Positions 1-64,000 of a stretch of DNA of 64,000 nucleotides are shown here, one piece after another. Source of the DNA: a bacterium (lineage in GTDB: Bacteria > Electryoneota > RPQS01); contig DASXUQ010000009.1 of assembly GCA_036504735.1 (NCBI GenBank), positions 291,204 through 355,203 on the forward strand, read 5' to 3'. The notes under the pieces were generated by a model. That model was given only the letters and a program-made list of their open reading frames with translations. It had not been told where the DNA came from and ran no database searches. Position numbers and translations under genes: made by a program. How positions within the stretch are numbered: position 1 is the stretch's first letter; the number at the start of each line of letters is the position of its first letter.

Positions 1-1
1 C

Positions 2-319
2 TTCAAACGGGAGCTGGTGCTGCAACTCGCGCCGTGCGCCGGTGTGGACTCCGCCACGTTGAGCGCGATTCTCGGCCGCTTCACCGGTAAAGAGCTGAAC
101 AGCATCAAACCGCGCGGGGAATGGCAGTTCAGCCAGCCGGTGCTGATTATGCTCGCCGATTCCAGCGCCTGCCCTCCCGCTTTGGAACTGAATCAACTCC
201 GCTGGGTGGAAATCCAATACGGCTCCGATCTGAAGCAGGCCGTCGCCCGTGCCTCGCGCCTCGGCGAGATGTACCGCGAACAGCAACTGGGACCGATGAA
301 CGGGATCTTCCGGAGATAG
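2..319 (+). CDS. C-terminal part of an unrecognised protein (5' truncated by window edge)
   Basis: An open frame runs in from the window edge and stops at the TAG ending at 319, so only the last 105 codons are visible. A GTG at 17 could start a short protein, but the frame is open before it and no ribosome-binding site can be judged, so a truncated longer gene is more likely. The visible segment mixes short hydrophobic and charged stretches (LVLQLAPCAG, WVEIQYGSDLKQAVARA) without a motif I recognise. It ends in a basic tail (GIFRR) and is followed by a repeat-rich spacer. No function is proposed. Confidence 0.6.
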   Translation, partial: FKRELVLQLAPCAGVDSATLSAILGRFTGKELNSIKPRGEWQFSQPVLIMLADSSACPPALELNQLRWVEIQYGSDLKQAVARASRLGEMYREQQLGPMNGIFRR

Positions 320-463
320 ACGGGAGACTTGAGACCAGAAACTCGAGACCAGAGACTTGAGACTAAAGACCGGAGACATGAAAACTTGAAGACACTGCTC
401 TTCTTCGAGTCTCAAGTCTCGCGTCTCGCGCCATGGGAACAGGATGAATGGAAAGAGACGTAG
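320..463. repeat. spacer with GAGAC-type direct and inverted repeats
   Basis: The gap holds degenerate direct repeats of GAGACTTGAGACC-like units between about 323 and 377. It also has a perfect 13-bp inverted repeat, GAGACTTGAGACT at 352-364 against AGTCTCAAGTCTC at 408-420, with a 43-nt loop. The right arm is continued by related GTCTC units up to 428. There is no T-tract, so this is not a normal terminator; it looks like a low-complexity repeat element of the type seen repeatedly between genes in this window. Confidence 0.6.
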
Positions 464-1114
464 ATGATAGAATTCCTGCACGCCAATACGTGGCTGCTGC
501 TGACCGCGGTGTTTCTCTCGCGGATTGCGGATCAGACACTGGACACCTTCCGCACCATCAGCATTTTCCGCGGCTACCGCTTCTTAGCGGCGCTGATGGG
601 CTTTCTGACGGTGCTGATCTGGATTAATGTGGCGGGGCAGGTGATCACCAACCTCTCCAGCAACTGGTATCTCTCTGTCGTGTATGCGGCGGGGTTTGCG
701 GCGGGGCAGGCGACGGGCTTATGGGTTGAAGGCCGCATTGCGCTGGGGCATCAGTTTGTGCGGATTCTCGCACGGCAGGAAGTCGGCATCGCCGAGAAGC
801 TGTGGGAACAGGGCTACTCCATGACCGAACTGGACGGCCACAGCAAAGCCGGCCCGATTGACGTGGTGTTTGTGGTGGTTAAGCGGCAGAAGGTCCGCGA
901 ACTGTGCAAGCTGATCAATCAGCTCGACCCCGAAGCTTTCTTTACCGTTGAAGAGATCAAGCAGGTAGGCCTGCGGCACGTGGATCCGGGCTTGGTGCTG
1001 GGCCGCAAACTGCTGGGCGGCGTGGGTGACTTCGTCACCTACCCCATGCGCGAAGGCCGCAAGATTTTTTTGCGCTCGCAGGAAGAAGAGAAAGAGGACG
1101 ATAAGGAAGCGTAA
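464..1114 (+). CDS. UPF0316 / DUF2179-family membrane protein
   Basis: A 216-residue protein with two or three N-terminal membrane segments (roughly residues 10-30, 38-60 and 66-88) followed by a soluble domain of about 90 residues. The arrangement and the motifs SRIADQTLDTFRTI near the start and VVVKRQKVRELCKLI later match the UPF0316 (DUF5698 plus DUF2179) family. In that family the C-terminal part resembles a small ligand-binding or oligomerisation module; no biochemical role is established. Length is slightly above the family norm because of a charged tail (EEEKEDDKEA). ATG at 464 is the only start that keeps the first membrane segment. It is followed directly by a dispersed repeat. Confidence 0.8.
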   Translation: MIEFLHANTWLLLTAVFLSRIADQTLDTFRTISIFRGYRFLAALMGFLTVLIWINVAGQVITNLSSNWYLSVVYAAGFAAGQATGLWVEGRIALGHQFVRILARQEVGIAEKLWEQGYSMTELDGHSKAGPIDVVFVVVKRQKVRELCKLINQLDPEAFFTVEEIKQVGLRHVDPGLVLGRKLLGGVGDFVTYPMREGRKIFLRSQEEEKEDDKEA

Positions 1115-1194
1115 CCCCCTTCTGATTCCCCCTTTTTCAAAGGGGGAAGGATCAGAGCGTCTCCCTCTGCTTTAGCGGGGATCAAAGGGGGTAC
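1115..1194. repeat. dispersed CCCCCTT/AAGGGGG palindromic repeat, copy 1
   Basis: It begins right after the stop codon at 1114. It contains the palindrome TTCCCCCTTTTTCAAAGGGGGAA and then a second weaker pair (CTCCCTCTG, AGCGGGGATCAAAGGGGG). The same composite recurs at 12066, 13012, 18399, 19255, 21787 and 27699, which makes it a genome repeat family rather than a gene-specific terminator. Confidence 0.85.
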
Positions 1195-1211
1195 TTCACA
1201 CGGAGCAAAAA

Positions 1212-1883
1212 CTGTCTACCCCAACCGAAAGACCGGAAAAAGACACCGCACGGATTGAAGCCTTCAGCGACGGCGTGTTTGCGATTGCGATCACGCTTTT
1301 AGTGCTGGAACTGCATGTGCCCAAGCCGTCCGAACTGCACGACGCCAGCCTGTTGAGCGTGCTGGCGGAGGACTGGCCGTCCTATTTCGGTTTCATTTTG
1401 AGTTTTTTTACGATTCTCATCATGTGGTTTAACCACCACAAGCTGTTCACGCACATCAAACGCTCGGACCATGTGCTGCCCTATGTCAACGGCTTTCTGC
1501 TCTTTTTCATCACGCTCACGCCGTGGCCGACGGCGCTGATGGCCGAGTACCTCGGCCACCCGCAGGAGCAGGTCGCCACCTCGGTCTTTGCGGCGTTCTT
1601 TGTAATGATGGCGGTGTCCTTTAATCTGCTGTGGCGGTATGCCAGCCACAAAGGCCGCCTGCTGGCGCGTGATACCGACCTGACCGAAGTGCGGCGCATT
1701 ACCAAAATGTACTCCCTCGGCCCCACCGGCTACTTCGCCGCCTTTCTGGTATCCTTTGTAAGCGTGCCCCTGTGTCTGATCATCAGCATGCTGCTGGCGA
1801 TCTTCTTCGCCTTCACCGGCATGAACCTGCCTAAGGACAAACAGCGCGCCAAGGGTCAGGTGGCGGCGAACGAACCGGAATAG
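1212..1883 (+). CDS. TMEM175-family (DUF1211) potassium channel-like protein
   Basis: A 223-residue integral membrane protein with the family signature RIEAFSDGVFAIAITLLVLEL near its N-terminus (RxxxFSDG then a hydrophobic helix) and about six membrane segments. Bacterial TMEM175 proteins are potassium leak channels that assemble from several such units; that role is taken from the family. The frame has no ATG before residue 22, and starting at the GTG at 1275 would remove the conserved FSDG. A CGGAG box at 1201-1205 lies 6 nt before a CTG at 1212, with an in-frame stop at 1173, so I place the start at this CTG. The tail is hydrophilic. It follows a dispersed repeat and precedes mfd. Confidence 0.75.
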   Translation: MSTPTERPEKDTARIEAFSDGVFAIAITLLVLELHVPKPSELHDASLLSVLAEDWPSYFGFILSFFTILIMWFNHHKLFTHIKRSDHVLPYVNGFLLFFITLTPWPTALMAEYLGHPQEQVATSVFAAFFVMMAVSFNLLWRYASHKGRLLARDTDLTEVRRITKMYSLGPTGYFAAFLVSFVSVPLCLIISMLLAIFFAFTGMNLPKDKQRAKGQVAANEPE

Positions 1884-1962
1884 AATTCTACTTCCACGCC
1901 TTGCGGTGCTGCACGAATAGAGAAAGAGGCAAACTGCCGTTTGCATCTACGATGGATACGTC

Positions 1963-1982
1963 GGACACGGCAAGCCGTGTCC
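1963..1982. repeat. perfect hairpin GGACACGGC-AA-GCCGTGTCC
   Basis: Nine-base-pair arms at 1963-1971 and 1974-1982 enclose AA, 40 nt before mfd. There is no T-run, so this is not an intrinsic terminator. It resembles the short palindromic repeats scattered through the window; a role in the mfd leader is possible but not shown. Confidence 0.6.
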
Positions 1983-2021
1983 CTACCGATTTGGATACAT
2001 GGACGGACATAACGAGATTTC

Positions 2022-5000
2022 ATGGATTGGTTAAAAGATAAAGTTTTCGCGGCGGACGCGTTTTCGCAGATAGAAGAACATCTGACGGACGGCGGGCGGC
2101 TGCTGGTTAAAAATGTGCCGGGATCGCTCGCGGCGTTTGTGGTGGAATATCTGAACGACCGCTGCAAACGGCCCGTGCTGCTGGTGACGGAAAGTCTGGA
2201 AGACGCCGAAGAGGTGGCGGACGATCTGACTACGCTGATGGGCGAGCGCAGTCCGTGCCTGCTGCCCGGCAAGCCCGCTTTTGGGCGCGCGCTCACCGCC
2301 GTGGAGCAGTCCGAGCGGGCCGAAGTGTTGCTCACCCTCACGCAGGGCAAGAAGCCGGTGGTGGTGACGACCGCCGGAGCGCTTTTAGATCCGCTGCCCG
2401 CGCCGGGCGACGTCTCGGCCAACATGTACACCGTCTCGCGGGGCGAAACGCTGGACCGCGAGTCGCTGCTGCGGTATCTTTCCGACGCCGGCTACAAGCG
2501 CGAAATCCTCGTGGAAGGCGTGGGGCAGTTTGCCGTGCGCGGCGCGGTGGTGGACATCTATCCCTTCGGCGCGTCGCAGGCCGTGCGGCTCGAGTTCTTC
2601 GGCGATGACGTGGACAGCATCCGCCACTTCGATCCCTCCACGCAAAAGTCCACCGGCGAGATCGAAGAGGTGACGCTGATGGCCGCGGAGATGGGTGACG
2701 ATGAAGATGCCCATCTGCTCGATCATCTGCCCAAGGACACGATTATCGTCTGGTCCGACGGACGCGGCGCGTGGAATGCGGTCAAGAAGATTTTCGAAGA
2801 CCGCGCCTCGCTGGCGGTGGGCAAGCGCATCCGCAATTTCTCGCTCAACGACGAGCGCGAGGATGATGAAGAGTTCGCTTACGGCGGCGAGATGGCGCAG
2901 ATCCTCGACGAGGAGGACGCAGAGGATGATGACGCCGAAGAGACCGGCGAAGAGTCCTCCGGCACCCACCGCTACGCCGAACTGCCGCGCGAGCGTGAAG
3001 CGATCAAGATTGTCGATCCCGCCGAAATCCGCAAAGATGCGCGCGGCTTCATGCAGGTCTTTTTAGGCAGCACCCCGCACGGCGACGAAGGGCACGTCGA
3101 CGTCGGCGCACTGCCGCAGGAACGTTTCGCCGCCAATCTGCCTTTAGTGGCCGAGCGTCTGAAGGAATATTACGGCGACGGCATTCAGACCTATCTGCTG
3201 TGCGATTCGCAGATTGCCGGCGACCGGCTCTCACAGGTGCTGATCGAGCGCGGCTGCCCGGAAAACGCTTTCGAAGTCTACGAAGACGGCCTGCACCACG
3301 GGTTTACTATGACCGCGGTCAAGCTGGCCGTGCTGGTGGACCACGACATCTTTGGCCGTCTGCGCCGCCGCCGCCGCTTTATGAAGTTCAAGAATGTCGT
3401 GCCGCTGCATGACATCGACGCCTTAAAGCCCGGGGATTATGTGGTGCACGTGGATTACGGCATTGGCCGCTACCGCGGACTGACCAAGATCGAGGTGGGC
3501 GGCGTGCAGCGCGAAGTGCTGAAGATCGAATACCGCGACGGCGTGACGCTGTTTGTCAAGCTGGAAAATCTGGCGCAGGTGCAAAAGTATTCCGGGCGCG
3601 AAGGATTTCAGCCGCCGCTCTCCAAGATCGGCGGCCGCGATTGGCGCGAACTGAAGAAGAAGACCAAGAAGTCTCTGCTCTCGATTGCCGAGGACCTGAT
3701 CAAGCTCTATGCGCAGCGCAAGGCGGTCAAAGGCATCGCCTATTCTCCCGACACCGCCTGGCAGCGGGAAATGGAGGCGATGTTCCCCTACGAGGACACC
3801 CCCGACCAGATGCGCGCGGCAGAAGAGGTCAAGGCCGATATGGAAAGCCTGCAGCCGATGGACCGCCTGATTGCCGGTGACGTGGGCTACGGCAAAACGG
3901 AAATCGCCATGCGCGCCGCCTTCAAAGCCGTCACCGACGGCAAGCAGGTGGCGGTGCTGGTGCCGACCACGATTCTGGCGCAGCAGCATTACCGCACCTT
4001 TAAGGAGCGCTTCAAAAACTGGCCCGTGGCCATCGAAGTCGTGTCGCGTTTTCAGGCGCCCAAGGAACAGCGCCGCGCCTTAAGCAAGCTCGAAGAGGGT
4101 AAGGTGGATGTGATCATCGGCACGCACCGGCTGCTCTCCAAGGACGTGCGCTTCAATGATCTGGGTTTGCTGATCATCGACGAGGAGCACCGTTTCGGTG
4201 TGGTGCAGAAGGAACGCATCAAGGGCATCCGCTCCAACATCGACGTGCTCTCCATGAGCGCCACACCCATTCCGCGCACGCTGCACATGGCGCTGATGGG
4301 CGCGCGCGACCTGTCACAAATTAACACGCCGCCGCCAAACCGCCAGCCCATCGAAACCGATGTGGTGCAGTTCTCGGAAAAGGTGATCAAGGACGCGATT
4401 CTCTACGAAATCGAACGCGGCGGGCAGGTGTTTTTTGTGCATAACCGCATCGAGTCTATTCCTGCCGTCAAGCGGATGCTCGAGCGCATCCTGCCCAATG
4501 TGCGCTTTGCCGTGGCCCACGGGCAGATGGACGAGGATGTGTTGGCGCATGTGATGATGGAATTCATCGAAGGCAGTTTCGACGTGTTGATCTCGACCAT
4601 GATCATCGAGTCCGGCCTCGATCTGCCCAACGTGAATACGATGATCGTCAACCGCGCCGACCGCTTCGGCGTGGCGCAGCTTCACCAGCTTCGCGGACGC
4701 ATTGGCCGCTCTTCGCGCAAGGCCTACGCCTATCTGCTGGTGCCGCCCAAGTTCGAAATGTCGCGCATCGCCCGCGAGCGTCTGGCGGCGCTCACCAACT
4801 TCTCCTCGCTCGGTGCGGGATTTCAGGTGGCCATGCGTGATCTGGAAATTCGCGGCGCGGGAAATTTGCTCGGACGCGAACAGTCGGGTTACATCAATGC
4901 CGTGGGCTTTGAAATGTACCAGCGGCTGATCGAAGAGGCCGTGCGGGAGGTGCAGATCGAGCATACCGACGGCAATGGTGTGGAACCCGAACCGGTGGAA

Positions 5001-5465
5001 CTGAAGCTGAAGGTGGAAGCCGATGCTTTCTTCCCCGAGAACTACATGCCCGAAGGCGGCATGCGGCTGAACTATTACCGCGAACTGTCTCGCACCAAGA
5101 ACCTTGCCCAGGTGGATGAAACCGAAAGCGAAGTCGCTGACCGTTTCGGCAAACCGCCCGAAGCGGCGCAGAACCTGTTCGACATGGTGCGGTTGCGGAT
5201 CTTAGGCGAGAAGCTGGGCGCGGAAAAGATTACCATCGAGCGTCCGGCGGCGTTGATCGAATTCCCCAAGGACGCCATGCCGCGTGAACGGGTGCTGAAC
5301 ATCACCACCCAAAGCAGCGGCTTTCCCGTGGAGTTCTCCGGATCCGGCCAGCTTTCGATCCGCTTGCCCCTTGGTATGATGAAGGACTGGCGCGATAAGC
5401 TGGGTTATATGATTCGCTACCTGAAGGCCGTCGCCGAAGAGCGAACCGTAATCGCCGTCAAATAA
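2022..5465 (+). CDS. mfd: transcription-repair coupling factor Mfd
   Basis: This 1147-residue SF2 translocase has the normal length and domain order of Mfd. It displaces RNA polymerase stalled at DNA lesions and recruits UvrA. An N-terminal UvrB-like module is followed by the RNA-polymerase-interacting CarD-like domain (around residues 465-530, with LKPGDYVVHVDYGIGRYRGL). The helicase core has Walker A GDVGYGKTE near 618-626, the DEEH box near 720 and SATPIPRT near 745, and then the translocation motif region and the TRCF C-terminal domain. An acidic insertion (about residues 275-315, rich in D and E) separates the UvrB-like part from the rest and is longer than usual. The ATG at 2022 gives the expected N-terminus. 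The gene is followed after 11 nt by the first glycosyltransferase gene, so they may be co-transcribed. Confidence 0.97.
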   Translation: MDWLKDKVFAADAFSQIEEHLTDGGRLLVKNVPGSLAAFVVEYLNDRCKRPVLLVTESLEDAEEVADDLTTLMGERSPCLLPGKPAFGRALTAVEQSERAEVLLTLTQGKKPVVVTTAGALLDPLPAPGDVSANMYTVSRGETLDRESLLRYLSDAGYKREILVEGVGQFAVRGAVVDIYPFGASQAVRLEFFGDDVDSIRHFDPSTQKSTGEIEEVTLMAAEMGDDEDAHLLDHLPKDTIIVWSDGRGAWNAVKKIFEDRASLAVGKRIRNFSLNDEREDDEEFAYGGEMAQILDEEDAEDDDAEETGEESSGTHRYAELPREREAIKIVDPAEIRKDARGFMQVFLGSTPHGDEGHVDVGALPQERFAANLPLVAERLKEYYGDGIQTYLLCDSQIAGDRLSQVLIERGCPENAFEVYEDGLHHGFTMTAVKLAVLVDHDIFGRLRRRRRFMKFKNVVPLHDIDALKPGDYVVHVDYGIGRYRGLTKIEVGGVQREVLKIEYRDGVTLFVKLENLAQVQKYSGREGFQPPLSKIGGRDWRELKKKTKKSLLSIAEDLIKLYAQRKAVKGIAYSPDTAWQREMEAMFPYEDTPDQMRAAEEVKADMESLQPMDRLIAGDVGYGKTEIAMRAAFKAVTDGKQVAVLVPTTILAQQHYRTFKERFKNWPVAIEVVSRFQAPKEQRRALSKLEEGKVDVIIGTHRLLSKDVRFNDLGLLIIDEEHRFGVVQKERIKGIRSNIDVLSMSATPIPRTLHMALMGARDLSQINTPPPNRQPIETDVVQFSEKVIKDAILYEIERGGQVFFVHNRIESIPAVKRMLERILPNVRFAVAHGQMDEDVLAHVMMEFIEGSFDVLISTMIIESGLDLPNVNTMIVNRADRFGVAQLHQLRGRIGRSSRKAYAYLLVPPKFEMSRIARERLAALTNFSSLGAGFQVAMRDLEIRGAGNLLGREQSGYINAVGFEMYQRLIEEAVREVQIEHTDGNGVEPEPVELKLKVEADAFFPENYMPEGGMRLNYYRELSRTKNLAQVDETESEVADRFGKPPEAAQNLFDMVRLRILGEKLGAEKITIERPAALIEFPKDAMPRERVLNITTQSSGFPVEFSGSGQLSIRLPLGMMKDWRDKLGYMIRYLKAVAEERTVIAVK

Positions 5466-5476
5466 GGCAAAAGCAC

Positions 5477-7000
5477 ATGGTGGATGACTCGAGCGGGAGC
5501 ACTGCCGCATCGCTTGTGAAATACTTGGCAGGAAGTCTCGCCGCCGCCTATATCCTTATATATGTCGTGGTGGCGATCCTGCGCATCTCCTACCCGTTCG
5601 AACTGGAATGGGTGGAAGGCAGCATGGTGGATCACGTGCAGCGCGTGCTGGACGGCAAGCCGCTGTATGTCGCGCCCTCGGTAGATTTCGTCCCCGCCAT
5701 CTATCCTCCCTTCTATTATGTGGTCTCCGCCGGTGTGGCCAAAGTGACCGGCTTGGGCTTCTTGCCATTGCGGCTGGTCTCGCTGCTTTCTTCCCTTGGC
5801 TGTCTGGCGCTCCTCTTCTTCTGGGTGCGGCGTGAAACGAGGAGCCGCTTTGCCGGGTTGCTTGCGGCGGGGCTGTTTGCGGCGACCTATCGCCTGGGCG
5901 GTGCGTGGCTGGATCTTGGCCGCGTGGATTCCCTGTTTTTGCTGCTGCTGCTGGGCGCGCTCTACCTGTTGCGCTTCCACCGCACCCGAGTGGGCTTTGG
6001 GCTGGCGGCGGTGCTGCTCTTTTTCTCGGCTCTCACCAAACAGACCGCGCTGCTGGCGGCTCTTCCGCTGTTGTGGCTGGCTATTCGGCAGCGCAAACAG
6101 GGCGGCCTCACCTTTGTGGCGGTGTTTGTCCTATTGACCGGATTTGCGGCCGCCGCTTTGCAGATCACGAGTGACGGCTGGTTCAGCTTTTATGCGCTGG
6201 ATGTTCCTGCCGGACACAATATTATTCCCGGACGGATTGCCGATTTTGTGCTGGGCGATCTGCTGCGACCGTTTATGGTGGCCTGTCTGTGCGGCGTGGT
6301 GTACCTGATAATGCAGGCGGGGAAAGCCGCGCGCGAGGAGTTGTGGTTCTACCTGTTTTCCGGTGCGGGAGTGCTGCTGGCTTCATGGGTGCCGCGCATC
6401 AAAGACGGCAACTTTGCCAATGATGTGATTCCCGCATGGGCATTTCTGGCGCTGCTCTGCGGTGTGGCGGTGCCCGCGCTCCGCACAGCAGGGCAGAAGG
6501 TGCTCGCGGCCTTGCCGGAAGACTTTCCTGCCCGAGCGCGTCTTGCTCGCTGGGGCCTGCCCCTGTTTTACGGCGCGCTGGTGCTGCAACTGGCCACGTT
6601 GTATTACCTGCCGCAGGAGATCATCCCCACCGCTGCCGACCGCGCCGCCGGATACACGCTGCTCAAGAGTATTCAGCAATTTCCCGGCGAAGTCTGGGTA
6701 GCCCACCACGGCTATCTGGCCACGCAGGCTGGCAAACGGCCTTATGCCACCGCGTTGCCGATCTATGATGTGTTGCGCGCCAAGAATGAGCACGCCAAAC
6801 AGGTGCTGTTCGACAGCATCGATGCCGCTTTCAAGGCGCACCGTTTCGATGCGGTGTATGTGGATAACGACCGCTTTATGGACATCGCCGACCGCACGGA
6901 CTATGTGCGCAAAGCCGGCGTGTTTCCCGATCCGTCCGTCTTCTGGCCTGTCAGCGGCGCACCCAGCCGCCCGCTCCGCGTGTACGTTCCCCAGCCGTAA
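5477..7000 (+). CDS. GT-C (family 39-like) membrane glycosyltransferase, first of three tandem paralogues
   Basis: A 507-residue polytopic protein with about 10-12 membrane segments and a short extracytoplasmic C-terminal domain. The first luminal loop reads YPFELEWVEGSMVDHVQRVL and then LYVAPSVDF and YPPFYYVVSA, the pattern of ArnT/PMT-like GT-C enzymes, which use polyprenyl-phosphate sugars on the periplasmic side; the acidic residues after the first helix are the probable catalytic site. The next two genes share this loop and a C-terminal signature (FWPVSGxPxRP), so the three arose by tandem duplication. The sugar and acceptor are unknown. ATG at 5477 lies 11 nt after mfd. Confidence 0.85.
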   Translation: MVDDSSGSTAASLVKYLAGSLAAAYILIYVVVAILRISYPFELEWVEGSMVDHVQRVLDGKPLYVAPSVDFVPAIYPPFYYVVSAGVAKVTGLGFLPLRLVSLLSSLGCLALLFFWVRRETRSRFAGLLAAGLFAATYRLGGAWLDLGRVDSLFLLLLLGALYLLRFHRTRVGFGLAAVLLFFSALTKQTALLAALPLLWLAIRQRKQGGLTFVAVFVLLTGFAAAALQITSDGWFSFYALDVPAGHNIIPGRIADFVLGDLLRPFMVACLCGVVYLIMQAGKAAREELWFYLFSGAGVLLASWVPRIKDGNFANDVIPAWAFLALLCGVAVPALRTAGQKVLAALPEDFPARARLARWGLPLFYGALVLQLATLYYLPQEIIPTAADRAAGYTLLKSIQQFPGEVWVAHHGYLATQAGKRPYATALPIYDVLRAKNEHAKQVLFDSIDAAFKAHRFDAVYVDNDRFMDIADRTDYVRKAGVFPDPSVFWPVSGAPSRPLRVYVPQP

Positions 7001-7041
7001 GCCCACCTTTTCGCGAGCACCTTTTTGAGGAGTTCCAGTAA

Positions 7042-8625
7042 ATGGATGACCAGCTGGCCGTCGCGGATGATTTCCGCACCGGATGGATTCGCCGACTTGC
7101 CCCGTTCCTGAAAATTTCCGCTGCCTGCGGTGCGGCGGGCTACATCCTGATGTTCATCGTTCTGGCCCTGCGGCGCATGGCCTATCCCTTCGAACTGGAA
7201 TGGATGGAAGGGTTGAGTGTGGACCATGTACAGCGCGTGCTGGATGGCCTGCCGCTGTATGTCCCGCCTTCGGTGGATTTTGTGCCTTCGATCTACACAC
7301 CTCTCTACTATTATGTGGCGGCTATTCCGGCGGCAGTGCTGGGCAACGGTTTTGTTCCGGTACGGTTGATCTCCTTTCTGGCCTCGCTGGGCAGCATGGC
7401 GCTGTTGTTCGTCTATGTCCGCAAGGAAGCCAAAGATAATTTTGCAGGATTGATCGCGGCGGGATTGTATGCGTCCACCTATTATCTGACCGGCGCGTGG
7501 CTGGATATTGCGCGGGTGGATGCACTGTTTGTCTTCTTTCTGCTGCTGGCGGTGGGCGCCCTGCGCTTCCATCCCACGCGCACTGGTTGGATACTGGCCG
7601 CTCTGCTGACCACACTGGCTTTTCTGACCAAGCAGACGGGGCTCCTGGCCGCGCTCTTTTTCATGATCTATGCTGTGACCGCGCACCGGAAGCATGGCCT
7701 GTATTATATTGCGGCCTTTGTGCTGTTTACCGGCACGGCGGTGTTGGGCATGGATTGGCTGCATCATGGCTGGTTCAATTTCTACGTGTTCGAAGTCCCC
7801 GCCGGGCATCCGATCGAAACACTCCAGTTTTTGAAGTTCTTTGCGCAGGACACCCTGCGGCCCATGCCGCTGGCCAGCCTGTTTATCCTCACGTATCTGC
7901 TGATCCGCTGGCTGAAAGGCGAGCGCCAGGACATTGCTTTTTATGTGCTGGTCGGCATGGGGTTTCTGGCCGCGGCGGGTGCACCGCGCGTCAAGGCGGG
8001 AAACTATGTTAATGATCTGATTCCGGCGTATGCCTTTCTGGCGATGGTGTTCGGCATTTCTATTCCCGCGCTGCGAAACTGGTATGGTAACCTGTTTGCC
8101 GCGCTCCCCGCCAGCTTTCCGGACCGCGCCCGCATCGGCCACGGGCTCTCTGGTCTGTTTTACGCGTTGATTGCCGTGCAACTGATCATCATGGTCTATG
8201 GTCCAACCAACCAGATTCCTACACCGGCAGACCGCGCGACCGGTACAGAGCTGATCCACACGTTTGCCGCCTTCAAGGGAGATGTCTGGGTGGTCCATCA
8301 TGGCTACATGAGTGTTCAGTCCGGTAAACGGTCGCATTCCATGTCCCAGCCGTTCAATGATGTCCTCTGTGCAGGCAATCCGCAGGCAAACAAGCTGCTG
8401 CTGGATGATTTGAATCGCGCCTTGCAGAATCACCGCTTCGCCGCCATTGTCACCGATACCGATGAGGACAGTGTCGCCGCTTACTGCCAGAGGGCAGGCT
8501 ACATCTGCGAGCCGATTTCATATGCTGATGAGCAGGATGGCTGGCCGATCAGCGGTTATCCTACTCGACCCAGCAAAATCTACCTGCCGCAGGAACCTTC
8601 CTTGGCTGATAGGACCGCGCCGTGA
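7042..8625 (+). CDS. GT-C (family 39-like) membrane glycosyltransferase, second tandem paralogue
   Basis: A 527-residue membrane protein with the same layout as its neighbours: a cytoplasmic N-terminus, a catalytic first loop (YPFELEWMEGLSVDHVQRVL, LYVPPSVDF, YTPLYYYVA), about ten further membrane segments and a C-terminal domain ending in WPISGYPTRPSKIYLPQ. The start codon at 7042 is preceded by a GAGGAG box. Its 3' end overlaps the next start by 4 nt (GTGA), indicating translational coupling. The paralogues are divergent enough to suggest different sugar or acceptor preferences, but nothing in the sequence identifies the substrates. Confidence 0.85.
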   Translation: MDDQLAVADDFRTGWIRRLAPFLKISAACGAAGYILMFIVLALRRMAYPFELEWMEGLSVDHVQRVLDGLPLYVPPSVDFVPSIYTPLYYYVAAIPAAVLGNGFVPVRLISFLASLGSMALLFVYVRKEAKDNFAGLIAAGLYASTYYLTGAWLDIARVDALFVFFLLLAVGALRFHPTRTGWILAALLTTLAFLTKQTGLLAALFFMIYAVTAHRKHGLYYIAAFVLFTGTAVLGMDWLHHGWFNFYVFEVPAGHPIETLQFLKFFAQDTLRPMPLASLFILTYLLIRWLKGERQDIAFYVLVGMGFLAAAGAPRVKAGNYVNDLIPAYAFLAMVFGISIPALRNWYGNLFAALPASFPDRARIGHGLSGLFYALIAVQLIIMVYGPTNQIPTPADRATGTELIHTFAAFKGDVWVVHHGYMSVQSGKRSHSMSQPFNDVLCAGNPQANKLLLDDLNRALQNHRFAAIVTDTDEDSVAAYCQRAGYICEPISYADEQDGWPISGYPTRPSKIYLPQEPSLADRTAP

Positions 8626-10085
8626 AGTCCGCTCTTCACTGGCTGAAATACCTTACCATCGTGGCAGCGTTGTTTTTTGTGGCGCAGTACATTTTGCTGG
8701 CCCTGCTGCGCATCTCCTATCCCTTCGAACTGGAGTGGATGGAAGGCAGTATGGTGGATCACGTGCAGCGCGTGCTGGACGGCAAGAGCCTGTATGTCCC
8801 GCCGACGATTGACTTTGTGCCGTTCGCTTATCCGCCGCTTTACTTCTATCTGTCGGCAGGACTGGCTAAGGTCACGGGCATTGGCTTTCTGCCACTGCGC
8901 TTAATCTCCTTGCTCTCGTCTCTCGGCGCGCTTTGGCTGATTGCGCTGATCGTCCGCAAAGAAACGGGCAAATCGAGCTACGGCATTTTGGCGGCGGGAC
9001 TGTTCGCGGCAACCTACCGTGCCTGCGGCGCATGGCTGGATATTGGCCGCGTGGACTCTCTGTTGCTGTTGTTGCTGCTCGGCGCGGTGTATCTGCTGCG
9101 TGTCCATGACACCCGGCGCGGTGCAGCCATAGCCGGACTGTTATTGGCTTTGGCCGTGCTCACCAAACAGACTGCCATTGTGGTGGCCGGACCGCTCTTC
9201 CTTTATATAGTGCTGACACGGCGGGATCTGTTCGGATGGGCAGTTACGCCTTTTATGGTGGTTGCGGGCGGTGCGCTGCTCGCGCTGACCCTGACCACCG
9301 ACGGCTGGTTCTGGTACTATAATGTTGTCCAGCCCGCACACCATGCCATGCAGCTTTTCTCCTTCTTCTTTTTTCTGGGGCATGATCTGGTCGCCACCAT
9401 GGGGATTGCGACCGGTGCCGCTGTCTGGTGGTTCTGGACCGGCAAAGCAGAAGGGAAAACGCGCCTGTTTTACGGATTATTTGTGCTGGGTATGGCGCTG
9501 GCCTCCCTGCTGCCGCGCATCAAAGCCGGCGGTTTTGCGAATGATTTGATTCCCATCTTCGCTGCTCTGGCGGTCCTGTTCGGCTTGGCGGCATCCCGTT
9601 GGATAGAAAGCTCCGCTGCACTTCGGGCACCGGCACTGCTTTACGCTGCCTGTCTGCTGCAGTTTGTCCTGCTGATCTACAATCCGTTGCGCTGCATACC
9701 CACATCGGCGGACCTTGAAGCAGGAAAAGCTCTATTACGCAAGCTCCAATCGCAGCCGGGGAATGTGCTGGTTTTCAGTCACGGTTTCCTTTCGGCACAG
9801 AGTGCCAAGCGGCCGACCGCCAACTGCATTGCGGTGACCGATGTACTCAGCGCGGGAGATCCCCGGGCGCGTGGCGCGTTGGTGAAGGACTTCCGTGAGG
9901 CCATTCAAGCGCACCGCTATTCGGCGCTGATTCTCGATGATGATGATCCGCTCTCATGGACCGAGATCGCCATCGCTTCTCAGTATTCCAAATCCGAAGT
10001 GGCCATTGAAAATCCTGTGGCCTTCTGGCCCGTCAGTGGCTGGCCCACAAGGCCGGAGTGGATTTACCGTCCCATCGGGAAGTGA
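8622..10085 (+). CDS. GT-C (family 39-like) membrane glycosyltransferase, third tandem paralogue
   Basis: A 487-residue membrane protein starting with GTG at 8622 inside the stop region of the previous gene. The conserved loop is nearly identical to that of the first paralogue (YPFELEWMEGSMVDHVQRVL, then YPPLYFYLSAG), and the C-terminus again carries FWPVSGWPTRPEWIY. Sequence similarity suggests this copy is closer to the first gene than to the second. Family knowledge gives transfer of a lipid-linked sugar at the outer face of the inner membrane. The following 176 nt separate it from the parvulin cluster and contain no recognised signal beyond AT-rich TATATT stretches. Confidence 0.85.
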   Translation: MKSALHWLKYLTIVAALFFVAQYILLALLRISYPFELEWMEGSMVDHVQRVLDGKSLYVPPTIDFVPFAYPPLYFYLSAGLAKVTGIGFLPLRLISLLSSLGALWLIALIVRKETGKSSYGILAAGLFAATYRACGAWLDIGRVDSLLLLLLLGAVYLLRVHDTRRGAAIAGLLLALAVLTKQTAIVVAGPLFLYIVLTRRDLFGWAVTPFMVVAGGALLALTLTTDGWFWYYNVVQPAHHAMQLFSFFFFLGHDLVATMGIATGAAVWWFWTGKAEGKTRLFYGLFVLGMALASLLPRIKAGGFANDLIPIFAALAVLFGLAASRWIESSAALRAPALLYAACLLQFVLLIYNPLRCIPTSADLEAGKALLRKLQSQPGNVLVFSHGFLSAQSAKRPTANCIAVTDVLSAGDPRARGALVKDFREAIQAHRYSALILDDDDPLSWTEIAIASQYSKSEVAIENPVAFWPVSGWPTRPEWIYRPIGK

Positions 10086-10261
10086 CGACCATTGAGGATC
10101 GGCCAAGCGGAACACCCCTGCCGCTTGCTCCACTAAGAGCGGGAAAGCTGGATTATATCTTTGGAAATCTGTATATTGAAAGCTTGGGCGCGTCGAGGCA
10201 ATGGACCGAGGCGGCTCAATCCAGTGACATTTCTGTTCAATTCGGATAAAACAACAAGGCG

Positions 10262-12037
10262 ATGGACATGTTCGTGAAAACCAGCAAATTCGTCGGCATC
10301 GGCCTGCTCCTCACGGTTCTGGCGGTAGGCTGCGGAACGCGGGAACCTGTAGTGGCTCGCGTAGGCCGGGAAAAGATCACTCTGAAAGAGTTTAAGGACA
10401 AATTCATCAGCACGTTCAAGTCGGAAGAGAACGCCAAGAAGCAAGGCATGGAGGAGCGCGAGACGACGCTGCACGCCATGGCCGTTGAACTGGCGAAGTA
10501 TCAGGAAGCCGTCTCGATGGGTTTGGACAAGAAGCCCGAGATTGCCAAGGCACTGGAACAGTCGGCCCGCCGCAAGGCGCTGGATCTGCTTTATCAGGAC
10601 AAGGTCATCAACGCCGTGATCACCGATGCGGCGGCCAAGCACTTCTATGAGCAGTCGGGAGAAGAAGTCAAGGCGCGGCACATCCTGCTTAAGACTCCGC
10701 CGCCGGACTCGCTGAATGGCGACACCCTGCGGGTCAAGGCGCGGATCGATTCCATTAAGAAGGCGATTGCCGGCGGGCTCAGCTTCAAGGCAGCCGCCAA
10801 GATGTTCAGCGACGACGCCACCTCCGCGGCGGACTCGGGCAATCTCGATTGGTTCCAGTGGGGCCGCATGGTCGATGAGTTTCAGGAAGCCGCATGGTCG
10901 GGCAAGCCCGGCCAGATTGTTGGCCCCGTGCGCACCAACTATGGTTACCATCTGATTCTGGTCGAAGAGCGCCGCCCGGTGCAGGGTCGCGCCGCCTTTG
11001 ATGATGTCAAGGACAATATCAAGGCGCAGCTCAAGCAGATTGAAGGCCAGAAGCTGATGGATCAGGCCCGGATTTATGTCGAGAATCTGCACAAGAGTTA
11101 CGGTCTTGAGTATAAGGATGCGAACATCGAGACCTTCCGCAAGAAGCTCGACGATCCGCAGACTCCCAAGAATCAGGATCTGGCAACGGTCTTTACCGCC
11201 GACCAAAAGAAGCAGGTGGTGGCGACCTATAAGGGCGGCCAGGTGACGGTGGACAGCTTAGTTACCAAGATCGGCCCCAATGCCCATCGCGTGGAATGGA
11301 ACAACAAGCAGGTGGTGATCGACCTGATCAATTCCATCGTCGAGCCGGGGTTCCTCGAAAAGGACGCCGAGAGCCAGGGCTACCTGAAGAAGGCGATGAA
11401 CGATCCGGAAGCCAAGTCCGAAATGCGCCAAGGCCTGATCGGCCAGCTCGAAAAGGTTGAAGTCAGCGACAAGGTCCGCCCGACCGATGCCGATGACCGC
11501 CGCTTCTACGACACCCATCTGTCGAATTTCATCCAGCCCGAAATGCGCACCGTGCGCGAGATTTTCGTCAAGGCCGACTCCATGAAGGCCGTCCGTATCC
11601 GTGACCGCGCCGTCAAGGGCGAGGATTTCAAAAAGCTGGCAATGCGCTTCAACGAGAAGGAATCGACCCAGCCGGATACCGGCCGCATCGGACCCTTCGA
11701 AGAAAAGCGCTTCGGCCTGATCGGCAAGACCGCCTTTACCCTGCAGAAGCCGGGCGACGTTTCGCCGGTGACTCCCAGCGGTAAGAATTTCTCGGTCATC
11801 CAACTGCTGAGCATCGATCCGTCCCGTACCAAGACCTTTGAAGAAGCTCAGGCCGAAGTCAAGCGGCAGAACCGTCAGGCGATGACCGATGCCGCCATGA
11901 AGGCGCTCGAAGAGAAGAGCCTGAAGGATTTCAAATACGAAGTCGATGCCAAGGTGCTTGCTTCGGTCTGGCCGGTGGAACCGAACCCCGCCGGCGCCAA
12001 GCCTGCCGCCCCCGCCCCCGCCGGACGGCCGCAGTAA
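10262..12037 (+). CDS. periplasmic lipoprotein with two parvulin (PpiC) domains
   Basis: A 591-residue exported peptidyl-prolyl cis-trans isomerase/chaperone. The N-terminus has a lipoprotein signal with lipobox LAVGC (Cys about residue 22). A SurA/PrsA-like helical segment follows, then parvulin domain 1 (VKARHILLKTPP ... YGYHLILVEERRP, about residues 135-245), a long linker and a weaker second parvulin-like domain (about 425-525). The first of three consecutive genes of this class, it probably helps fold outer-membrane or secreted proteins, of which this genome encodes many. Two in-frame ATGs (10262 and 10268) are possible; the signal peptide tolerates either. It ends in a Pro/Ala-rich tail, 7 nt before the next start. 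Confidence 0.88.
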   Translation: MDMFVKTSKFVGIGLLLTVLAVGCGTREPVVARVGREKITLKEFKDKFISTFKSEENAKKQGMEERETTLHAMAVELAKYQEAVSMGLDKKPEIAKALEQSARRKALDLLYQDKVINAVITDAAAKHFYEQSGEEVKARHILLKTPPPDSLNGDTLRVKARIDSIKKAIAGGLSFKAAAKMFSDDATSAADSGNLDWFQWGRMVDEFQEAAWSGKPGQIVGPVRTNYGYHLILVEERRPVQGRAAFDDVKDNIKAQLKQIEGQKLMDQARIYVENLHKSYGLEYKDANIETFRKKLDDPQTPKNQDLATVFTADQKKQVVATYKGGQVTVDSLVTKIGPNAHRVEWNNKQVVIDLINSIVEPGFLEKDAESQGYLKKAMNDPEAKSEMRQGLIGQLEKVEVSDKVRPTDADDRRFYDTHLSNFIQPEMRTVREIFVKADSMKAVRIRDRAVKGEDFKKLAMRFNEKESTQPDTGRIGPFEEKRFGLIGKTAFTLQKPGDVSPVTPSGKNFSVIQLLSIDPSRTKTFEEAQAEVKRQNRQAMTDAAMKALEEKSLKDFKYEVDAKVLASVWPVEPNPAGAKPAAPAPAGRPQ

Positions 12038-12044
12038 CCTGTAC

Positions 12045-12992
12045 ATGATGATGCCGAGTCTTCAAGAGCAGACTTACCCCCCTGTAATCCCCCCTTATTC
12101 TAAGGGGGGAGACCCGACCCCCCTTAGTCCCCCCGTAAACGGGGGGAGACCCGATGGCCTTTCCCCCTTTGAAAAAGGGGGAAGCAGAAGGGGGTTCTGC
12201 TCTGCTCCCTATCTGCTTTTAGCTTTCTGCTTTCTGCTCCTGTTCACTGCCTGCAGCAAGAGCAGCCGGGCCGACAAGCAGGTGTTGGCCAAGGTCGGAT
12301 CGCGGGAGTTGACCAAGGCCGGACTTTCGGCGCTGGCCGGAATGCCGGCCGATTCTCTGGAAAAGCCGGACCGTGTGCGGCTGATCGAAGCCTGGACCGA
12401 GCGCGTGCTGGTGGACCTCGAAGGCCAGAAGCGCCACATGGACAAGGATCCGGAGATCACGGCCAAACTGACCGGTGTGCGCTCCGAGATGTACCGCGCC
12501 AAAATGCTCTCCGAACTCTCCGCTCCGCCGCCGACGGATTCGGTGGTCACCGCTTACTACAAGGCCCATCAGCAGGAATTCCTGCGGCCTATGGATATGT
12601 ACTCGGTGGAACTCTACTGGACGCGGGGCAAGGAACTGATGGCGCGTTTCCGCGATGATCTGTTGCGCGGCGACACCAGCCTGGTGGCCTCGGGGGATAT
12701 CACTTCCGAAGGCAAATGGCTGGCGGAAGCTTCGGAACTGGATGCGGATCTTCAGAAGGAAGTGTCCAGTTTAAGACCCGGTGAGGTGACCTTTCCCCAT
12801 CCGTATGATGACGGTTACCGTGTCGTGCGCATGATGGAAATCTACCCGGCGGGAACCGTGCTGGACCTTGCCGCCGTGCGCGATGAGATCATGGCGCGGT
12901 TGATGGCAGAGCAGGGCCACAAGCGGCTCGACTCCCTGATGACCCGCCTCCGCTCCCGCTACTCCGTGAAAATCCTCGCGGATTCGCTGTAA
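12045..12992 (+). CDS. lipoprotein of the SurA/PrsA-type chaperone family with repeat-derived N-terminus
   Basis: The body (from about residue 75) resembles the N-terminal helical and peptidyl-prolyl isomerase-like parts of SurA/PrsA proteins, but the parvulin domain is degenerate (GDITSEGKWLAEAS ... GYRVVRMMEIYPAG). Before it lies a lipoprotein signal LLLAFCFLLLFTAC with the Cys in lipobox position. The only ATGs are three in a row at 12045-12053. From there about 50 residues are encoded by the dispersed CCCCCTT repeat (PPYSKGG, LSPPVNGG, SPFEKGG). The repeat therefore either extends the signal peptide's n-region or hides a non-ATG start such as the CTG at 12213. The preceding gene stops 7 nt upstream and a SurA-like gene follows. 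Confidence 0.75.
   Translation: MMMPSLQEQTYPPVIPPYSKGGDPTPLSPPVNGGRPDGLSPFEKGGSRRGFCSAPYLLLAFCFLLLFTACSKSSRADKQVLAKVGSRELTKAGLSALAGMPADSLEKPDRVRLIEAWTERVLVDLEGQKRHMDKDPEITAKLTGVRSEMYRAKMLSELSAPPPTDSVVTAYYKAHQQEFLRPMDMYSVELYWTRGKELMARFRDDLLRGDTSLVASGDITSEGKWLAEASELDADLQKEVSSLRPGEVTFPHPYDDGYRVVRMMEIYPAGTVLDLAAVRDEIMARLMAEQGHKRLDSLMTRLRSRYSVKILADSL
12066..12197. repeat. dispersed CCCCCTT/AAGGGGG repeat, copy 2 (compound, inside a reading frame)
   Basis: Three adjacent palindromes of the family, each a C-run facing a G-run (CCCCCCTTATTCTAAGGGGGG, then CCCCCCGTAAACGGGGGG, then CCCCCTTTGAAAAAGGGGG), stretch across the start of the lipoprotein gene at 12045. They stay open in its frame. The last unit ends in AAGCAGAAGGGGGTTCTG, the inverted form of the AACCCCCTTCTG motif that starts other copies. 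Confidence 0.85.
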
Positions 12993-13011
12993 GCGGACGG
13001 AAGGAATACCA

Positions 13012-13111
13012 GACCCCCCTTCTTATTTCCCCTTGTTCCAAGGGGAAGGATCAGAGACAAAGGGCTTAAGCCCTTGCCCCGCATCAACGGGGAGATCAAG
13101 GGGGGGAGACG
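13012..13111. repeat. dispersed CCCCCTT/AAGGGGG repeat, copy 3
   Basis: It sits between the lipoprotein and SurA-like genes. It contains TTTCCCCTTGTTCCAAGGGGAA, GGGCTTAAGCCC and CCCCGCATCAACGGGG followed by a G-run. The order of units and the shared GGATCAGAG segment match copy 1. Confidence 0.8.
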
Positions 13112-13144
13112 GCCAAAAGTGCAATCAATTAAGGTACCCTTTAT

Positions 13145-14440
13145 ATGCCAAGACTCCTCCGTCTGGCCGCGCTGCTCTTTGTGGCTCTGATGATGGTGCA
13201 TCTGGCCACCGCGGCGGATCAGGAAAAGATCATTGACCGCATCGTGGCGGTGGTGGACAATGATATTATTCTGGAATCGGAACTCTCGCAGTACGTGCAG
13301 TACAATATCGGCTCGCAGGCGGCGATGGATGCCATGCGCCCCGCGCAGCTCGACAGCCTGCGCAAGATGGTGCTTGACGAACTGATTCTGCAGAAGGTGC
13401 TGCTGGCCAAGGCCCGCCTCGATACCGTTACGGTGGACACCAAGACGGTGGACGGCGAACTGGACGCGCGCATCAAATCGCTCACCGAACAGGCGGGCGG
13501 TCAGGACCGGCTCGAAGAATACTACGGCATGCCGCTGGCCAAACTCAAACGGCAGTTCCGCCCGCTGGTAGAAGAGGGCCTGCTGATCGACAAGGTCAAG
13601 CAGGAGAAGCTCAAAGGCATCGTGGCCGGCCCCGGCGACGTGCAGCGGTTCTGGCAGACCTACAAGGATTCGATTCCACCCCTCAAAGACGGTGTGCGGC
13701 TGGCGCATATTCTGCTGGCCGATACGGTTTCGCAGAGCGCCATCGATGCCGCCCTGCATAAGGCCGACTCGGTGCGCACGCTGATCACCTCCGGCAAGAT
13801 GACCTTCGAGGATGCGGCGACGCATCTGTCCGATGATCCGGGCACGGCGTCCAAAGGCGGCAAGCTCGGCACCACCAACCGCGGTGATCTGGTTCCCGAA
13901 TATGAAGCGGTGGCCTTCAATCTCAAGCCCAGCGACATTTCCCAGCCTGTGGCCTCGCAGTTCGGCGTGCATCTGATCCGTGTGGACAGCCGCACAGGAG
14001 AAAAGATTACCTCCAGCCACATCCTTTTCAAGATCGGTCCGACCGACGCCGACCTCGCGCGCACCAATGCCCGCGCCGATTCGATGGTTAAGGCCATTCG
14101 CGGCGGAGTGCCCTTCGGTGACCTTGCGGCTAAGTACTCCACCGATCTCAAGACGGCGGGCAAGGGTGGCGACCTCGGCTGGTTCAGTCCGGATGAAATC
14201 CCGGCGGATTTCAAGCCCGCCATTGCCGGTCTGAAGAAAGGTGACGTGGCCGGTCCGGTGCGTACCCGCTTCGGCGCGCACGTGATCCTTGTTGCCGACC
14301 GCATCAATGCCCGTCCCATCACGCTGGAAGACGACTATGACCGCATCCAGCGCATGGCCCTGATGAAAAAACAGGATGAAGTCTTCCGCAAATGGGCCAA
14401 AGACCTGACCGGCGAAACGTTTATCGAAAAGAGAATCTGA
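13145..14440 (+). CDS. SurA-like periplasmic chaperone with two parvulin domains
   Basis: A 431-residue exported protein with a cleavable signal (LLRLAALLFVALMMVHLATAA). An N-terminal SurA helical domain follows (DRIVAVVDNDIILESELSQY is the classic SurA opening). It then has two complete parvulin domains (VRLAHILLADTVSQ from about residue 182 and ITSSHILFKIGPTD from about 287, each ending with a FGxHLI/FGAHVI motif) and a C-terminal helix. This matches SurA of proteobacteria in length and order. In that family the protein escorts unfolded beta-barrel proteins to the BAM complex. With the two lipoproteins upstream it forms a three-gene folding module. The downstream DUF4846 gene begins 13 nt later. 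Confidence 0.92.
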   Translation: MPRLLRLAALLFVALMMVHLATAADQEKIIDRIVAVVDNDIILESELSQYVQYNIGSQAAMDAMRPAQLDSLRKMVLDELILQKVLLAKARLDTVTVDTKTVDGELDARIKSLTEQAGGQDRLEEYYGMPLAKLKRQFRPLVEEGLLIDKVKQEKLKGIVAGPGDVQRFWQTYKDSIPPLKDGVRLAHILLADTVSQSAIDAALHKADSVRTLITSGKMTFEDAATHLSDDPGTASKGGKLGTTNRGDLVPEYEAVAFNLKPSDISQPVASQFGVHLIRVDSRTGEKITSSHILFKIGPTDADLARTNARADSMVKAIRGGVPFGDLAAKYSTDLKTAGKGGDLGWFSPDEIPADFKPAIAGLKKGDVAGPVRTRFGAHVILVADRINARPITLEDDYDRIQRMALMKKQDEVFRKWAKDLTGETFIEKRI

Positions 14441-14447
14441 AGAGAAA

Positions 14448-14522
14448 TGAAAAATGATAAATGAAAAATTAAAAAGGAAGAGTAGTCTTCGTTTTCTTTT
14501 TAGTTTTTCATTTATCATTTTT
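14448..14522. repeat. AT-rich inverted repeat overlapping a gene start
   Basis: An A-rich arm (AAAATGATAAATGAAAAATT, about 14448-14481) faces a T-rich arm (about 14488-14522) that is its near-perfect complement, around a short AGTAGT centre. The element carries the ATG and most of the signal peptide of the gene at 14454. By symmetry the opposite strand encodes the same first residues (MINEKLKRK). Related A/G-rich tracts occur at 43460-43499 (T-rich strand) and 62901-62935. Confidence 0.75.
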
Positions 14523-15311
14523 GGTTTTTCCGTCTTCGCCCAGAGTTCAATTCTGTACCTGTGGCATCATGAGAGTACTGAAAGCCTTGCGTCGCGGTTC
14601 GATCCGCCGCAAGGCTTTTTGCGTCTGGCCCAGCCTGAAGGTTCCTTCGGCGCGTGGCTGCGCGGCCTGCCCCTTTTGCCGGGCAACCCTCCGGTGCAGC
14701 TTTTCAACGGCGCACCCAAACAGAATCAGCAGCCCCATGCGGCGGTGCTTGACATCGACGCCGGAACCGAAGACTTGCAGCAGTGTGCCGACGCCATCAT
14801 CCGCCTGCGCGCCGAGTATCTGTTTTCGGTGCACCGCGACCGCGACATTGTCTTTCACTTTACCAGCGGCGACAAAGCCGCCTGGACCGAGTGGCAGAAA
14901 GGCCTGCGGCCCGAGGTGCGCGGCAACCGGGTCACATGGAAAGCCGCCGCCCGTCCTGACAGCAGTTACGCCAATTTCCGCCGCTACCTGTCGACAGTCT
15001 TCCGCTATGCGGGCACGCTGTCCTTAAGCAAAGAACTTCAGACGGTGAGCGATCCGTCGCGCGTCGAAATCGGTGATGTGTTTATTCACGGTGGCTCTCC
15101 CGGCCATGCCGTGCTGGTGGTGGACGTGGCCGAAAATGACAAAGGCGAACGCGTCTTTATACTCGCCCAAAGCTACATGCCCGCCCAGCAAATCGAAATC
15201 CTCCGCACGGTCCTCTTCCCCCGCTCCCCATGGTATACGGCACGCCCCTCCGGCATCCTCGAAACGCCGGAGTGGGAGTTCCAATACGAGGAATTGAAGA
15301 GATTCCGGTAA
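14454..15311 (+). CDS. DUF4846 secreted protein
   Basis: A 285-residue protein with an N-terminal signal (LFSFSFIIFGFSVFAQ, cleavage after FAQ) and a single domain that I recognise as DUF4846: LFNGAPKQNQQPHAAVLDID, then ADAIIRLRAEYLF, then the conserved VEIGDVFIHGGSPGHAVLVVD and FILAQSYMPAQQIEIL. The family is common in Bacteroidota and has no known biochemical function; the GGSPGHAVLV segment resembles a papain/NlpC-type fold core, which is only an impression. The start lies within an AT-rich palindrome, so the signal peptide is encoded by repeat sequence. The gene is 13 nt after the SurA-like gene and may share its transcript. Confidence 0.8.
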   Translation: MINEKLKRKSSLRFLFSFSFIIFGFSVFAQSSILYLWHHESTESLASRFDPPQGFLRLAQPEGSFGAWLRGLPLLPGNPPVQLFNGAPKQNQQPHAAVLDIDAGTEDLQQCADAIIRLRAEYLFSVHRDRDIVFHFTSGDKAAWTEWQKGLRPEVRGNRVTWKAAARPDSSYANFRRYLSTVFRYAGTLSLSKELQTVSDPSRVEIGDVFIHGGSPGHAVLVVDVAENDKGERVFILAQSYMPAQQIEILRTVLFPRSPWYTARPSGILETPEWEFQYEELKRFR

Positions 15312-15334
15312 ACGCCTGCTCCCCCCGGCTTGTC

Positions 15335-15413
15335 ATTCCGTTCCGTCTCGGAACGGAATCCCCAACAATGATAGCTCTTCTTAACCACGCGGTGTCGGCT
15401 GCTTGCAGCCGAC
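15335..15413. repeat. two perfect hairpins in the spacer before the AlbA_2 gene
   Basis: ATTCCGTTCCG at 15335-15345 pairs with CGGAACGGAAT at 15349-15359, and GTCGGCTGC at 15394-15402 pairs with GCAGCCGAC at 15405-15413. Neither is followed by a T-run. They are compact REP-like palindromes at the border between native-looking and foreign-looking sequence. Confidence 0.65.
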
Positions 15414-15441
15414 CCGTGAACCTAATAATTGATGTCACCCT

Positions 15442-16779
15442 ATGTCATTATCGGAGGGAACAAAAAGGCTGCTTGCTGGCGGAGAGGACATTGAAGTCGA
15501 GTACAAAACCAAGGTCACACAAGACTTCAATGATACTCTTGTGGCTTTCGCGAATGCAAGTGGTGGTGTGTGTTTGATCGGAGTTGAAGACGCTGAAGAT
15601 GAAAACGGACGGCATATTGGACGCGTCGTCGGCATAGAAATCTGCGACAGAACAAGAGGGCAGATTCAATCGCGAGCAGACCAAACCCTCGACCGGATTC
15701 CCATTTCGATAGAAGACGAGACTGATGAAGATGGGCGTGGAATATATATAGTCTCTATTCCTGAAGGGCAAAGCAAGCCGTACTGCACGGGGGGCGGCAG
15801 ATATCTCATCCGGCGTGACGGGCAAAAGTGTCCAATGACGCCAAGAATGATAGGAAACTTCTACGTTCATACCGGCCCGACGCCAGCACTTGCCCTTAGA
15901 TGGCGCGAAGCTGACATTGACCGCAAAACATGTCTTGATGTTCCTGCATTGCCAGAGTTGTCGCGCGAATCGCTTCTGGAGAAGATTGCCTCCTTGATGC
16001 CAACAGATGGGGAGATAGCGATCGTCAATGAGCATACGCCGCGAATCAAACATTACTTGGAAGCTTGCCAACAGAAATTCACCGAGTTCGGGGGTCCTCT
16101 TGTTACAGTAGAGGTCGACGATATCGAAAAGTTTTTTGCCTATGTAGACAAGTTGAGGAAGCTTGCAAGGAAAGTAGAAGAGGACTGTAATGCGGTAAAT
16201 AGAGGTATTGACGCGGTGAGCAGAGCAGTAGAGCCGATGTTAGTACTAACAAACAACGGGACTGCTCCGGCCGAAAACATCACGGTATTCCTTACCCCGA
16301 ACGCCAAAATCGAATTCAAATATATGGGCCAAGTTAAGCAGCTCTCGATCTCGATCCCTGAGGGAAGACCCGACTATGTTGTTGGGATTGTCGAGCTAGC
16401 GAAGCGAACCGACAGGGAACTTGCCGAGATGACATATCGCGCAGAGCATGGAATGGGGTCGGAGTGGTCGATGGCACAACGCTTGGGCTTGGTGCGAATG
16501 CGGAAGAATGCGACACTCTTGTCTGTAGATAACCCGAATACATTTGACATTCTTCACAAGGTTCCAAGGCTGTTTATGGATGGAGACCGCATACGGCTTG
16601 ACTGCACACGATTGTCCCATAACTTCGAAAACACCCCGAAGTCGGGTGAGCTCCGATTGCTATGTAGTCTTCGGGCTGGGGAAGAGGCAGAGCTACATTA
16701 TGAATGCAACGCCGACAATCTGCCGATCCGGCAACGGGGTGTGCTTAAGGTCATAGGGAAAGCACTCGAAGTAGATTAA
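15442..16779 (+). CDS. AlbA_2 / Schlafen-like DNA-binding domain protein
   Basis: A 445-residue cytoplasmic protein. The N-terminal part (about residues 14-130) is an AlbA_2 (Schlafen AlbA_2, formerly AAA_4) domain: EDIEVEYKTKV, then LVAFANASGGVCLIGVED, then GGRYLIRRDGQKCPMTP. Such domains bind nucleic acid, and relatives act as transcription factors, tRNA/RNA nucleases or defence proteins. The remaining 300 residues include a helical segment (about 225-260) and a beta-rich region with no family I know. Codon use is less GC-biased than in the neighbours, there are no partner genes and palindromes flank it, which suggests horizontal acquisition. ATG at 15442 was chosen as it directly precedes the domain. 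A defence role is possible but unproven. Confidence 0.75.
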   Translation: MSLSEGTKRLLAGGEDIEVEYKTKVTQDFNDTLVAFANASGGVCLIGVEDAEDENGRHIGRVVGIEICDRTRGQIQSRADQTLDRIPISIEDETDEDGRGIYIVSIPEGQSKPYCTGGGRYLIRRDGQKCPMTPRMIGNFYVHTGPTPALALRWREADIDRKTCLDVPALPELSRESLLEKIASLMPTDGEIAIVNEHTPRIKHYLEACQQKFTEFGGPLVTVEVDDIEKFFAYVDKLRKLARKVEEDCNAVNRGIDAVSRAVEPMLVLTNNGTAPAENITVFLTPNAKIEFKYMGQVKQLSISIPEGRPDYVVGIVELAKRTDRELAEMTYRAEHGMGSEWSMAQRLGLVRMRKNATLLSVDNPNTFDILHKVPRLFMDGDRIRLDCTRLSHNFENTPKSGELRLLCSLRAGEEAELHYECNADNLPIRQRGVLKVIGKALEVD

Positions 16780-16914
16780 CTGGTTGTCCAAATAGACAGT
16801 CCTTCATCCCTCCCCCGGAACTCCTCCCCGGCCCACGATGGTATAAGACTCAAGGAAAGTTATTGCTTAGTGCAGTGTTATCTTAGACTTACTCTCAATT
16901 ATTCGGGGTTTATT

Positions 16915-17415
16915 ATGAGACGCTCTTACCCTATTATACTTGCCCTGATCCTGGTCTTGGCTCTGGCTGGGGCAAGCGAGGCCAAAAAGCACAAGGCCCC
17001 TGCCGCCGATCCGGGCTATCCGGGCAAGGCGCAGACCCATCAGGTGATCCTGCAAAAGGTCCTGCTCAGTGACTTTGATCTCACCCGCGATACTACCGGC
17101 GCGACGCGCAGCATTATTGTGGAACTGCTCGAAGACGGCAACGTGATTGTGCCGTCCAACGGAGACACCACCATTACAGGCATGCGCGGCGAGCACCTGC
17201 TGGAGACTCCCGTGCAGTGGCTGGTAAATTATGACCCACGCAAGAATTACCAAGTGATTATCACCGAGCAGTTGGCTCCCGGAGCGACCAATACCGGCAA
17301 CCGGATCATGGTTCCGGCAACTCCCAAAGCGGGCTACTGGCCCTTCGGCGTGATGGCCGGGAAAGTGCCGTTCGGCAAAGAGTCCTATCTTCAGTTTGTC
17401 GACAAGCCGCAATAG
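16915..17415 (+). CDS. small secreted protein of unknown function
   Basis: A 166-residue protein with a clear signal peptide (SYPIILALILVLALAGASEA, cleavage before KKHKAP). The mature part is a compact beta-rich domain (QVILQKVLLSDFDLTRD ... VIVPSNGDTTITGMRGEHLL ... YQVIITEQLAPG) that I cannot assign. The ATG at 16915 directly precedes the signal sequence; an upstream in-frame start at 16870 would add 15 residues that do not look like a signal n-region. A strong intrinsic terminator follows at 17473-17506, so the gene appears to be a single-cistron unit. Confidence 0.7.
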   Translation: MRRSYPIILALILVLALAGASEAKKHKAPAADPGYPGKAQTHQVILQKVLLSDFDLTRDTTGATRSIIVELLEDGNVIVPSNGDTTITGMRGEHLLETPVQWLVNYDPRKNYQVIITEQLAPGATNTGNRIMVPATPKAGYWPFGVMAGKVPFGKESYLQFVDKPQ

Positions 17416-17472
17416 TGGCGGTCTGCAGCGCACCGAGGCTAAGTAGTCGGTAGCCGCTTAGCCTCCTGAACA

Positions 17473-17506
17473 TGCCCGGGTTCATCGTGACCCGGGCACT
17501 TTTTTT
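17473..17506 (+). terminator. rho-independent terminator of the small secreted protein gene
   Basis: A nine-base-pair stem TGCCCGGGT (17473-17481) pairs with ACCCGGGCA (17490-17498) around an 8-nt loop, and a seven-T tract (17500-17506) follows. It sits 57 nt after the stop codon at 17415. The ATG at 17472 lies inside it and is not a credible start for the next gene. Confidence 0.88.
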
Positions 17507-17687
17507 GGTGGGCTATGTGCTTTTGAATCAGGAGTTAGCTATATTATTCCTGCGGCATCTGGTTTTGACGCGAAAGGGCAAATCCGGCAGGCGGAAAAGT
17601 GAGCGCAACTGTCGGGGATATCAAAGAGTTGAAGAAGAGTTACCCGAAAACTCCAACGCATCGCACAGTCCATTGAAAACACACCGT

Positions 17688-18383
17688 TTGAAAAAGGCCA
17701 TTGTACTGCTTCTGGCCTGCGCTATCCTATCATTATTAGTGACGGCACCTTCCCCGCCGGTTTCCACCAAGGACAAAGGCAGCCGGGTGACGGTGGGCCT
17801 GGTCAAGTACAAGGGCGGCGGCGACTGGTATGAAGATGGCCGCGCGCTGTGCAACCTGTTCCAGTACGTGCGCTCGAATACCAATATTGATATTGCACCC
17901 GAACCCGCGGCGGTCGAGCCGGGATCGGCGGAGCTGTTCTCTTATCCCATCATCTACATTTCAGGCCACGGCAACGTCTCCTTCAGCGCGGATGACGTGG
18001 CCAACCTGCACCGCTACTTTGCGGCGGGCGGCTTTATGTTCGCCAATGATGATTACGGGATGGACAAGAGCTTCCGCCGGGAGATGAAGAAAGTTTTCCC
18101 CGATGCCGATTGGATGGAGGTCCCCTTCAGCCATCCGGTCTATCATAACCTCTACCAGTTCCCTAACGGCTGTCCGAAAATCCATGAGCACGACAATCTG
18201 CCGGCGGAAGGCTTAGGCCTGTTCCTGAACGGCGTGATGGTCGCGTTCTATGATTACCAATCGGACCTTGGCGACGGCTGGGAGGATCCTTCGGTCTACA
18301 ATGATCCCCCCGAGAAGCACGACGCCGCCATGAAAATGGGAACCAACGTGATTGTCTATGCGCTGAGCAGAGGAGTGGAATAA
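17688..18383 (+). CDS. DUF4159 secreted protein
   Basis: About 231 residues with an N-terminal membrane/signal segment (KKAIVLLLACAILSLLVTAP) and a DUF4159 domain: VTVGLVKYKGGGDWYEDGRA, then YPIIYISGHGNVSFS and GGFMFANDDYGMDKSFRREM, ending IVYALSRGVE. DUF4159 has a glutamine-amidotransferase-like fold and is found near peptidase and aerotolerance-type membrane clusters; its role is not known. The frame is open back to an ATG at 17472, but that ATG lies in a terminator hairpin and the intervening peptide is not plausible. TTG at 17688 gives a classical signal peptide, and TTG at 17673 is the alternative. A dispersed repeat follows the gene. Confidence 0.8.
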   Translation: MKKAIVLLLACAILSLLVTAPSPPVSTKDKGSRVTVGLVKYKGGGDWYEDGRALCNLFQYVRSNTNIDIAPEPAAVEPGSAELFSYPIIYISGHGNVSFSADDVANLHRYFAAGGFMFANDDYGMDKSFRREMKKVFPDADWMEVPFSHPVYHNLYQFPNGCPKIHEHDNLPAEGLGLFLNGVMVAFYDYQSDLGDGWEDPSVYNDPPEKHDAAMKMGTNVIVYALSRGVE

Positions 18384-18398
18384 AAAGCCTGAAAGCGG

Positions 18399-18468
18399 AA
18401 CCCCCTTCTGATTCCCCCTTGTTCCAAGGGGGAAGGATCGGAGTCTCCCCCTTAGTATAAGGGGGGCT
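18399..18468. repeat. dispersed CCCCCTT/AAGGGGG repeat, copy 4
   Basis: It opens with ACCCCCTTCTGATTCCCCC, then a G-run arm with the family motif AAGGATCGGAG, then a second palindrome CCCCCTTAGTATAAGGGGGG. It lies between the DUF4159 and zinc-finger genes. Confidence 0.85.
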
Positions 18469-18498
18469 TTCAGATTTCGACAATCATCGGAAGGCGTA

Positions 18499-18777
18499 AT
18501 GAAGAAATCGCAATTAGAACCCCGCACCTGTCCCGTCTGTTCTGTGGAGCTGAAGTCCGCCGAGCGGCAGGGAGTGCGGATAGATGAATGCCCCAATTGC
18601 CGGGGCGTGTGGATGGACCGGACAGAATTGGATAAGGTGATCGAACGCGCCAATGCCGAATCTTCCCGGCCCGAACTGAGCGGCGCGGTTCACCTCGGGG
18701 CAACAGAGGAGTGGTCCCATTTGCATCCAAGCCATGGTACCCGGAACCGCGGTTTTCTGTCTGACCTGTTCAGCTAA
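18499..18777 (+). CDS. TFIIB-type zinc-finger protein
   Basis: A 92-residue protein with one zf-TFIIB domain: RTCPVCSVELKSAERQGVRI, then DECPNCRGVWMDRTELDKVI. Two CPxC pairs (CPVC near residue 11 and CPNC near residue 32) form the zinc site; the GVWMDRTELDK signature is diagnostic of this bacterial family. Function is unknown; members are small cytoplasmic proteins often next to membrane or stress genes. The start at 18499 is supported by a GGAAGG box 5 nt upstream. A second small metal-binding protein gene follows after 15 nt, so the two are likely co-transcribed. Confidence 0.85.
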   Translation: MKKSQLEPRTCPVCSVELKSAERQGVRIDECPNCRGVWMDRTELDKVIERANAESSRPELSGAVHLGATEEWSHLHPSHGTRNRGFLSDLFS

Positions 18778-18792
18778 TCGTTTAAGGAAAAA

Positions 18793-19020
18793 ATGGAAGA
18801 GCCTAAAGGACCCGAGTCCATCGAACCTAAGGTGACCAGCATTCTGGTCAGGCACAATGGCCCGCTTCGTGTCTACAACCTGACGGTCCTCACCAACTCC
18901 AAAGGTGAGACTCTCGAAACCAAAGAAGTCATTACGCTCTGCCGTTGCGGCGGCTCACAGACCAAACCCTACTGCGATGGCTCGCACAAAACCAATGGCT
19001 TCACCGACGACATGAACTAA
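18793..19020 (+). CDS. CDGSH-type iron-sulfur protein
   Basis: A 75-residue protein carrying one CDGSH motif, CRCGGSQTKPYCDGSH (about residues 52-67). Its three Cys and one His bind a redox-active [2Fe-2S] cluster, as in mitoNEET-related proteins. There is no membrane segment, so it should be soluble. The N-terminal 50 residues form a short beta region (ILVRHNGPLRVYNLTVLT) typical of the single-domain bacterial type. An AAGGA box precedes the ATG. Its exact role is unknown; it is adjacent to the zinc-finger gene. Confidence 0.88.
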   Translation: MEEPKGPESIEPKVTSILVRHNGPLRVYNLTVLTNSKGETLETKEVITLCRCGGSQTKPYCDGSHKTNGFTDDMN

Positions 19021-19254
19021 CAAGGGCTGAGCCCTTGACCCGGGGCCGCCTTTGGCGGGGGGACAGCGCGGGAATACCGCGCGGTCCCTCTTTTCCCATG
19101 CGGCATCCCTTACCCGGACTAGCCAGCACGCTCCCGCGTGCTGAGTCCATGGCCACGGTATCGCCCAGCGGGGCAGGCCCAGGACCCAAGAGGCCTGCCG
19201 CCGCGAAGGGTAGCGTGTCCTGCCGCCGCGAAGCTTAAGGCCATCGCGATGTCT
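19021..19254. repeat. gene-free palindrome-rich spacer
   Basis: No coding signal is visible between 19021 and 19393. The stretch contains CAAGGGC/GCCCTTG (19021-19037), GCGCGG/CCGCGC (19066-19082), CAGCACGC/GCGTGCTG (19124-19143) and two copies of CCTGCCGCCGCGAAG near 19194 and 19221. None has a T-tract. It looks like a pile-up of short palindromic elements. Confidence 0.65.
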
Positions 19255-19297
19255 CTGATCCTTCCCTCTTTGAAAGCGGGGAATCAGAAGGGGGTTC
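19255..19297. repeat. dispersed CCCCCTT/AAGGGGG repeat, copy 5 (inverted, degenerate)
   Basis: GATCCTTCCCTCTTTGAAAG, then CGGGGAATCAGAAGGGGGTTCTG. This is the reverse orientation of the copies at 1115 and 18399, sharing the ATCAGAAGGGGGTTC end. Confidence 0.75.
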
Positions 19298-19393
19298 TGT
19301 TTGCAGTCTTAATCATGCTCACATTCATCCTCCATCCTTACCTTATGGTGAAGGATTTGCTGACCGTAATAAAGAACATAGAGGAGAACGATC

Positions 19394-19741
19394 ATGCCAG
19401 TGGTATCGCTAATCCTGTTTTTGGTCGGGGCAATTTTCGGGGTCATCGTCTGGACGGCCATCTTCAAGAACCGTCCCACGCCCACAACTGCCGTGTATGT
19501 TCATGGTCTGATTGTCGTCATCGCGTTTATTATTCTGTTGATCTTTGCGGGCAAAGCCGCACCGGGGACCGCGCCGATTACGGCAATTGTGTTCTTTGCC
19601 ATTGCCGCGGTGGGGGGGCTGATTCTGTTCTCACAGGATCAGGCCAAGAAAACCATCCCCCGCTGGCTGGCCATTCTGCATCCGATCATCGCCGTGCTCG
19701 GCGTGCTGGCCCTGATCTTCTACATCGCCCGCCCGATGTAA
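19394..19741 (+). CDS. small membrane protein with four predicted helices
   Basis: A 115-residue protein that is almost entirely hydrophobic: helices at roughly residues 3-25, 35-53, 60-82 and 90-112, separated by short loops (KNRPTPT, KAAPGTAP, QDQAKKTIPR). An AGAGGAG box 7 nt before the ATG at 19394 supports the start. I recognise no family and there are no conserved charged residues in the helices beyond the loop basic residues, so transport or scaffold roles cannot be separated. It stands alone between repeat-rich spacers. Confidence 0.75.
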   Translation: MPVVSLILFLVGAIFGVIVWTAIFKNRPTPTTAVYVHGLIVVIAFIILLIFAGKAAPGTAPITAIVFFAIAAVGGLILFSQDQAKKTIPRWLAILHPIIAVLGVLALIFYIARPM

Positions 19742-19830
19742 GAGAAGGATGAAGGCGGAGGGATGAAGGATGAACGAAGACCTGTAGGGGCGGGTTAAGC
19801 GGAAAGATGCAGCGCAGCATCGGATGTAAC
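19742..19830. repeat. GGATGAAGG / TAGGGGCGGG-type dispersed repeat, copy 1
   Basis: Tandem GGATGAAGGCGGAGGGATGA units are followed by TAGGGGCGGGTT and, about 40 nt later, the complement AACCCGCCC. A second copy with the same order lies at 28868-29003, and the complementary CATCCCTCATCCTTCATCC form encodes part of the signal peptide at 29797. Confidence 0.7.
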
Positions 19831-19946
19831 ATGCGCAACCCGCCCGCCGGACAAGAAACGAATCCACAACCGGTCAAAATGCAACCATTTGATTTTGGCT
19901 TCTTGGCTTCTTCAGCTCTTGGCATCTAACTTCAGGGGAGGGTTTC

Positions 19947-20588
19947 ATGATCCCGCGAACTTTGGGGATGATTGTCATCGGCGCGCTGTGTATGGCGCAG
20001 ACGACGCTGGCGGACCAGCGGATTTCAATCAGCGGCGGCGCGGAACTCGGGGCCTTCTCGGGGAATTCCGCGATGGTGGGAGCCTCGCCGTACACGCTGC
20101 ATTTGCAGGCGACGATGGATGCGCCGGGCTGGCTCCGCAAGCATGTGCCGCTGGAATTCGTCTTCGGCTTTACCGGACCCTATCCAACAGAGCGGCACAT
20201 CGGCTACATCAGTAACTCGCCGTCGTCGTCGTCGTGGTACTCCACAAATCAACAGAACTGGCGGCCGCAGAGTCGGTTCTCCGAGGCCGTGCGCTTATAC
20301 ATCGTTGGCCACAATACCCGAACGCATAAGCCCGACGGCATGGAACTGGCGTTGGGCATCGGCAATCATCAGGTGTTCTCCAAGCTGGATGATTACTATC
20401 ACACCGGTCAGAAGGGTATCCGTCTGGATTCGCAGTGGCGGGCACATCTTGCCTTTCGCACGCAATTCCTTCCCACGCAACCATCGGGTCCTGTGCTGGA
20501 ACTGGAACTGCAGCACGGCCTCGAACGATTGCCCACGGCTTTCCCCGATGCTGCGGCTCTGACTCTTGGCTGGCGGTTCCAGGTATAA
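19947..20588 (+). CDS. probable small outer-membrane beta-barrel protein
   Basis: A 213-residue exported protein with a signal peptide (GMIVIGALCMAQTTLA). Alternating beta strands with aromatic ends follow (YTLHLQATMDAPGW, PLEFVFGFTGPYP, WRAHLAFRTQFLP, GPVLELELQHGLE), and it closes with a C-terminal strand TLGWRFQV, the pattern of barrel proteins recognised by BAM. An AGGGGAGGG box precedes the ATG. A (CGT)5 microsatellite at 20221-20235 encodes part of a serine run (SPSSSSWYS) in an apparent surface loop. No family is recognised. The gene stands alone. Confidence 0.65.
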   Translation: MIPRTLGMIVIGALCMAQTTLADQRISISGGAELGAFSGNSAMVGASPYTLHLQATMDAPGWLRKHVPLEFVFGFTGPYPTERHIGYISNSPSSSSWYSTNQQNWRPQSRFSEAVRLYIVGHNTRTHKPDGMELALGIGNHQVFSKLDDYYHTGQKGIRLDSQWRAHLAFRTQFLPTQPSGPVLELELQHGLERLPTAFPDAAALTLGWRFQV

Positions 20589-20705
20589 ACCATATTAGCC
20601 TCGTGTTCTATTCCGCGGCGTGTGGCCGGATGGAACCGGCCACCTAATCCAGAATATTAATTCTCGCTTTTTCGCTTTTCGCCTTTTCGCTTTTTGGGAG
20701 TACTC

Positions 20706-23700
20706 ATGGGTGCGCGTGAAGTATTACTGACGATCCACACTTGGATGGGTGGGCTGCGCCGCGCGGTGCTGACCAACCGCTTGAAGACCGGCGCGTTGAC
20801 GGCGCTGGCCGGGCTGATTGCCATCAGTCTGGTGATCATGATCGTCGAAGCTCTGGGACATCTCTCCGGAACCGCGCGGGCCGTGCTGCTTGCGCTGTGG
20901 GGGATCTCCGCTCTCGCCGCGCTCGGTCTCGGCGTGGTCTGGCCCGTTCTGCGCTTTACCGTGTTTGCTCCCGATGACAAGACTCTGGCCGGCGACTATG
21001 CGCGGCGCATGCCCAGCATTCGCGACCGCGTGTTGAATGCCTTACAGCTTTTGGAGCGTGTGGAAGGCGCCAACCGCGAAGGCTATTCTCCCGAACTGAT
21101 TTTAGAAGCCGGACGCGAAGTCGCCGAAGACTTAAGACCGCTTGATCCGCGCACCCTTCCCGAAAAGCGCCCCGTGCAGCTCTCCGGACGGCTGGCCATG
21201 GTGGCCGGCGGCGTGGCCGTGCTGCTCTTTCTGTTTGCGGGAGAATCTCTCTTGTCCGCCGGCGAGCGCGTGATGAAACCCGGACAGGATTTTGAACCGC
21301 CTGCACCGTTTGCGCTGTCGGTCAAACCCGGCAACGCGCAGCTTGTGCGCGGCGATTCGCTGATCGTGGAAGTCACCGCTTCCGGCAAAGCTCCCGCTGC
21401 CATCACCATCGAGCGGCTCGAAAAGGGCAAGAACGCCAGCGAACCCATTAATCTGAAAAGTGACAACGGCGTTTTCCGTTACGTCTATCGCTCCGTCAGC
21501 GCACCCTTTACCTACTGGGCGCATGAAGGCCGCGTAAAGACTCCCGAGTATGATGTGCAGGTGCAGGAACTTCCCGCCGTGCGTTTCCTCTCGCTGCGTC
21601 TGGCGCCGCCCGCCTACACCAGGCTGCCCGAACAGGTGCTTGATGAAAATGTCGGCGACGTCGCCGCGGTAATCGGCACCAAGGTGCATCTCGAACTGGC
21701 CGCCACCAAAAAGCTCTCCCGCGCGGACATGGAATTTTTGAAACCCGCCGTTAGCGCCCCGCCGCAGGATTCCGCTTCTCTCGGGTCTCCCCCCTTTGAA
21801 AAAGGGGGGACTAAGGGGGGTGGGGGTGAAGGCCTCCTGAAATCCCTTACCGTGGAAGGCTCCCGCGCCAGCACGGATTTCAGCGTGACCGAGAGCGGCT
21901 ATTACAAGCTGCATCTGAAAGACGCCGACGGCCTCGAAAACCGCGATCCGATTCTTTACCGTATCACCGCGCGGCCCGATGAGCCGCCGCTGGTCAGCCT
22001 GGTCCAGCCGTCGCAGGATGTGGACATTGCCGCCAGTTCCAAAGTGCCCGTTACCGCCGAGGCGATGGACGATTTCGGTTTTACGCGCATGGCGCTGCGC
22101 TACTATCGCACCACCACCTCCGAGCCCACCGAAGCACAGAGCGATGAGAGCAAGTACAAATCCCTGCCGCTGGATTATCACCTGATCGAGCCGGGCAAGG
22201 CTCGCGGCGAGATGACCTTTGATCTGTCGGCACTGGATCTGCTGCCTGAAGATCAGGTGCTGATCTTTGTCGAAGCCTGGGATAATGACGGTATCCACGG
22301 ACCCAAGCGCGCGCGCAGTGAAACCCGCACGCTCCGCTTCCCCTCCATGTCCGAACTGTTCGAGAAGCAGGATCAGGAAGCCGAAACGCGCGAAATCTCG
22401 CTGGCCGATCTGCTCAAAGAATCGCAAGACATTCGCCAGAAGGTTGACGAAGCCGTGCAGGACTTCAAGTCCAACCCGGAGATGAGCTGGGAGAAGAAGC
22501 AGGAAATCCAGAAGCTGCTGGATAAACAGCAGGCGATGAATGAGGCGCTGAAGCAGATCTCCGAGCAGATGCAAAAGGCTTCCGACCAGATGAACCAGCA
22601 GGCCATGTTCTCGCCGCAGGTGATGGACAAGTTCCAGAAGATTCAGGAACTGGTGAAGGAAGTCATCACACCGGAAATGCGGCAGGCCCTGCAGCGGCTG
22701 CAACAGACGATGAAGCAGCCCAGCGAAGAGGAAGTCCGCAAGGCGCTCGAGAATTTCAAGATGACACAGGAGATGTTCGAGAAGGCGCTGGATCAGGCGC
22801 TGAACCTCCTGCAACAGCTCAAGACCGCCAAGAAGCTCGATGAACTGACGCGCCGTCTCGACGAACTGGGCCGCAAGCAGGACCAGCTCAACGAGAAGAT
22901 GGACCAGAACACGCCACAATCGTCCCCGCAGAACTCCGAAGAGCAGAAGAAGCTTGCCGAAGAGATGGCCAAGATTCAGGAAGAGGCCAAGAAGCTCTCC
23001 GAAGAGATGCAGAAGCAGAACATGCAGGCCAAGGAAAAGATGCAGGCGCTGCAGCAGGAGATGGAGCAGGAGCAGCTTCCGCAGGAGATGCAGAAGAACT
23101 CCCAGACCATGAGCATGAACCAGAATCAGTCGGCCAAAAAGAAAGGCCGGCAGATGCGCCGCAAGATGTCCGAGTTCTCCGAACAGATGCAGAGCATTCG
23201 CCAGCAGATGCAGACCGATCAGGACCTGGAGACGCTGCAAAAACTCGAACGCACCCGCGACCAGCTCCTCGATCTGTCCATGCGGCAGGAGAAGCTGTGG
23301 AAGGATTCGGAGAAGCTGCAGGGCGGAAGTCCGCAGCTTGCCCAGAGCGCCGAAGAGCAGGAGAATCTGCGTCAGGAGTTGAGCCGCGTCAACGATGACG
23401 TGCAGAACCTTGCCAAGCAGTCCATGTTTGTTACGCCGCAGCTCATGGCGGGAATTTACGGCGCCATGCAGCAGATGGAACAGGCCGGCGGCGCATCGCA
23501 GAGCCGCGATCCGCGCACCATGGGCTACTACCGCCAGCTTGCGCTGGGAGCACTGAACAGCGCCCTCAAAGAGAGCAACCAGTCCTGCTCAAGTTGCCGC
23601 AGCGCCTGCAGCAAGCCGAGTCCCAATTCGGCGGCGGGCAAGGCCGGCATGATGGCCATGCAGCAGCAGCAGCTCAATCAGCAGACGCAGGATATGATGG

Positions 23701-24161
23701 GCAACAACAATCCCGGCACCCTGACCGTGGGTCAGCAGGCGGGCATGCAGAAGCTCGCCGTCGAGCAGCGCGCGCTGCAGAAATCCGCCCAGGAGTTGTC
23801 GCAGGAGGCCGCCGCCTCGCAGCAGAGCCTCGGGCGGCTGGATGACGTCGCCAAGGAAATGGAAGAGGTGGCCAAGGATCTCGAGAACCGCAACGTTACC
23901 GACCGCACCACGGAAAAGCAGGAGCACATCGAATCGCGCCTGCTCGATTTCCAGCGGGCGCAGCGCGAAAAAGAATTCTCTCCGCAGCGGCAATCGCGTC
24001 CCGGCATGGATGTCGTACGCGCCTCTCCGCAGCAGCTTCCGAGCCGCCCCGGCACCGACCAATTGCGCGAGGACCTGTTGCGGGCCCTTGACGCGAAATA
24101 TACTCCGGATTATGAGCAACTCATCCGCCAATATTTCGACGCACTATCAAAATGGAAATAA
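20706..24161 (+). CDS. DUF4175 giant coiled-coil membrane protein
   Basis: A 1151-residue protein. Two membrane helices lie near residues 30-50 and 58-80 and a third at about 162-182, followed by beta-sandwich-like periplasmic sections up to about residue 540. A very long Gln/Met/Glu/Lys-rich coiled coil spans about 550-1050, and the C-terminus ends YEQLIRQYFDALSKWK. This is the DUF4175 layout, found next to BatA-like and DUF4159 genes in FCB and alphaproteobacterial genomes; its function is unknown, but the architecture suggests an envelope-spanning strut. GGGAG 5 nt before ATG 20706 decides the start over a TTG at 20694. A dispersed repeat is inserted in frame at about residues 361-375 (SPPFEKGG and a glycine run). 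The upstream DUF4159 gene fits the usual association. Confidence 0.88.
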   Translation: MGAREVLLTIHTWMGGLRRAVLTNRLKTGALTALAGLIAISLVIMIVEALGHLSGTARAVLLALWGISALAALGLGVVWPVLRFTVFAPDDKTLAGDYARRMPSIRDRVLNALQLLERVEGANREGYSPELILEAGREVAEDLRPLDPRTLPEKRPVQLSGRLAMVAGGVAVLLFLFAGESLLSAGERVMKPGQDFEPPAPFALSVKPGNAQLVRGDSLIVEVTASGKAPAAITIERLEKGKNASEPINLKSDNGVFRYVYRSVSAPFTYWAHEGRVKTPEYDVQVQELPAVRFLSLRLAPPAYTRLPEQVLDENVGDVAAVIGTKVHLELAATKKLSRADMEFLKPAVSAPPQDSASLGSPPFEKGGTKGGGGEGLLKSLTVEGSRASTDFSVTESGYYKLHLKDADGLENRDPILYRITARPDEPPLVSLVQPSQDVDIAASSKVPVTAEAMDDFGFTRMALRYYRTTTSEPTEAQSDESKYKSLPLDYHLIEPGKARGEMTFDLSALDLLPEDQVLIFVEAWDNDGIHGPKRARSETRTLRFPSMSELFEKQDQEAETREISLADLLKESQDIRQKVDEAVQDFKSNPEMSWEKKQEIQKLLDKQQAMNEALKQISEQMQKASDQMNQQAMFSPQVMDKFQKIQELVKEVITPEMRQALQRLQQTMKQPSEEEVRKALENFKMTQEMFEKALDQALNLLQQLKTAKKLDELTRRLDELGRKQDQLNEKMDQNTPQSSPQNSEEQKKLAEEMAKIQEEAKKLSEEMQKQNMQAKEKMQALQQEMEQEQLPQEMQKNSQTMSMNQNQSAKKKGRQMRRKMSEFSEQMQSIRQQMQTDQDLETLQKLERTRDQLLDLSMRQEKLWKDSEKLQGGSPQLAQSAEEQENLRQELSRVNDDVQNLAKQSMFVTPQLMAGIYGAMQQMEQAGGASQSRDPRTMGYYRQLALGALNSALKESNQSCSSCRSACSKPSPNSAAGKAGMMAMQQQQLNQQTQDMMGNNNPGTLTVGQQAGMQKLAVEQRALQKSAQELSQEAAASQQSLGRLDDVAKEMEEVAKDLENRNVTDRTTEKQEHIESRLLDFQRAQREKEFSPQRQSRPGMDVVRASPQQLPSRPGTDQLREDLLRALDAKYTPDYEQLIRQYFDALSKWK
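21787..21828. repeat. dispersed CCCCCTT/AAGGGGG repeat, copy 6, in frame inside the DUF4175 gene
   Basis: CTCCCCCCTTTGAAAAAGGG and further G-runs to 21828 interrupt the coding sequence without breaking the frame. They add a Gly/Pro/Lys segment (SPPFEKGGTKGGGG) between a Pro-rich linker and the next beta section. The same SPFEKGG peptide results from copy 2. Confidence 0.85.
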
Positions 24162-24216
24162 CCGAACAGTCTGTTGCGCGCAGCACGACTGCGAGTAGCT
24201 TGTCTGCCTTCCTTCA

Positions 24217-24309
24217 ATTGTCATCCTGCATCCTTCTTCGGATGCAGGATCTCGCGGGGAGCAGGAAACGGAGAGATCCTGCATTTGAAGACAAATGCAG
24301 GATGACAAT
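24217..24309. mobile_element. 93-bp palindromic element with 15-bp terminal inverted repeats
   Basis: Perfect terminal inverted repeats ATTGTCATCCTGCAT (24217-24231) and ATGCAGGATGACAAT (24295-24309) bound the element. Inside, ATCCTGCATTTG (24276-24287) and CAAATGCAGGAT (24292-24303) form a 12-bp hairpin, and TGCATCC/GGATGCA form another near the left end. There is no open frame, so it resembles a MITE or composite REP element. Its right end supplies the AGGA box and most of the ATG of the PAP2 gene. Confidence 0.75.
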
Positions 24310-25087
24310 GAGAGTGGTTTTCGCCTTGGTTGTGCTGGTGGTTGTGCCACGCTTTGCCTTTGCCCAAAGCTTCAAGTCCGAAGCCCACACCGCCTGGCAC
24401 GTGACCGGCGACATGGTACGCGCGCCCCTGCATGCCAGCACCGGGGACTATCTGATGGCGGCGGGGCTTCTCTCGGGAATCGTGCTCAGCACGACGCTGG
24501 ACCGTCCGGTGCATACAGCCGTGCGCAAGCTGAATGATCCGTGGGTGAAGACGGTGGATGACATCGGCCACGCCTACCAGTCGCCGTTTGTAATTTTCGG
24601 CACCGCGGGCGCGCTCTATGCCTATGGCGCGCTGGAAAGCCGGCCCGGTGTGCGGCGCGTGGGCTGGGAGATTATGGAATCCTATGCCATCGCCGGCGCG
24701 GGCACGCAGATTGTCAAGCATGTGGTGGGGCGGCATCGTCCCTATGAAAATGACGGCCCGTTCAGTTTTTCCGGTCCGAGTGTGAAAAACGGCCACCAGT
24801 CCTTTCCCTCGGGAGATGTGACGGTGGCCTTTTCCTTCGCCTCAGTGCTTGCCGCCGAAGTGCATACCGTTCCCACAACCATTTTATTCTATGGCCTCGG
24901 TGCCCTCACTGCCTTTCAACGCATGAACCGCAACCAGCACTGGTTTTCCGATACCATAGCCGGTGCGGCCTGGGGCACGGCGGTCGGCCTCGGTGTGGTA
25001 CATTACAACCGGCTGCGGGCCTCCTCACCGGTCAAGATCTCAGCCAGCGCACAGCCCATGATCATTGCTTTTTCTGTGGATCTGTAA
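24308..25087 (+). CDS. PAP2-superfamily phosphatase, exported (first of a pair)
   Basis: A 259-residue protein with a signal peptide (VVFALVVLVVVPRFAFAQ) and several membrane-associated helices. The acid-phosphatase motifs are present: KHVVGRHRPY (K-x6-RP type motif 1), SFPSGD (motif 2) and RMNRNQHWFSD (R-x5-H-x3-D, motif 3). The nucleophilic and acid His of motif 3 is kept, while motif 2 has Asp where PSGH is usual. Family members dephosphorylate lipid pyrophosphates such as undecaprenyl-PP or modify lipid A. The start at 24308 has AGGA 5 nt upstream, both contributed by a palindromic element; ATG 24302 is an alternative. Its stop overlaps the next gene's start by one base, so the pair is coupled. 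Confidence 0.88.
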   Translation: MRVVFALVVLVVVPRFAFAQSFKSEAHTAWHVTGDMVRAPLHASTGDYLMAAGLLSGIVLSTTLDRPVHTAVRKLNDPWVKTVDDIGHAYQSPFVIFGTAGALYAYGALESRPGVRRVGWEIMESYAIAGAGTQIVKHVVGRHRPYENDGPFSFSGPSVKNGHQSFPSGDVTVAFSFASVLAAEVHTVPTTILFYGLGALTAFQRMNRNQHWFSDTIAGAAWGTAVGLGVVHYNRLRASSPVKISASAQPMIIAFSVDL

Positions 25088-25791
25088 TGAAGGCGCGGCA
25101 TGTACTGAACAGGATGTTCCCCCGCTTCGGCTCGCAGCTGGGCACGGATTTTCGCGGCGCGCTGATCATTGCGGAAAAATTGCTGCATCTGCCGTTCCAC
25201 AAACGCCGCGCGGCATACGTGTCCGCGGCGGGACTGGCCACCGGCGTGGTACTGGCTTCCGCCTTCGACCGCCGCATTACCGCTACGGCGACGAAACTTA
25301 GCGGTCCGTGGGTGCGGCAAGTCAATCGCATCGGCCATCTTTACCAGACTCCCGGACTGATTCTCGGCACTGCCAGCGGTCTGTATCTGTATGGCATCGC
25401 CGCCAATCATGCCAAGACGCGCCGCATGGGAGTGGAAATTGTCGAGGCCTATGCCGCGGCTTTTATCGGCACGGAAATCCTGAAGCATCTGCTGGGGCGC
25501 AGCCGCCCATTTTTGAATCAGGGACCGTACACCTTCGGCGGACTGCGCCTGCGCTATCGCCACACGTCGTTCCCGTCCGGAGACGTGGCTGCCGCGTTTT
25601 CGCTCTCGTCGGTGCTGGCGCTGGAATCGCAATCGGCTCCACTGGCCGCCGTGTGTTACGCGCTGGCTTCCCTGACCGCCTTTCAGCGGATCAGCACCAA
25701 CCAGCACTGGTTTTCCGATACTGTGGCTTCGGCCATCTGGGGCACCGCTTCCGGTTTTGCCGTGGTGAATCTCAATAGGATTAAGGAATAG
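25087..25791 (+). CDS. PAP2-superfamily phosphatase (second of a pair)
   Basis: A 234-residue paralogue of the preceding gene, aligned through most of its length. It has KHLLGRSRPF (motif 1), SFPSGDVAAAFS (motif 2, again PSGD) and RISTNQHWFSD (motif 3). There is no cleavable signal; the N-terminus instead carries a basic amphipathic stretch before the first hydrophobic helix near residue 47, so it may be anchored differently from its partner. It overlaps the previous stop (TAATG) and is followed immediately by the TPR gene (stop at 25791, ATG at 25792), making a three-gene operon. Substrates are likely polyprenyl or lipid phosphates by family, not shown here. Confidence 0.87.
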   Translation: MKARHVLNRMFPRFGSQLGTDFRGALIIAEKLLHLPFHKRRAAYVSAAGLATGVVLASAFDRRITATATKLSGPWVRQVNRIGHLYQTPGLILGTASGLYLYGIAANHAKTRRMGVEIVEAYAAAFIGTEILKHLLGRSRPFLNQGPYTFGGLRLRYRHTSFPSGDVAAAFSLSSVLALESQSAPLAAVCYALASLTAFQRISTNQHWFSDTVASAIWGTASGFAVVNLNRIKE

Positions 25792-27678
25792 ATGACGTCT
25801 TCCACACGCCCCATTCGCCTCGCGCTGCTGCTCATACTGCTCGGTCTGCTCTGGACCGTCGTTCAGGCGCAGGTCAAAATCACTCCGGTGCCGATGACGG
25901 GCAAGCCGCCCTCCAAGGTGGTCTCCGACGAGGCGGTCATGGCCGAACGCGCCCGCCGCGCCGAAGCGGCGGGGGACTATGCCCGCGCACTCTCCATCTG
26001 GCAGGAACTGGCGAACCGTTCGCCGTGGAATGTCGAGGCCGTGCAGGGTGTGCCGCGCGACATGATTGTACTCAAAAAGTACGATGACGCCGAACGGTTC
26101 TTAAACGAGTGGATCCACAAGAACGAACTGCGCGGGCAGGTGATCAGCCCCATGGATCCCACCAGCACCTATGCGCTGGAGCTGCAGCTTGGGCAATTGG
26201 CTCTTGCCCGCGGTGACGAAAAGAAAGCGTGGGAAGTGTGGAACGCCGCGCTGAAAGAGCAGGGCAAAACCTTCGAGACCATCCGCGCCCTGGTGATGGT
26301 ATTGCAGCAGAATCGCCGCTGGGAAGACAGCGAGAAGTTGATCCGCGATTTCCGCAAAGAGAGCAAACAGCCCGCCTATATGGCTTTGGAACTGGCGCTG
26401 GGTCTGCGCGGCCAGATGGATTATGCCGGGGCCACCGAACAGCTTCTGGTCTATGCGGAGAACACTCCCGCGAGCTGGCAGGTGGCGATGAACTATCTTG
26501 AAATGTTTCCGGACGATTCCACCGTTTCGCCCAAGGTGAGCGCCGTGCTGCGCAAGGCCGTGCAGCGCGACCGCAAAAATCCCATTCTCTGGCGGATGAT
26601 CGCTGGCTACGCCCACAAGACCGGGCATCCGGATGAATCGCTGGAGGCCACCATTGCCGCCGATTCCCTCTCCCACGGCAACGGCGCCGAAACGCTGGGT
26701 CAGGCGCAGCAGTTTCTCACGGAGAAATCCGTCGCCGTCGCCCGGCGCGGATTTCAGAAGGTCCTGTCGTGGAAACCGCCCGCTGATGTTGCCGCGCGCG
26801 CCGAACTGGGATTGGCCAAGTGCCTTGAAGCGCTGGATCAGGCGGGTGAAGCCAAGCGCGCCTATGAGTCCTTTGTGTCCATGCACGGCACCGCCCGCGA
26901 GGCCGACGAAGCCCGCTTTCGCATCGCGGAAATCATGCTGAACCATGATCACAATCCCACCGACGCGCTCGGTATGTACAAGGGACTGTGGCAGCGGGCA
27001 ACCGCTATTCCCCGCGCGCAGATTGGCCTGCGGATCGGCGATTGTCACGCCTTTATGCGCGACTTCGACGACGCCGTCAAGGCCTGGTCCGACGTGGTGC
27101 ATCTGAACGGCACGGCCATGAATGAGGATGCCACACAGGCGTTGCTGCGGATTGCCCATGCCAACTTGTGGCGCGATTCGCTGGCCGGTGCCATGGCGAT
27201 TCTGGACAGCATCCAGACCGGCAGCCCCATGAACAGCGGCTTCAATGAAGCCGTGCTCTACAGCGGGGTGCTCGGTGAAGGCGGCTTTCACGGCGCGGTG
27301 CGTGTCTTTGCCGAAGGCGACTACGCCGAATTCTGCAATCAGGATTCCCTGGCCGCGTCCAAGTATGACTCGGCGGCCAGCCTGGCCAAGACCGGCAAGC
27401 TTGCCGAATGGGCGCGCTACTCGCAGGCTCTTACACTGCGTGATGCCCGCCAGCCGCAGCGCGCGGTCGCTGTGCTGGACACCTTCATCGCCAACTTCCC
27501 CGAATCGGTGGACGTCGACCGCGCCGAATACATGCGCGCCGTGATCCGCATGGAAGATCTGCACGACGACAAAACCGCGCTCACCGAATTCCAGAACTTC
27601 CTCGCCGCCCGTCCGCGCTCCATCTATCTTGAAGAAGCTCGCAAAAAGGCACGGATGCTGACGGGACGGATTTCGTGA
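25792..27678 (+). CDS. secreted tetratricopeptide-repeat protein
   Basis: A 628-residue exported protein with a signal peptide (RLALLLILLGLLWTVVQAQ) followed by helical hairpin repeats throughout: ERARRAEAAGDYARALSIWQ near residue 52, then AYMALELALGLRGQMDYAGA and ARAELGLAKCLEALDQAGEA, ending in a YbgF/BamD-like repeat (AVLDTFIANFPESVDVDRAE, then FLAARPRSIYLEEARKKARM). TPR proteins of this type act as periplasmic scaffolds, often in envelope assembly. The start abuts the stop of the second PAP2 gene, and a dispersed repeat separates it from the protease gene downstream. No specific partner can be named. Confidence 0.85.
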   Translation: MTSSTRPIRLALLLILLGLLWTVVQAQVKITPVPMTGKPPSKVVSDEAVMAERARRAEAAGDYARALSIWQELANRSPWNVEAVQGVPRDMIVLKKYDDAERFLNEWIHKNELRGQVISPMDPTSTYALELQLGQLALARGDEKKAWEVWNAALKEQGKTFETIRALVMVLQQNRRWEDSEKLIRDFRKESKQPAYMALELALGLRGQMDYAGATEQLLVYAENTPASWQVAMNYLEMFPDDSTVSPKVSAVLRKAVQRDRKNPILWRMIAGYAHKTGHPDESLEATIAADSLSHGNGAETLGQAQQFLTEKSVAVARRGFQKVLSWKPPADVAARAELGLAKCLEALDQAGEAKRAYESFVSMHGTAREADEARFRIAEIMLNHDHNPTDALGMYKGLWQRATAIPRAQIGLRIGDCHAFMRDFDDAVKAWSDVVHLNGTAMNEDATQALLRIAHANLWRDSLAGAMAILDSIQTGSPMNSGFNEAVLYSGVLGEGGFHGAVRVFAEGDYAEFCNQDSLAASKYDSAASLAKTGKLAEWARYSQALTLRDARQPQRAVAVLDTFIANFPESVDVDRAEYMRAVIRMEDLHDDKTALTEFQNFLAARPRSIYLEEARKKARMLTGRIS

Positions 27679-27698
27679 TTCAGTAGGCTGAAATTCAG

Positions 27699-27781
27699 AA
27701 CCCCCTTCTGATTCCCCCTTTTTCAAAGGGGGAAGGGCAGTCCGAGCGTCCTCCGTTCACGGGGGATTAAGGGGGGTGAAA
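27699..27781. repeat. dispersed CCCCCTT/AAGGGGG repeat, copy 7
   Basis: GAACCCCCTTCTGATTCCCC followed by the TTTTTCAAAGGGGGAAGG arm, nearly identical to copy 1, then CGTTCACGGGGGATTAAGGG. It lies between the TPR and protease genes. Confidence 0.87.
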
Positions 27782-27820
27782 CTCCCCTGATTTTGAAATT
27801 AAAATTCCATTCATACTTAT

Positions 27821-28867
27821 ATGCAATACGATCCTTGGAATGTGGCGCGGGAGGGCGAGACCAATGGTCAGCCGTCTGCGGCAACCGACGCGGAACAGGC
27901 CGCCGAGCAGGTGCTGCTCGATGCCTATTCGCAGGCCGTTACGGGCGTGGTCGAGCGTGTCAGTCCGACCGTAGTGGGCATTGAAGTCGCCCATATGGTG
28001 CGGATGCGCAACCGGCCCGATGCCCAGCGCGAAGTGCACGGCGGCGGCAGCGGCTTCTTTTTTACGCCCGACGGCTTTATCCTGACCAATAGCCATGTGG
28101 CCCACGGCGCGACCAAACTCGATGTAACGCTCAACGATGGCCGCCGCTACAGTGCCGATCTGGTGGGCGACGATCCCGATACGGACTTAGCTGTGCTGCG
28201 TATCGGCGGCGGGGATTTTGTCGCCGCGCCCCTCGGGGATTCGTCACAGATCCGCGTCGGCCAGCTTGTGATCGCCATCGGCAGCCCGTACGGCTTTCAA
28301 GCCACAGTTACCACGGGAGTGGTCAGTGCGCTGGGCCGCACTTTCCGCTCGATTTCGGGACGGCTGATTGACAGTGTCATCCAAACCGACGCTGCGCTCA
28401 ATCCCGGCAACTCCGGCGGCCCACTGGTCAATTCGCGGGGGGAAGTCATCGGCGTCAACACAGCGGTAATTCCCACTGCCCAGGGGATCTGTTTTGCTAT
28501 TGCGGTCAACACCGCGCGTTTTGTGGCTTCGCAGATCATCCGCCATGGCCGCGTCAAGCGCAGCTACTTAGGGGTCGGCGGACAGAACACACCGCTCTCC
28601 CAGCGCTATGTGCGTTTTCATCACTTGCAGGCGGGCAGCGGGATTCTGGTGCAGTCCATCGAGGACCACAGCCCCGCGCAGCTTGCGGGATTGCAGCAGG
28701 GCGATATCATCGTCGAATACGGCGAGCACCCAGTCTCCAGCATCGATGATCTGCACCGCCTGCTCACCGAAGATCAGGTCGGCATCCGCGCCCCGCTCAC
28801 GGTCCTGCGCGGCGTGGAAAAACTGACCTTGGAAGTCGTCCCCGCCGAAGCCCGGCAAGCGGCCTAA
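27821..28867 (+). CDS. HtrA/DegP-like S1C serine protease with one PDZ domain
   Basis: A 348-residue protease with the trypsin-fold catalytic triad His92 (TNSHVAHG), Asp122 (DTDLAVLRIG) and Ser198 (NPGNSGGPLVN), and one C-terminal PDZ domain (about residues 243-335; GILVQSIEDHSPAQLAGLQQ, then GDIIVEYGEHPVSSIDDL). Unlike DegP it has no signal peptide or membrane anchor from the ATG at 27821, so as annotated it would be cytoplasmic. No upstream in-frame start was found that adds a signal, because the preceding sequence is repeat. Members degrade or chaperone misfolded proteins. It is probably monocistronic. Confidence 0.92.
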   Translation: MQYDPWNVAREGETNGQPSAATDAEQAAEQVLLDAYSQAVTGVVERVSPTVVGIEVAHMVRMRNRPDAQREVHGGGSGFFFTPDGFILTNSHVAHGATKLDVTLNDGRRYSADLVGDDPDTDLAVLRIGGGDFVAAPLGDSSQIRVGQLVIAIGSPYGFQATVTTGVVSALGRTFRSISGRLIDSVIQTDAALNPGNSGGPLVNSRGEVIGVNTAVIPTAQGICFAIAVNTARFVASQIIRHGRVKRSYLGVGGQNTPLSQRYVRFHHLQAGSGILVQSIEDHSPAQLAGLQQGDIIVEYGEHPVSSIDDLHRLLTEDQVGIRAPLTVLRGVEKLTLEVVPAEARQAA

Positions 28868-29003
28868 CAAAGGATGAAGGCGGAAGGATGAGGGATGAAA
28901 GGGTAGGGACACTTACAGCAATGCGTCCGCAGGAGGAGCAAAGGTAGGGGCGGGGCAAGCAGGTGATGTGGCATAAAGCACAGATCTTCATGTGCGACCC
29001 GCC
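28868..29003. repeat. GGATGAAGG / TAGGGGCGGG-type dispersed repeat, copy 2
   Basis: GGATGAAGGCGGAAGGATGA and related units come first, then GTAGGGGCGGGG and, about 50 nt later, GCGACCCGCCCGC. Unit order matches copy 1 at 19742. Confidence 0.7.
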
Positions 29004-29023
29004 CGCGCTTCGCACAAAACAAG

Positions 29024-29053
29024 ACCGGCCCTGCATCAGAATGCAGAGCCGGT
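29024..29053 (-). terminator. probable terminator of the toxin-antitoxin operon
   Basis: ACCGGC plus CTGCAT (29024-29036) pair with ATGCAG plus GCCGGT (29041-29053) around CAGA, with one bulge on each side. On the minus strand the stem is followed by CTTGTTTTG. It lies 26 nt beyond the toxin stop. Confidence 0.6.
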
Positions 29054-29078
29054 GAAAAAAGGGCGTTGAATAGACGCG

Positions 29079-29354
29079 CTACGGGCTCTTGAATACAGCA
29101 TGTGTGCCCACACGACGCAGCATGCAAACATCCAGGCCTCTGAACTTTCCTTCAAAGCTGAAGGTCATGCGGTGGCTTTGGCTGATCCGCGCTTCCCATA
29201 CGCCCGGATGCCCATGAACTTTTTTCACTTGCAAGCCCGGATAACGCCAGTTCCTGTCGAGCAGCTCAACCGCTCGAGCAACCTGATGTTGATGTACTTT
29301 CGACAGCGCCTCAAAGTCTTTCCTGAACCGATCTGTCCATTGAATATAGAGCAA
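29079..29354 (-). CDS. RelE/ParE-family toxin
   Basis: A 91-residue basic protein with the RelE/ParE fold signature: YIQWTDRFRKDFEALSKVHQ, then YPGLQVKKVHGHPGVWEARI and HRMTFSFEGKFRGLDVCMLR, with HAVFK at the end. RelE-type members cleave mRNA on the ribosome and ParE-type members poison gyrase; the sequence does not decide between them. The start is TTG at 29354 (CAA on the plus strand), 11 nt after the stop of the AbrB-like gene, with AAGAGA upstream, so its translation is likely low and coupled to the antitoxin. A hairpin terminator follows. Confidence 0.82.
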   Translation of the reverse strand: MLYIQWTDRFRKDFEALSKVHQHQVARAVELLDRNWRYPGLQVKKVHGHPGVWEARISQSHRMTFSFEGKFRGLDVCMLRRVGTHAVFKSP

Positions 29355-29365
29355 CGGTCTCTTGC

Positions 29366-29692
29366 CTATTTCTTGGACTTGAGCGCCGCGATGGCCGCTT
29401 TTGCGCCCTTGTAACGCCGGGACACCCGGCCAGCCTTGATATCCTCATAGGCTTCCTGCTCTGCCTTTTCCCAGTCCTCTGCCGTCCAAGGGCGGTCGCT
29501 GAATAACTGAGGCGAAAGAATAATAGAGCCGGGAGGAACGACCGTGCGCTTACGAGCCACGGTGAACGCGACAAAGGCTCCTTCTGACACCTTGGCCGCT
29601 TCACAAACGGCCTGCGGCAACGTGATCTGATTCTTGGCGCGGATACGCGCCGTTGATGTCTTGGGCTCGCGGGAACGGGGTCTGTTTTCCAT
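29366..29692 (-). CDS. AbrB/SpoVT-family antitoxin
   Basis: A 108-residue protein whose N-terminal part (ARIRAKNQITLPQAVCEAAK, about residues 15-34, then VSEGAFVAFTV) is a swapped-hairpin AbrB domain, the DNA-binding fold of MazE-like antitoxins. The C-terminal half is a charged helix (EDWEKAEQEAYEDIKAG) suited to wrapping the toxin. The order antitoxin then toxin, the 11-nt gap and the shared direction identify a type II module; AbrB antitoxin with RelE toxin is a less common pairing than RelB-RelE. The operon is probably autoregulated through the AbrB domain. The divergent gene at 29797 lies 104 nt away. Confidence 0.85.
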   Translation of the reverse strand: MENRPRSREPKTSTARIRAKNQITLPQAVCEAAKVSEGAFVAFTVARKRTVVPPGSIILSPQLFSDRPWTAEDWEKAEQEAYEDIKAGRVSRRYKGAKAAIAALKSKK

Positions 29693-29796
29693 CTTTCACA
29701 CTTTCCTACTTTCTTACTCTGCGCAATATACAGCAGGAAAGGGCGAAAGTCAAGCCACGCGGTGGCACGTCTTTAAATCCATCTTTTACATACTCT

Positions 29797-31080
29797 ATGA
29801 ATCGCATTCTCCGCCTCATCCTTCATCCCTCATCCTTCATCCTTGCCTTGTTGCTCTGCGCTCTGCCCGCCTTTGCCGCCAAGCTGCTGATTCCCATGGA
29901 CCTTGCGCAGACCGACCATCTCAAAGCCTACGGCATTGCCTGGGATGCGCTGCATCGGGGCCTTAAGGTCGAGTGGCTGCTGAACTATCGCGGCGGCAGC
30001 TTCATGATGGACCCGACTCCGGAAATCGAAGCCGAGTGCCGCTTGCGCGGTGTGCTCTCCGAGAACGTGGGCGATCCCGGACCGATCTACAGCCAGATCG
30101 AGAACAATAACATGGAAACCGTGCTGCTGGAGAAGGCCACCAAAATTGCCATCTATGCGCCGCCCGAAGTCGAGCACGGCCCGTGGGATGATGCCGTGAA
30201 CCTTGCCCTCACCTATGCCGAAATTCCCTTTGACCGGCTCTATGATGAAGACATTCTGGCCGGCAAGCTGTCCAAGTATGACTGGATCCACCTCCACCAT
30301 GAAGACTTTACCGGACAGTACGGCAAGTTCTACGGCATGTACCGCAATGCCGACTGGTACATCAGGCAGGTGCAGTCCGAAGAGTCCCGCGCGGCCAAGT
30401 TAGGCTTCAAAAAGGTCTCGCAGCTTAAGCTCGCCGTGGCGCGTACGCTGCACAGCTATGTCGGTCAGGGCGGCTTCATGTTTGCCATGTGCAGCGCCAC
30501 CGACAGCTATGACATTGCCATGGCCGCCATGGAGACCGACATCTGCGCGCCCGCCATGGACGGCGACGCCATCGATCCCGATTACAATGCCAAGCTGCGC
30601 TTCGACCAGTGCTTTGCCTTCCAGAATTTCCACCTGATTACCGATCCGATGGTCTATGCCAAGTCGGATATCGACGTCACGCCCGTCATGGGCATGATGC
30701 CGCGCGGCGACGAAGGCGACTACTTCACGCTGTTCGATTTCTCGGCCAAGTATGATCCCGTCCCCAGCATGCTCACGCAGGATCACACCGCGGTCATCAA
30801 AGGCTTCATGGGTCAGACCACCGGCTTCCACAAGGAGTTCTTGAAGTCCAGTGTGACGGTGCTCGGCCAGAATGAAGGCACCGACCAGATCAAGTACATC
30901 TACAGCAACTTCGGCAAAGGCTTCTGGACCTACTACGGCGGCCACGACCCCGAAGACTACCGCCACCAAGTCGGCGATCCCCCCACCAACCTGGCCCTCC
31001 ACAAAAACTCCCCCGGCTACCGCCTGATCCTTAATAATGTTCTGTTTCCTGCTGCCAAGAAGAAGCAGTTGAAGACGTAG
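29797..31080 (+). CDS. secreted protein of the Bacteroidota family often labelled asparagine synthetase B
   Basis: A 427-residue exported protein. The mature part starts KLLIPMDLAQTDHLKAYGIA, then VEWLLNYRGGSFM, and continues through YAEIPFDRLYDEDILAGKLS and YDWIHLHHEDFTGQYGKFYG. I recognise it as a conserved FCB family that databases often name asparagine synthetase B, although it lacks the N-terminal Cys and ATP-binding signatures of that enzyme; real function unknown. The signal peptide (LHPSSFILALLLCALPAFAA) is partly encoded by a CATCCCTCATCCTTC-type dispersed repeat. ATG at 29797 is the only start that gives a signal; the frame is open to 29653 but that overlaps the antitoxin start region. 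A terminator follows. Confidence 0.72.
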   Translation: MNRILRLILHPSSFILALLLCALPAFAAKLLIPMDLAQTDHLKAYGIAWDALHRGLKVEWLLNYRGGSFMMDPTPEIEAECRLRGVLSENVGDPGPIYSQIENNNMETVLLEKATKIAIYAPPEVEHGPWDDAVNLALTYAEIPFDRLYDEDILAGKLSKYDWIHLHHEDFTGQYGKFYGMYRNADWYIRQVQSEESRAAKLGFKKVSQLKLAVARTLHSYVGQGGFMFAMCSATDSYDIAMAAMETDICAPAMDGDAIDPDYNAKLRFDQCFAFQNFHLITDPMVYAKSDIDVTPVMGMMPRGDEGDYFTLFDFSAKYDPVPSMLTQDHTAVIKGFMGQTTGFHKEFLKSSVTVLGQNEGTDQIKYIYSNFGKGFWTYYGGHDPEDYRHQVGDPPTNLALHKNSPGYRLILNNVLFPAAKKKQLKT

Positions 31081-31112
31081 AACTGAACTAGCAGTTGGTG
31101 CAGGACTCACAT

Positions 31113-31137
31113 AGCTCGCTATATCAGCGGGCTTTTT
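31113..31137 (+). terminator. rho-independent terminator
   Basis: AGCTCGCT (31113-31120) pairs with AGCGGGCT (31126-31133), one G-T pair, with loop ATATC and T's at 31133-31137. It lies 33 nt after the stop of the gene at 29797. Confidence 0.75.
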
Positions 31138-31741
31138 GTTTGCCAAACGACAGACATCCAATGTTTTTCAGAAGCCACATTCAGAAACACACTCATAAAA
31201 AAAAGAAAAATAATTAATTACAGATATTGTTGTGCGTCATAATCGGCTTCGTTAGTTCATTGTAATAGATATGATGCTCTCCTTGCTCGTTTACGTGTTG
31301 GAATCTTGGTGCATATTCCTACGCCCTATTTGTGGCCTAAATATGCTATTCATATGACAATGACGATAGACGGATCAACAGCGTCCGGGCTTGCGTTCAT
31401 ATTGGATTACCTCTCCCCCCCCTCCCATGCCAAATAAGCAAATGCGTGCCGCAATGCTTACAATATCTCTTGACAACAAATGGTCTTCTGTGAATGGCAA
31501 TGGCAAAGTTGTGGCGACTGGGCAATAGACAACATGGAGTGTCTTGGGCTGAGATTGTATTCAGATGAACTGCTCACAGAAGTATCCTAACAGACTCTTC
31601 AACGGTGGAGGCATAAGAGCAGCGAAAACGTGGAATCAAATTTGTTAATATGATGTGCTTCGATCGAACCATATTGTGCAAGTGATTTAAATTACAATTG
31701 TTAGCGCTATTGCTTGGAATTTGATGGTCTGCTCCGCTGCC
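31138..31741. other. AT-richer gene-free stretch, left part of an island
   Basis: About 600 nt with no convincing gene on either strand, no signal of structured RNA that I can see, and base composition clearly richer in A and T than the flanks. It precedes the promoter at 31742 and together with the next two genes forms a segment whose composition and codon use differ from the rest of the window. No att site or tRNA was found at its edge. Confidence 0.5.
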
Positions 31742-31770
31742 TTGACAAAATTGAAAAGGCGTGTTATATT
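31742..31770 (+). promoter_or_regulatory. strong sigma70-type promoter of the island cassette
   Basis: TTGACA at 31742-31747 and TATATT at 31765-31770 are separated by exactly 17 nt. The predicted start near 31777 gives a leader of about 177 nt before the gene at 31954. Confidence 0.75.
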
Positions 31771-31953
31771 TCCATCACAGACAAATGTGCACGCGTTTTG
31801 CTCCTTGACCCTCCAAAACGGCATTGGCCAAATCGGGGCGCGAACAATGCAGCTTGTTCTGCACTGAGACCGTTTTCAACAGTATGCCAACCCAGAGAGA
31901 TCTCAGTTTTGAAGTAGATTGTCAGTTCATTCATCCAAGGAGAAGGCAGAGCA

Positions 31954-32913
31954 ATGCCAGAATCAAGATTTAGTCTAGACCTCGGCAAGGGGACCTTCGA
32001 GGTCACCGGAAGCGAGGAGTTCATTGAGCGTCACCTGCCTGATCTGAAGGATCTGGCATCTAAGGTGATTGAAGTCATGAAACAAAACCCTCAGACATCT
32101 GGTGCTCCCGCTCCCGCGATGGGGATCAATGCCCGGCAGCAGTTGAGATATTCCGACGATCTATCGTCGGCTCCGAGCGAGCTTCTGGTAGATGAACTGA
32201 AAGCATTTCTCGATGCACTTGAGCTGCGCGAGAGCGAAATTGAATACACGACCGCAATCGTGTATTACTTGCGCGAAAAACTCGGCAGGGATACGGTAGA
32301 ATTTGACGACATCGAAGAATGCTATCGGCTCGTTGGACGTCCGGTCCCGCGCATAGACAAGTCAGTGCATAATGCAGCGTATCGTTACAAGTTTTTGAAT
32401 CGCGATAAGGACGGAAATGTTGCAATTACGCGGGTTGGACGCAATTTCATAGAACATCCGGAGACTGCCCGCGGAGCAAAACCGTCAAAAGGCACAAAGT
32501 CCGACGACAATGGAGATACACGAAAGAAATCATCGAGCTCTGCTCCATCACCCAAGGTGAAGGGTGATTTGGACCTTTTTGGAACGGCAGGACATATCCC
32601 GTTTAAGGGTTTTTGCGAGAGCAAATCCATCAACGAGAAGTCTAGTAACGCTGACAAGTTTGCCGTGTCCGCTTATTATCTGACCCAGCAAATCGGGCAA
32701 CCTACCTTCGACGAAAACGATATTTACACTTGTTTTGATCATATGCGTTGGGCACCACCATCCTATATTCGAAACAACTTGATCAACCACAAGAACCAGT
32801 TTGGTTATTACTCAATGGAAGAAGGGCGGTTTGCGGTGACTCTTAAGCTGAAGATCCGAGTAGAACGCGAGCTTGGCGAGAGAACGCCGGGGAACCTTGA
32901 TCTCTTGAAGTGA
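31954..32913 (+). CDS. unrecognised protein with two copies of a winged-helix-like domain
   Basis: A 319-residue hydrophilic cytoplasmic protein. Two regions align with each other: about residues 92-172 (EYTTAIVYYLREKLGRDTVE, then FDDIEECYRLVGRPVP, then VAITRVGRNFIEH) and about 229-312 (KFAVSAYYLTQQIGQPTFDE, then NDIYTCFDHMRWAPP, then RFAVTLKLKIRVE). The shared pattern A..YYL....G..T...DI..C......P, ending in a two-strand wing, suggests a winged-helix nucleic-acid-binding fold; this is inference. A Ser/Lys-rich linker separates them. The next gene, a DUF3800 protein, overlaps by 4 nt (GTGA), so the two are translationally coupled. Codon use is AT-richer than the surroundings. I know no assigned function. 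Confidence 0.7.
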   Translation: MPESRFSLDLGKGTFEVTGSEEFIERHLPDLKDLASKVIEVMKQNPQTSGAPAPAMGINARQQLRYSDDLSSAPSELLVDELKAFLDALELRESEIEYTTAIVYYLREKLGRDTVEFDDIEECYRLVGRPVPRIDKSVHNAAYRYKFLNRDKDGNVAITRVGRNFIEHPETARGAKPSKGTKSDDNGDTRKKSSSSAPSPKVKGDLDLFGTAGHIPFKGFCESKSINEKSSNADKFAVSAYYLTQQIGQPTFDENDIYTCFDHMRWAPPSYIRNNLINHKNQFGYYSMEEGRFAVTLKLKIRVERELGERTPGNLDLLK

Positions 32914-33779
32914 AAATGCAATCCTACATAGGATACAGTCGAACCGTTGAGAACGTTATATGCAAGGGTGCCACACTCGATGGTTGGCAAACACACGCTG
33001 TTAAGTACATGGCAGGTGAAAAGGCAAGTCACATGATTCTGTTTTATTGCGATGAGGCAGGTAACACCGGAGCGAACATTGACGACTCCAGTCAACCGTA
33101 TCACTATGTTCTCGCACTGGGAGTTGATGAGGCTAAGTGGACGAGCATTAAGACGGCTTACTACGCACTTATCAAGGCCGTGCTGCCGCGCATCGGAGTT
33201 GATAGTTCGAACTGTCCGTACCCAATCCTCCCCGCCGATTTTGAGCTACACGCATGCGAAATATGGCATCGCAAAGGTGTTCACTTCAGGAACCTGAGCA
33301 TGCACGATCGTGTTAATCTGATTCAGGGCGCGGCTGAGATTATAGATCGTCATAAATGCGAGATAGTATACGGGCGGTGTCCGAAGTCAAAGCTGGCAAA
33401 GTACTCTTCACCGGCCCATCCGCATTGGTGCGCCGCGTTGATCTGCTTGGAGCGGATCGCACGCGTCTGCACCAGAAACAACGCTCTTGCAGTTGTGGTT
33501 GCTGACCAAAACCTCGAGGTTCAGGATATGGTGAAGGACGTTGTGTCGCATTACCGGCACCATGGCCCTCCATTCGGTCCAGCTCAGAATCTGCAATGTA
33601 TCACGGACAACGTGCATTTTATGGATTCGCGTGGCAGCGAGCACATGCAACTCGCAGATGTCTGTACATGGCTGATTGCGCGTAACGAGAGACGGGCCAA
33701 CGGAATCGACCCAGCGTTGGCCCAAGCCCACAAACTCGTGAGGCAGAACGTCTCCGATTGGCGCAGCTTTCCGTACTAA
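32910..33779 (+). CDS. DUF3800 RNase H-like protein
   Basis: The core begins ILFYCDEAGNTGANID, the hallmark of DUF3800 (an acidic residue in the first strand of an RNase H-like fold). It continues to HMQLADVCTWLIARNERRAN, which carries the second conserved Asp (QLAD). The family is often found in mobile elements and defence islands and is thought to act as a nuclease; activity is not demonstrated. The frame starts with GTG at 32910, overlapping the stop of the previous gene. The first 33 to 41 residues are not typical of the family, so ATG at 33009 or 33033 may be the true start. A perfect 18-bp palindrome follows 2 nt after the stop. Confidence 0.8.
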   Translation: MKMQSYIGYSRTVENVICKGATLDGWQTHAVKYMAGEKASHMILFYCDEAGNTGANIDDSSQPYHYVLALGVDEAKWTSIKTAYYALIKAVLPRIGVDSSNCPYPILPADFELHACEIWHRKGVHFRNLSMHDRVNLIQGAAEIIDRHKCEIVYGRCPKSKLAKYSSPAHPHWCAALICLERIARVCTRNNALAVVVADQNLEVQDMVKDVVSHYRHHGPPFGPAQNLQCITDNVHFMDSRGSEHMQLADVCTWLIARNERRANGIDPALAQAHKLVRQNVSDWRSFPY

Positions 33780-33781
33780 AG

Positions 33782-33799
33782 ACTTGTATTAATACAAGT
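33782..33799. promoter_or_regulatory. perfect 18-bp palindrome, possible operator
   Basis: ACTTGTATT at 33782-33790 is the exact complement of AATACAAGT at 33791-33799. It has no loop and no T-tract, so it is more like a repressor site than a terminator. It is 28 nt upstream of the promoter at 33828. Confidence 0.5.
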
Positions 33800-33827
33800 T
33801 GTCGAATGTACATTTGTTCACTTTCCC

Positions 33828-33856
33828 TTGACAACTGGATATTCCTTTAGTATATT
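33828..33856 (+). promoter_or_regulatory. strong sigma70-type promoter of the putative small RNA
   Basis: TTGACA at 33828-33833 and TATATT at 33851-33856 with a 17-nt spacer, the same boxes and spacing as the promoter at 31742. Just downstream, CCCTGAC (33860-33866) and GTCAGGG (33872-33878) form a dyad across the predicted start, a possible operator or 5' hairpin. Confidence 0.7.
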
Positions 33857-33861
33857 ATGCC

Positions 33862-33966
33862 CTGACGACTGGTCAGGGCCGCCACTAGGCGACTCCGGGC
33901 CGCAAGGTCCCCGGCCGTCACCTTTTATGACCTTGCGGAGACACCTAGTTTTCGCGAGGTTTTTTT
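33862..33966 (+). ncRNA. putative structured small RNA of about 105 nt
   Basis: Between a consensus promoter and a T7 tract (33960-33966) there is no open frame but extensive pairing. CCGCAAGGTC (33900-33909) matches GACCTTGCGG (33929-33938). ACTAGG (33884-33889) matches CCTAGT (33944-33949), and CTCC (33893-33896) matches GGAG (33937-33940). The CCTAG strand can instead pair with the downstream CGAGG to make the terminal hairpin, so two folds compete as in an attenuator, yet no plus-strand gene follows. The next gene is on the minus strand and has its own terminator. I do not recognise an Rfam class. It may be a trans-acting RNA, or a remnant leader. Confidence 0.55.
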
Positions 33967-34006
33967 CGTCGTGACGTGGCAAGTGGCAGCACCTGCCACA
34001 ACAAAA

Positions 34007-34032
34007 CGCGCGGGGTAAGGACACCCCGCGCG
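34007..34032 (-). terminator. terminator of the cysteine synthase gene
   Basis: CGCGCGGGGT (34007-34016) pairs with ACCCCGCGCG (34023-34032), a perfect 10-bp stem with a 6-nt loop. Read on the minus strand the stem is followed by TTTTGTTG. It lies 26 nt past the stop at 34059. Confidence 0.8.
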
Positions 34033-34058
34033 GCGATATTACCGATTACTCTTTTGCG

Positions 34059-34982
34059 CTATGGTCTTCTGTACACATCCGTGCTCACATACTTCAGCCC
34101 CGAGTCGGCCAACAGTGTGACGACCTTGGCCTTTGGGCCAAGCTGCGCGGCGACCTGAAGTGCAGCGATAACGTTCGCGCCGGAAGAGGTTCCGGCAAAC
34201 AGCGCTTCTTCGCGCGCTAAACGCCGCGCCATCTCTTTGGCGTCGTCGGTTTTGACGGGCAGGATCTCATCGATGAGTGACGGTTCCCAGAGGGGCGGAG
34301 TGTAGCCGATGCCTACGCCTTCGATCTTGTGGGGTCCGGCCTGACCGCCTGTCAGCACCGCCGATTCAGCAGGTTCCACAGCGATGATTTTGATATCCGG
34401 TTTGTGCCGCTTCAGGGCTGTAGCTACGCCACGCAAAGATGCCGCCGTGCCCACGCTGTGCACAAAGGCGTCAATCTCTCCCTGGGTCTGATTCCAGATC
34501 TCCTCGCCCAGCGGAAAGTAACCCGCAATGGCATCTTCATTGTAGAGCTGGTTGGTCCAGTAGGTGTCAGGCTCCATGCTGATCTCGCGCGCCGCTTCAA
34601 TCATATCCAGAATCAGTTTCTTGGTGGTCAGCCCGCCCTCGCTGCGGACCAGCGTCAACTCCGCCCCCAGCGCCGTCATCTGATCGAGCTTCTCGCGGCT
34701 GAAGGCATCGGACGAGACAATCTGCAGCGGATAGCCTTTGGCCGCGCAGACCAGCGCCAGCGATGCACCTGTGCTGCCGCCCGTGTATTCGACCACGCGG
34801 CCACCGGGCTTCAGGCGGCCATCTTCTTCCGCCCGCGAAATCACCGCCAGCGCCATCCGGTCTTTCATGCTGCCGGTGGGATTCTCCCATTCGAGCTTCA
34901 CAAAAATGTTCGCGCCGTGGGGTGGAACCACCTTGCGCAACCGAACCAGGGATGTATTGCCAATCGCATCGAGAATATGCAT
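34059..34982 (-). CDS. cysteine synthase-family PLP enzyme (CysK/CysM type)
   Basis: A 307-residue fold-type II PLP enzyme that makes cysteine from O-acetylserine or a similar activated serine. The PLP lysine lies in ENPTGSMKDRMA (about residue 40), the phosphate loop in GGSTGASLALVCAA and the asparagine/serine loop in GTSSGANVIAA; VEPAESAVLTGG and GVGIGYTPP are also family signatures. The start at 34982 (MHILDAIGNT) is supported by GGAGG 9 nt upstream; an ORF extension of 21 residues upstream is not conserved. It is divergent from the beta-propeller gene, with 68 nt between the starts, and ends at a strong hairpin. The fold cannot separate CysK from CysM or cystathionine beta-synthase-like forms. 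Confidence 0.9.
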   Translation of the reverse strand: MHILDAIGNTSLVRLRKVVPPHGANIFVKLEWENPTGSMKDRMALAVISRAEEDGRLKPGGRVVEYTGGSTGASLALVCAAKGYPLQIVSSDAFSREKLDQMTALGAELTLVRSEGGLTTKKLILDMIEAAREISMEPDTYWTNQLYNEDAIAGYFPLGEEIWNQTQGEIDAFVHSVGTAASLRGVATALKRHKPDIKIIAVEPAESAVLTGGQAGPHKIEGVGIGYTPPLWEPSLIDEILPVKTDDAKEMARRLAREEALFAGTSSGANVIAALQVAAQLGPKAKVVTLLADSGLKYVSTDVYRRP

Positions 34983-35050
34983 GGAGTGAGCCCTCCGTGT
35001 TATCTGCCTTTCCACCAAGTTAGTATCGCGGTCCCTCAAAGTCAAGACTT

Positions 35051-35974
35051 ATGAGATTTGATTTCAAAACCTTGTTCACGCTCAGCGTGTTGCTCTGTTT
35101 GCCGCTGTCGCTGCTTGCCCAGCCGGACAGCACGGCCGGCAAGCGTCACGCGCAGGAGCCCGAGCGGATCCTGTGGATGGAGAATGTGCAGAATGCCTAT
35201 CCGCGCTGGTCAAAGGATGGCTCGAAGATTCTCTTCCAGTCTAACCGCAGCGGCAAATGGCAGATCTATGTCATGAACCGCGACGGCTGGCACGAGGGCC
35301 AGATTACCCGCGACAGTTCCAACAACAATTTGCCGGACTGGTCGCCGGATAATTCCATGCTGGCCTTTGTCTCGGACCGTGGCGGAAATGAAGATGTCTA
35401 TGTGATGAGCATGGATGGCCGGGGGCTGAAGAATCTCTCCAATCATCCCGGACGGGACATTCATCCCTACTGGGCGCCGGACGGCAAAAGCCTGCTGTTC
35501 AATTCCAACCGGGACCGGGCAGACGGCTTCGAAATCTACCGCGTGAATGTGGACGGCAGCAAACTGAAGCGGCTGACCAACAGCCCCGATGTCAAAACCT
35601 GTGCGCGGTTCTCACCTGACGGAAAGAAGATTGTCTATCTCAGCGGCGGAACCAATGATGATGTGGTGGTGATGAATGCCAACGGTACCAACCCCGTCAA
35701 CCTGACCAAGAGTGCCGCGGCGGAAGGCTGGCCGGCCTGGTCGCCGGATGGAAAAAGAATTATCTATTCCTGCGATGAGCCCGGCACCTTCAGCCTCTAT
35801 TTTATCCATCCCGACGGCTCCGCGCGCCGGCAAATCACCTTTCCCCAGCCGCCGTACCGCGATGCCCGCGCCATGATTTCTCCCGACGGTTCCATGCTGG
35901 TGTTCAACCGCCAGACGGAAACCACCATCGGCATCTACACTCTGAACCTTCCCGCCTCAAACGCGACAAAGTAA
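35051..35974 (+). CDS. TolB-like WD40/PD40 beta-propeller secreted protein
   Basis: A 307-residue exported protein (signal KTLFTLSVLLCLPLSLLAQ) with six PD40 repeats of the type WSPDGKxIxFxSxRxGxxxIYxMN: RWSKDGSKILFQSNRSG, WSPDNSMLAFVSDRGGNED, WAPDGKSLLFNSNRD, FSPDGKKIVYLSG, WSPDGKRIIYSCDE and ISPDGSMLVFNRQTE. These build a TolB-like propeller, usually a protein-binding platform in the periplasm. There is no TolB N-terminal domain. It is transcribed away from the cysteine synthase gene and followed after 27 nt by a regulatory-like protein gene. Its binding partner is unknown. Confidence 0.88.
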   Translation: MRFDFKTLFTLSVLLCLPLSLLAQPDSTAGKRHAQEPERILWMENVQNAYPRWSKDGSKILFQSNRSGKWQIYVMNRDGWHEGQITRDSSNNNLPDWSPDNSMLAFVSDRGGNEDVYVMSMDGRGLKNLSNHPGRDIHPYWAPDGKSLLFNSNRDRADGFEIYRVNVDGSKLKRLTNSPDVKTCARFSPDGKKIVYLSGGTNDDVVVMNANGTNPVNLTKSAAAEGWPAWSPDGKRIIYSCDEPGTFSLYFIHPDGSARRQITFPQPPYRDARAMISPDGSMLVFNRQTETTIGIYTLNLPASNATK

Positions 35975-36001
35975 CGGGACCAGAGAGAACCGCGCCTTCC
36001 C

Positions 36002-36676
36002 ATGCCCAGCCTGCGTCTTTTCCTTTTCGCGATGTTAACCGTCCTGTCCGCCCGTGCTGCCGAGCCGCTGTGGGTGCAGGATGATTGCTACATGCGCTAC
36101 AATCCGGACAAGACCGGCCCCGGACGCAGCACGCTGGTAGGGTATGTGTTCGACAAGGACCGCAATCTGCCCATCCGCAACGCCGAAATTGCGCTCGCGG
36201 CGGATTTTGTGGATTCAACAGGCGGCGGCCATACCTGCTGCTGTTACCGCGCTCGAAGTAATGAGCAGGGCCGCTATGCCGTGCAGGACATTGCTCCCGG
36301 CTACCGCACCCTGTCCGTCACTGCGGACGGTTACTGGACCTACTTTCAGGAAATCACCATCACGCAGGACACCGCGCGGATCGCCAATTTCGAGTTGTCC
36401 GCTGCCACCCCTCACGATTCCCTGCTTTCCGGGTCGGTCACAGGCCGCGTGTGGGATGCCGTGCGCCGCCTGCCCCTTGCCGGTGTCACGGTCTCCGACA
36501 GCACCCATTCCGCCCTCACCGATGCCGACGGCGTCTTCCTGCTGCCCAATCTTTCCCCCGGCGGGCATATCCTGAGTTTCACGCATCCCGGTTACATCTT
36601 GGAGCAACATCTTGTCATCATCACCACCGCCTTTTGCTCTGAAGACGTGATCTTAAAGCCCATGCTACGGCCATAG
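36002..36676 (+). CDS. secreted protein with two carboxypeptidase-regulatory-like domains
   Basis: A 224-residue exported protein with a short signal (LRLFLFAMLTVLSARAA) and two beta-sandwich domains. The first covers about residues 40-130 (LVGYVFDKDRNLPIRNAEIA, then GYRTLSVTADGYWT) and the second about 143-222 (SVTGRVWDAVRRLPLAGVTV, then GHILSFTHPGYI), the CarboxypepD_reg-like/transthyretin-like repeat pattern. A CCC motif lies at about residues 79-81 (HTCCCYRA). The next gene encodes a longer protein of the same class, so these are probably related cell-surface or periplasmic adhesion or binding proteins; no enzymatic domain is visible. Confidence 0.8.
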   Translation: MPSLRLFLFAMLTVLSARAAEPLWVQDDCYMRYNPDKTGPGRSTLVGYVFDKDRNLPIRNAEIALAADFVDSTGGGHTCCCYRARSNEQGRYAVQDIAPGYRTLSVTADGYWTYFQEITITQDTARIANFELSAATPHDSLLSGSVTGRVWDAVRRLPLAGVTVSDSTHSALTDADGVFLLPNLSPGGHILSFTHPGYILEQHLVIITTAFCSEDVILKPMLRP

Positions 36677-36758
36677 CCGACTCCCGTCAAGACGTGGCCA
36701 AAGGCCGCGTGTCGGAGCGGAGGACCTAAGACCCGCCCGTTAATCTAAGAACATCCTT

Positions 36759-38018
36759 ATGCAACCTGCCCTTCGATTCCCATCACGTGTCATTGCTCTG
36801 GCCGCTGCAATGCTGCTGCTTGCCGCAATGGTCTTTGCGCAGACGGGTGCGATCAAGGGCCATGTGGTCGATGAAATCGGGGACGGGATCAACCGCTCCT
36901 TTGTCGTCGCGCTGCATGCGGACTCCGCAACGATGGCCAACAGGCAGGATGGAAGTTATGTTCTCCGTGGTTTGCCGGCAGGCTTCGATACCCTGAAATT
37001 CTCCGCCGCCGGATATAGCATTGTCTATCAACCGGTTGTGGTAATCGCGGACTCCGAAATTGTTGTAGATCAAGTAATGATGGAAGCCAGCTCCTGGACA
37101 GATGGTGATTACCATTTTCCTTCGGATGTTCTGCCTCGAATGGAAACCAAGCGGGGGCACTCCTCCATTATTGGAAAAATTCTGCCGCTAATTCCGCGCG
37201 AACGACTCGCTCGTCCGACGTATGTCGTACTGTGGAAGGACGGCATTGATGAGCGGGGCAATGGCTACACGACGCAGCTCACCTATCATGGGAAGATCAC
37301 AGAGGATGGCACCTTCGTCATAGATGATGTTGAGCCGGGCTGCTATTCGGTCGTCGCACGCCGGTCAGGCTTCTATGCGGAAACGCGTAAAATACGGGTG
37401 GAGGCGAATCAAACCATCCGGCTGGATTTTCCGCTCTGTTGGCCCGGGGGTCGTGACACCACACAACCCGCCTCGGTATTGGGTCGGCTCTGGAATCAGA
37501 AATCCCGCGCTCCATTTACCGGCGCCTCGGCTACGCTCTTTGAAAAAGGTGGGTCGACGGTTCAAACAGATGCCTTCGGAATGTACTGTTTCCAAAATGT
37601 GACACGCGGAACGCATCTTCTAAAGCTCTCTGCTTCGGGTTACGCCACCGAATGGGTCTCTTTCAATGTCGAGAACGGGATGACAAACTGGGTGCATGAG
37701 AGTATGCTCCGTCCAGCCTGGGTCCCGGACCCTCAACTGGGCACAGTCAAAGGCCATGTCTTCGAACGCGATATTTATGATCCTGCCATGGGTGCTGTTG
37801 TAATGTTGCTGGATACATCCTACAAGTCGCATCCGGGCTCGTCGTTAAAAAGTTATCTCCGTAGCCACGCCGATATCAAAAACCGCGGATACATTCTGCG
37901 GGACATCAAACCGGGCCGCTACATTCTAAGAGTTGACGCCGTAGGTTACTCGCGCCAAGAAAAAGAGGTGATCGTTGCCGCAGATTCTGTCAGCATCGAG
38001 AACATCCAAATGCGATAG
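36759..38018 (+). CDS. secreted protein with multiple carboxypeptidase-regulatory-like domains
   Basis: A 419-residue exported protein (signal VIALAAAMLLLAAMVFAQ) built from four transthyretin-like units: IKGHVVDEIGDGINRSFVVA from residue 31, a divergent unit near 120-210, VLGRLWNQKSRAPFTGASAT near 235 and VKGHVFERDIYDPAMGAVVM near 327. Each unit ends in a GxxxLxxSAxGY-type segment. Such repeats act as beta-sandwich spacers in envelope proteins, such as TonB-dependent receptor N-terminal domains. There is no barrel or enzymatic domain here. It is 82 nt downstream of the shorter homologue, with a GC-rich palindromic remnant in between, and ends ahead of a 338-nt non-coding stretch. Confidence 0.8.
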   Translation: MQPALRFPSRVIALAAAMLLLAAMVFAQTGAIKGHVVDEIGDGINRSFVVALHADSATMANRQDGSYVLRGLPAGFDTLKFSAAGYSIVYQPVVVIADSEIVVDQVMMEASSWTDGDYHFPSDVLPRMETKRGHSSIIGKILPLIPRERLARPTYVVLWKDGIDERGNGYTTQLTYHGKITEDGTFVIDDVEPGCYSVVARRSGFYAETRKIRVEANQTIRLDFPLCWPGGRDTTQPASVLGRLWNQKSRAPFTGASATLFEKGGSTVQTDAFGMYCFQNVTRGTHLLKLSASGYATEWVSFNVENGMTNWVHESMLRPAWVPDPQLGTVKGHVFERDIYDPAMGAVVMLLDTSYKSHPGSSLKSYLRSHADIKNRGYILRDIKPGRYILRVDAVGYSRQEKEVIVAADSVSIENIQMR

Positions 38019-38258
38019 GCGCTAATCCAAGGGGAAGAAATCGAGAACCGGTCTTCCACACCGCATTTTCCCGCGTCGCCTGACCATTGCTCAAAACGCC
38101 GCCGACCACCAAGTAGCGTGACGCACTGTACGACTGCCACCACCTGTTTTCGCAGGCTGTCTCTTCCTCGGAACCCCATCTCTTCTTTTAAGGTTTAATA
38201 CGACACACTGGATCTAAGAGTGACACAATTATGAATCGGTATCGTTGAATTCCTCACC
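38019..38258. other. non-coding stretch before the acyl-CoA-dehydrogenase-like gene
   Basis: I see no gene in this stretch. It is moderately AT-rich in its second half and contains no recognisable promoter of high quality. The part from 38259 holds structured leader elements described separately. Confidence 0.5.
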
Positions 38259-38346
38259 GGCCTGATGGGATCAGGCCCAAACTGCTGATCGCTATGACCT
38301 AAGCTCCGGCTTGTTGCCCCTGCTTGGCCGTGGCATCGGTCAAGCA
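38259..38346 (+). promoter_or_regulatory. two leader hairpins upstream of the acyl-CoA-dehydrogenase-like gene
   Basis: GGCCTGAT (38259-38266) pairs with ATCAGGCC (38270-38277). TGCTTGGCCG (38321-38330) pairs with CGGTCAAGCA (38337-38346), ending directly at the ribosome-binding site AAGGAG (38346-38351) of the gene at 38357. The second hairpin is placed so that its stability could affect translation initiation. No riboswitch class is recognised. Confidence 0.45.
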
Positions 38347-38356
38347 AGGAGCAAAC

Positions 38357-39487
38357 ATGAGTACGAACGGAGAGAATTTCCGGGACGCGCTGGAGCAGAT
38401 CTGCATGGATGTCATCGCCCCCAATGCGGCGGCGGTGGATCGCAGCGGCAGTTTCCCGCAACAGTCCGTAGACGCGCTGAAGGCGGCAGGACTATTGGGG
38501 GCGGTCAGCGCCAAAGAGGTCGGTGGTTTGGGTTTAGGAATGCGCGGCGCGGCAGACATCGTGCGGCGCACCGCCGAGGCGTGCGGCTCCACCGCTATGG
38601 TGGTGTGCATGCACTTCTGCGGCACAGCGGTGCTGGAAGCTTATGGCGACAAAGAGACGCGCCGGGCCGCGGCCTCGGGCGCGCATTTCAGCACGCTCGC
38701 CTTCAGTGAAGCCGGATCGCGCAGCCACTTCTGGTCTCCGGTCAGCACCGCCCGCACCAACGGCAGAGGTGTGATGCTCGATGCCAAAAAGAGTTGGGTC
38801 ACGTCGGCTACCACCGCCACGGCCTATGTGTGGTCCTCTAAGCCCTTGAACGCAGAAGGGTTAAGTACCCTTTGGCTGGTGCCGGCCAAGACCCAAGGCC
38901 TCACCGTGTACGGCCCGTTTGACGGCTTGGGCTTGCGGGGCAATGACTCCTCGCCGATTGCGGCGGCTGGGGTGCATGTGCCTACCACGGCGATGCTCGG
39001 CGCGGACGGCCAGGGCTTTGACATTATGATGGGCACTGTGCTGCCGATGTTCAGTGTGCTGAATGCCGCCTGCACCATTGGTCTGATGGAAGGCGCCGTC
39101 AAGCGCACGGCAACACATGCCGCGGACATCCGCCATAGTGATACCGGTACGTCGCTGGCCGATCTGCCGACCGTTCGCAATTACATCGCCCGCATGCGGG
39201 TCAAGACCGATATGGCCAGAACGCTGCTCGACGATACGATCACCGCTCTCGAAGCCGGACGCGCCGACGGCATGCTGCGCGTGCTCGAATGCAAGGCGGC
39301 TGCAGGCGAAGCGGCGACGGAGGTGCTGGATACTGCCATGCGGGTCTGCGGCGGCGCTGCCTTTCGCAAGGATGTCGGCGTGGAACGTTACTTCCGCGAT
39401 GCCCGCGCCGCCGGCGTGATGGCTCCCACGACAGACGTGCTCTATGACTTCATCGGCAAGGCGGTCTGCGGACTGCCGCTCTTCTAA
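38357..39487 (+). CDS. acyl-CoA dehydrogenase-superfamily flavoprotein
   Basis: A 376-residue FAD-dependent protein of the acyl-CoA dehydrogenase fold. It has an N-terminal helical domain (ENFRDALEQICMDVI), the central FAD/substrate segment TLAFSEAGSRSHFWSPVSTA and KKSWVTSATTATAYVWS, and a C-terminal helical bundle with VCGGAAFRKDVGVERYFRDA, which resembles the GGxGY...R.yRDa pattern. The loop that carries the catalytic Glu in short-chain dehydrogenases reads MAPTTDVLYDFIGK, without a Glu. The enzyme may therefore be a monooxygenase- or hydroxylase-like member or use a base elsewhere; this is inference. AAGGAG 5 nt before ATG 38357 decides the start. The PhnD-like gene follows after 15 nt. 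Confidence 0.82.
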   Translation: MSTNGENFRDALEQICMDVIAPNAAAVDRSGSFPQQSVDALKAAGLLGAVSAKEVGGLGLGMRGAADIVRRTAEACGSTAMVVCMHFCGTAVLEAYGDKETRRAAASGAHFSTLAFSEAGSRSHFWSPVSTARTNGRGVMLDAKKSWVTSATTATAYVWSSKPLNAEGLSTLWLVPAKTQGLTVYGPFDGLGLRGNDSSPIAAAGVHVPTTAMLGADGQGFDIMMGTVLPMFSVLNAACTIGLMEGAVKRTATHAADIRHSDTGTSLADLPTVRNYIARMRVKTDMARTLLDDTITALEAGRADGMLRVLECKAAAGEAATEVLDTAMRVCGGAAFRKDVGVERYFRDARAAGVMAPTTDVLYDFIGKAVCGLPLF

Positions 39488-39502
39488 AAAGGAACGAAAC
39501 CG

Positions 39503-40363
39503 ATGAATGATTCAACCCTGATACTCGGAGCGGTGGCTTACGATCCTAAAGTGGTCACCATCTGGAACGGCTTCCGCGACTACTTCCGCGCCCACGGTCT
39601 CGCCTTCGACTACATTCTCTTTTCCAACTATGAGCGGCAGGTGCAGGCGCACTTTGCCGGCGTCATCCATGTCGCCTGGAATTCACCCTTAGCCTGGCTC
39701 CAATCGCAGCAGCTTGCCGCCTCGCGGGGACGCCGCGCCGAAGCCATCTGCATGCGGGACAGTGATCGCGATCTGACCTCCGTGGTGCTGGTGCGCGCGG
39801 ACAGCGCCATTGCTACGGTCACCGATCTAACAGGCAAACGTGTCGCCGTCGGAGCCAAGGATTCGCCGCAAGCCACGCTCATCCCTCTCGAACATCTTTC
39901 GCAAGCCGGCCTGAAACCCAACACAGATTTCGCTGTCATTTCCTTCGAAGTGCTGGTTGGTTTGCATGGCGATCACATTGGCGGCGAACGCGATGCCGTC
40001 GGCGCGCTCTTGGATGGGACCGCCGATGCCGCCTGCATCCTTGAAGGCAACCACGCCGCCTTTCTGGCCGATGGCACACTCCCCAGCCATGCAACCCGCA
40101 TCCTCTCCCGCACGACCCCTTTCGATCACTGCAATTTCACCGTACTCGACGGCGCACCGGCTGAACAGGTAAACCGTTTTCGAGAGCTGCTGCTGGCCAT
40201 GAGCTATGCTGATCCGCAGGTCAAGCCGCTCTTGGATCTCGAAGGCCTGAAATGCTGGAAGCCCGGCCGCACCAGCGGTTATGCGGTGCTGACCGATGCC
40301 GTCGAACGCTTTGGCACCTTAAGAGAATTTGTCCGCAGCAGCGCCGCCGCCATTCCGTCCTGA
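39503..40363 (+). CDS. PhnD/SsuA-like periplasmic-binding-fold protein without signal peptide
   Basis: A 286-residue protein of the phosphonate/phosphite-type substrate-binding fold (PhnD-like): LILGAVAYDPKVVTIWNGFR, then ATVTDLTGKRVAVGAKDSPQ, then LLDGTADAACILEGNHAAFL. Binding proteins normally have a signal peptide; this one starts directly at the fold (MNDSTLILGAVAYDP) and so is likely cytoplasmic. No ABC permease or ATPase lies nearby. With the flavoprotein gene 15 nt upstream it forms a two-gene unit ended by a strong terminator at 40387. It could bind the flavoprotein's substrate, or act as an enzyme or sensor; this is unresolved. Confidence 0.78.
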   Translation: MNDSTLILGAVAYDPKVVTIWNGFRDYFRAHGLAFDYILFSNYERQVQAHFAGVIHVAWNSPLAWLQSQQLAASRGRRAEAICMRDSDRDLTSVVLVRADSAIATVTDLTGKRVAVGAKDSPQATLIPLEHLSQAGLKPNTDFAVISFEVLVGLHGDHIGGERDAVGALLDGTADAACILEGNHAAFLADGTLPSHATRILSRTTPFDHCNFTVLDGAPAEQVNRFRELLLAMSYADPQVKPLLDLEGLKCWKPGRTSGYAVLTDAVERFGTLREFVRSSAAAIPS

Positions 40364-40386
40364 AAGCCCGAACCACTTTGCTTTGG

Positions 40387-40413
40387 AGGCGCACTTACCG
40401 TGCGCCTTTTTTT
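40387..40413 (+). terminator. rho-independent terminator
   Basis: AGGCGCAC (40387-40394) pairs with GTGCGCCT (40400-40407), with loop TTACC and a T tract from 40407 to 40413. It ends the flavoprotein/PhnD-like transcription unit. Confidence 0.9.
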
Positions 40414-40429
40414 CTCTGCGGCCAAACCC

Positions 40430-40459
40430 TTGACAAACTGTCCTCCTATGTGCTATTAT
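40430..40459 (+). promoter_or_regulatory. sigma70-type promoter of the ABM-like gene
   Basis: TTGACA at 40430-40435 and TATTAT at 40454-40459 are 18 nt apart, 17 nt after a terminator. The leader to the start at 40610 is about 145 nt and holds an AAGGAGGT box at 40599-40606. Confidence 0.72.
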
Positions 40460-40609
40460 TACTGTGCGGCTAACAACTTGGCCCTTGTAAAGATGCACGT
40501 ATTCTATGGCCCGCTTTACTGATCATTTTCAGATTTTCAGTCCGCGCGCCGGGCGAGGTCTCGCTCAGCGGACCTTTCAGTATTTCAGATTTTTCTTCAA
40601 GGAGGTCTT

Positions 40610-40936
40610 ATGTATGCGTGCCAATGGCATTTCGATATTCCTTTCGGGAAGCAGACAGAGGTGCTGGACATTATGAAGCGCTGGGAAGAGGAGATCGATA
40701 AAGATCCACAGTCTCCCAAGGGACGCGGACGGCGGCTGATGGTGGGGCATGTGGGCGCGTCAGCCTCTCATATTATCCACGAACATCTGGTGGATGAACT
40801 GTCCGACTGGGATCACGCGCTGAAGATCGTCGCCACAGGCCGCTTTCAAAAGTACTCCGATTCCTTGGCCCCCTTCATCGTCCCCGGCAGCCAGCACTGG
40901 ATAATCTACCGCGTACATGGTATAACCACCGTCTGA
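40610..40936 (+). CDS. small dimeric alpha/beta-barrel protein (ABM/Dabb-like)
   Basis: A 108-residue cytoplasmic protein with a ferredoxin-like beta-alpha-beta order (ACQWHFDIPFGKQTEVLDIM, then HIIHEHLVDELSDWDHALKI, ending IIYRVHG). This resembles the dimeric alpha/beta barrel superfamily that includes antibiotic-biosynthesis monooxygenases and stress-responsive Dabb proteins. No catalytic residues can be named. The start has a near-perfect AAGGAGGT box only 3 nt upstream and a strong promoter, so expression is probably high. A second protein of the same fold is encoded 90 nt downstream. Confidence 0.68.
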   Translation: MYACQWHFDIPFGKQTEVLDIMKRWEEEIDKDPQSPKGRGRRLMVGHVGASASHIIHEHLVDELSDWDHALKIVATGRFQKYSDSLAPFIVPGSQHWIIYRVHGITTV

Positions 40937-41026
40937 AGTTCAATAGCAAAACAAGACAAATTTCGCACGAATATGCATCACATATACTTACTCTAACTAT
41001 ATATCATATTTACAGGTGATCTGAAT

Positions 41027-41329
41027 ATGCAAGAGATACTCTGTGCTCATACCTATTGGAAAGTCAAGCCGGGCCGCGAGGATGATTTCCTGCTGACATG
41101 GCAAGGGCTGGCCGACATCTTCTCTTCTTTGGCAAATCCTCCCCTGTGGGGCACCGTGATTCAAGGGATCAAGGATCCCAGCATCTTCTACTCTATCGGT
41201 CTGTGGGGCAGTCATGAAGACATTGCTGCCATGCGTGCCGATCCGCGCGTTCGAAAGATCCTGCGAAAGGCCCGGAGCCTTTGTCTGGAAATCACGGCCG
41301 CCAACATGGTAGCGGATGTGACCGCGTAA
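41027..41329 (+). CDS. antibiotic-biosynthesis-monooxygenase-like small protein
   Basis: A 100-residue protein with ABM-like layout: EILCAHTYWKVKPGREDDFL (first strand and helix), then LWGTVIQGIKDPSIFYSIGL and WGSHEDIAAMRADPRVRKIL. In the family, members are cofactor-free oxygenases or heme-degrading enzymes; which, if either, is not visible. An AGGTGAT box precedes ATG 41027, within an AT-rich leader. The DtxR-type regulator gene follows 104 nt downstream in the same direction, which hints at a metal or heme connection without proving one. Confidence 0.7.
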   Translation: MQEILCAHTYWKVKPGREDDFLLTWQGLADIFSSLANPPLWGTVIQGIKDPSIFYSIGLWGSHEDIAAMRADPRVRKILRKARSLCLEITAANMVADVTA

Positions 41330-41433
41330 TTGAAGCGGCATACAGAACGCATAAGCATCAAGGGCGGCACAACAAGGTCGCCTTTATTGTTGACTTTTCG
41401 CTTCAACTTTGTAAATTGTTAGAGGAAATAAAC

Positions 41434-41895
41434 ATGAACCCTATGGCGATGGATCAACATATACCGAATAAGAACAACACCCTGACGCCCACGCGGGAAA
41501 ATTACCTGCGCGCACTGTATCAGCTTTCGCGTTCCGGGGCCGGGGTGCGGCTGACGGATCTGGCGCGGATGCAGGGGGTTCGGCTGCCGACGGCCCGCCA
41601 TGCGGTGGACTGTCTGCGCGATGCCGGTCTGGTGGCACAGGAAAGCTATGGCTTGATCACGCTCACTGGTCCGGGCCGTACAACGGGCCGGGCGATCTGC
41701 GACCGCTTTGACCTCACCCGCAAATTCCTGATTGATGTGCTGGGCGTTCCCGAAGAGGTTGCCGAGCGGGAGGCATGCATCATGGAGCACCACCTCGATG
41801 ACGACACGCTCAACCGTCTGGCCGCCTTTGTCAAAAAAGTCACGGATGCGCCGGGCCGCAAGCCCTTCGATCTGCTCCCGCTGCAAGCGCAGTAG
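41434..41895 (+). CDS. DtxR/MntR-type metal-dependent transcriptional regulator
   Basis: A 153-residue regulator with an N-terminal winged helix (TPTRENYLRALYQLSRSGAG, then RLTDLARMQGVRLPTARHAV as recognition region, then LITLTGPGRTTGRAI) and a C-terminal dimerisation/metal helix pair (RKFLIDVLGVPEEVAEREAC, then IMEHHLDDDTLNRL). The EREACIMEHHLDD segment supplies the Glu, Cys and His ligands of the MntR/IdeR metal site. The SH3-like third domain of DtxR is absent, as in MntR. AGAGG 8 nt before ATG 41434 sets the start. It probably controls iron or manganese uptake genes outside the window. Confidence 0.85.
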   Translation: MNPMAMDQHIPNKNNTLTPTRENYLRALYQLSRSGAGVRLTDLARMQGVRLPTARHAVDCLRDAGLVAQESYGLITLTGPGRTTGRAICDRFDLTRKFLIDVLGVPEEVAEREACIMEHHLDDDTLNRLAAFVKKVTDAPGRKPFDLLPLQAQ

Positions 41896-42002
41896 CCTGC
41901 CGCAGCCAGGAAAGCGTACACCGCCGGCGTGGCGCCTGAATCTGTATTCGGATTCCCTGTAGATAAAGTAACACTCTTCATTAATGACTGGAGGACCGAA
42001 CC

Positions 42003-42458
42003 ATGTGGAAAGACTTTAAAGTTTTCATTATGCGCGGCAACGTGGTGGACCTGGCCGTCGGTATTATTATCGGCGCGGCCTTCGGCACCATTGTCAGCTC
42101 ACTGGTCAATGACATTGTCATGCCCCCCGTCGGTCTGGCGCTTGGGCAGATGGACTTCTCCAATCTCTTTGCGGTCGTCAAGGAAGGGGTGACCCCCGGT
42201 CCGTATCTTACTCCGGCGCAGGCCAAAGCGGCGGGTGCGGTGACGGTCAACTACGGTCTGTTCATCAACACGATCATTAACTTTCTGATCGTGGCCTTTG
42301 CGGTTTTCCTTCTGGTGCGGGGTGTCAGCAAATTGCACCGCAAGGAAGCCTCGGCACCGGCGGCAGAACGGCTTACCCGGCCTTGCCCGTATTGCCTGAC
42401 CGAAATTCCCGCCCGGGCGACCCGTTGTGCCCACTGCACCTCGGAATTGACGGCCTGA
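42003..42458 (+). CDS. mscL: large-conductance mechanosensitive channel MscL with C-terminal zinc ribbon
   Basis: A 151-residue protein. Residues 1-108 are a normal MscL: amphipathic start [20 protein letters not shown], pore helix 1, the periplasmic loop containing [20 protein letters not shown], and helix 2 ([20 protein letters not shown]). The usual cytoplasmic helix is replaced or followed by a zinc-ribbon-like tail CPYC-x11-CAHC (about residues 128-146; [19 protein letters not shown]). It is an osmotic safety valve in the inner membrane. GGAGG 7 nt upstream supports ATG 42003. The zinc-ribbon extension occurs in some MscL homologues; its role is unknown. Confidence 0.95.
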
Positions 42459-42510
42459 GACAAGTCACGCTACATTATTACCTCGGCTGTAGACATTACA
42501 GGAGACGGAC

Positions 42511-43449
42511 ATGTTTGGCAAGCAAATCCTTTTGGTGCTCACCGCGCACCTGATTCTCGTGCTCTTTTCCGCATCTCTATTTGCTGCGCCGCCCGCCCCA
42601 AGCCCTTGGCGCCTGCAGATGGAATCCAATCTCGGCCTGGCCCAATCCAGCTATTCGAACAATTGGGTTGGTGGCGAAGCCGGTTCCATGACGTGGGTGT
42701 CCAACTTCCTGGGCAAAGCCGAACGGCAATTTTCCACGTCCTGGTTTGAAGGCAATGAGTTGAAGCTGCAATTCGGCCAGACCCATTCTCAGCGGCAGTC
42801 GGACAAGCATTGGCTTCCGCCCCAAAAGTCTGCGGACCAGATCCGCTATGACGGCATCGTCCGTTACACTCGCGGCTGGTTTGTGGATCCCTATGTCGGT
42901 CTGACCTTCGAATCGCAGTTTCTCGATGCATCCGACTCCCTGAAGCACCGCTACCTGAACCCCATTGACCTGACCGAAGCGACCGGCTTTGCCCGCACGC
43001 TGATTGAAAAACCCGACGTCAATGTTTTGACGACGCGTTTAGGTTTCGGCCTCAAGCAGCGCTTCACCGCCTTTTCCGATCCGGCGGATCCCACCCATGA
43101 GAAAACGCTGCGCCAGAACACCAATGACGGTGGTATTGAATGGGTGACCCATCTGGTGCTGGGCTCACCCAAGAAGCCCTATAACTTCGACTCGCGGCTG
43201 ACGGTTTTTCAGGCGCTGTTCCACTCGATTCACAGCGATATCGCGCTGCCCCCACAGAATGACAATTGGAAAACTGCCACGGCCAACTGGGACAATACGG
43301 TCAGTGTGAACGTTACCAAGATTCTGCAGGTCGGTTTGGCCTGGCAGCTTCTGTATGACAAGCAGATTGCCCTCGGTGGCCGCTTCCGCGAAACCTTGTC
43401 TTTGGGCCTGGCCTACAAGTTCGCCAACTACACCGAAGAGAAGAAGTAG
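42511..43449 (+). CDS. DUF3078 outer-membrane protein
   Basis: A 312-residue exported protein (signal LVLTAHLILVLFSASLFAA) with the DUF3078 hallmark near the mature N-terminus (LGLAQSSYSNNWVGGEAGSM) and a series of amphipathic strands (ELKLQFGQTHSQRQSD, IRYDGIVRYTRGWFVDPYVG, TTRLGFGLKQRF, TLSLGLAYKFANYTEEKK). The family is typical of Bacteroidota/FCB and is thought to form an outer-membrane barrel; substrate unknown. An AGGAGAC box precedes ATG 42511. A T-rich low-complexity repeat separates it from the next glycosyltransferase. Confidence 0.85.
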   Translation: MFGKQILLVLTAHLILVLFSASLFAAPPAPSPWRLQMESNLGLAQSSYSNNWVGGEAGSMTWVSNFLGKAERQFSTSWFEGNELKLQFGQTHSQRQSDKHWLPPQKSADQIRYDGIVRYTRGWFVDPYVGLTFESQFLDASDSLKHRYLNPIDLTEATGFARTLIEKPDVNVLTTRLGFGLKQRFTAFSDPADPTHEKTLRQNTNDGGIEWVTHLVLGSPKKPYNFDSRLTVFQALFHSIHSDIALPPQNDNWKTATANWDNTVSVNVTKILQVGLAWQLLYDKQIALGGRFRETLSLGLAYKFANYTEEKK

Positions 43450-43500
43450 CCGTCTGCTTTTCTGTTTCTTATTTCCAATTTCACATTTCCTATTTTCTTC

Positions 43501-44820
43501 TTGATCCGACCCCCCCGCATTTTCTGGCTGTTGCTGCTCGCCGGCGCCCTGCTTCGCGTGGCGGCAATTCATCTTCGGCAGGAAGGAGTGCTGGAGCGCG
43601 CGCCGGATGAGGATGAATTCTTCACGCTGGCGCGCAGCGTGGCACACGGCGACGGCTTTGCCCTGCATGGTCAGACCACCGCCTACCGCGATATGCTGCT
43701 GCCCGTGGTCACTGCCGGCACGCTGAAGCTTTTCGGCGATACGGCTTTGCCGATGCTCTATCTGCAGATCGTGTTGTCCGCGGCCAGCGCGTACTTTCTG
43801 TATCTGCTCGGGCGGAAACGGTTCGGCGAAAAGGCCGCCCTATGGATGGCGGCGGCATGGATGTTTTATCCCGCGGCGATTCTCTACTGCGGGCTGCTGA
43901 TTACCGAGACCCTGTTTGTTTTTCTCTGGCTCCTGGCCCTCGTGCTCCATGACAAGCTCGAAGAAAGCGAGTACGATCTGAAGTGGGCGGCGCTCACCGG
44001 CCTTGCGCTGGGGTTTGTGATGCTTTCGCGGCAGGTGGGCACCACCTTTCTGGCGGCGGTGTTGATTTATGTGGGGCTGATCCGCTATGAGACTCCCCGC
44101 CCGCGGCGCTGGAAGGCCGCGGCGGTGATCCTCGCCGGAGCCGCACTGGTGACTTTGCCGTGGATGATCCGCAATGCCGTGGCGGTGGGAGACTTCGCCC
44201 TCAACAGCAACGGCGCGATGAACTTCTTCATTGGCAACAATGCCAAGGCAAACGGAGCTTACAAGCTCGAACCCGACCAGGAGGCTCTGTTGCCTCCGCC
44301 GACGGTCAGCGAAGGCGACGGTGCGCGCGGCACATCTGCCGTGGCGTGGCGCTACATCAAGGAACACCCGCAGGAAACCGTCAAACTCTGGCCGCGCAAG
44401 TTCGCCTTTCTCTGGTCCACCGACGCGGCGCAATGGATTCATTATCTGCCGCCCGAAGGACCGCCCCATGTCAGCGAGCGCTTGCGGTCGCTACCGCTGT
44501 GGATGCTGCTGATCATGGCCGTGCCGTATATGCTGCTGGTGTGCTTCGGTGTTTCCGGTTACTATCTGGTGCGGCACTTTCCCACGCGGGGGCTGTTCAT
44601 CCTCAGCATTTTCCTCGGGGTGGTGGCCAGCCTGATCTCGTATGGTTTGCCCCGTTATCATTTTCCGCTGATGCCCGCCGTGATCATCGGCGCGGGAGCC
44701 CTCGTCGCCCCCAAAGTCTGGATCAGCGCGCCCGTCTGGCGGCGTCTGTTTCTGCTCTTTACATTAGGGATGTTTGCCGGCATGTGGCTGTTTGAAGCCA
44801 TGACCATTGCCGGTGTCTGA
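43501..44820 (+). CDS. GT-C (family 39-like) membrane glycosyltransferase
   Basis: A 439-residue polytopic membrane protein with the ArnT/PMT-like pattern: first helix FWLLLLAGALLRVAAIHL, then the loop RAPDEDEFFTLARSVAHGDG with the acidic motif DEDE expected at the active site, then about ten helices and a C-terminal hydrophobic end. The only in-frame start is TTG at 43501; no clear ribosome-binding site is visible because a T-rich repeat lies directly upstream. The next gene is a paralogue 42 nt downstream. These two are more like each other than like the three at 5.5-10 kb. Confidence 0.83.
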   Translation: MIRPPRIFWLLLLAGALLRVAAIHLRQEGVLERAPDEDEFFTLARSVAHGDGFALHGQTTAYRDMLLPVVTAGTLKLFGDTALPMLYLQIVLSAASAYFLYLLGRKRFGEKAALWMAAAWMFYPAAILYCGLLITETLFVFLWLLALVLHDKLEESEYDLKWAALTGLALGFVMLSRQVGTTFLAAVLIYVGLIRYETPRPRRWKAAAVILAGAALVTLPWMIRNAVAVGDFALNSNGAMNFFIGNNAKANGAYKLEPDQEALLPPPTVSEGDGARGTSAVAWRYIKEHPQETVKLWPRKFAFLWSTDAAQWIHYLPPEGPPHVSERLRSLPLWMLLIMAVPYMLLVCFGVSGYYLVRHFPTRGLFILSIFLGVVASLISYGLPRYHFPLMPAVIIGAGALVAPKVWISAPVWRRLFLLFTLGMFAGMWLFEAMTIAGV

Positions 44821-44862
44821 GATCAGGCTGCAATCCCCACCATCCAGCGTTTGGAGACCGTT

Positions 44863-46146
44863 GTGTCCCGCATTCCTCGCCTATTGTGGATATTGCTGAT
44901 TGCGGGAGCCGTGCTGCGGGCCGGGGTGATTGAACTCCGCCCCAAAGCCGCGCTGGAAAGTGCGCCTGAAGAGAGCGAGAATCTGGATATTGCCCGCAGC
45001 CTCGATCTGCATCAGGGCTTCAGTCTCAATGGCCAGCCGACGGCCGACCGCAGTCTGCTCTTTCCTGCCCTTGCGGCGGCCGTCATGCTGCCGTTTCACG
45101 GCTCTCCCAAGCCGGTGCTCTATGTGCAGCTTCTGCTGAGTTGCGCCAGCGCGTGGCTGCTGTACCGGACAGGGCTTAAGCGCTTCGGCTCATCGGCAGC
45201 ACTGCTGCTGTGTGCGGCATGGCTGTTCTATCCCGGTGCCATTCTGGCAACCGCGCTCTTTCAAACCACTACCCTGTTCGTGTTCTTGTGGATCGTGGCG
45301 CTGGCGCTCTATGACCGCCTCGAGGACAACGGCTTCCGCCTGCGCGATGCCGTTCTCCTTGGCCTTTGTGCCGGGCTGACCATTCTGACGCGGTCGATTG
45401 GTTTGGTGCTCTTGTTATCTCTGGTCCTGTATGTGTCCGGCCTTCGCTTCGGTGCCTTCCGTGAGGTGCATTGGCGCAGCGGACTGGTGATTCTGTTCAC
45501 GGCGCTCGTGCTGATTGTGCCGTGGATGCTGCGGAACTCGCGGGCCGTCGGACATTTTGCGCTGACAACTAATAGCGGAATCAGCCTGCTGGCGGGAGAA
45601 ATGACCCATGAAAGCGCGTTCCCTTCTCATGAGGCGCGGGACAGTATCGCGGCGCGGCGTCCATCCTTAGAGGAGAACACGCCGGCACCCCGACCGCAAC
45701 TCGCCGCCGGGGAAGTGTGGGTGCGGAAACTGATGCGCCTCTGGGCCACGGATATCGGATTGTGGCTGAACTACTTTGCGCAACCGAATGACCCGGGTCT
45801 GTCCCGCAGTGTGCTTTGGCACATCCTGCCGGTCGCGGTGGCATCCATCCCCGGAATGCTCGCGGTTGGCCTGGGCGCGGCGGGTTTTCTTCTGGTGCAG
45901 ACGTTCCGCTCCCGCAGGCTCTATCTGCTGCAACTGCTGCTGGGTGTTGCCGCTCTGTTTCTGACGTATGGTCTGCCGCGGGATCATTTCATGTTCCTGC
46001 CGGCGCTGCTTATCGGCGCGGCCGCTCTCTGGCGTCCCGCTGTCTGGGTCGAAGCTCCGTGGATCCGCCGCGCCGCCGTGATTTGCACCCTCGGTGCCTT
46101 TGGCGGTTTGTGGCTGCTCGAAGGCCTGTCCGTTGCCGCGATGTGA
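44863..46146 (+). CDS. GT-C (family 39-like) membrane glycosyltransferase, paralogue of the preceding gene
   Basis: A 427-residue membrane protein with the same order as its neighbour (LLWILLIAGAVLRAGVIELR, then SAPEESENLDIARSLDLHQG at the catalytic loop, and YGLPRDHFMFLPALLIGAAA near the end, matching YGLPRYHFPLMPAVIIGAGA of the neighbour). GTG at 44863 with GGAG 6 nt upstream is preferred to TTG at 44851. The acidic loop has EESEN where the partner has DEDEF, so the active-site acid is conserved in kind but not in context. GtrA and CDP-alcohol phosphotransferase genes follow, pointing to envelope glycolipid or polysaccharide modification. Confidence 0.83.
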   Translation: MSRIPRLLWILLIAGAVLRAGVIELRPKAALESAPEESENLDIARSLDLHQGFSLNGQPTADRSLLFPALAAAVMLPFHGSPKPVLYVQLLLSCASAWLLYRTGLKRFGSSAALLLCAAWLFYPGAILATALFQTTTLFVFLWIVALALYDRLEDNGFRLRDAVLLGLCAGLTILTRSIGLVLLLSLVLYVSGLRFGAFREVHWRSGLVILFTALVLIVPWMLRNSRAVGHFALTTNSGISLLAGEMTHESAFPSHEARDSIAARRPSLEENTPAPRPQLAAGEVWVRKLMRLWATDIGLWLNYFAQPNDPGLSRSVLWHILPVAVASIPGMLAVGLGAAGFLLVQTFRSRRLYLLQLLLGVAALFLTYGLPRDHFMFLPALLIGAAALWRPAVWVEAPWIRRAAVICTLGAFGGLWLLEGLSVAAM

Positions 46147-46212
46147 AAGGCTGCCAAGGGAGTACCTTCTGATTCGTACAGGATTTCCGGCTCTTGACCT
46201 TATGGCTTTGGA

Positions 46213-46662
46213 TTGAAGCTTTCGAACATAGTTGCATCCGCCAAGCGTCATCCCGCCTTTCCGCTGTTGTTTCGCGGTACGCGGTTTATGATTGTGGCGT
46301 GGATCGGGATGGCGGTCAATACGGCCCTGCTGTTTCTGTTCAAGGGAGTGATGGGGATTCCGTTGATTCCCGCCAGTTTGCTGGCCATCGAGATTGCCAT
46401 CCTGCACAACTTTATCTGGCTGCGGTACTGGGCGTGGAGTGACCGTAAGACGGATAATCAGCGTCCGCCGTTCTGGAAACAACTGATTGTCTATAATCTG
46501 GCCACGGGCGCGGTGGACCTGATGGCCAATGTAACGATTCTCTGGGTGCTGGCTACCCTGTTCGGCGTCCATTATCTGGTAGCCAACATCATCGGCATGA
46601 TCCTTGGGCCGTTCATCAAATTCTGGGTCAACGACAAACTTATTTTCAAGGAGACGCGATAA
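46213..46662 (+). CDS. GtrA-family membrane protein
   Basis: A 149-residue protein with four membrane helices. The start of helix 1 (RFMIVAWIGMAVNTALLFLF) and the segments AIEIAILHNFIWLRYWAWSD and IVYNLATGAVDLMANVTILW match GtrA, which helps flip polyprenyl-linked glucose or related sugars. It ends VNDKLIFKETR. The likely start is TTG at 46213 because the first ATG at 46288 would cut into helix 1. It is directly followed by the CDP-alcohol phosphotransferase gene (stop at 46662, ATG at 46663), and two GT-C enzymes lie upstream, a fitting context for sugar-lipid supply. Confidence 0.85.
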   Translation: MKLSNIVASAKRHPAFPLLFRGTRFMIVAWIGMAVNTALLFLFKGVMGIPLIPASLLAIEIAILHNFIWLRYWAWSDRKTDNQRPPFWKQLIVYNLATGAVDLMANVTILWVLATLFGVHYLVANIIGMILGPFIKFWVNDKLIFKETR

Positions 46663-47418
46663 ATGGCTAAAGATGGTTCGTCGCCGATTCTCCGTATCAA
46701 TAATATCTCCCTCGGTCCGTTCGAACGGCGCGTGCTGCCGTGGATGGCCAGGCGTCTGCCCGCCTGGGTGATGCCGGACCATCTGACGTACCTCGGGCAA
46801 TTCGCGGCGCTCTTAATCGGCTTTTCTTATTGGCTGACCCATTACAGCCTGGACTGGCTGTGGCTCACCAATTTTGCGTTTGTGCTGCACTGGTACGGCG
46901 ACAGCCTCGACGGCACCCTTGCCCGGGTGCGCAACATCCAGCGCGAACGGTACGGCTTCTTTGTGGACCACTACAGCGACGCGGTGGCGGTTTTTCTGAT
47001 CTGCATGGGCATGGGCGTCTCGCCGATCATGGATCTGCGCGTGGCGCTGATGCTCATCGTCGGCTACTATGCCATGATGATGCTGGTGTATCTTGTGTCC
47101 CTCGCGCGCGACGTCTTCAAGATTTCCTTCGGCGGCTTCGGACCCACGGAAGTGCGGCTGGCAACCATCATTGCCAACATTGTGGTCTGGAGCCTGCATA
47201 ACCCGACGGTGATCACCATTGACGGCGTGCCGCTGACCCTGTTCAGCGTGTTTGGACTGGCGGTCTTCGGAGTATTGGGCGTCTTTTATGTGATCTTCGG
47301 GACCATCGAACAGCGCAAACTGGCGCGGCTCGATCCCACACCCGACCAAGGCGCTTCACCCCGCTCCGAAACGATGGTTTCCATTCCCGCGCCCAGTCGC
47401 GGCGTCAACCGGAGCTAA
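46663..47418 (+). CDS. CDP-alcohol phosphatidyltransferase-family protein
   Basis: A 251-residue membrane enzyme with the complete motif D-x2-DG-x2-AR-x9-G-x3-D-x3-D in GDSLDGTLARVRNIQRERYG followed by FFVDHYSDAV (about residues 85-113) and six membrane helices. The family joins a CDP-activated alcohol (diacylglycerol, inositol or similar) to a second alcohol. The product cannot be told, but the neighbours suggest an envelope phospholipid or glycolipid. The C-terminus is a polar tail. A long bidirectional terminator hairpin follows at 47440. Confidence 0.9.
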   Translation: MAKDGSSPILRINNISLGPFERRVLPWMARRLPAWVMPDHLTYLGQFAALLIGFSYWLTHYSLDWLWLTNFAFVLHWYGDSLDGTLARVRNIQRERYGFFVDHYSDAVAVFLICMGMGVSPIMDLRVALMLIVGYYAMMMLVYLVSLARDVFKISFGGFGPTEVRLATIIANIVVWSLHNPTVITIDGVPLTLFSVFGLAVFGVLGVFYVIFGTIEQRKLARLDPTPDQGASPRSETMVSIPAPSRGVNRS

Positions 47419-47439
47419 GCAGTAAAACGGGATATGCAA

Positions 47440-47468
47440 AAAGGCCAGCGAGATTCTCGCTGGCCTTT
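47440..47468. terminator. bidirectional terminator between convergent genes
   Basis: A perfect 13-bp stem, AAAGGCCAGCGAG (47440-47452) with CTCGCTGGCCTTT (47456-47468) and loop ATT. It has T's on the plus strand after the stem (TTTGTTG) and, on the minus strand, TTTTTGC. It serves the phosphotransferase gene and the barrel gene that converge here. Confidence 0.9.
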
Positions 47469-47491
47469 GTTGTATAAGTCGTTGCTCTGAT

Positions 47492-48121
47492 TTAGAAGTC
47501 GAACAGCGAGTAGCCGACCAGCAGTTGCAGGCCGTTGGTATGGGCCTTGGTTGAACCGCTGGTGCTGGCGGCAATGCCACCCATGTTGGTGAGGCCGAGG
47601 TTGTAGCGGCCTTCCAGCGTCAGGACATGTCCCTTCAGCGGAAGATTGACGCCGGCGCCGACATTCAGGCTCAGACTCTGGTTTTTCCAGTTGCTGCCCG
47701 CGGAATAGTCGGTTGCGCTGCCGGTGATCTTGTCCCGTGCGTTGAAGCCCGCTTCGGGACCGGCCTCGATAAACGGCTTGATGGTCGGCACGGGCAGATT
47801 GTACACCAGAAACGGCGCGATCACCAGTTCGTCCTCATTTACAGTGAACGTCTGGTTGAAGATCTCGTGCTTGAATCCCTTCTGTACATAGAGCAGTTCA
47901 CCCCGAACCGAGAAGCCGGTGAGGGGAACGGCGACTTCACCGTACACGCCGCCCAGGAAACCGGGCTTGATTTTCTGCGTGGTGGCGGTCGCCTGATTCG
48001 GAATCTCGAGCTTCGTGTTGGCGAAAATCGCTCCGGCCTTGATACCGGCCCGGATCAGAGCGTGACTCGGAGTCGTACACAGCAGCAGCGCGAGCGGCAG
48101 TAGGAAAAGGAGTTTCTTCAT
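47492..48121 (-). CDS. small outer-membrane beta-barrel (porin-family/PorT-like) protein
   Basis: A 209-residue exported protein with signal KKLLFLLPLALLLCTTPSHA and an eight-strand-type barrel pattern (IRAGIKAGAIFANTK, FLGGVYGEVAVPLTGFSVRG, ELLYVQKGFKHEIF, PFIEAGPEAGFNARD, SLNVGAGVNLPL, TLEGRYNLGLTNMG). It ends in LLVGYSLFDF, with Phe last as in BAM-dependent proteins. It belongs to the broad OmpA-like/PorT-like barrel group without a peptidoglycan domain. It converges with the phosphotransferase gene and lies 18 nt downstream of the lyase stop, so it could be co-transcribed with that gene. Function unknown. Confidence 0.8.
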   Translation of the reverse strand: MKKLLFLLPLALLLCTTPSHALIRAGIKAGAIFANTKLEIPNQATATTQKIKPGFLGGVYGEVAVPLTGFSVRGELLYVQKGFKHEIFNQTFTVNEDELVIAPFLVYNLPVPTIKPFIEAGPEAGFNARDKITGSATDYSAGSNWKNQSLSLNVGAGVNLPLKGHVLTLEGRYNLGLTNMGGIAASTSGSTKAHTNGLQLLVGYSLFDF

Positions 48122-48139
48122 AGCGGGTGGGGCTAAAGG

Positions 48140-49447
48140 TTAAGCGGTCGTCGGCGTGGCTTGCTTGCGCGCGGCCGATTTGGTCACTGCATTCAACGCG
48201 TGGTCGAGATCGTTGATGATGTCCTGCACGTCTTCGATGCCCACCGACAGGCGGATCAGGCCTTCGCCGATGCCGCAGGCCGCGCGGGCTTCGGGAGACA
48301 TGGCGCTGTGGGTCATGGAAGCCGGATGCTGAATCAGCGAGTCCACGCAGCCGAGACTGACGGCCAGCGAGATCACGTGCACGTTGTTCATCACCACCTG
48401 CGCCGGCTTATAACCGCCCTTGACGTCAAAGGAGATCATGCCGCCGAAATCCTTCATCTGCTTCTTGGCCAGAGCATGATGCGGATGGCTGGGCGAACCG
48501 GGGAAGTAGACACGCTCCACCGCCGGATGGCTCTCGAGGAACTTGGCCACGAGCTTGGCATTGGCGCAGTGCCGCTCCATGCGGATCGGCAGCGTCTTCA
48601 TGCCGAGGTTGAGCAGCCAGCAGTCGAACGGCGAGGGGCAGGGGCCGAAGTCTTTCATCGTCTTGTAGAAGGCGTCCTTCACCCAGTCGTGCCGGGTGAC
48701 CAGCGCGCCGCCCACGATGGTGCCGTGGCCGGACAGATACTTGGTGGTGGAGTGCATGACGATGTCCGCGCCCAGCGAGAGCGGATTCTGCAGGTACGGC
48801 GTGGCAAAAGTGTTGTCCACGGCCACGAGGCACTCGGGGTTGACGCTCTTGACCAGCTTACAGATCTCTTCGATATCCGACAGCTCCATCATGGGATTGG
48901 TCGGGGTTTCGAAGAAGATCATCTTCGCCTTGGGATTCAGGCGGATGGCATGCTCGACATTTTCCAGCTTGGTGGTATCCACCAGCACGTTCTTCACACC
49001 GTAGCGGGGCAGAAAATCATTGAAGAAGTGGTCGGTGGAGCCGTAGAGCACGGTGCCGCGCAGCAACGTATCGCCGGGATTCAGGACCGCCATCGAGAGA
49101 GCCGAGGTGGCGCCCATGCCCGAGGAGAAGAGCAGCGAAGAGATGCGCACGTTTTCCGGATCGGCCAGCTTGACCTCGCGGCCCTCGAGAGCATTCAGCT
49201 TGGCTTCGGCGACGACGACGGTGGGGTTGCCCATGCGGGTGTAGACAAAGCCTTCGCGCTTCTGCGCAAAGAGGTCTGCGCCCTCTTCGGCATCGTCGAA
49301 GATAAAGGTCGAGGTCTGAAAAATTGCGTTGGTGTGAGCCTTGGACTTGGGCTGCCCGACTTTTTCTCCGGCGTGGAGACAGCGCGTAGCAAACCCGCAA
49401 TCCAGATAAAACTGCTCAATCACATCTTTACGTTTGGAGTCTTCCAT
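48140..49447 (-). CDS. Cys/Met-metabolism PLP enzyme (cystathionine gamma-synthase / methionine gamma-lyase type)
   Basis: A 435-residue fold-type I PLP enzyme. The PLP lysine is in VMHSTTKYLSGHGTIVGGAL (about residue 234), SSGMGATSALSMAVLNPGDT binds the phosphate, and the Tyr and Arg of the partner subunit are in YTRMGNPTVVVAEAKLNALE. Members act in transsulfuration or degrade methionine or cystathionine; the sequence does not separate synthase from lyase. It is slightly longer than usual because of an N-terminal tail (MEDSKRKDVIEQFYLDCGFA). With the cysteine synthase at 34 kb it points to active sulfur amino-acid metabolism. A REP hairpin lies 37 nt before its start. Confidence 0.9.
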   Translation of the reverse strand: MEDSKRKDVIEQFYLDCGFATRCLHAGEKVGQPKSKAHTNAIFQTSTFIFDDAEEGADLFAQKREGFVYTRMGNPTVVVAEAKLNALEGREVKLADPENVRISSLLFSSGMGATSALSMAVLNPGDTLLRGTVLYGSTDHFFNDFLPRYGVKNVLVDTTKLENVEHAIRLNPKAKMIFFETPTNPMMELSDIEEICKLVKSVNPECLVAVDNTFATPYLQNPLSLGADIVMHSTTKYLSGHGTIVGGALVTRHDWVKDAFYKTMKDFGPCPSPFDCWLLNLGMKTLPIRMERHCANAKLVAKFLESHPAVERVYFPGSPSHPHHALAKKQMKDFGGMISFDVKGGYKPAQVVMNNVHVISLAVSLGCVDSLIQHPASMTHSAMSPEARAACGIGEGLIRLSVGIEDVQDIINDLDHALNAVTKSAARKQATPTTA

Positions 49448-49483
49448 GAGGTGGTGTCCGGTTTATTTCCTGCAATCGCCGAG

Positions 49484-49503
49484 GCGGACGCCCTCGTCCG
49501 CCC
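49484..49503. repeat. REP hairpin 1 (next to the REP-associated transposase)
   Basis: GGCGGACG (49484-49491), loop CCCT, CGTCCGCC (49496-49503), preceded by the GCCGA-type conserved flank. It is identical to REP 2. Confidence 0.85.
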
Positions 49504-49507
49504 GAAA

Positions 49508-49990
49508 TCAATATGTCACTGTAATCACCCCCGGTTCCTCGAAAAAGAAGAACCGGGCACTCGACCAAAAATAGTCTTCGGGAGCGGCAGCCATACCGCG
49601 CTTCACCGGATTGAAATGCATGTAGCGGCGGCGTATTATCGCTGCGCGTGGCCCCGGAATGGGAACGTCATCGTAGTGGCTATTCCACAATGGAAGCGAG
49701 GGCGGATACCCGTGTGGTTGGCAAATGTGAGCGACGGTACTCTTGAAAGCCTGCATCAAGCGAGGCACTGCCATGCCATCCTCTGTCTGGCCAAGCAAAG
49801 CGTGGAAATGATCAGGCATCAGCACGTATCCGTAGCACACTACACCGAATTTCACGCGGTTGGTTTCGAAGACATCCAACACAGCACGGCATGCGGCATC
49901 ATCAACGAACCAATTCCCCATCACTCGTGTACTGGTTGTGACGAAGTGCAGAGTGCCCACGAAGGCGATTTGTGAATGTCGTCGCCGCAT
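49508..49990 (-). CDS. REP-associated tyrosine transposase (RAYT, Y1/TnpA_REP)
   Basis: A 160-residue single-strand DNA transposase of the HUH class. The metal-binding HUH motif is in VLMPDHFHALLGQTEDG, the catalytic tyrosine in RRRYMHFNPVKRGMA, and the C-terminus carries the family DYFWSSARFF segment. RAYTs cut and move short palindromic REP sequences, and such hairpins sit on both sides here: one 4 nt past the stop and two upstream. The frame is open to 50239, but that extension reads through a REP; ATG at 49990 (MRRRHSQIAFVGTLHFVT) gives the usual N-terminus. It looks intact and is probably a domesticated single-copy element. Confidence 0.9.
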   Translation of the reverse strand: MRRRHSQIAFVGTLHFVTTSTRVMGNWFVDDAACRAVLDVFETNRVKFGVVCYGYVLMPDHFHALLGQTEDGMAVPRLMQAFKSTVAHICQPHGYPPSLPLWNSHYDDVPIPGPRAAIIRRRYMHFNPVKRGMAAAPEDYFWSSARFFFFEEPGVITVTY

Positions 49991-50030
49991 GTCAAGTATC
50001 TCGTTGACCAGAAACCACTGGCTTGGCCGA

Positions 50031-50050
50031 GGCGGACGCCCTCGTCCGCC
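50031..50050. repeat. REP hairpin 2
   Basis: GGCGGACG (50031-50038), CCCT, CGTCCGCC (50043-50050), with GCCGA flank at 50026-50030. Same orientation as REP 1, 41 nt upstream of the transposase start. Confidence 0.85.
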
Positions 50051-50133
50051 CGGAAGGGTGGCAAGGGAGCTTTCAAGGCCGTGCGGAAACTGTGTTTGAG
50101 TGCGTGGGGGTAAGAGCAACCCTGAGCATTTCG

Positions 50134-50153
50134 GGCGGGCGGGGGCGCCCGCC
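50134..50153. repeat. REP hairpin 3, inverted, with compensatory changes
   Basis: GGCGGGCG (50134-50141), GGGG, CGCCCGCC (50146-50153), followed by the inverted flank TCGGC. Compared with REP 1 and 2 both stem arms have changed while staying complementary. Confidence 0.8.
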
Positions 50154-50198
50154 TCGGCGAGGTTCAAGGGCGTGGTGCTTGCCGAATGAGCGCCAACC

Positions 50199-50561
50199 TT
50201 ACACGGTTCTCTTTCTTTCTTCTTCTTCCAACTCATCAAGGAAGGCCACGGCGCGGCGCAGGTGGGGGATGACGATGGAGCCGCCGACGGTTAAGGCTAC
50301 GGAAAAGATGTCGAACAGTTCGGCGCGGGTGACGCCGTGCTTGCGGCACTCGATAATATGGTAGGAGATACAGTCGTCGCAGCGCAGAACCATGGAGCTT
50401 GCGAGGCCGAGCATCTCCTTGGTTTTGGCCGGGAGTGCGCCGTCGCGGTAGGTCAGGGTGTCCACGCCGAAGAAGCGCTTGATGGAGGCATGGTCTTCTC
50501 CGAGGATGCGCTCATTCATCCGGCTGCGGAAATCGTTGAACTCGTCGAGCCGTTTTCCCAT
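50199..50561 (-). CDS. carboxymuconolactone decarboxylase-family (AhpD-like) protein
   Basis: A 120-residue all-alpha protein with the AhpD-type redox motif C-x2-C-x3-H in LRCDDCISYHIIECRKHGVT. It contains the typical helix LPAKTKEMLGLASSMVLRCD before it and FSVALTVGGSIVIPHLRRAV after it. Members reduce alkylhydroperoxides or act as decarboxylases; the CxxC points to the redox type. ATG at 50561 (MGKRLDEFND) is preferred; an upstream GTG extension of 12 residues is not conserved. It is transcribed divergently from the cytochrome locus and has no partner peroxiredoxin nearby. Confidence 0.87.
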   Translation of the reverse strand: MGKRLDEFNDFRSRMNERILGEDHASIKRFFGVDTLTYRDGALPAKTKEMLGLASSMVLRCDDCISYHIIECRKHGVTRAELFDIFSVALTVGGSIVIPHLRRAVAFLDELEEEERKRTV

Positions 50562-50893
50562 GATATTTGATGCAGTTGGGTGAAACCAAACCGGCACGTC
50601 CCAAGGCAGTCCGGGACAGGAGTGATGATCCTGCCGGGCAAAGTGAGTGAGTCTACACGATACGCAAGATTCTTCACAAGGTCAAGTGGGGCCAAGTTAG
50701 CCGGAGTTCTGCAAGGGTTCTTGACCCGCCAAGGGCTCGCTGGCGCGCAAAGAGAGGCATTTGGACTCGTGCATTTGAAGATTCTCATATCTAATATGAC
50801 CCATTCAGGCTGAATTCCCGACAATACGATCTTTAGCTTCCCTACCGCTGTACGGGATTGCTGTCCAATGTTAACAATAAGTGTTTTTTGTGC
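50562..50893. other. gene-free divergent spacer ahead of the cytochrome locus
   Basis: About 330 nt without a gene. The right half is AT-rich and leads into the promoter at 50894. I see no large hairpin; a regulatory role for this stretch is likely only from its position between divergent units. Confidence 0.5.
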
Positions 50894-50922
50894 TTGACTA
50901 TGTGCCTCCATTTTTCCATATT
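50894..50922 (+). promoter_or_regulatory. predicted promoter of the electron-transfer locus
   Basis: TTGACT (50894-50899) and CATATT (50917-50922) with a 17-nt spacer. The start point would be near 50929, and an AGAGG box at 50941-50945 precedes ATG 50952 by 6 nt. Confidence 0.55.
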
Positions 50923-50951
50923 TGGTGTGAATTCCTTCACAGAGGTGGCTT

Positions 50952-52208
50952 ATGCAAACAGGGATATTTCAATTTTGTCCCGGGCGATTCCGACCCCTCG
51001 CGCTACTTGTGCTTTTCTTAACAAGCATGGCACTTTGGGGCGGTTCGGCCCGTGCGGCGGCGGTTAATGGATCGGCGTCGATTTGGAGTTATGTGCGCAA
51101 CGACACCACCAGCCATGTGCAGGTGGCGCCGATGGTTACTTTGAATGTGCGGGATTTCGGCGTGAAGTCGCTGCGCTTCGAGTCGTCGCTGCGCGGCTTC
51201 ACCGATATCCGCCACAGCACATCGGAAGATCGCCGCCTGCGCATCTGGCGCGCGGTGTTTGTGTATGCCCCGGACAAATCGCCGTGGGAAGCGCGGCTCG
51301 GACAGCAGTGGCTGACCGAAGGCGTGGGTCGGGGCAATGTGGCCGGGCTGTGGGTCAAGCATAAGCTGGGAGCGTTGAGCAGCGTCACCGTGTTCGGCGG
51401 CGCGCGGGTGTTAAGCTCGGTGGACTTGCAGGAGACCAACCACTATCAGGGTCTGGCCGCCGGCATTCACGGGCAGACACGCATCCACCGCTACAACGTC
51501 GGCGCATCCTACTTTTTTGTGGGCAAGGACAAGGTGCTCTATCAGGGCGCGGGCGTGGAAGCGTCGGGGCGGATCATCCATAATATGATGGCGCGCGGAC
51601 GGTTTGACGTCAACCTTGAACACGGTTCGGTGGAGAAGGGGCAGCTCGGGTTGTACTGGACGGCGAACAAGCGCCTGGATCTGACCGGCGAGTTCCGGGT
51701 CGAGCAGCCGCGGATTTTTGAAGATTCCTATTTCCGGCAGTTCCTCGGCCAGGTGAATACCACCTTTGGCCGGGTGGGCGCGCTCTGGAATTTCTACAAA
51801 ATGTTTTACGTGCGCGGCAACAGCGCGCTGCTGTTTACCGAAAGCGATAACGGGCTGTACAAGGTGCAGGCCGCGGCGGGCTTCAACAGTTGCCGTTCGC
51901 TGGAAGTGGGCTATACCCACTGGCTGTCGGTGGACAAGGCCAAGTGGGACGGCCTGTTCGGTGAGTTCCGCTGCCGGTGTTTCTCCAAGGTGAACGTGGA
52001 TGTGGGCTTCGATTGGGCACGCGGATCCAATGCGGAAACGACCCTGTTGCCCGCGCGGGACTCCCAGTCGCTGTACTTCGGGGCGGAAGTGACGCCGATT
52101 TCCGCTCTGACGCTTTCGGCCCGCGCCGAGCAGATCAAAGATCCGCTCTACAAGAGCCAGTGGCGCGGCCTGTTTTCGATCGGCACACACTTTTCCAACC
52201 TTCGATAG
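50952..52208 (+). CDS. outer-membrane beta-barrel, candidate porin of a porin-cytochrome conduit
   Basis: A 418-residue exported protein with signal RPLALLVLFLTSMALWGGSA (long n-region) and almost continuous amphipathic strands up to a C-terminal GLFSIGTHFSNLR (examples: VQVAPMVTLNVRDFG, LRFESSLRGFTDIRH, QLGLYWTANKRLDLTGEFRV, VNVDVGFDWARGSN). Two CRC cysteines lie near residue 339 (FRCRCF). It has no heme motif itself. It starts the locus and lies 9 nt before a 12-heme cytochrome gene, the order expected for the barrel that threads multiheme cytochromes through the outer membrane (as MtrB, PioB or OmbB do in other phyla). It is much shorter than MtrB, so it is a functional analogue by inference, not a clear homologue. 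Confidence 0.65.
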   Translation: MQTGIFQFCPGRFRPLALLVLFLTSMALWGGSARAAAVNGSASIWSYVRNDTTSHVQVAPMVTLNVRDFGVKSLRFESSLRGFTDIRHSTSEDRRLRIWRAVFVYAPDKSPWEARLGQQWLTEGVGRGNVAGLWVKHKLGALSSVTVFGGARVLSSVDLQETNHYQGLAAGIHGQTRIHRYNVGASYFFVGKDKVLYQGAGVEASGRIIHNMMARGRFDVNLEHGSVEKGQLGLYWTANKRLDLTGEFRVEQPRIFEDSYFRQFLGQVNTTFGRVGALWNFYKMFYVRGNSALLFTESDNGLYKVQAAAGFNSCRSLEVGYTHWLSVDKAKWDGLFGEFRCRCFSKVNVDVGFDWARGSNAETTLLPARDSQSLYFGAEVTPISALTLSARAEQIKDPLYKSQWRGLFSIGTHFSNLR

Positions 52209-52217
52209 GAGCCTCCC

Positions 52218-53153
52218 ATGAAAACCCGAGTCCTTCCTATCACCAGGATTTTGAGCCTTGGAGCCGTCTGTCTGCTGCTGGCCGTGGCGGCCTTTGCCAA
52301 GATGAAGATGGAGCCGTCGGCCACGCGCCGCGAGCTGAAGTTCAGCCACGGTTTTCATCAGGAGCAGGGAATTACCTGCGACCAATGCCATGTCAACGCC
52401 AAGACCAGCGCCACGGGCAAAGATGATCTGCTGCCCGGCCATGCGCAGTGCAGCCAGTGCCATGATGTCCAAAAGACCACCGAGTGCAGTACCTGCCATT
52501 TGAGCCAGGCACCGAAGCCCAGCGCGCGGATTGTCGATTACAGCCCCAAGTTCAGCCATCAGCGGCATATCGAGCAAGGCAAACTTGAGTGCACCCTGTG
52601 CCATACCAATCTCGATTCGGCGCTTACCCCCCATCAGATGGGACATGGGCCGAATATGGGCGAGTGCATGACCTGCCACGATCAGCAGCTGGTAAAGAAT
52701 GATTGCAGCACCTGCCATCTGCCGACGGACAAGCTGAAACCGGAAGATCATAATCTGAACTGGGTGTACCGGCACGGTATGGCGGCGTCGAGCATGACTG
52801 ATGTGCGCTGCATGATGTGCCACAACACCAACCAGAACGCAGCGATGGATTGCAACCGCTGCCACAACGGCGACCAGATCACCAATCCGCACCCGCGCGA
52901 CTATGTGACGCGCCACGGCGCGGATGCGCATCTGTCCGATGTGCAGTGCAACGTGTGCCACGAAGTCAGTTATTGTAACGACTGCCACGCACAGCGGCAG
53001 CTTGTCCCGCCCAGCCACTTCAAACCGAACTGGGCTAATCGCACCACAGGCGGCGATCACAAAGACCGCGCGGAATTCGATTTGGAAAGCTGCATGTCCT
53101 GTCATGACCGCCCCAATGCGGAGCCGGTCTGCGTTCAGTGCCACGGGAAATGA
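52218..53153 (+). CDS. 12-heme periplasmic c-type cytochrome (cytochrome c3-like)
   Basis: A 311-residue exported protein (signal ILSLGAVCLLLAVAAFA) with twelve CxxCH heme-binding motifs: CDQCH, CSQCH, CSTCH, CTLCH, CMTCH, CSTCH, CMMCH, CNRCH, CNVCH, CNDCH, CMSCH and CVQCH. Many non-motif His (KFSHGFHQEQG, KFSHQRHIEQG) can serve as second axial ligands, as in multiheme c3-type proteins. No lipobox is visible, so it should be soluble in the periplasm or inserted in the barrel encoded just before. It ends 8 nt before the 13-heme lipoprotein gene. Probable task: carry electrons from the inner membrane to the outer-membrane conduit. Confidence 0.93.
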   Translation: MKTRVLPITRILSLGAVCLLLAVAAFAKMKMEPSATRRELKFSHGFHQEQGITCDQCHVNAKTSATGKDDLLPGHAQCSQCHDVQKTTECSTCHLSQAPKPSARIVDYSPKFSHQRHIEQGKLECTLCHTNLDSALTPHQMGHGPNMGECMTCHDQQLVKNDCSTCHLPTDKLKPEDHNLNWVYRHGMAASSMTDVRCMMCHNTNQNAAMDCNRCHNGDQITNPHPRDYVTRHGADAHLSDVQCNVCHEVSYCNDCHAQRQLVPPSHFKPNWANRTTGGDHKDRAEFDLESCMSCHDRPNAEPVCVQCHGK

Positions 53154-53161
53154 GGCCCACT

Positions 53162-54481
53162 ATGAAACAACACAAATCTCTTTGGATATTTCTCGGGCTG
53201 CTCGCGCTGGCGCTGATGGTGGCGATGGTTTCCTGCAAGACCACGCGTGAACAATCCACCTTAGGTCCGCATCCGGCGGGTTGGAATGACCCGGCCAGCG
53301 CGGCCTTCCACGGCTTTGCCGCCGCCCGCGACAGCAACTCCTGCCGCGAGTGCCACGGTCAGGATCTGCACGGCGGATCCAGCGGGCGCTCCTGTTACGA
53401 TTGCCATGCGACCTTCCCGCATCCGGCCACCTGGATGGACACCACCAGTTCTGCGTTCCACGGTGTGGCGGCCAAGACCGACAGTAGCAAGTCCTGCGTG
53501 GGTTGTCACGGTTCCGATTTCCAGGGCGGCATCAGCGGCGTGGGCTGCTACCGCTGTCATACGACGTATCCGCATATTGTCAATACCGCCTGGCAGCAGC
53601 CGCTGTCGACGTCGCCGCTGTTCCACGGCTGGTACGCCCAGAGCGACACCAACGGCCCGGGACAGACCTGCAAGCCGTGTCACGGCACAGACTTCCGCGG
53701 AACGCCGCGGGCCAATTCCTGCTACGATTGCCACAGTGTGCTGCACACGACGGTGGAAAACGAAGATACCGATACTCACCGCGCGTTTGTCGCTTCCAAG
53801 GGCTGGAAGATCAATGATAACTGCGCCGTGTGCCACGGCACCGACTTTACGGGCGGCGCGGCGGCCGGTGTGGACAGTGCGGCGGTGTGCATCCAGTGCC
53901 ACGCGCCGACCGACAACGTGATGATGCTGACGGGCTGCAATGTCTGCCATACGACCGAACCGGAACTGCGTTCCTTCTGGAAAGTGCCGTTCGGCACGGC
54001 GGACGCGGGCGCACATCCGCTGCATGTGGCGGACAACAAGTTCTCCTGCCGCGAATGCCATCCGTCGCTGTCCGCGTCGGGTCATCCCCATCCGCTGCCG
54101 GCAGATGTGGCCTTCAACCGCGCCGTACTGGCCGATACCTTCGGCTTCAGCCCGGCGTTCAGCCATGTGGGCGCGCCCAACAGTGGCAACGGGGCCTGTT
54201 CGAATGTCTACTGCCATTCCAACGGCTTAAACCCGAACTTCCCGCCGCATCAGAATCCCCGTCCGGCGGTGGTGTTCCCGCAATGGACACTGCACGGCGG
54301 CTGCGGGATGTGCCATGCGATTCCGCCGTCTCTGGCTGATGACCCGAGTCACCCGCAGGGAACCGGCCTGAACTGTTCGGCGTGCCATCATGACGTGGAT
54401 CCGAACTCCAATTTCAATTTCCCGGATTCCATTCGGTTTGTCTCCGATTCTTTGCACGTGGATGCCAACTATCATTTGTAA
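53162..54481 (+). CDS. 13-heme outer-membrane lipoprotein cytochrome (OmcB-like role)
   Basis: A 439-residue lipoprotein (lipobox VAMVSC, Cys near residue 25) with twelve CxxCH motifs and one CxxxxCH (CSNVYCH near residue 348, a form typical of Geobacter-type outer-membrane cytochromes). The N-terminal half is built of repeats such as CRECHGQDLHGGSSGRSCYD and CVGCHGSDFQGGISGVGCYR, each a HG(x)D(x)GG pair of hemes, followed by a C-terminal lobe with CGMCH and CSACHH. ATG at 53162 gives the lipoprotein signal; a frame extension to 53138 does not. Lipid anchoring plus heme count suggests the cell-surface end of the conduit, but the side of the membrane cannot be read from sequence. Confidence 0.92.
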   Translation: MKQHKSLWIFLGLLALALMVAMVSCKTTREQSTLGPHPAGWNDPASAAFHGFAAARDSNSCRECHGQDLHGGSSGRSCYDCHATFPHPATWMDTTSSAFHGVAAKTDSSKSCVGCHGSDFQGGISGVGCYRCHTTYPHIVNTAWQQPLSTSPLFHGWYAQSDTNGPGQTCKPCHGTDFRGTPRANSCYDCHSVLHTTVENEDTDTHRAFVASKGWKINDNCAVCHGTDFTGGAAAGVDSAAVCIQCHAPTDNVMMLTGCNVCHTTEPELRSFWKVPFGTADAGAHPLHVADNKFSCRECHPSLSASGHPHPLPADVAFNRAVLADTFGFSPAFSHVGAPNSGNGACSNVYCHSNGLNPNFPPHQNPRPAVVFPQWTLHGGCGMCHAIPPSLADDPSHPQGTGLNCSACHHDVDPNSNFNFPDSIRFVSDSLHVDANYHL

Positions 54482-54590
54482 GTGACCGTTACGGTCCCCG
54501 ATCATGCCTGGGAGTTTGCCCAAACGAGGGTTCCCGCGCTGATGAATTTACTTTCTGCAGTGTATGTTTGTCTAAATGTAAAGTGAGACG

Positions 54591-55943
54591 ATGGGCACAA
54601 CTCTCGACGTCAAGTTATTCTGGGTAGCCTTCGCGTGCTACGGATTCGGCTGGCTGGCGTATTCCTTCTGGCTGGGGCTGAGAAAACCGATCCTGACGAA
54701 GCTGGGAACCACGCTCTTTGTGCTGGGCATTATCCCGCAGACCATTGCCTTTGGTCTGCGCTGGGCCAATACCGGCCACTTCCCGCTCTCCAACATGTAT
54801 GAGTATCTCGCGGTGATGAGCTGGATGGCGGCGATCAGCCTGGCCTTTCTGACCTGGCGCTATCGCCATTGGGTCATCAGCGCGCTGATTTCACCTGTGG
54901 TAGTAATGTTGATGGTGGCGGCCTCGCTGCTGCCCAAAGAGCCTTCGATGCAGCTCATGCCTGCGCTGCAGAGTTACTGGCTGATGATTCATGTGTCGCT
55001 GGCGTCGATCGGCGCGGGCGCGTTTGCCGTCGCGGCGGCGGTGTCTATGATCTACCTGTTTGCCGCCAAGGACAAGGATGAGGAAAAGGCGCCGTTCCAG
55101 CCCAAGCTGAAAGCTCCGGCAATTTCGCTGGTGGCGATTCCGGCCTTGATGCTGATTATCGGTGGCGCAGCGGGCCTGTTCTCGAATGTTACCCACTTCG
55201 GCTTCTTCGGTGATCCGTCGGGCGGCATGGGCAGCGCGGTGATTTTGTGCGGTATGTATCTGCCATTGGCGGGATTTGTCTGGGCGCGCCTGGCCAAGGG
55301 TGAACCGGGACCGGAACAACGGTACTGGGCGGCGGTCGGTTTCCTGGCGCTGTTTATCGGCGCACTGGTTACCGGTTTCCTGATCCGCAGTGACAGGATT
55401 GCCTTGACGACCGACAGCCCGCTGAAGATCTTCGAATTCTTCGGTGTGACCCTGATCTGTTCAGCCATTGCCCTGTTTGTTGTTCATGCCCTGCTGGGCT
55501 TTGGCAAGGTGCCTGCCAAGTTGCATCTTGAGGGCAAACTGCTCGATGAGATCAACTACCGCGCCGTGACCCTTGGCTATCCCTTGTACACATTGGGCGC
55601 GTTGTTTGCCGGGGCCATCTGGGCCGAGCAAGCGTGGGGCGCCTTCTGGAGCTGGGATCCCAAGGAAGTCGGCGCACTGATTATCTGGCTGTTTTACAGC
55701 GCCTTCCTCCATGCCCGCTACCAGCGCGGCTGGTCGGGATCGAGAACCGCCCTGCTGTCCCTGGTCGGCTTTGCCATGATGATGCTCTCGTTCTTCGGCA
55801 ACTACTTCTTCGGCGGCCTGCACTCGTATGGACTTAACGCGGCCAGTGAACAACGTATCGAACTAGCCGCTGCGCCCGCGCAGGCGCAGCCGGCAACCGC
55901 ATCGCTGGCGGATGGGTTTTGGACAATCCCCACCGACAAGTGA
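54591..55943 (+). CDS. ccsA: cytochrome c biogenesis protein CcsA (ResC), System II heme handling
   Basis: A 450-residue membrane protein with about eight or more helices and the tryptophan-rich WWD signature in QAWGAFWSWDPKEVGALIIW, the heme-binding domain that presents heme to apocytochromes at the outer face of the inner membrane. Conserved His residues flank it (for example HVSLASIGAGAFAVAAAVS and HARYQRGWSG). It is longer than the shortest ResC forms because of an extra N-terminal helix pair and a Gln/Ala tail. ResB follows after 45 nt. Together they are the c-type cytochrome maturation system needed for the many heme proteins in this locus. Confidence 0.92.
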   Translation: MGTTLDVKLFWVAFACYGFGWLAYSFWLGLRKPILTKLGTTLFVLGIIPQTIAFGLRWANTGHFPLSNMYEYLAVMSWMAAISLAFLTWRYRHWVISALISPVVVMLMVAASLLPKEPSMQLMPALQSYWLMIHVSLASIGAGAFAVAAAVSMIYLFAAKDKDEEKAPFQPKLKAPAISLVAIPALMLIIGGAAGLFSNVTHFGFFGDPSGGMGSAVILCGMYLPLAGFVWARLAKGEPGPEQRYWAAVGFLALFIGALVTGFLIRSDRIALTTDSPLKIFEFFGVTLICSAIALFVVHALLGFGKVPAKLHLEGKLLDEINYRAVTLGYPLYTLGALFAGAIWAEQAWGAFWSWDPKEVGALIIWLFYSAFLHARYQRGWSGSRTALLSLVGFAMMMLSFFGNYFFGGLHSYGLNAASEQRIELAAAPAQAQPATASLADGFWTIPTDK

Positions 55944-55988
55944 TCGGATCCTTCGGTCTCTTAATCTTGATGAACTAACCTTGAGTAT

Positions 55989-57590
55989 ATGGACGATCTG
56001 AATTATCAGAGTTACCTGACGGAACAGGAAACTCTGGAGCCGGAAAGTAAGCCAGCGGCGAAGAAGAAGCTGAGCCTGTGGGATCTTCTGGCAACGATGA
56101 AATTTGCGATCTGGATTCTGGTGCTGCTGGGCGTGCTCTCGCTGGTCTCGCTGTTTGTCGGTGAACTTCTGCCCAAGAATGAAGCCGGACAGGCGACGGT
56201 ACAGGGAACGGGACGCGCGGTGGTAGATCTGTTCCAGATGACGGATCCCTTCCGTTCCTGGTGGTATAGGCTGTTGCTCGGTTTGCTGTGCCTGTCTCTG
56301 CTGGCCTGTGTGCTTGAACGCACCCCGGTTATCTGGCGGCTGTGGCATCGCAAGCCGCCGGAGGATGCCGGCTGGCTGCGGAATATCCGCTACGGTGTGC
56401 AGCGCGTTGTGACCGCTCCGCGTGAAGATCTGGAAAAGCATCTCGGCGGCGGCTGGGACTGGCGGCTGAAATCGGACAAGTTGTGGGTGGGCGAGCGTGG
56501 CCGGGTCGGCATGTGGGGTCCGCTGCTGACGCACATCGGCATGCTGCTCATCGGCGTCGGCGCATTGATCGGCTCCTTCGGCGGGATGACCACCCGCGCG
56601 GGCGGTTATGCCGCCGATACGATTGACGCTCAGGATGTGCCCGGTCTGCCCTTTGCCGTGCGGATCGACAGTTTCCGCATTCAGTACTGGCCGCTCCAGC
56701 CGGGGCAGATGGTACTGGTGGACAACCGTTATGTGGGCCGGCTGGTCAAGCTGGAGGCGGGTGGAACGTGGCTGGTCGAAGAGCAGGATGAGACGGGCAA
56801 GAAGACCTTGTCTTCCAACGAGCCGCAGTATATCCGCAATCAGTTCAACAACAATATGGATCGCGGCAACATCCGCAAGTTCGCCAGTTATGTGACGATC
56901 CTGGAAAATGGCCGCGAAATGGAAAAGCGGGAAATTGCGGTGAACGCTCCGCTGCGGCGCAGCGGCTACCGCTTCTACCAGAGTTCCTACGATCCGGATA
57001 ATCCGCGCGCGACTGCAACCTATGCCGGCGCGATGATTTCCCTGACGGACAGCGCCAAGGGGATCACCGACAGCCTGCTCTTGAAACCCGGCGTGGAAAC
57101 GGCCCTTCCCGGCGACACTCTGAAAGTCACCGCCGGCCAACTGCTGCCGCATTTCAAGCTGGGACAGAATGGGCCGTTCAGCGAGGACGCGGAATTTGTC
57201 AATCCCGCGGTGCAACTGTCTTTTAAGGGCCCGCACAGTTACGAAAAGACGCAGTGGGTGTTTTTGAAATTCCCGCCCATGCAGTCCGGACCGGGACACT
57301 TCAGCTACCGGGTCACCCGTTTGAGCGGGGAGCAGGCCTCGGCAGAACTGGCGACCATTTTCGAAGTCAAGAAGACGTATGGCGCCTGGATTTTGTGGGC
57401 AGGTTTCCTGATCTGCTCTTTAGGACTGGTATTGTGTTTCTACATTTCACACCGCGTGCTGTATGTGGAGTGGCCGCAGGCAGGACAGAAAGAGATCCGG
57501 TTGACCGGACTGTCCCGCAAGACGGCGCACCTGTTTGCGCGGCAGCTTGACCTTATGCTCGAAGGTTTGAACAGTCAGGCGGTCTCATAG
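55989..57590 (+). CDS. resB: cytochrome c biogenesis protein ResB (Ccs1)
   Basis: A 533-residue protein with the ResB layout: a cytoplasmic N-terminus, membrane helix near residues 38-58 (FAIWILVLLGVLSLVSLFVG), a second helix near 92-106 (YRLLLGLLCLSLLACVLERT), a helix near 177-195, a large extracytoplasmic domain (about 200-450) and a final helix near 459-480 (AWILWAGFLICSLGLVLCFY). ResB partners CcsA to join heme to CxxCH motifs. A short PNEAG-type loop (LLPKNEAGQATVQGTG) follows the first helix. The tetraheme cytochrome gene begins 58 nt downstream with a strong AAGGAGG box. Confidence 0.92.
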   Translation: MDDLNYQSYLTEQETLEPESKPAAKKKLSLWDLLATMKFAIWILVLLGVLSLVSLFVGELLPKNEAGQATVQGTGRAVVDLFQMTDPFRSWWYRLLLGLLCLSLLACVLERTPVIWRLWHRKPPEDAGWLRNIRYGVQRVVTAPREDLEKHLGGGWDWRLKSDKLWVGERGRVGMWGPLLTHIGMLLIGVGALIGSFGGMTTRAGGYAADTIDAQDVPGLPFAVRIDSFRIQYWPLQPGQMVLVDNRYVGRLVKLEAGGTWLVEEQDETGKKTLSSNEPQYIRNQFNNNMDRGNIRKFASYVTILENGREMEKREIAVNAPLRRSGYRFYQSSYDPDNPRATATYAGAMISLTDSAKGITDSLLLKPGVETALPGDTLKVTAGQLLPHFKLGQNGPFSEDAEFVNPAVQLSFKGPHSYEKTQWVFLKFPPMQSGPGHFSYRVTRLSGEQASAELATIFEVKKTYGAWILWAGFLICSLGLVLCFYISHRVLYVEWPQAGQKEIRLTGLSRKTAHLFARQLDLMLEGLNSQAVS

Positions 57591-57648
57591 CCCTCGGGGC
57601 GCGGACCGCAGCCGATTTGACGATACCCCAACTTCTCAAGGAGGATTC

Positions 57649-58224
57649 ATGTACGGTCGTTTTGCGAAAATCATCACCTTCGCGGCGGTGATGATGGTTC
57701 TGGTTCTGGGTGCCGCCCTGGCCCTGGCCGAGGATGCCCCCAAGGCCGCCTCGGACACCAAAAAAGAGCACGCGTATGTCGGCAGCAAGACCTGCAAGAT
57801 GTGCCATAACACCGAAGCTCAGGCAAAGATTTACGACAAGTGGATGAGCACGAAGCATGCGCACGCCATGGCGGCGCTGGATTCGGCCAAGGGCGAGACC
57901 ACCAATCCCAAGTGCCTCAAGTGCCACACCACCGGTTACGGCAAAGCCACGGGTTTTGACAAGGTTAAGGACAAGCAGGGTGCCGAAGATCTGGGTTCGG
58001 TCGGTTGCGAAGCCTGCCACGGCCCCGGTTCGGATTATAAGGCCATGGGCGTGATGAAGAATCACGAGCAGGCCATTGCCAATGGTTTGATCGTTCCGAC
58101 CGAAGAAGTTTGCAAGACCTGCCACAATCAGGAATCGCCGACCTTCAAGGGCTTCGATTACACCACCATGTTCCCGAAGATCGCCCACGGTAAGAAGGCG
58201 GCGGGCGCTGGCGAGAAGAAGTAA
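57649..58224 (+). CDS. tetraheme cytochrome c554-type protein
   Basis: A 191-residue exported protein (signal ITFAAVMMVLVLGAALALA) with four CxxCH motifs: CKMCHN, CLKCHT, CEACHG and CKTCHN. The pattern YVGSKTCKMCHNTEAQAKIY and STKHAHAMAAL matches the cytochrome c554/c-prime family of soluble periplasmic electron carriers. The C-terminal tail is Lys/Gly-rich. An AAGGAGG box 7 nt before ATG 57649 suggests strong translation, and a strong hairpin follows at 58292. It is a good candidate for the diffusible link between inner-membrane and outer-membrane complexes. Confidence 0.9.
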   Translation: MYGRFAKIITFAAVMMVLVLGAALALAEDAPKAASDTKKEHAYVGSKTCKMCHNTEAQAKIYDKWMSTKHAHAMAALDSAKGETTNPKCLKCHTTGYGKATGFDKVKDKQGAEDLGSVGCEACHGPGSDYKAMGVMKNHEQAIANGLIVPTEEVCKTCHNQESPTFKGFDYTTMFPKIAHGKKAAGAGEKK

Positions 58225-58291
58225 GCATCCGGGTTGCCGGACGGCGCTGTGTGCTGACTGAGCAGTTGCCGCTCTTTAGGGGTGGAGCGTT

Positions 58292-58318
58292 GGGGCGGAT
58301 CTTTCTAAGATCCGCCCC
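58292..58318 (+). terminator. probable terminator after the tetraheme gene
   Basis: GGGGCGGATCTT (58292-58303) pairs perfectly with AAGATCCGCCCC (58307-58318). A weak T stretch (GTTTTTAAAG) follows 8 nt later, so termination may be partial. Confidence 0.7.
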
Positions 58319-58591
58319 GGCCCCCCGTTTTTAAAGAAGAAGACTTAGAAATAGGAAAAGCGGACTTTCGACAGAGGTTGGTGGGAATATCCGCCTTATT
58401 GCTTGACATAGAGATGATCTTATTTGAAGATCCTTTGCATCAGAAGAGCATGGCCGGACAGCCGTTCGGTGGTGCGGCGGTGAGTAACCCGTAGGGGTTT
58501 TCGGACCGCGCCCGCCCGCGTTGCGCCCTCCCATGTGAAAGGATTCTCTAAAAACCGAGCCGTGAGCGAAGCACGACCCGAAGGAGTCATC
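58319..58591. other. spacer before the T9SS-tailed cytochrome gene
   Basis: A TTGACA at 58403-58408 lacks a matching -10 box. A short hairpin GATCTT/AAGATC lies near 58416-58432, followed by GC-rich sequence and an AAGGAG box before ATG 58592. No gene is visible. The element GGTGAGTAACCCGTAGG near 58478 resembles a conserved 16S rRNA segment but is isolated. Confidence 0.45.
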
Positions 58592-60310
58592 ATGGGAAGG
58601 CTATCGGTCTTCTTCCGGTTGGCGATGAGTCTGCTCTTTGTCACAGGGCTGCACCACCTTTCCTACGGGCAGCCTGTCTCGGATTGCCTGCCGTGTCACA
58701 CGCATTATGGGCAGATGATGTGGCCCACTAATCCGCACGCGCACACGCAAGAGCATGTTGCCGGGGAACTGGCAGCCAACTGGGCAGGGCAGCCGCCGGA
58801 TTCCGTGATCATCGGATCGCAGGCGGAAAACTGCATTGCCTGTCACGCTCCGCGCGCCGTGACTATCGGCGGGGGCATGACGGAATCGCAGGCGATGGGC
58901 TATTTCTTTTCCACGAGTGGCGGTGTCTACACCGATTCCACCCGTTCGCTGCATACAGACACCTGGCCCGATGTCACGTGTGTGAGCTGCCACCGTATGC
59001 CCACGTCGCATCCGGGTCAAATGCCTACTCTGGCACTGTTTAATTCGACCACCGCGCAGTATGATTCGGTACGCAATGTGTCGGAGCAGTGCGGGCAGTG
59101 CCATGGCGGGCTGCGCTTTGCGGATACGGACCATCAATTGTTCTCAGCCTGGCAGCAGAGCACCCACGGTCATCGCGGCCAGACCGACGTTGCCTCGGAG
59201 TTGGCGTCCGATTGGGCAGGCCGGACTCCGGCGGAAGTCATCAGCGGCCCGGATCCGGAAGATTGTATCCAGTGTCACGCACCGACGGCGGTGAAGCTGG
59301 ACGGCGGAATCACGGAAGTGCAGGTGCTCAACCGGTTCTTTACAACGGTGAACGGACGGTTTACCGCGAACACCACCGTGGCGGATACGGCGCACTGGCC
59401 GGACGTGGCCTGCAATTCCTGCCACGATCCGCACCAGCCGGATTCCATCGCGATTTACAATTCCGCCTTACGCCGTTACGATTATTTGCCGAGTAGAGAT
59501 CAACAGTGCGGACAGTGCCACGGAAATTTGCGCTTTGCGGGCACGGACCACTTAAGCTACAATATCGAGCAGGGAACCGGGGGAATCGGAGTTCCCGATC
59601 TGGTGACGATGCCGGGAACGCACTGTACGGATTGCCACATGCACCGCGGCGATACCGATGGTACGCACTCCAAGACGTACGAAGGCCATCGCTGGTCCGT
59701 GTTCACGCCGGAGTCAGACGGCTCGGTGAGCGCTTCCTGCACTGTTTGTCATGCCGGAATGAGCGCCGATTCGGCCCAAGCCACCGTGGATGCGTGGCGC
59801 GGGGAATTTGAGCAGCTCGCGGCGAGCGCCGGCCAGCGTGTGGCCCAAGCCGACAGCGCGCTGCAAGGCAGCACAGACAGCCTCCGGCTGCGGGACCTCG
59901 ACGAAGCGCAGCGCAATCTCCAGTTTGCGCAGTCGGACGAGAGCGGCGGCGCGCACAACCACACGTATGTGATGGCGTTGTTCAATGACGCGATCATCAA
60001 AGCGGATGGAATTCTGGGCACAGACGCTGCGCCCCGGGCGGTTCCTGAACGCTTCGCGCTTCTCCAGAATTACCCGAATCCGTTTAATCCTTCAACGCGG
60101 ATTCAGTTCAGCCTGGCAGCTCAAGTGCATGTGCGGCTGCAGGTGTACAATGAATTGGGTGAACGGGTAAGCACCCTGTTGGACGGCAGCCGGCCCGCCG
60201 GAACCTACACACTGATGTGGGACGGAAAGAATGCCGCCGCGGGAATCTATTTTTACCGGCTTGAAGCCGGCAGCTTCACCGAAACCAAGAAGATGCTTCT
60301 GATCCGCTGA
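58592..60310 (+). CDS. 9-heme extracellular cytochrome with type IX secretion C-terminal tail
   Basis: A 572-residue exported protein with nine CxxCH motifs (CLPCH, CIACH, CVSCH, CGQCH, CIQCH, CNSCH, CGQCH, CTDCH, CTVCH). Two halves repeat each other: VAGELAANWAGQPPDSVIIG ... CIACHAPRAVTIGGGMTE ... CVSCH ... CGQCHGGLRFADTDH against VASELASDWAGRTPAEVISG ... CIQCHAPTAVKLDGGITE ... CNSCH ... CGQCHGNLRFAGTDH. A helical section (about 400-470) resembles the C-terminal helices of multiheme nitrite-reductase-type proteins. The tail FALLQNYPNPFNPSTRIQFS and GIYFYRLEAGSFTETKKMLL is the FCB secretion (T9SS-like) sorting domain. AAGGAG before ATG 58592 sets the start. It predicts an exported, surface-located heme protein. 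Confidence 0.92.
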   Translation: MGRLSVFFRLAMSLLFVTGLHHLSYGQPVSDCLPCHTHYGQMMWPTNPHAHTQEHVAGELAANWAGQPPDSVIIGSQAENCIACHAPRAVTIGGGMTESQAMGYFFSTSGGVYTDSTRSLHTDTWPDVTCVSCHRMPTSHPGQMPTLALFNSTTAQYDSVRNVSEQCGQCHGGLRFADTDHQLFSAWQQSTHGHRGQTDVASELASDWAGRTPAEVISGPDPEDCIQCHAPTAVKLDGGITEVQVLNRFFTTVNGRFTANTTVADTAHWPDVACNSCHDPHQPDSIAIYNSALRRYDYLPSRDQQCGQCHGNLRFAGTDHLSYNIEQGTGGIGVPDLVTMPGTHCTDCHMHRGDTDGTHSKTYEGHRWSVFTPESDGSVSASCTVCHAGMSADSAQATVDAWRGEFEQLAASAGQRVAQADSALQGSTDSLRLRDLDEAQRNLQFAQSDESGGAHNHTYVMALFNDAIIKADGILGTDAAPRAVPERFALLQNYPNPFNPSTRIQFSLAAQVHVRLQVYNELGERVSTLLDGSRPAGTYTLMWDGKNAAAGIYFYRLEAGSFTETKKMLLIR

Positions 60311-60570
60311 GTTCGGCGGATTGGATGAGACGAATTTTTCGAACAACCACTGTCCACGCTCGTGGCGGGGTTGTGACCGGCCGGCGCTCTGAACGCCGTA
60401 GTGATTCTTTGGCGACGACCGGAAACATCAACCGACGCGGGCGTAGAAATTACGCAATCCGCGCCGAAGGTCAATTCTTGACACGCAGATACACAAGTGC
60501 GGATTGGCGAAAGTTTTCACAACTACCCCGCGGAAGAGTTTCCGCACATTGCTAAACCGCACGTCCCCCT
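60311..60570. other. spacer between the T9SS cytochrome and the Hmc-type operon
   Basis: No gene. It contains a short hairpin CGGCG/CGCCG (60382-60398) and a TTGACA at 60478 with no matching -10 box. The start of the FeS gene at 60571 has no obvious ribosome-binding site. Confidence 0.45.
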
Positions 60571-61521
60571 ATGGATCCATCACGACGACAATTCCTTAAG
60601 ACGGCCGGAGTGGCCGCCGCGGCTGCCGCCGCCGGGATTGTGGCCAAGCCACTCACGGCAGAGGCAAACGTTCATGTTGAGGCCAATCCGGACCGTTTCG
60701 GCGTCCTGACCGATACGACTCTGTGCATTGGCCTGAACTGCCGCCGCTGTGAAATCGCCTGCGCCAAGGAAAATGGGAACCCGCCCATTGACACACCGCC
60801 GGAAGACGAGTCCGTCTTCGACCATCTGCGCCGCACCCACGAGAATCAGTTCACGGTCGTCAACCGTTACCCGAATCCACACGGGGCGGACAAGCATCCG
60901 ATTTACGTCAAGAAGCAGTGTATGCACTGCGATGAGCCGGCCTGCTCCTCGGCCTGTTTTGTCAAGGCCCTGCGCAAGACCAAAGAAGGTCCGGTGGTGT
61001 ACGACGCCAGTGTCTGCGTCGGCTGCCGTTACTGCATGGTGGCCTGCCCGTTCGATATTCCGGCGTATGAATATCATAATCCGACCTCGCCCAAGGTGCG
61101 CAAGTGCACGATGTGCTATGCCACCCGCACCAGCCTCGGACGCAAGCCGGCCTGTGTGGAAGCCTGTCCCAAGGAAGTGATGACCTTCGGCAAGCGCAGC
61201 GATCTGATCAAACTGGCTTACGAAAAAATTCAGGCCGATCCGGTGCGCTATGAACGGCATCTTTACGGCGAGCATGAAGTGGGTGGCACAAGCTGGATGT
61301 TCCTGTCGGGTGCGCCGTTCGAAAAGATCGGCCTGCCGGAGCATCTGGGCGACGTGGGGCTTCCCGAATATCCGCGCAACTATCTGTCCGCGGCACCGCT
61401 GGTGATGGCGATCTGGCCAGCCCTGTGGGGCGGGCTGTATATGTTCACCAAGCGCCGCGACGAACTGGAAAAGCAGGAAAAGGAAAAGGGCCACGAAACC
61501 CATGATCAGGAGGAGAAGTAA
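60571..61521 (+). CDS. Tat-exported ferredoxin-type subunit of an Hmc-like complex (HmcB type)
   Basis: A 316-residue iron-sulfur protein. The Tat signal SRRQFLKTAGVAAAAAAAG opens it. Four [4Fe-4S] Cys groups follow: CIGLNCRRCEIAC (near residue 52), CMHCDEPACSSAC (near 118), CVGCRYCMVACPF (near 149) and CTMCYATRTSLGRKPACVEA (near 180). A C-terminal membrane anchor (LSAAPLVMAIWPALWGGLYM) precedes a charged tail. This matches HmcB/HybA-like electron-relay subunits facing the periplasm. Its stop overlaps the start of the NrfD-like gene (TAATG), so the two are tightly coupled. Confidence 0.92.
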   Translation: MDPSRRQFLKTAGVAAAAAAAGIVAKPLTAEANVHVEANPDRFGVLTDTTLCIGLNCRRCEIACAKENGNPPIDTPPEDESVFDHLRRTHENQFTVVNRYPNPHGADKHPIYVKKQCMHCDEPACSSACFVKALRKTKEGPVVYDASVCVGCRYCMVACPFDIPAYEYHNPTSPKVRKCTMCYATRTSLGRKPACVEACPKEVMTFGKRSDLIKLAYEKIQADPVRYERHLYGEHEVGGTSWMFLSGAPFEKIGLPEHLGDVGLPEYPRNYLSAAPLVMAIWPALWGGLYMFTKRRDELEKQEKEKGHETHDQEEK

Positions 61522-62750
61522 TGGCGGCTCCTTCTATCGGACGCCCCGCCGGCAGTGACTGGGTGCGGGAAAAGATCTTTTTGGGTATGACGCCGCGCGA
61601 GTATGTGCGCAGCCTGGTGACTCCGGGCAACGCGGTTGCGGCGGTGATTCTGGCGGTGGGACTGCCCATCACCTTTATCCGCTTCACGCAGGGGATGGGC
61701 GCAGTGTCGAATCTTTCCGACGCCAACCCGTGGGGAGTGTGGATTGCTTTTGACGTGCTGTGCGGCGTGGCGCTGGCCGCGGGCGGTTTTCTGACCGGCG
61801 GCGCGGTGCACCTGTTCGGCATGAAGGAATACAAGCCGTTGGTGCGGCCCGCGATCCTTACCGGATTTTTGGGCTACGCGCTGGTGGTGGTGGGACTGCT
61901 GTTCGACCTGGGCCGTCCGTGGCGTCTGCCCTATCCGATGATGGTGTCTTTGGGCACGACGTCGGTCCTGTTCGAAGTGGGCTGGTGTGTGGCGCTCTAT
62001 CTGATGTGCCAGGCGGTGGAAATGCTGCCGCCAGTCTTCGAATGGCTGGGCTACAAGAGACTGCGGCAATGGGCCGTGGGTCTCACCGCCGGAGCCACGG
62101 TTACGGCAGTCGTGCTCTCGACGTTGCACCAATCTTCACTTGGCGCGCTCTTTCTCATCGCTCCGGGAAAACTGCATCCGCTGTGGTACACGATGTATCT
62201 GCCGGTGTACTTTATCTGCAGTGCCATCGGCGGCGGCATCGGCATGATCATTTTCGAATCGTCGCTGTCGCACTCCTACTTCAAGGAGCAGACCAAGCAT
62301 CATCCGCATGGTGAATTCGACAAGCTGACCATCGGCCTCGGCAAGGCCGGCGCGGTGGTCATGTACATGAACTTCCTTCTGCGCTGGCTGGGTGTGGCGC
62401 ACGACAACCGCTGGGAACTTTTAACCACCGGCTGGGGCGCATGGTGGCTCGTGGAAGTGGTCGGATTTATCGGTCTGCCGTGTCTGGTATACCTTTGGGG
62501 ATACCGCAAGGACAACGTGCTGGCCATCCGCATCGCCGCCGTCTGGTCGGTGATCGGGCTGATCCTGAACCGCTTCAACGTCGGCCTGATCGCCTTCAAC
62601 TACACATCCACCGAGCGTTACGTCCCGCGCTGGACGGAAATCTGGGTCAGCGTGATGATTATCACGATTGGCGTTTTGATTTTCCGCTGGATGGTCAACC
62701 GCATGCCCATCCTCCTTCAGCATCCTGACTATGCCGGCGACGAACACTAA
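61521..62750 (+). CDS. NrfD/HmcC-type quinol-interacting membrane subunit
   Basis: A 409-residue protein with about ten membrane helices and no heme motif. It matches the polysulfide reductase NrfD/HybB/HmcC family (NAVAAVILAVGLPITFIRFT, then WGVWIAFDVLCGVALAAGGF, then GRPWRLPYPMMVSLGTTSVL, then STLHQSSLGALFLIAPGKLH). It would oxidise menaquinol in the membrane and pass electrons to the FeS subunit. It is followed after 18 nt by a tiny membrane-peptide gene and then by the multiheme cytochrome, the order of the Hmc complex of sulfate reducers. Confidence 0.92.
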   Translation: MAAPSIGRPAGSDWVREKIFLGMTPREYVRSLVTPGNAVAAVILAVGLPITFIRFTQGMGAVSNLSDANPWGVWIAFDVLCGVALAAGGFLTGGAVHLFGMKEYKPLVRPAILTGFLGYALVVVGLLFDLGRPWRLPYPMMVSLGTTSVLFEVGWCVALYLMCQAVEMLPPVFEWLGYKRLRQWAVGLTAGATVTAVVLSTLHQSSLGALFLIAPGKLHPLWYTMYLPVYFICSAIGGGIGMIIFESSLSHSYFKEQTKHHPHGEFDKLTIGLGKAGAVVMYMNFLLRWLGVAHDNRWELLTTGWGAWWLVEVVGFIGLPCLVYLWGYRKDNVLAIRIAAVWSVIGLILNRFNVGLIAFNYTSTERYVPRWTEIWVSVMIITIGVLIFRWMVNRMPILLQHPDYAGDEH

Positions 62751-62768
62751 GCGCGTGAGGACACACCC

Positions 62769-62897
62769 ATGAATTCGATGCAGGATTTCGCTCTCGTCAC
62801 TCAGGCCGCGGAGTATATCGTTGGCATGACCGGTCTGCTGCTGTTTGCCCTTCTCTGGAAAGCCTTAAGCAAACCGAAGAAGGGAGCGCGGGCATGA
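62769..62897 (+). CDS. 42-residue single-helix membrane peptide (HmcD-like position)
   Basis: A short frame, ATG at 62769 to TGA at 62897, encodes MNSMQDFALVTQAAEYIVGM and then TGLLLFALLWKALSKPKKGA ending RA: a short polar start, one membrane helix (about residues 17-33) and a basic tail. Its ATGA overlap with the next start (62894) shows translational coupling. In Hmc operons a small subunit of about 45-50 residues (HmcD) sits at the same place between the NrfD-like and other genes. Similarity beyond size and topology cannot be judged at this length, so the assignment rests on position. Confidence 0.7.
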   Translation: MNSMQDFALVTQAAEYIVGMTGLLLFALLWKALSKPKKGARA

Positions 62898-64000
62898 ATA
62901 CGAAATTAGAAATTAGAAATGAGAAATTAGAAAGAAGACAGTTTTCTTTCAGCGTTTCAGCATTTCAGCGTCTCAGCGTTTGCGCTTGGTTTTTTGGTCT
63001 TTTGGCCTTTTGCTCATTGAGTTTCGCCGCGCCGCAGACGTTTCAGAAGAAGCGGAATACGCCGGCGGATTGCGCGGCCTGCCATACCTGCAAGAACCCG
63101 GATCAGACTAATCCCTGTCTGACGCTCTGCCCGCGGCCCCGCGCCACGTCGCAGGACATTATTCACGCGCCGGAAACCGTGCTCCTGTATGAACTGGAAA
63201 ACGAGTACGAACCGGTGGCCTTCAATCACCGCACCCATGCCCAGATGTCGGCGATGGGCGGCGAATGCGCCGACTGCCATCACTTCGGCGAAGGCGGGCG
63301 GATCGAGGCCTGCAAGCAGTGCCACAGCCTGACCGCGTCCGAAGATATGCGGCAGCCGGGGCTGAAGGGCGCCTACCACCGCCAGTGCATGAAGTGCCAC
63401 GAGCAGTGGAGCGGCGAGACCAACTGCGAGAATTGTCACATCAAGAAGGGCATGCCCGGACCGCTGACGGCGGCCAATGTCGCCGGAGCCCCTCACGAGA
63501 CGCACATGCCCGGCAATCTGAAAGATATGCAGCAGCCGGACAAGAAAGTCTGGCAGTCTTCCTATAACGGCGGCACGGTGGTGACGCTGCATCACAAGAA
63601 CCACACCGAAAAGTACGGGATCGACTGCGCCGCCTGCCATCACGCCGAAGGCTGCGGAAGCTGCCACAGCAAGCAGGGCACCACGGCGCAGGTCAGCAAG
63701 AGCGAACAGGCTCTGCACGCCACGTGCAATGCCTGCCATGCCGAGATGAGCTGCGGCCAGTGCCATCAGCAGAGTGAAGCGGTGGCCTTCAACCATGACC
63801 GCACCGGATTCCAGCTTGGCAAGCAGCACTCGAAACTGCAGTGCAAGTCCTGCCACGGCGATCCGTACCACTTTACCAAGCCGAAAGCCGACTGCAACGG
63901 CTGCCACAACAACTTTGCCGAAGGCAAGTTCAACCATGCCGCTACGGGCGTTTCGCTGGACGAGAACCACAAGGAAATCGGCTGCGAAATCTGCCACGTA
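62894..64000 (+). CDS. multiheme cytochrome c of the Hmc type (HmcA-like), 3' end outside window
   Basis: A frame from ATG 62894 is open to the window edge (369 codons seen). It carries twelve CxxCH motifs so far: CAACH, CADCH, CKQCH, CMKCH, CENCH, CAACH, CGSCH, CNACH, CGQCH, CKSCH, CNGCH and CEICH. Regular AFNHRTHAQM and AFNHDRTGFQ segments supply extra His ligands, typical of class III high-molecular-weight cytochromes. The signal peptide is unusual: an n-region of about 35 residues encoded by A-rich low-complexity repeat (KLEIRNEKLERRQ) precedes a hydrophobic core ending FCSLSFAA. It is the periplasmic electron acceptor of the FeS/NrfD-like subunits upstream. Confidence 0.92.
   Translation, partial: MNTKLEIRNEKLERRQFSFSVSAFQRLSVCAWFFGLLAFCSLSFAAPQTFQKKRNTPADCAACHTCKNPDQTNPCLTLCPRPRATSQDIIHAPETVLLYELENEYEPVAFNHRTHAQMSAMGGECADCHHFGEGGRIEACKQCHSLTASEDMRQPGLKGAYHRQCMKCHEQWSGETNCENCHIKKGMPGPLTAANVAGAPHETHMPGNLKDMQQPDKKVWQSSYNGGTVVTLHHKNHTEKYGIDCAACHHAEGCGSCHSKQGTTAQVSKSEQALHATCNACHAEMSCGQCHQQSEAVAFNHDRTGFQLGKQHSKLQCKSCHGDPYHFTKPKADCNGCHNNFAEGKFNHAATGVSLDENHKEIGCEICHV

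Follow-up and report, generated by a model that had tools for sequence, protein, structure and literature searches.

Downstream of a DUF3800 gene in this bacterial contig stands a consensus promoter, followed by a paired stretch and a run of T, and the question that the locus raises is whether these elements make up a small RNA gene and, if so, whether its product belongs with the DUF3800 protein, acts as a riboswitch or does neither. By the window we mean the whole stretch of 64,000 nucleotides that was analysed. A sequence-only reading of it had proposed a stand-alone RNA with two competing pairings, as in a riboswitch or attenuator, and had treated the DUF3800 locus merely as a place for an alignment; the known link between DUF3800 genes and partner RNAs was thereby overlooked. 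Weinberg et al. reportedly described DUF3800 RNAs in 2017, eleven such motifs. Rfam contains DUF3800 RNA families (PMC11701678), the DUF3800 protein is given a predicted RNase H fold and an earlier link to putative ncRNAs (PMC10910872), and some type V and VI CRISPR loci encode DUF3800-family nucleases (PMC12669027; cf. PMC10910872). Our literature search for DUF3800 found, in the portions of text available, no tested function of the RNAs linked to it.

A Probable Small RNA Gene behind the DUF3800 Gene

The promoter boxes and the T7 tract were confirmed where the sequence-only reading had placed them (33828-33856 and 33960-33966), with a paired stretch in between, and the unit (Table 1) is, as judged from its sequence, likely to be a stand-alone small RNA gene with its own promoter and terminator. 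The promoter scores 11-of-12 with a 17-nt spacer, and the terminator lies 74-110 nt further on. A genome-wide pattern count gave 57 sites for TTGACA-N17-TATWWT and 0 for the reversed pattern, and TTGACA-17-TATATT is the usual consensus promoter of this genome; the identity of the promoter with that of the nearby upstream cassette, true as a matter of sequence, therefore means little. Among 30 of the 57 consensus promoters, examined for a fold with z below -3 and a terminator before any frame of at least 80 aa, the window's was the sole case of a strongly folded RNA so terminated. The predicted start is separated by 84 nt from the DUF3800 stop at 33779. The RNA had been said to be without a frame; a mechanical 68-aa frame (33818-34024, minus strand) does span it, and nothing suggests that this frame is coding. 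A tRNA scan of the window gave nothing.

Table 1. Features of the DUF3800 locus, in window coordinates
Feature	Position	Strand	Basis or remark
319-aa gene, same operon, upstream of and overlapping the DUF3800 start, no known family	31954..32913	+	family searches
DUF3800 gene, 289 aa, predicted RNase H-fold nuclease, proposed protein partner	32910..33779	+	PF12686, 40 bits vs cut-off 21
Consensus promoter of the small RNA, TTGACA-17-TATATT	33828..33856	+	boxes TTGACA 33828-33833 and TATATT 33851-33856, 17-nt spacer
Palindrome GCCCTGAC-GACTG-GTCAGGGC	33859..33879	.	spans expected start site, from position relative to -10 box
Small RNA, ~103 nt, predicted start 33863-33865, end in T7 tract	33864..33966	+	start inferred from -10 box
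Predicted body, three-way junction: P1 33864-33867/33916-33919 and 33869-33872/33911-33914, P2 33876-33895, P3 33897-33910 with GCAA loop	33864..33919	+	MFE
Alternative closed fold, ACTAGG/CCTAGT (33884-33889/33944-33949), the P1 of the sequence-only reading; terminator excluded	33884..33949	+	z -2.1 alone
Intrinsic terminator: 14-bp hairpin 33929-33961, T7 33960-33966	33929..33966	+	hairpin and T tract alone, z -6.0
Convergent cysteine-synthase-like gene	34059..35045	-	PF00291; cysKM below cut-off

From its predicted start, the RNA folds with an MFE of -47.0 kcal/mol and a z of -3.79 (-5.2 when counted from 33858); of 1,066 sampled 103-nt windows from both strands of the 64 kb, 10 reach a z of -3.79. 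The body without the terminator reaches a z of only -1.2 to -1.45 against shuffles, and the fold signal comes from the terminator. Pair probabilities in the body are ~0.95-0.99 for P1 and P3 and ~0.5 for the outer P2 pairs, and for this GC-rich stretch a three-way junction in which P1 begins at the first nucleotides makes a plausible model, one that stands without statistical support. What had been taken for a first RNA hairpin (33859-33879) does exist as a palindrome, but it straddles the start site and so lies at most partly within the RNA; a DNA operator may be the better reading. A perfect 18-bp palindrome, ACTTGTATTAATACAAGT, is also present at 33782-33799, between the DUF3800 stop and the RNA promoter; since no T run follows, it is not an obvious terminator, and it is possibly an operator. 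That interval contains no terminator, and the operon and the RNA therefore have the one at 33929-33966 in common.

The DUF3800 protein of the window retains the conserved residues D48, E49, K159, R182, Q247 and D250. It has a long branch and an uncertain placement in the protein tree, no close relatives were found in the genome and viral collections, and its single-sequence structure prediction (mean pLDDT 33) is unusable. For the 319-aa protein, the genome collection held no close relative, its homologs being those of G007 (49%; L043 509-1468, minus strand) and G009 (30%); as G007 has this relative and yet no PF12686 match, the 319-aa protein is not bound to DUF3800. The same genome encodes a cysteine synthase 79% identical to the window's. 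That gene (L009 1-1540) is placed between another gene and an apparent repeat of that gene's 3' end, with other cargo beyond, and the locus looks like a variable site.

Competing Folds

Both of the pairings that had been proposed to compete exist; a working switch is another matter. Over 10 nt, the arm at 33900-33909 is perfectly complementary to the terminator's 5' arm (33929-33938), and its pairing lies within the alternative fold. Ten Watson–Crick pairs for the shared arm arose in 6 of 20,000 shuffles, and with G-U pairs allowed in 382 of 20,000. The two mutually exclusive folds are not of comparable stability: for the full RNA, the alternative comes to -33.8 kcal/mol or, with P1, to -31.7 kcal/mol, against -47.0 for the terminator fold, a penalty of ~13 kcal/mol that grows to ~15 when P1 is added. 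In growing transcripts, the alternative arm is paired when the RNA ends between ~33940 and 33952, and the terminator then displaces the pairing. As had been stated, no gene follows on the strand of the RNA that it could regulate, the next gene being the convergent one on the minus strand and the next plus-strand gene starting at 35051, and Rfam offered no match to an aptamer or leader family. We conclude that the RNA is probably not a riboswitch because the alternative is ~13 kcal/mol weaker and no gene follows on the strand; the lack of an aptamer match together with that of a gene behind the RNA likewise makes a switch unlikely.

Searches for Relatives

The RNA stayed unclassified in the covariance search that had been proposed for it: an Rfam scan up to E 10 gave three chance-level matches only and no DUF3800 family. 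BLAST against the order, the phylum, plasmids and phages returned nothing beyond the RNA's own sequence and short matches at chance level; viral contigs, scanned by pattern, held no match either. Single-sequence covariance models found no relatives of either fold in the 39 genomes of the phylum, the one for the terminator fold (R1) giving nine other matches at chance level (E 0.05-0.96) and the one for the closed fold (R3) none. Neither BLAST nor the models found the RNA in G007, a genome 56% complete. Pairing of the RNA with the mRNA of its own operon was equalled or bettered by 33 of 40 shuffled mRNAs.

Convergent RNAs at Other DUF3800 Genes

The survey covered the same 39 genomes, in 24 of which PF12686 was present. 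It comprised 38 DUF3800 genes with a usable 3' flank, the window's among them, after the removal of L101 (flank too short) and L092 (a duplicate of L121), which are both outside the tree as well; the 185 control genes exclude copies of the window and the loci that had been selected by promoter (L051-L080). In an automatic scan, a convergent promoter of at least 11/12 lay within 200 nt of the stop in 12/38 DUF3800 genes versus 6/185 controls. Of the six control positives, L092 repeats a DUF3800 gene already counted (it overlaps L121), another corresponds to the window's RNA as viewed from the gene facing it, and L091 and L095 are genes directly behind a DUF3800 gene, so that two unrelated controls remain. 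At a threshold of at least 10/12, the automatic counts were 20/38 and 13/185, with two of the 20 positives, L090 (at +86) and the weak convergent site of the window itself, not accepted as RNAs. A convergent RNA in the window, with TTGTCA-18-TACATT as promoter and a start at ~33798, was dropped, its fold having a z of +0.3.

Hand-calling, which was not blind and accepted weak promoters in some cases (L086, L089, L093), placed a convergent unit of promoter and RNA no more than 600 nt from the stop in 26 of the 37 other DUF3800 genes: 22 near the stop, L115 at +395, and three (L090, L091 and L095) at 513-551 nt, with an additional gene in between. At the remaining 11 of the 37, no RNA unit could be called by hand. 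The called RNAs start just past their promoter and span ~60-110 nt; in most of them, the end is formed by a terminator or closing stem that lies at the stop codon of DUF3800 or close to it. Two of them, L105 and L108, match Rfam, both as DUF3800-VII. At least five convergent classes have no Rfam match, in a scan that covered all named members but L134 and L136: L082/L088/L089/L109, L097/L102/L106, L085/L121, L093/L103 and L110/L114/L115/L117/L134/L136. At L091 and L095, a 164-aa gene of no Pfam family directly follows DUF3800, and behind it sit two tandem consensus promoters, both convergent and each followed by a structured stretch (RNA starts 1356 and 1520, and 2709 and 2893, respectively, with the DUF3800 gene oriented forward); these loci possibly carry two partner RNAs. 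Among plasmid-borne DUF3800 loci from other phyla, 5/10 have a convergent unit, one of which is the Rfam family DUF3800-VII. A common pattern of convergent RNA (TGGA, hairpin, CGGCGTC, terminator, TTCGCTTT) recurs at the 3' end of the DUF3800 genes on plasmids of Alpha- and Betaproteobacteria (L123, L124, L126, L127), with no Rfam match at E 0.1.

RNA Classes and Protein Clades

Among the classified rows, each RNA class belongs to one protein clade. The classes had been named by eye, prior to the building of the tree, and on the protein tree the six with at least two members require five changes, which is as few as there can be; as exceptions, one clade includes an unclassified RNA (L104) and another includes two genes without an RNA (L118, L120). 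The match is accounted for by shared descent of gene and RNA, and it demonstrates that the two travel together, not that they are in contact. Covariation is seen in one non-Rfam class of four sequences, where 7 pairs changed on both sides and 97.8% of cells are paired, versus 39-49% when slid. The covariance model of this class (L110/L114/L115/L117) matched six places in the 39 genomes, one of them also more weakly on the other strand, and all six are 3' of and convergent to DUF3800-family genes. Four of the matches had built the model and two are new, one of the latter adjoining a protein that falls below the Pfam cut-off and is 47% identical to a member. The outcome suggests that an RNA-only search can locate DUF3800 genes. 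The window's RNA did not match this model.

Discussion

With moderate confidence, and on the evidence of sequence, we favour the reading that the window's RNA is the partner RNA of its DUF3800 protein, representing a new class that is uniquely codirectional with its gene. A small RNA with a housekeeping promoter and an intrinsic terminator of its own would then be the RNA half of a DUF3800-RNA pair; it would bind its own DUF3800 protein, as the linkage suggests, and the bound RNA might either hold the nuclease inactive or equip it, as in a defence or toxin–antitoxin module. Transcription itself, the binding of the RNA by the protein and the role in defence or as an antitoxin are all steps that we infer. 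The locus, the promoter and the size of the RNA fit the DUF3800-linked kind. Further points in favour are the convergent units and DUF3800-VII matches at other DUF3800 genes, the agreement of RNA class with protein clade, the covarying class whose model matched only beside DUF3800-family genes, the singular standing of the unit among the 30 promoters examined, and the catalytic-type residues kept by the window's protein. Against the partner reading stand its direction, as this is the sole codirectional unit and all 26 others were called convergent, the lack of a relative and of any match to the Rfam DUF3800 families or the class model, and the 11 of 37 other genes without a callable RNA. The body fold is also weaker (z -1.2 to -1.45) than in the seven three-way-junction relatives tested (-3.1 to -5.8); four other accepted relatives (L081, L082, L097 and L104, z -0.5 to -1.7) are about equally weak. 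Being codirectional with the DUF3800 gene, the RNA cannot be a cis-antisense to its mRNA and, if a true member, would act in trans; with cis-antisense excluded by direction and trans pairing with the operon mRNA unsupported, direct binding to the protein would be favoured.

The same observations can be arranged differently. A lineage-specific, trans-acting sRNA unconnected to the DUF3800 protein, transcribed from a separate promoter at the 3' end of an mRNA whose terminator it also uses, would agree with the missing terminator ahead of the RNA promoter, by which operon and RNA both use 33929-33966, and with an orientation unlike that of every DUF3800-linked RNA found in the survey. We regard this as unlikely, given the rarity of a unit of such strength (1/30 consensus promoters) and its position next to a member of a family that in this phylum usually comes with a partner RNA. 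The unit might also be nothing but the terminator of the 319-aa/DUF3800 operon, combined with a promoter that makes a functionless short transcript: the fold signal is in the terminator and not in the body, and the RNA is without a homolog. An 11-of-12 match to the genome consensus, with its 17-nt spacer and 74-110 nt ahead of the terminator, speaks against this reading, as does the arm common to two pairings, improbable by chance when Watson–Crick pairs are counted and less so with G-U, and we consider the explanation quite improbable.

An attenuator or antisense-acting riboswitch, finally, would exploit read-through past 33966: a plus-strand transcript would enter the convergent cysteine-synthase-like gene and be antisense to it. 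Its terminator and alternative pairing do use a common arm, the alternative does form in growing transcripts, and precedents are known (PMC9943018). The terminated state is nevertheless preferred by ~13 kcal/mol, there is no known aptamer, and neither BLAST nor a model found the RNA in the genome that encodes the 79%-identical cysteine synthase (G007, 56% complete); we give this explanation very little credence.

The survey suggests that the link between DUF3800 and an RNA is the rule in the phylum, that most of the RNAs are outside Rfam and that the class of RNA tracks the clade of protein. From this, one may tentatively, and with more doubt than belief, picture the DUF3800 gene and a small class-specific RNA as a two-part module across the phylum and beyond, an RNA-controlled nuclease of RNase H fold whose partner RNA has split into many classes that look unrelated, the window holding an exceptional codirectional copy. 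If this is true, the codirectional copy would rule out cis-antisense as the general mechanism and point to direct RNA-protein binding; it is a natural test of whether the RNA binds the protein or pairs with the message. DUF3800 proteins also occur next to certain type V and VI CRISPR effectors (PMC10910872, PMC12669027), which makes the question directly testable.

Comparison with Known Systems

The closest counterparts are DUF3800-VII RNA (RF02967, "Gene; sRNA") and the other Rfam DUF3800 families, which, like the window's RNA, have their own promoter at the DUF3800 3' end and a similar size; DUF3800-VII further resembles the predicted fold in that P1 encloses two hairpins. The window's RNA differs from them in lacking a sequence or covariance-model match, in lying on the strand of the gene rather than convergent to it, in ending with a distinct terminator hairpin where they have P1 and then T, and in a weakly supported body fold. 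The unlisted convergent RNAs of the L110/L114/L115/L117 class are alike in locus, promoter consensus, size and the terminator or closing stem, and unlike in their opposite orientation and in belonging to a model that the window's RNA does not match. The antisense-acting riboswitches, exemplified by the SAM riboswitch of the Clostridium acetobutylicum ubiG operon and the cobalamin riboswitch of Listeria pocR (PMC9943018), share with the window's unit a promoter and a terminator-type attenuator aimed into the 3' end of a convergent gene. The window's RNA departs from these in matching no aptamer, in its lopsided energies and in not being kept with the gene in the nearest relative. Type III toxin–antitoxin systems pair an RNA antitoxin with a nuclease toxin, the tandem-repeat RNA being encoded just upstream of the toxin gene on one transcript. 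Here the RNA is downstream, has its own promoter and shows no tandem repeats, but the two systems would be alike if the RNA restrains the DUF3800 nuclease.

Follow-up and report, generated by a model that had tools for sequence, protein, structure and literature searches.

The central gene of this analysis encodes a nonaheme c-type cytochrome, related to OcwA and NrfA, that ends in a type A sorting domain of the type IX secretion system (T9SS). It lies in a 64,000-nt stretch of bacterial DNA, referred to here as the window, downstream of genes for a porin-cytochrome conduit. We propose, with a probability of roughly 0.63, that the protein is an OcwA-type terminal reductase that is delivered by the T9SS, is wired to the conduit, and reduces extracellular acceptors. 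The heme sites, the kinship with OcwA and NrfA, the tail and its conservation, the T9SS genes, and the gene order can all be read directly from sequence. Each of the three elements, OcwA-type reductases, T9SS cargo, and porin-cytochrome conduits, has been described before; what is new is their combination, which is conserved in nine genomes. In the open-access literature searched, we found no paper on a T9SS-tailed multiheme cytochrome, and none containing both ‘multiheme’ and ‘T9SS’.

The nonaheme cytochrome and its kinship with OcwA

The gene and its parts are as follows.

58592..60310, + strand: nonaheme c-type cytochrome (OcwA/NrfA-type) with a T9SS type A sorting domain; 572 aa, ATG start
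58592..58669, + strand: N-terminal signal sequence, about residues 1–26; hydrophobic stretch ending SYGQ, read by inspection only
58721..59146, + strand: first half of the duplication, residues 44–185, hemes 2–4, TDH181 motif
59150..59566, + strand: second half of the duplication, residues 187–325, hemes 5–7, TDH320 motif
59567..60022, + strand: hemes 8–9 and predicted NrfA-type C-terminal three-helix region, residues 326–477; PF02335 match at 342–471, OcwA and NrfA matches
60071..60307, + strand: T9SS type A C-terminal sorting domain, residues 494–572; TIGR04183 and in-genome tail profile

Behind the hydrophobic signal sequence of its N-terminus (MGRLSVFFRLAMSLLFVTGLHHLSYGQ), the protein carries nine CxxCH motifs, at residues 32, 81, 130, 167, 225, 274, 306, 345, and 383. 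Every cysteine of the protein falls within one of them, and shuffled versions contain at most two in 2000 trials. An earlier note on this DNA had described nine such motifs combined with a C-terminal sorting domain; the count of nine holds, and the tail exceeds the TIGR04183 cut-off (see next section). The same note had described a duplication of two halves of ∼140 residues, which is borne out: residues ∼44–182 align to residues ∼186–320 with a score of 343, against a best score of 102 among 200 shuffles that kept the CxxCH positions, and the halves (∼140 residues each) share 48% identity. No close paralogue of the heme part was found in the same genome. Helices are predicted at residues 392–423, 430–447, and 453–475; the underlying model, built from two sequences, is of low confidence (mean pLDDT 41) and was drawn on for secondary structure only.

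The closest solved structure to the nonaheme is PDB 6I5B (E 6e-10 with the single sequence). A profile built from nine sequences matches it with an E of 1.1e-16 over residues ∼253–470, and the N-terminal part matches weakly. The PDB entry text reads ‘uncharacterized protein’; we take 6I5B to be OcwA of Thermincola potens. This assignment is supported by the active-site pairs of OcwA, HH281/282 and HH380/381 (PMC6703420), which coincide with HH pairs of the chain once a constant offset of 29 is applied. By its sequence, then, the heme part groups with OcwA, a nine-heme protein that serves T. potens as terminal reductase at the cell surface. Shared features include the nine CxxCH motifs, a homologous C-terminal half, histidines at the open hemes 2 and 5, and, as predicted, NrfA-type C-terminal helices. 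Unlike the window protein, OcwA comes from a Gram-positive host and lacks a T9SS domain; compared with OcwA, the window nonaheme has the added sorting tail, and its halves keep about 50% identity. The spacing from heme 1 to heme 3 appears ∼40 residues shorter than in OcwA, where an additional beta-sheet domain occupies residues 75–156.

The TDH181 and TDH320 sites do not vary among the nine tailed proteins. They align to HH281/282 and HH380/381 of OcwA, respectively; OcwA thus has His-His where the window nonaheme has Asp-His. The alignment segment at TDH181 is weak by itself (-2.3 bits), but its placement is supported by the duplication, in which TDH181 and TDH320 line up with each other. Outside the CxxCH motifs, eight histidines are invariant (residues 49, 140, 181, 192, 281, 320, 366, and 455). 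This number equals the six distal ligands of the six bis-histidine hemes of OcwA plus one histidine for each open heme. Together, the alignment of the TDH sites and the tally of histidines suggest that each duplicated half probably holds one open-site heme (hemes 2 and 5). Weaker structural matches over hemes 8–9 and the helix region are to NrfA and an octaheme nitrite reductase (2J7A, E 2e-6; 8RV0, E 4e-5). In contrast to those enzymes, the window nonaheme lacks the CxxCK active-site motif, has nine hemes, and is predicted to be exported.

The C-terminal tail and the secretion genes

The tail scores 34.2 bits against TIGR04183 (cut-off 23; match at residues 494–569) and 28.0 bits against PF18962 (cut-off 27). 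It also scores 29.0 bits against PF13860, FlgD_ig (cut-off 27). For most family members scanned, FlgD_ig equals or exceeds Por_Secre_tail in Pfam, and the only solved structures that the tail sequence matches are those of FlgD. T9SS C-terminal domains are described as Ig-like 3 + 4 beta-sandwiches (PMC11285876), so an overlap with FlgD_ig is to be expected and such a match does not discriminate. Because Pfam cannot separate a sorting domain from a FlgD-like module, we compiled 28 further tails from this genome into a profile. The nonaheme tail scores 112.9 bits against this in-genome profile and the tails of eight orthologues score 91–108 bits, while five other window proteins give no match.

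TIGR04183 matches at least 150 places in the genome, and all of the matches listed exceed the cut-off. The earlier note had asked for T9SS components in the genome and for further heme proteins with the same tail, and both searches succeeded. The lack of all T9SS components, which the note had named as refuting its reading, is not what the genome shows. Of the outer-membrane part of the machine, SprA is encoded as a single long frame of 2266 aa (586 bits; 753 bits when summed with its neighbours, cut-off 200), PorU scores 612 bits (cut-off 420), and a PorV adjoining PorU scores 289 bits (cut-off 90). The motor protein GldM gave no match in the genome to TIGR03517, the sole model tried, which may miss divergent motors. 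The tail score, the at least 150 such tails, and the presence of SprA, PorU, and PorV together identify the nonaheme tail as the genome’s own type of T9SS tail, and we infer that it functions as a secretion signal. The protein resembles T9SS type A cargo such as the gingipains in its signal sequence, in its Ig-like C-terminal domain with PNP and terminal K-M-x-L-x-K/R motifs, and in the SprA, PorU, and PorV of its genome. It differs in that the cargo is a nine-heme cytochrome and that GldM was not detected with TIGR03517. The occurrence of TIGR04183 in Calditrichaeota has been described as marking the FCB superphylum (PMC5317091), and a T9SS has been suggested for FCB phyla outside Bacteroidota (PMC11285876).

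The second tailed heme protein is a 470-aa multiheme cytochrome with eight CxxCH motifs on contig 2 of the same genome (L098:6873-8285, - strand), whose tail scores 104 bits on the in-genome profile; the tally of tailed heme proteins is a lower bound. About nine PorV-family proteins of this genome exceed the cut-off, which seems many for one T9SS; two of these are encoded near SprA, on contig 8.

Orthologues and the conduit genes

A first orthologue came from a scan of genome contigs, in a MAG labelled Calditrichota (L052; 51–54% identity). A profile search within the phylum of L052 then found the family in eight of 82 genomes, L052 included. These eight orthologues share 45–51% identity with the window nonaheme. 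All of them have nine CxxCH motifs whose spacing matches, and each ends in a tail of the [YF]PNPFNP type. TIGR04183 is matched by all nine tailed family members at an E of 0.001. All eight carriers have SprA, but SprA is matched in all 82 genomes of that phylum (over the cut-off in 80), so its co-occurrence with the nonaheme is uninformative. We take the phylum of the window and that of L052 to be different, since the searches returned different sets of genomes (39 and 82, respectively). No orthologue was found at an E of 1e-10 in the 38 other genomes of the window’s phylum.

The genes that flank the nonaheme in the window are listed below.

50952..52208, + strand: predicted outer-membrane beta-barrel of the conduit, 418 aa; AlphaFold model, fold matches, synteny
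52218..53153, + strand: 12-heme c-type cytochrome of the conduit; 12 CxxCH, homologues beside tailed nonahemes
53138..54481, + strand: 12-heme cytochrome, probable lipoprotein, start likely at 53162; 12 CxxCH, syntenic homologues
54591..55943, + strand: CcsB/CcsA cytochrome c maturation protein (System II); TIGR03144, 231 bits, cut-off 187.6
55989..57590, + strand: ResB-like System II protein; PF05140, 190 bits, cut-off 24.6
57649..58224, + strand: tetraheme c554-like cytochrome; PF13435, 56.5 bits
60571..61521, + strand: HmcB-like Tat-signal Fe-S protein; NF045715, 394.8 bits, just under the cut-off of 420
61521..62750, + strand: HmcC/NrfD-like membrane protein; PF03916, 77.4 bits; NF045714, 521 bits, just under the cut-off of 550
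62894..64000, + strand: HmcA-like multiheme cytochrome, continuing beyond the window end; 12 CxxCH inside the window, NF045713 far under its cut-off

The AlphaFold model of the barrel shows a signal helix and 22 strands (pLDDT 65), and its best 50 Foldseek matches are all outer-membrane barrels. The sequence belongs to no Pfam family, and against MtrB/PioB one barrel homologue reaches only an E of 0.07. The barrel may work like an Mtr/Pio conduit, yet we do not class it as a member of that family. Homologues of the cytochrome lipoprotein in L069 and L070 have a clear lipobox. The presence of CcsB and ResB (54591-57590) in the same cluster agrees with the CcsA/ResB maturation that had been predicted, and the HmcC/NrfD-like protein is the probable quinone-interacting subunit of the downstream complex. 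Past the window end, the cluster goes on with two 17-CxxCH proteins (∼830–850 aa) and one 16-CxxCH protein (L101:970-5950 and 6249-7979).

Downstream of the tetraheme gene and ahead of the nonaheme, a GC-rich hairpin at ∼58284–58325 is followed by a run of T (58284–58340 in all), a possible terminator. The hairpin, the T-run, and the gap of 367 bases ahead of the nonaheme gene suggest that transcription of the nonaheme begins separately from that of the upstream conduit genes, perhaps together with the Hmc-like genes. The leader is no more structured than its shuffled versions, and no Rfam RNA was found in the window. A weak Rfam match upstream of the nonaheme, mir-1908 (E 0.59), was dismissed.

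Homologues of the 12-heme conduit protein occur in 27 of the 39 genomes of the window’s phylum, and the six closest examples examined show the same gene order for the 12-heme protein, the barrel, and the lipoprotein cytochrome. At six of the nine tailed loci, at least part of this conduit set is in the same cluster as the nonaheme. The full set accompanies the tailed nonaheme in the window, L065, L067, and L070. In L069 taken together with L097, as one locus, it lies several kilobases from the tailed nonaheme, and in L068 only the lipoprotein cytochrome is present, at the edge of a short contig. For L067, L070, and L097, the barrel assignment relies on position and alignment and not on a significant BLAST match, and the L066 contig is too short to judge. 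No conduit genes are found near the nonaheme of L052, which has hydrogenase/complex I-like genes instead, or near that of L071, which shares Hmc-like genes with the window. In L069, a 932-aa frame with 19 CxxCH motifs (3867-6665, - strand) also separates the conduit genes from the tailed nonaheme.

Three relatives of the window genome’s family encode a different nonaheme immediately upstream of the conduit barrel (L118:11627-13388, L119:6917-8636, and L120:11660-13397, all - strand). These proteins likewise have nine CxxCH motifs and an NrfA-type C-terminus, but unlike the tailed protein they carry an N-terminal lipobox and a PKD-like domain and have no tail. They are distant relatives of the tailed protein, with only ∼25–27% identity over the C-terminal part, and the PKD-type form matches OcwA weakly (E 9e-6). 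In L065 and L070, the slot directly upstream of the barrel is taken by the tailed nonaheme. The window genome encodes a PKD-type lipoprotein as well, on contig 2 (L098:8603-10222, - strand), which is 47% identical to the L118–L120 form and adjoins the tailed eight-CxxCH cytochrome described above. Since lipoprotein and tailed nonahemes occur in one slot, we read them as two mountings of a nonaheme reductase at one conduit. There is an even chance, in our estimate, that the T9SS places a heme-loaded terminal reductase outside the cell and that tailing and lipid anchoring interchange on one conduit across lineages.

Proposed electron route, alternatives, and descent

In the mechanism that we propose, Sec would carry the nonaheme across the inner membrane, and CcsB and ResB from the same cluster would load its nine hemes in the periplasm. 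PorV and PorU would recognise the C-terminal Ig-like sorting domain, and SprA would pass the protein to the cell surface. Folded cargo fits through the SprA pore, and the heme-loaded nonaheme would presumably cross it in that state. The quinone pool would feed the conduit, with the downstream HmcBC-like complex as the best candidate for this step. The nonaheme, at its putative place on the surface, could then take electrons from the upstream-encoded conduit of barrel, 12-heme cytochrome, and lipoprotein cytochrome through a presumed contact. Electrons would leave via one or both open-site hemes (2 and 5) to acceptors that are probably extracellular. This arrangement resembles known porin-cytochrome conduits, such as Pcc of Geobacter and MtrCAB of Shewanella, in that a barrel, a multiheme cytochrome, and a cytochrome lipoprotein are encoded together with an extra surface cytochrome. 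It differs in that the window barrel has no match at the MtrB/PioB level and that the surface module would travel by the T9SS. MtrC and OmcA, by comparison, travel by the type II secretion system and have a lipid anchor.

The earlier note had cast the nonaheme as a second route for placing hemes outside the cell, besides a barrel conduit. This part of its proposal finds no support in the form given: with conduit genes in the same cluster at six of the nine, the nonaheme looks like the outermost piece of the conduit. A T9SS-delivered outer module of a porin-cytochrome conduit is thus more likely than an independent second route. The opposing view, in which the nonaheme is released to the matrix or medium by the T9SS and acts independently of any contact with the barrel conduit, draws on L052 and L071, whose nonahemes have no conduit genes nearby, and on the 38 other genomes of the window’s phylum, which lack the nonaheme while most keep the 12-heme conduit protein. 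A secreted protein by itself could not carry electrons across the outer membrane, a step that this route would still need, and given also the six loci that retain both parts we regard a truly independent route as very improbable.

Two further alternatives concern the tail and the substrate. The tail could be a FlgD-like Ig module with no role in secretion, which would leave the protein in the periplasm as a multiheme reductase or electron carrier. The FlgD_ig scores and the exclusively FlgD structural matches point this way, but at least 150 proteins of a genome that has SprA, PorU, and PorV end in this domain, the 28-tail profile recognises the nonaheme tail at 113 bits, and the Ig-like nature of T9SS C-terminal domains (PMC11285876) deprives the FlgD_ig match of its discriminating value; we consider a periplasmic module unlikely. 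Alternatively, the protein could be exported by the T9SS and yet mainly reduce soluble nitrogen or sulfur oxyanions (nitrite, hydroxylamine), rather than serve as a terminal reductase of extracellular electron transfer. OcwA can act on nitrite and hydroxylamine (PMC6703420), and the fold groups with NrfA and octaheme nitrite reductases. The rates of OcwA are, however, significantly below those of true NrfA (PMC6703420), small soluble substrates need no enzyme at the surface, and most tailed loci carry conduit genes, all of which makes a mainly soluble substrate doubtful, if a little less so than a periplasmic FlgD-like protein.

If the surface-reductase reading is true, it names a delivery system for surface cytochromes in T9SS-bearing lineages and adds cofactor-loaded cytochromes to the cargo of the T9SS. 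Heme motifs combined with a T9SS tail would also provide a simple genomic marker of extracellular electron transfer in uncultured bacteria. Moreover, the finding of an OcwA-type enzyme in outer-membrane organisms, with a duplication of the two active-site halves that can still be recognised, is relevant to the proposal that octaheme cytochromes derive from OcwA-like nonahemes (PMC6703420).

In a tree of the eighteen halves from the nine tailed proteins, the N halves cluster apart from the C halves (98/98), which indicates that the duplication is older than the tailed family. Gene conversion that would keep the halves alike was considered and rejected, as N and C halves group apart. When each half is rooted by the other, the window copy pairs with L052 rather than falling outside the rest (88/86 and 96/90). 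Horizontal transfer would explain this pairing, although the branches are long. The L052 nonaheme itself sits within a hydrogenase/complex I-like cluster together with a seven-heme cytochrome (L052:1-15255), a setting unlike that of the other loci.
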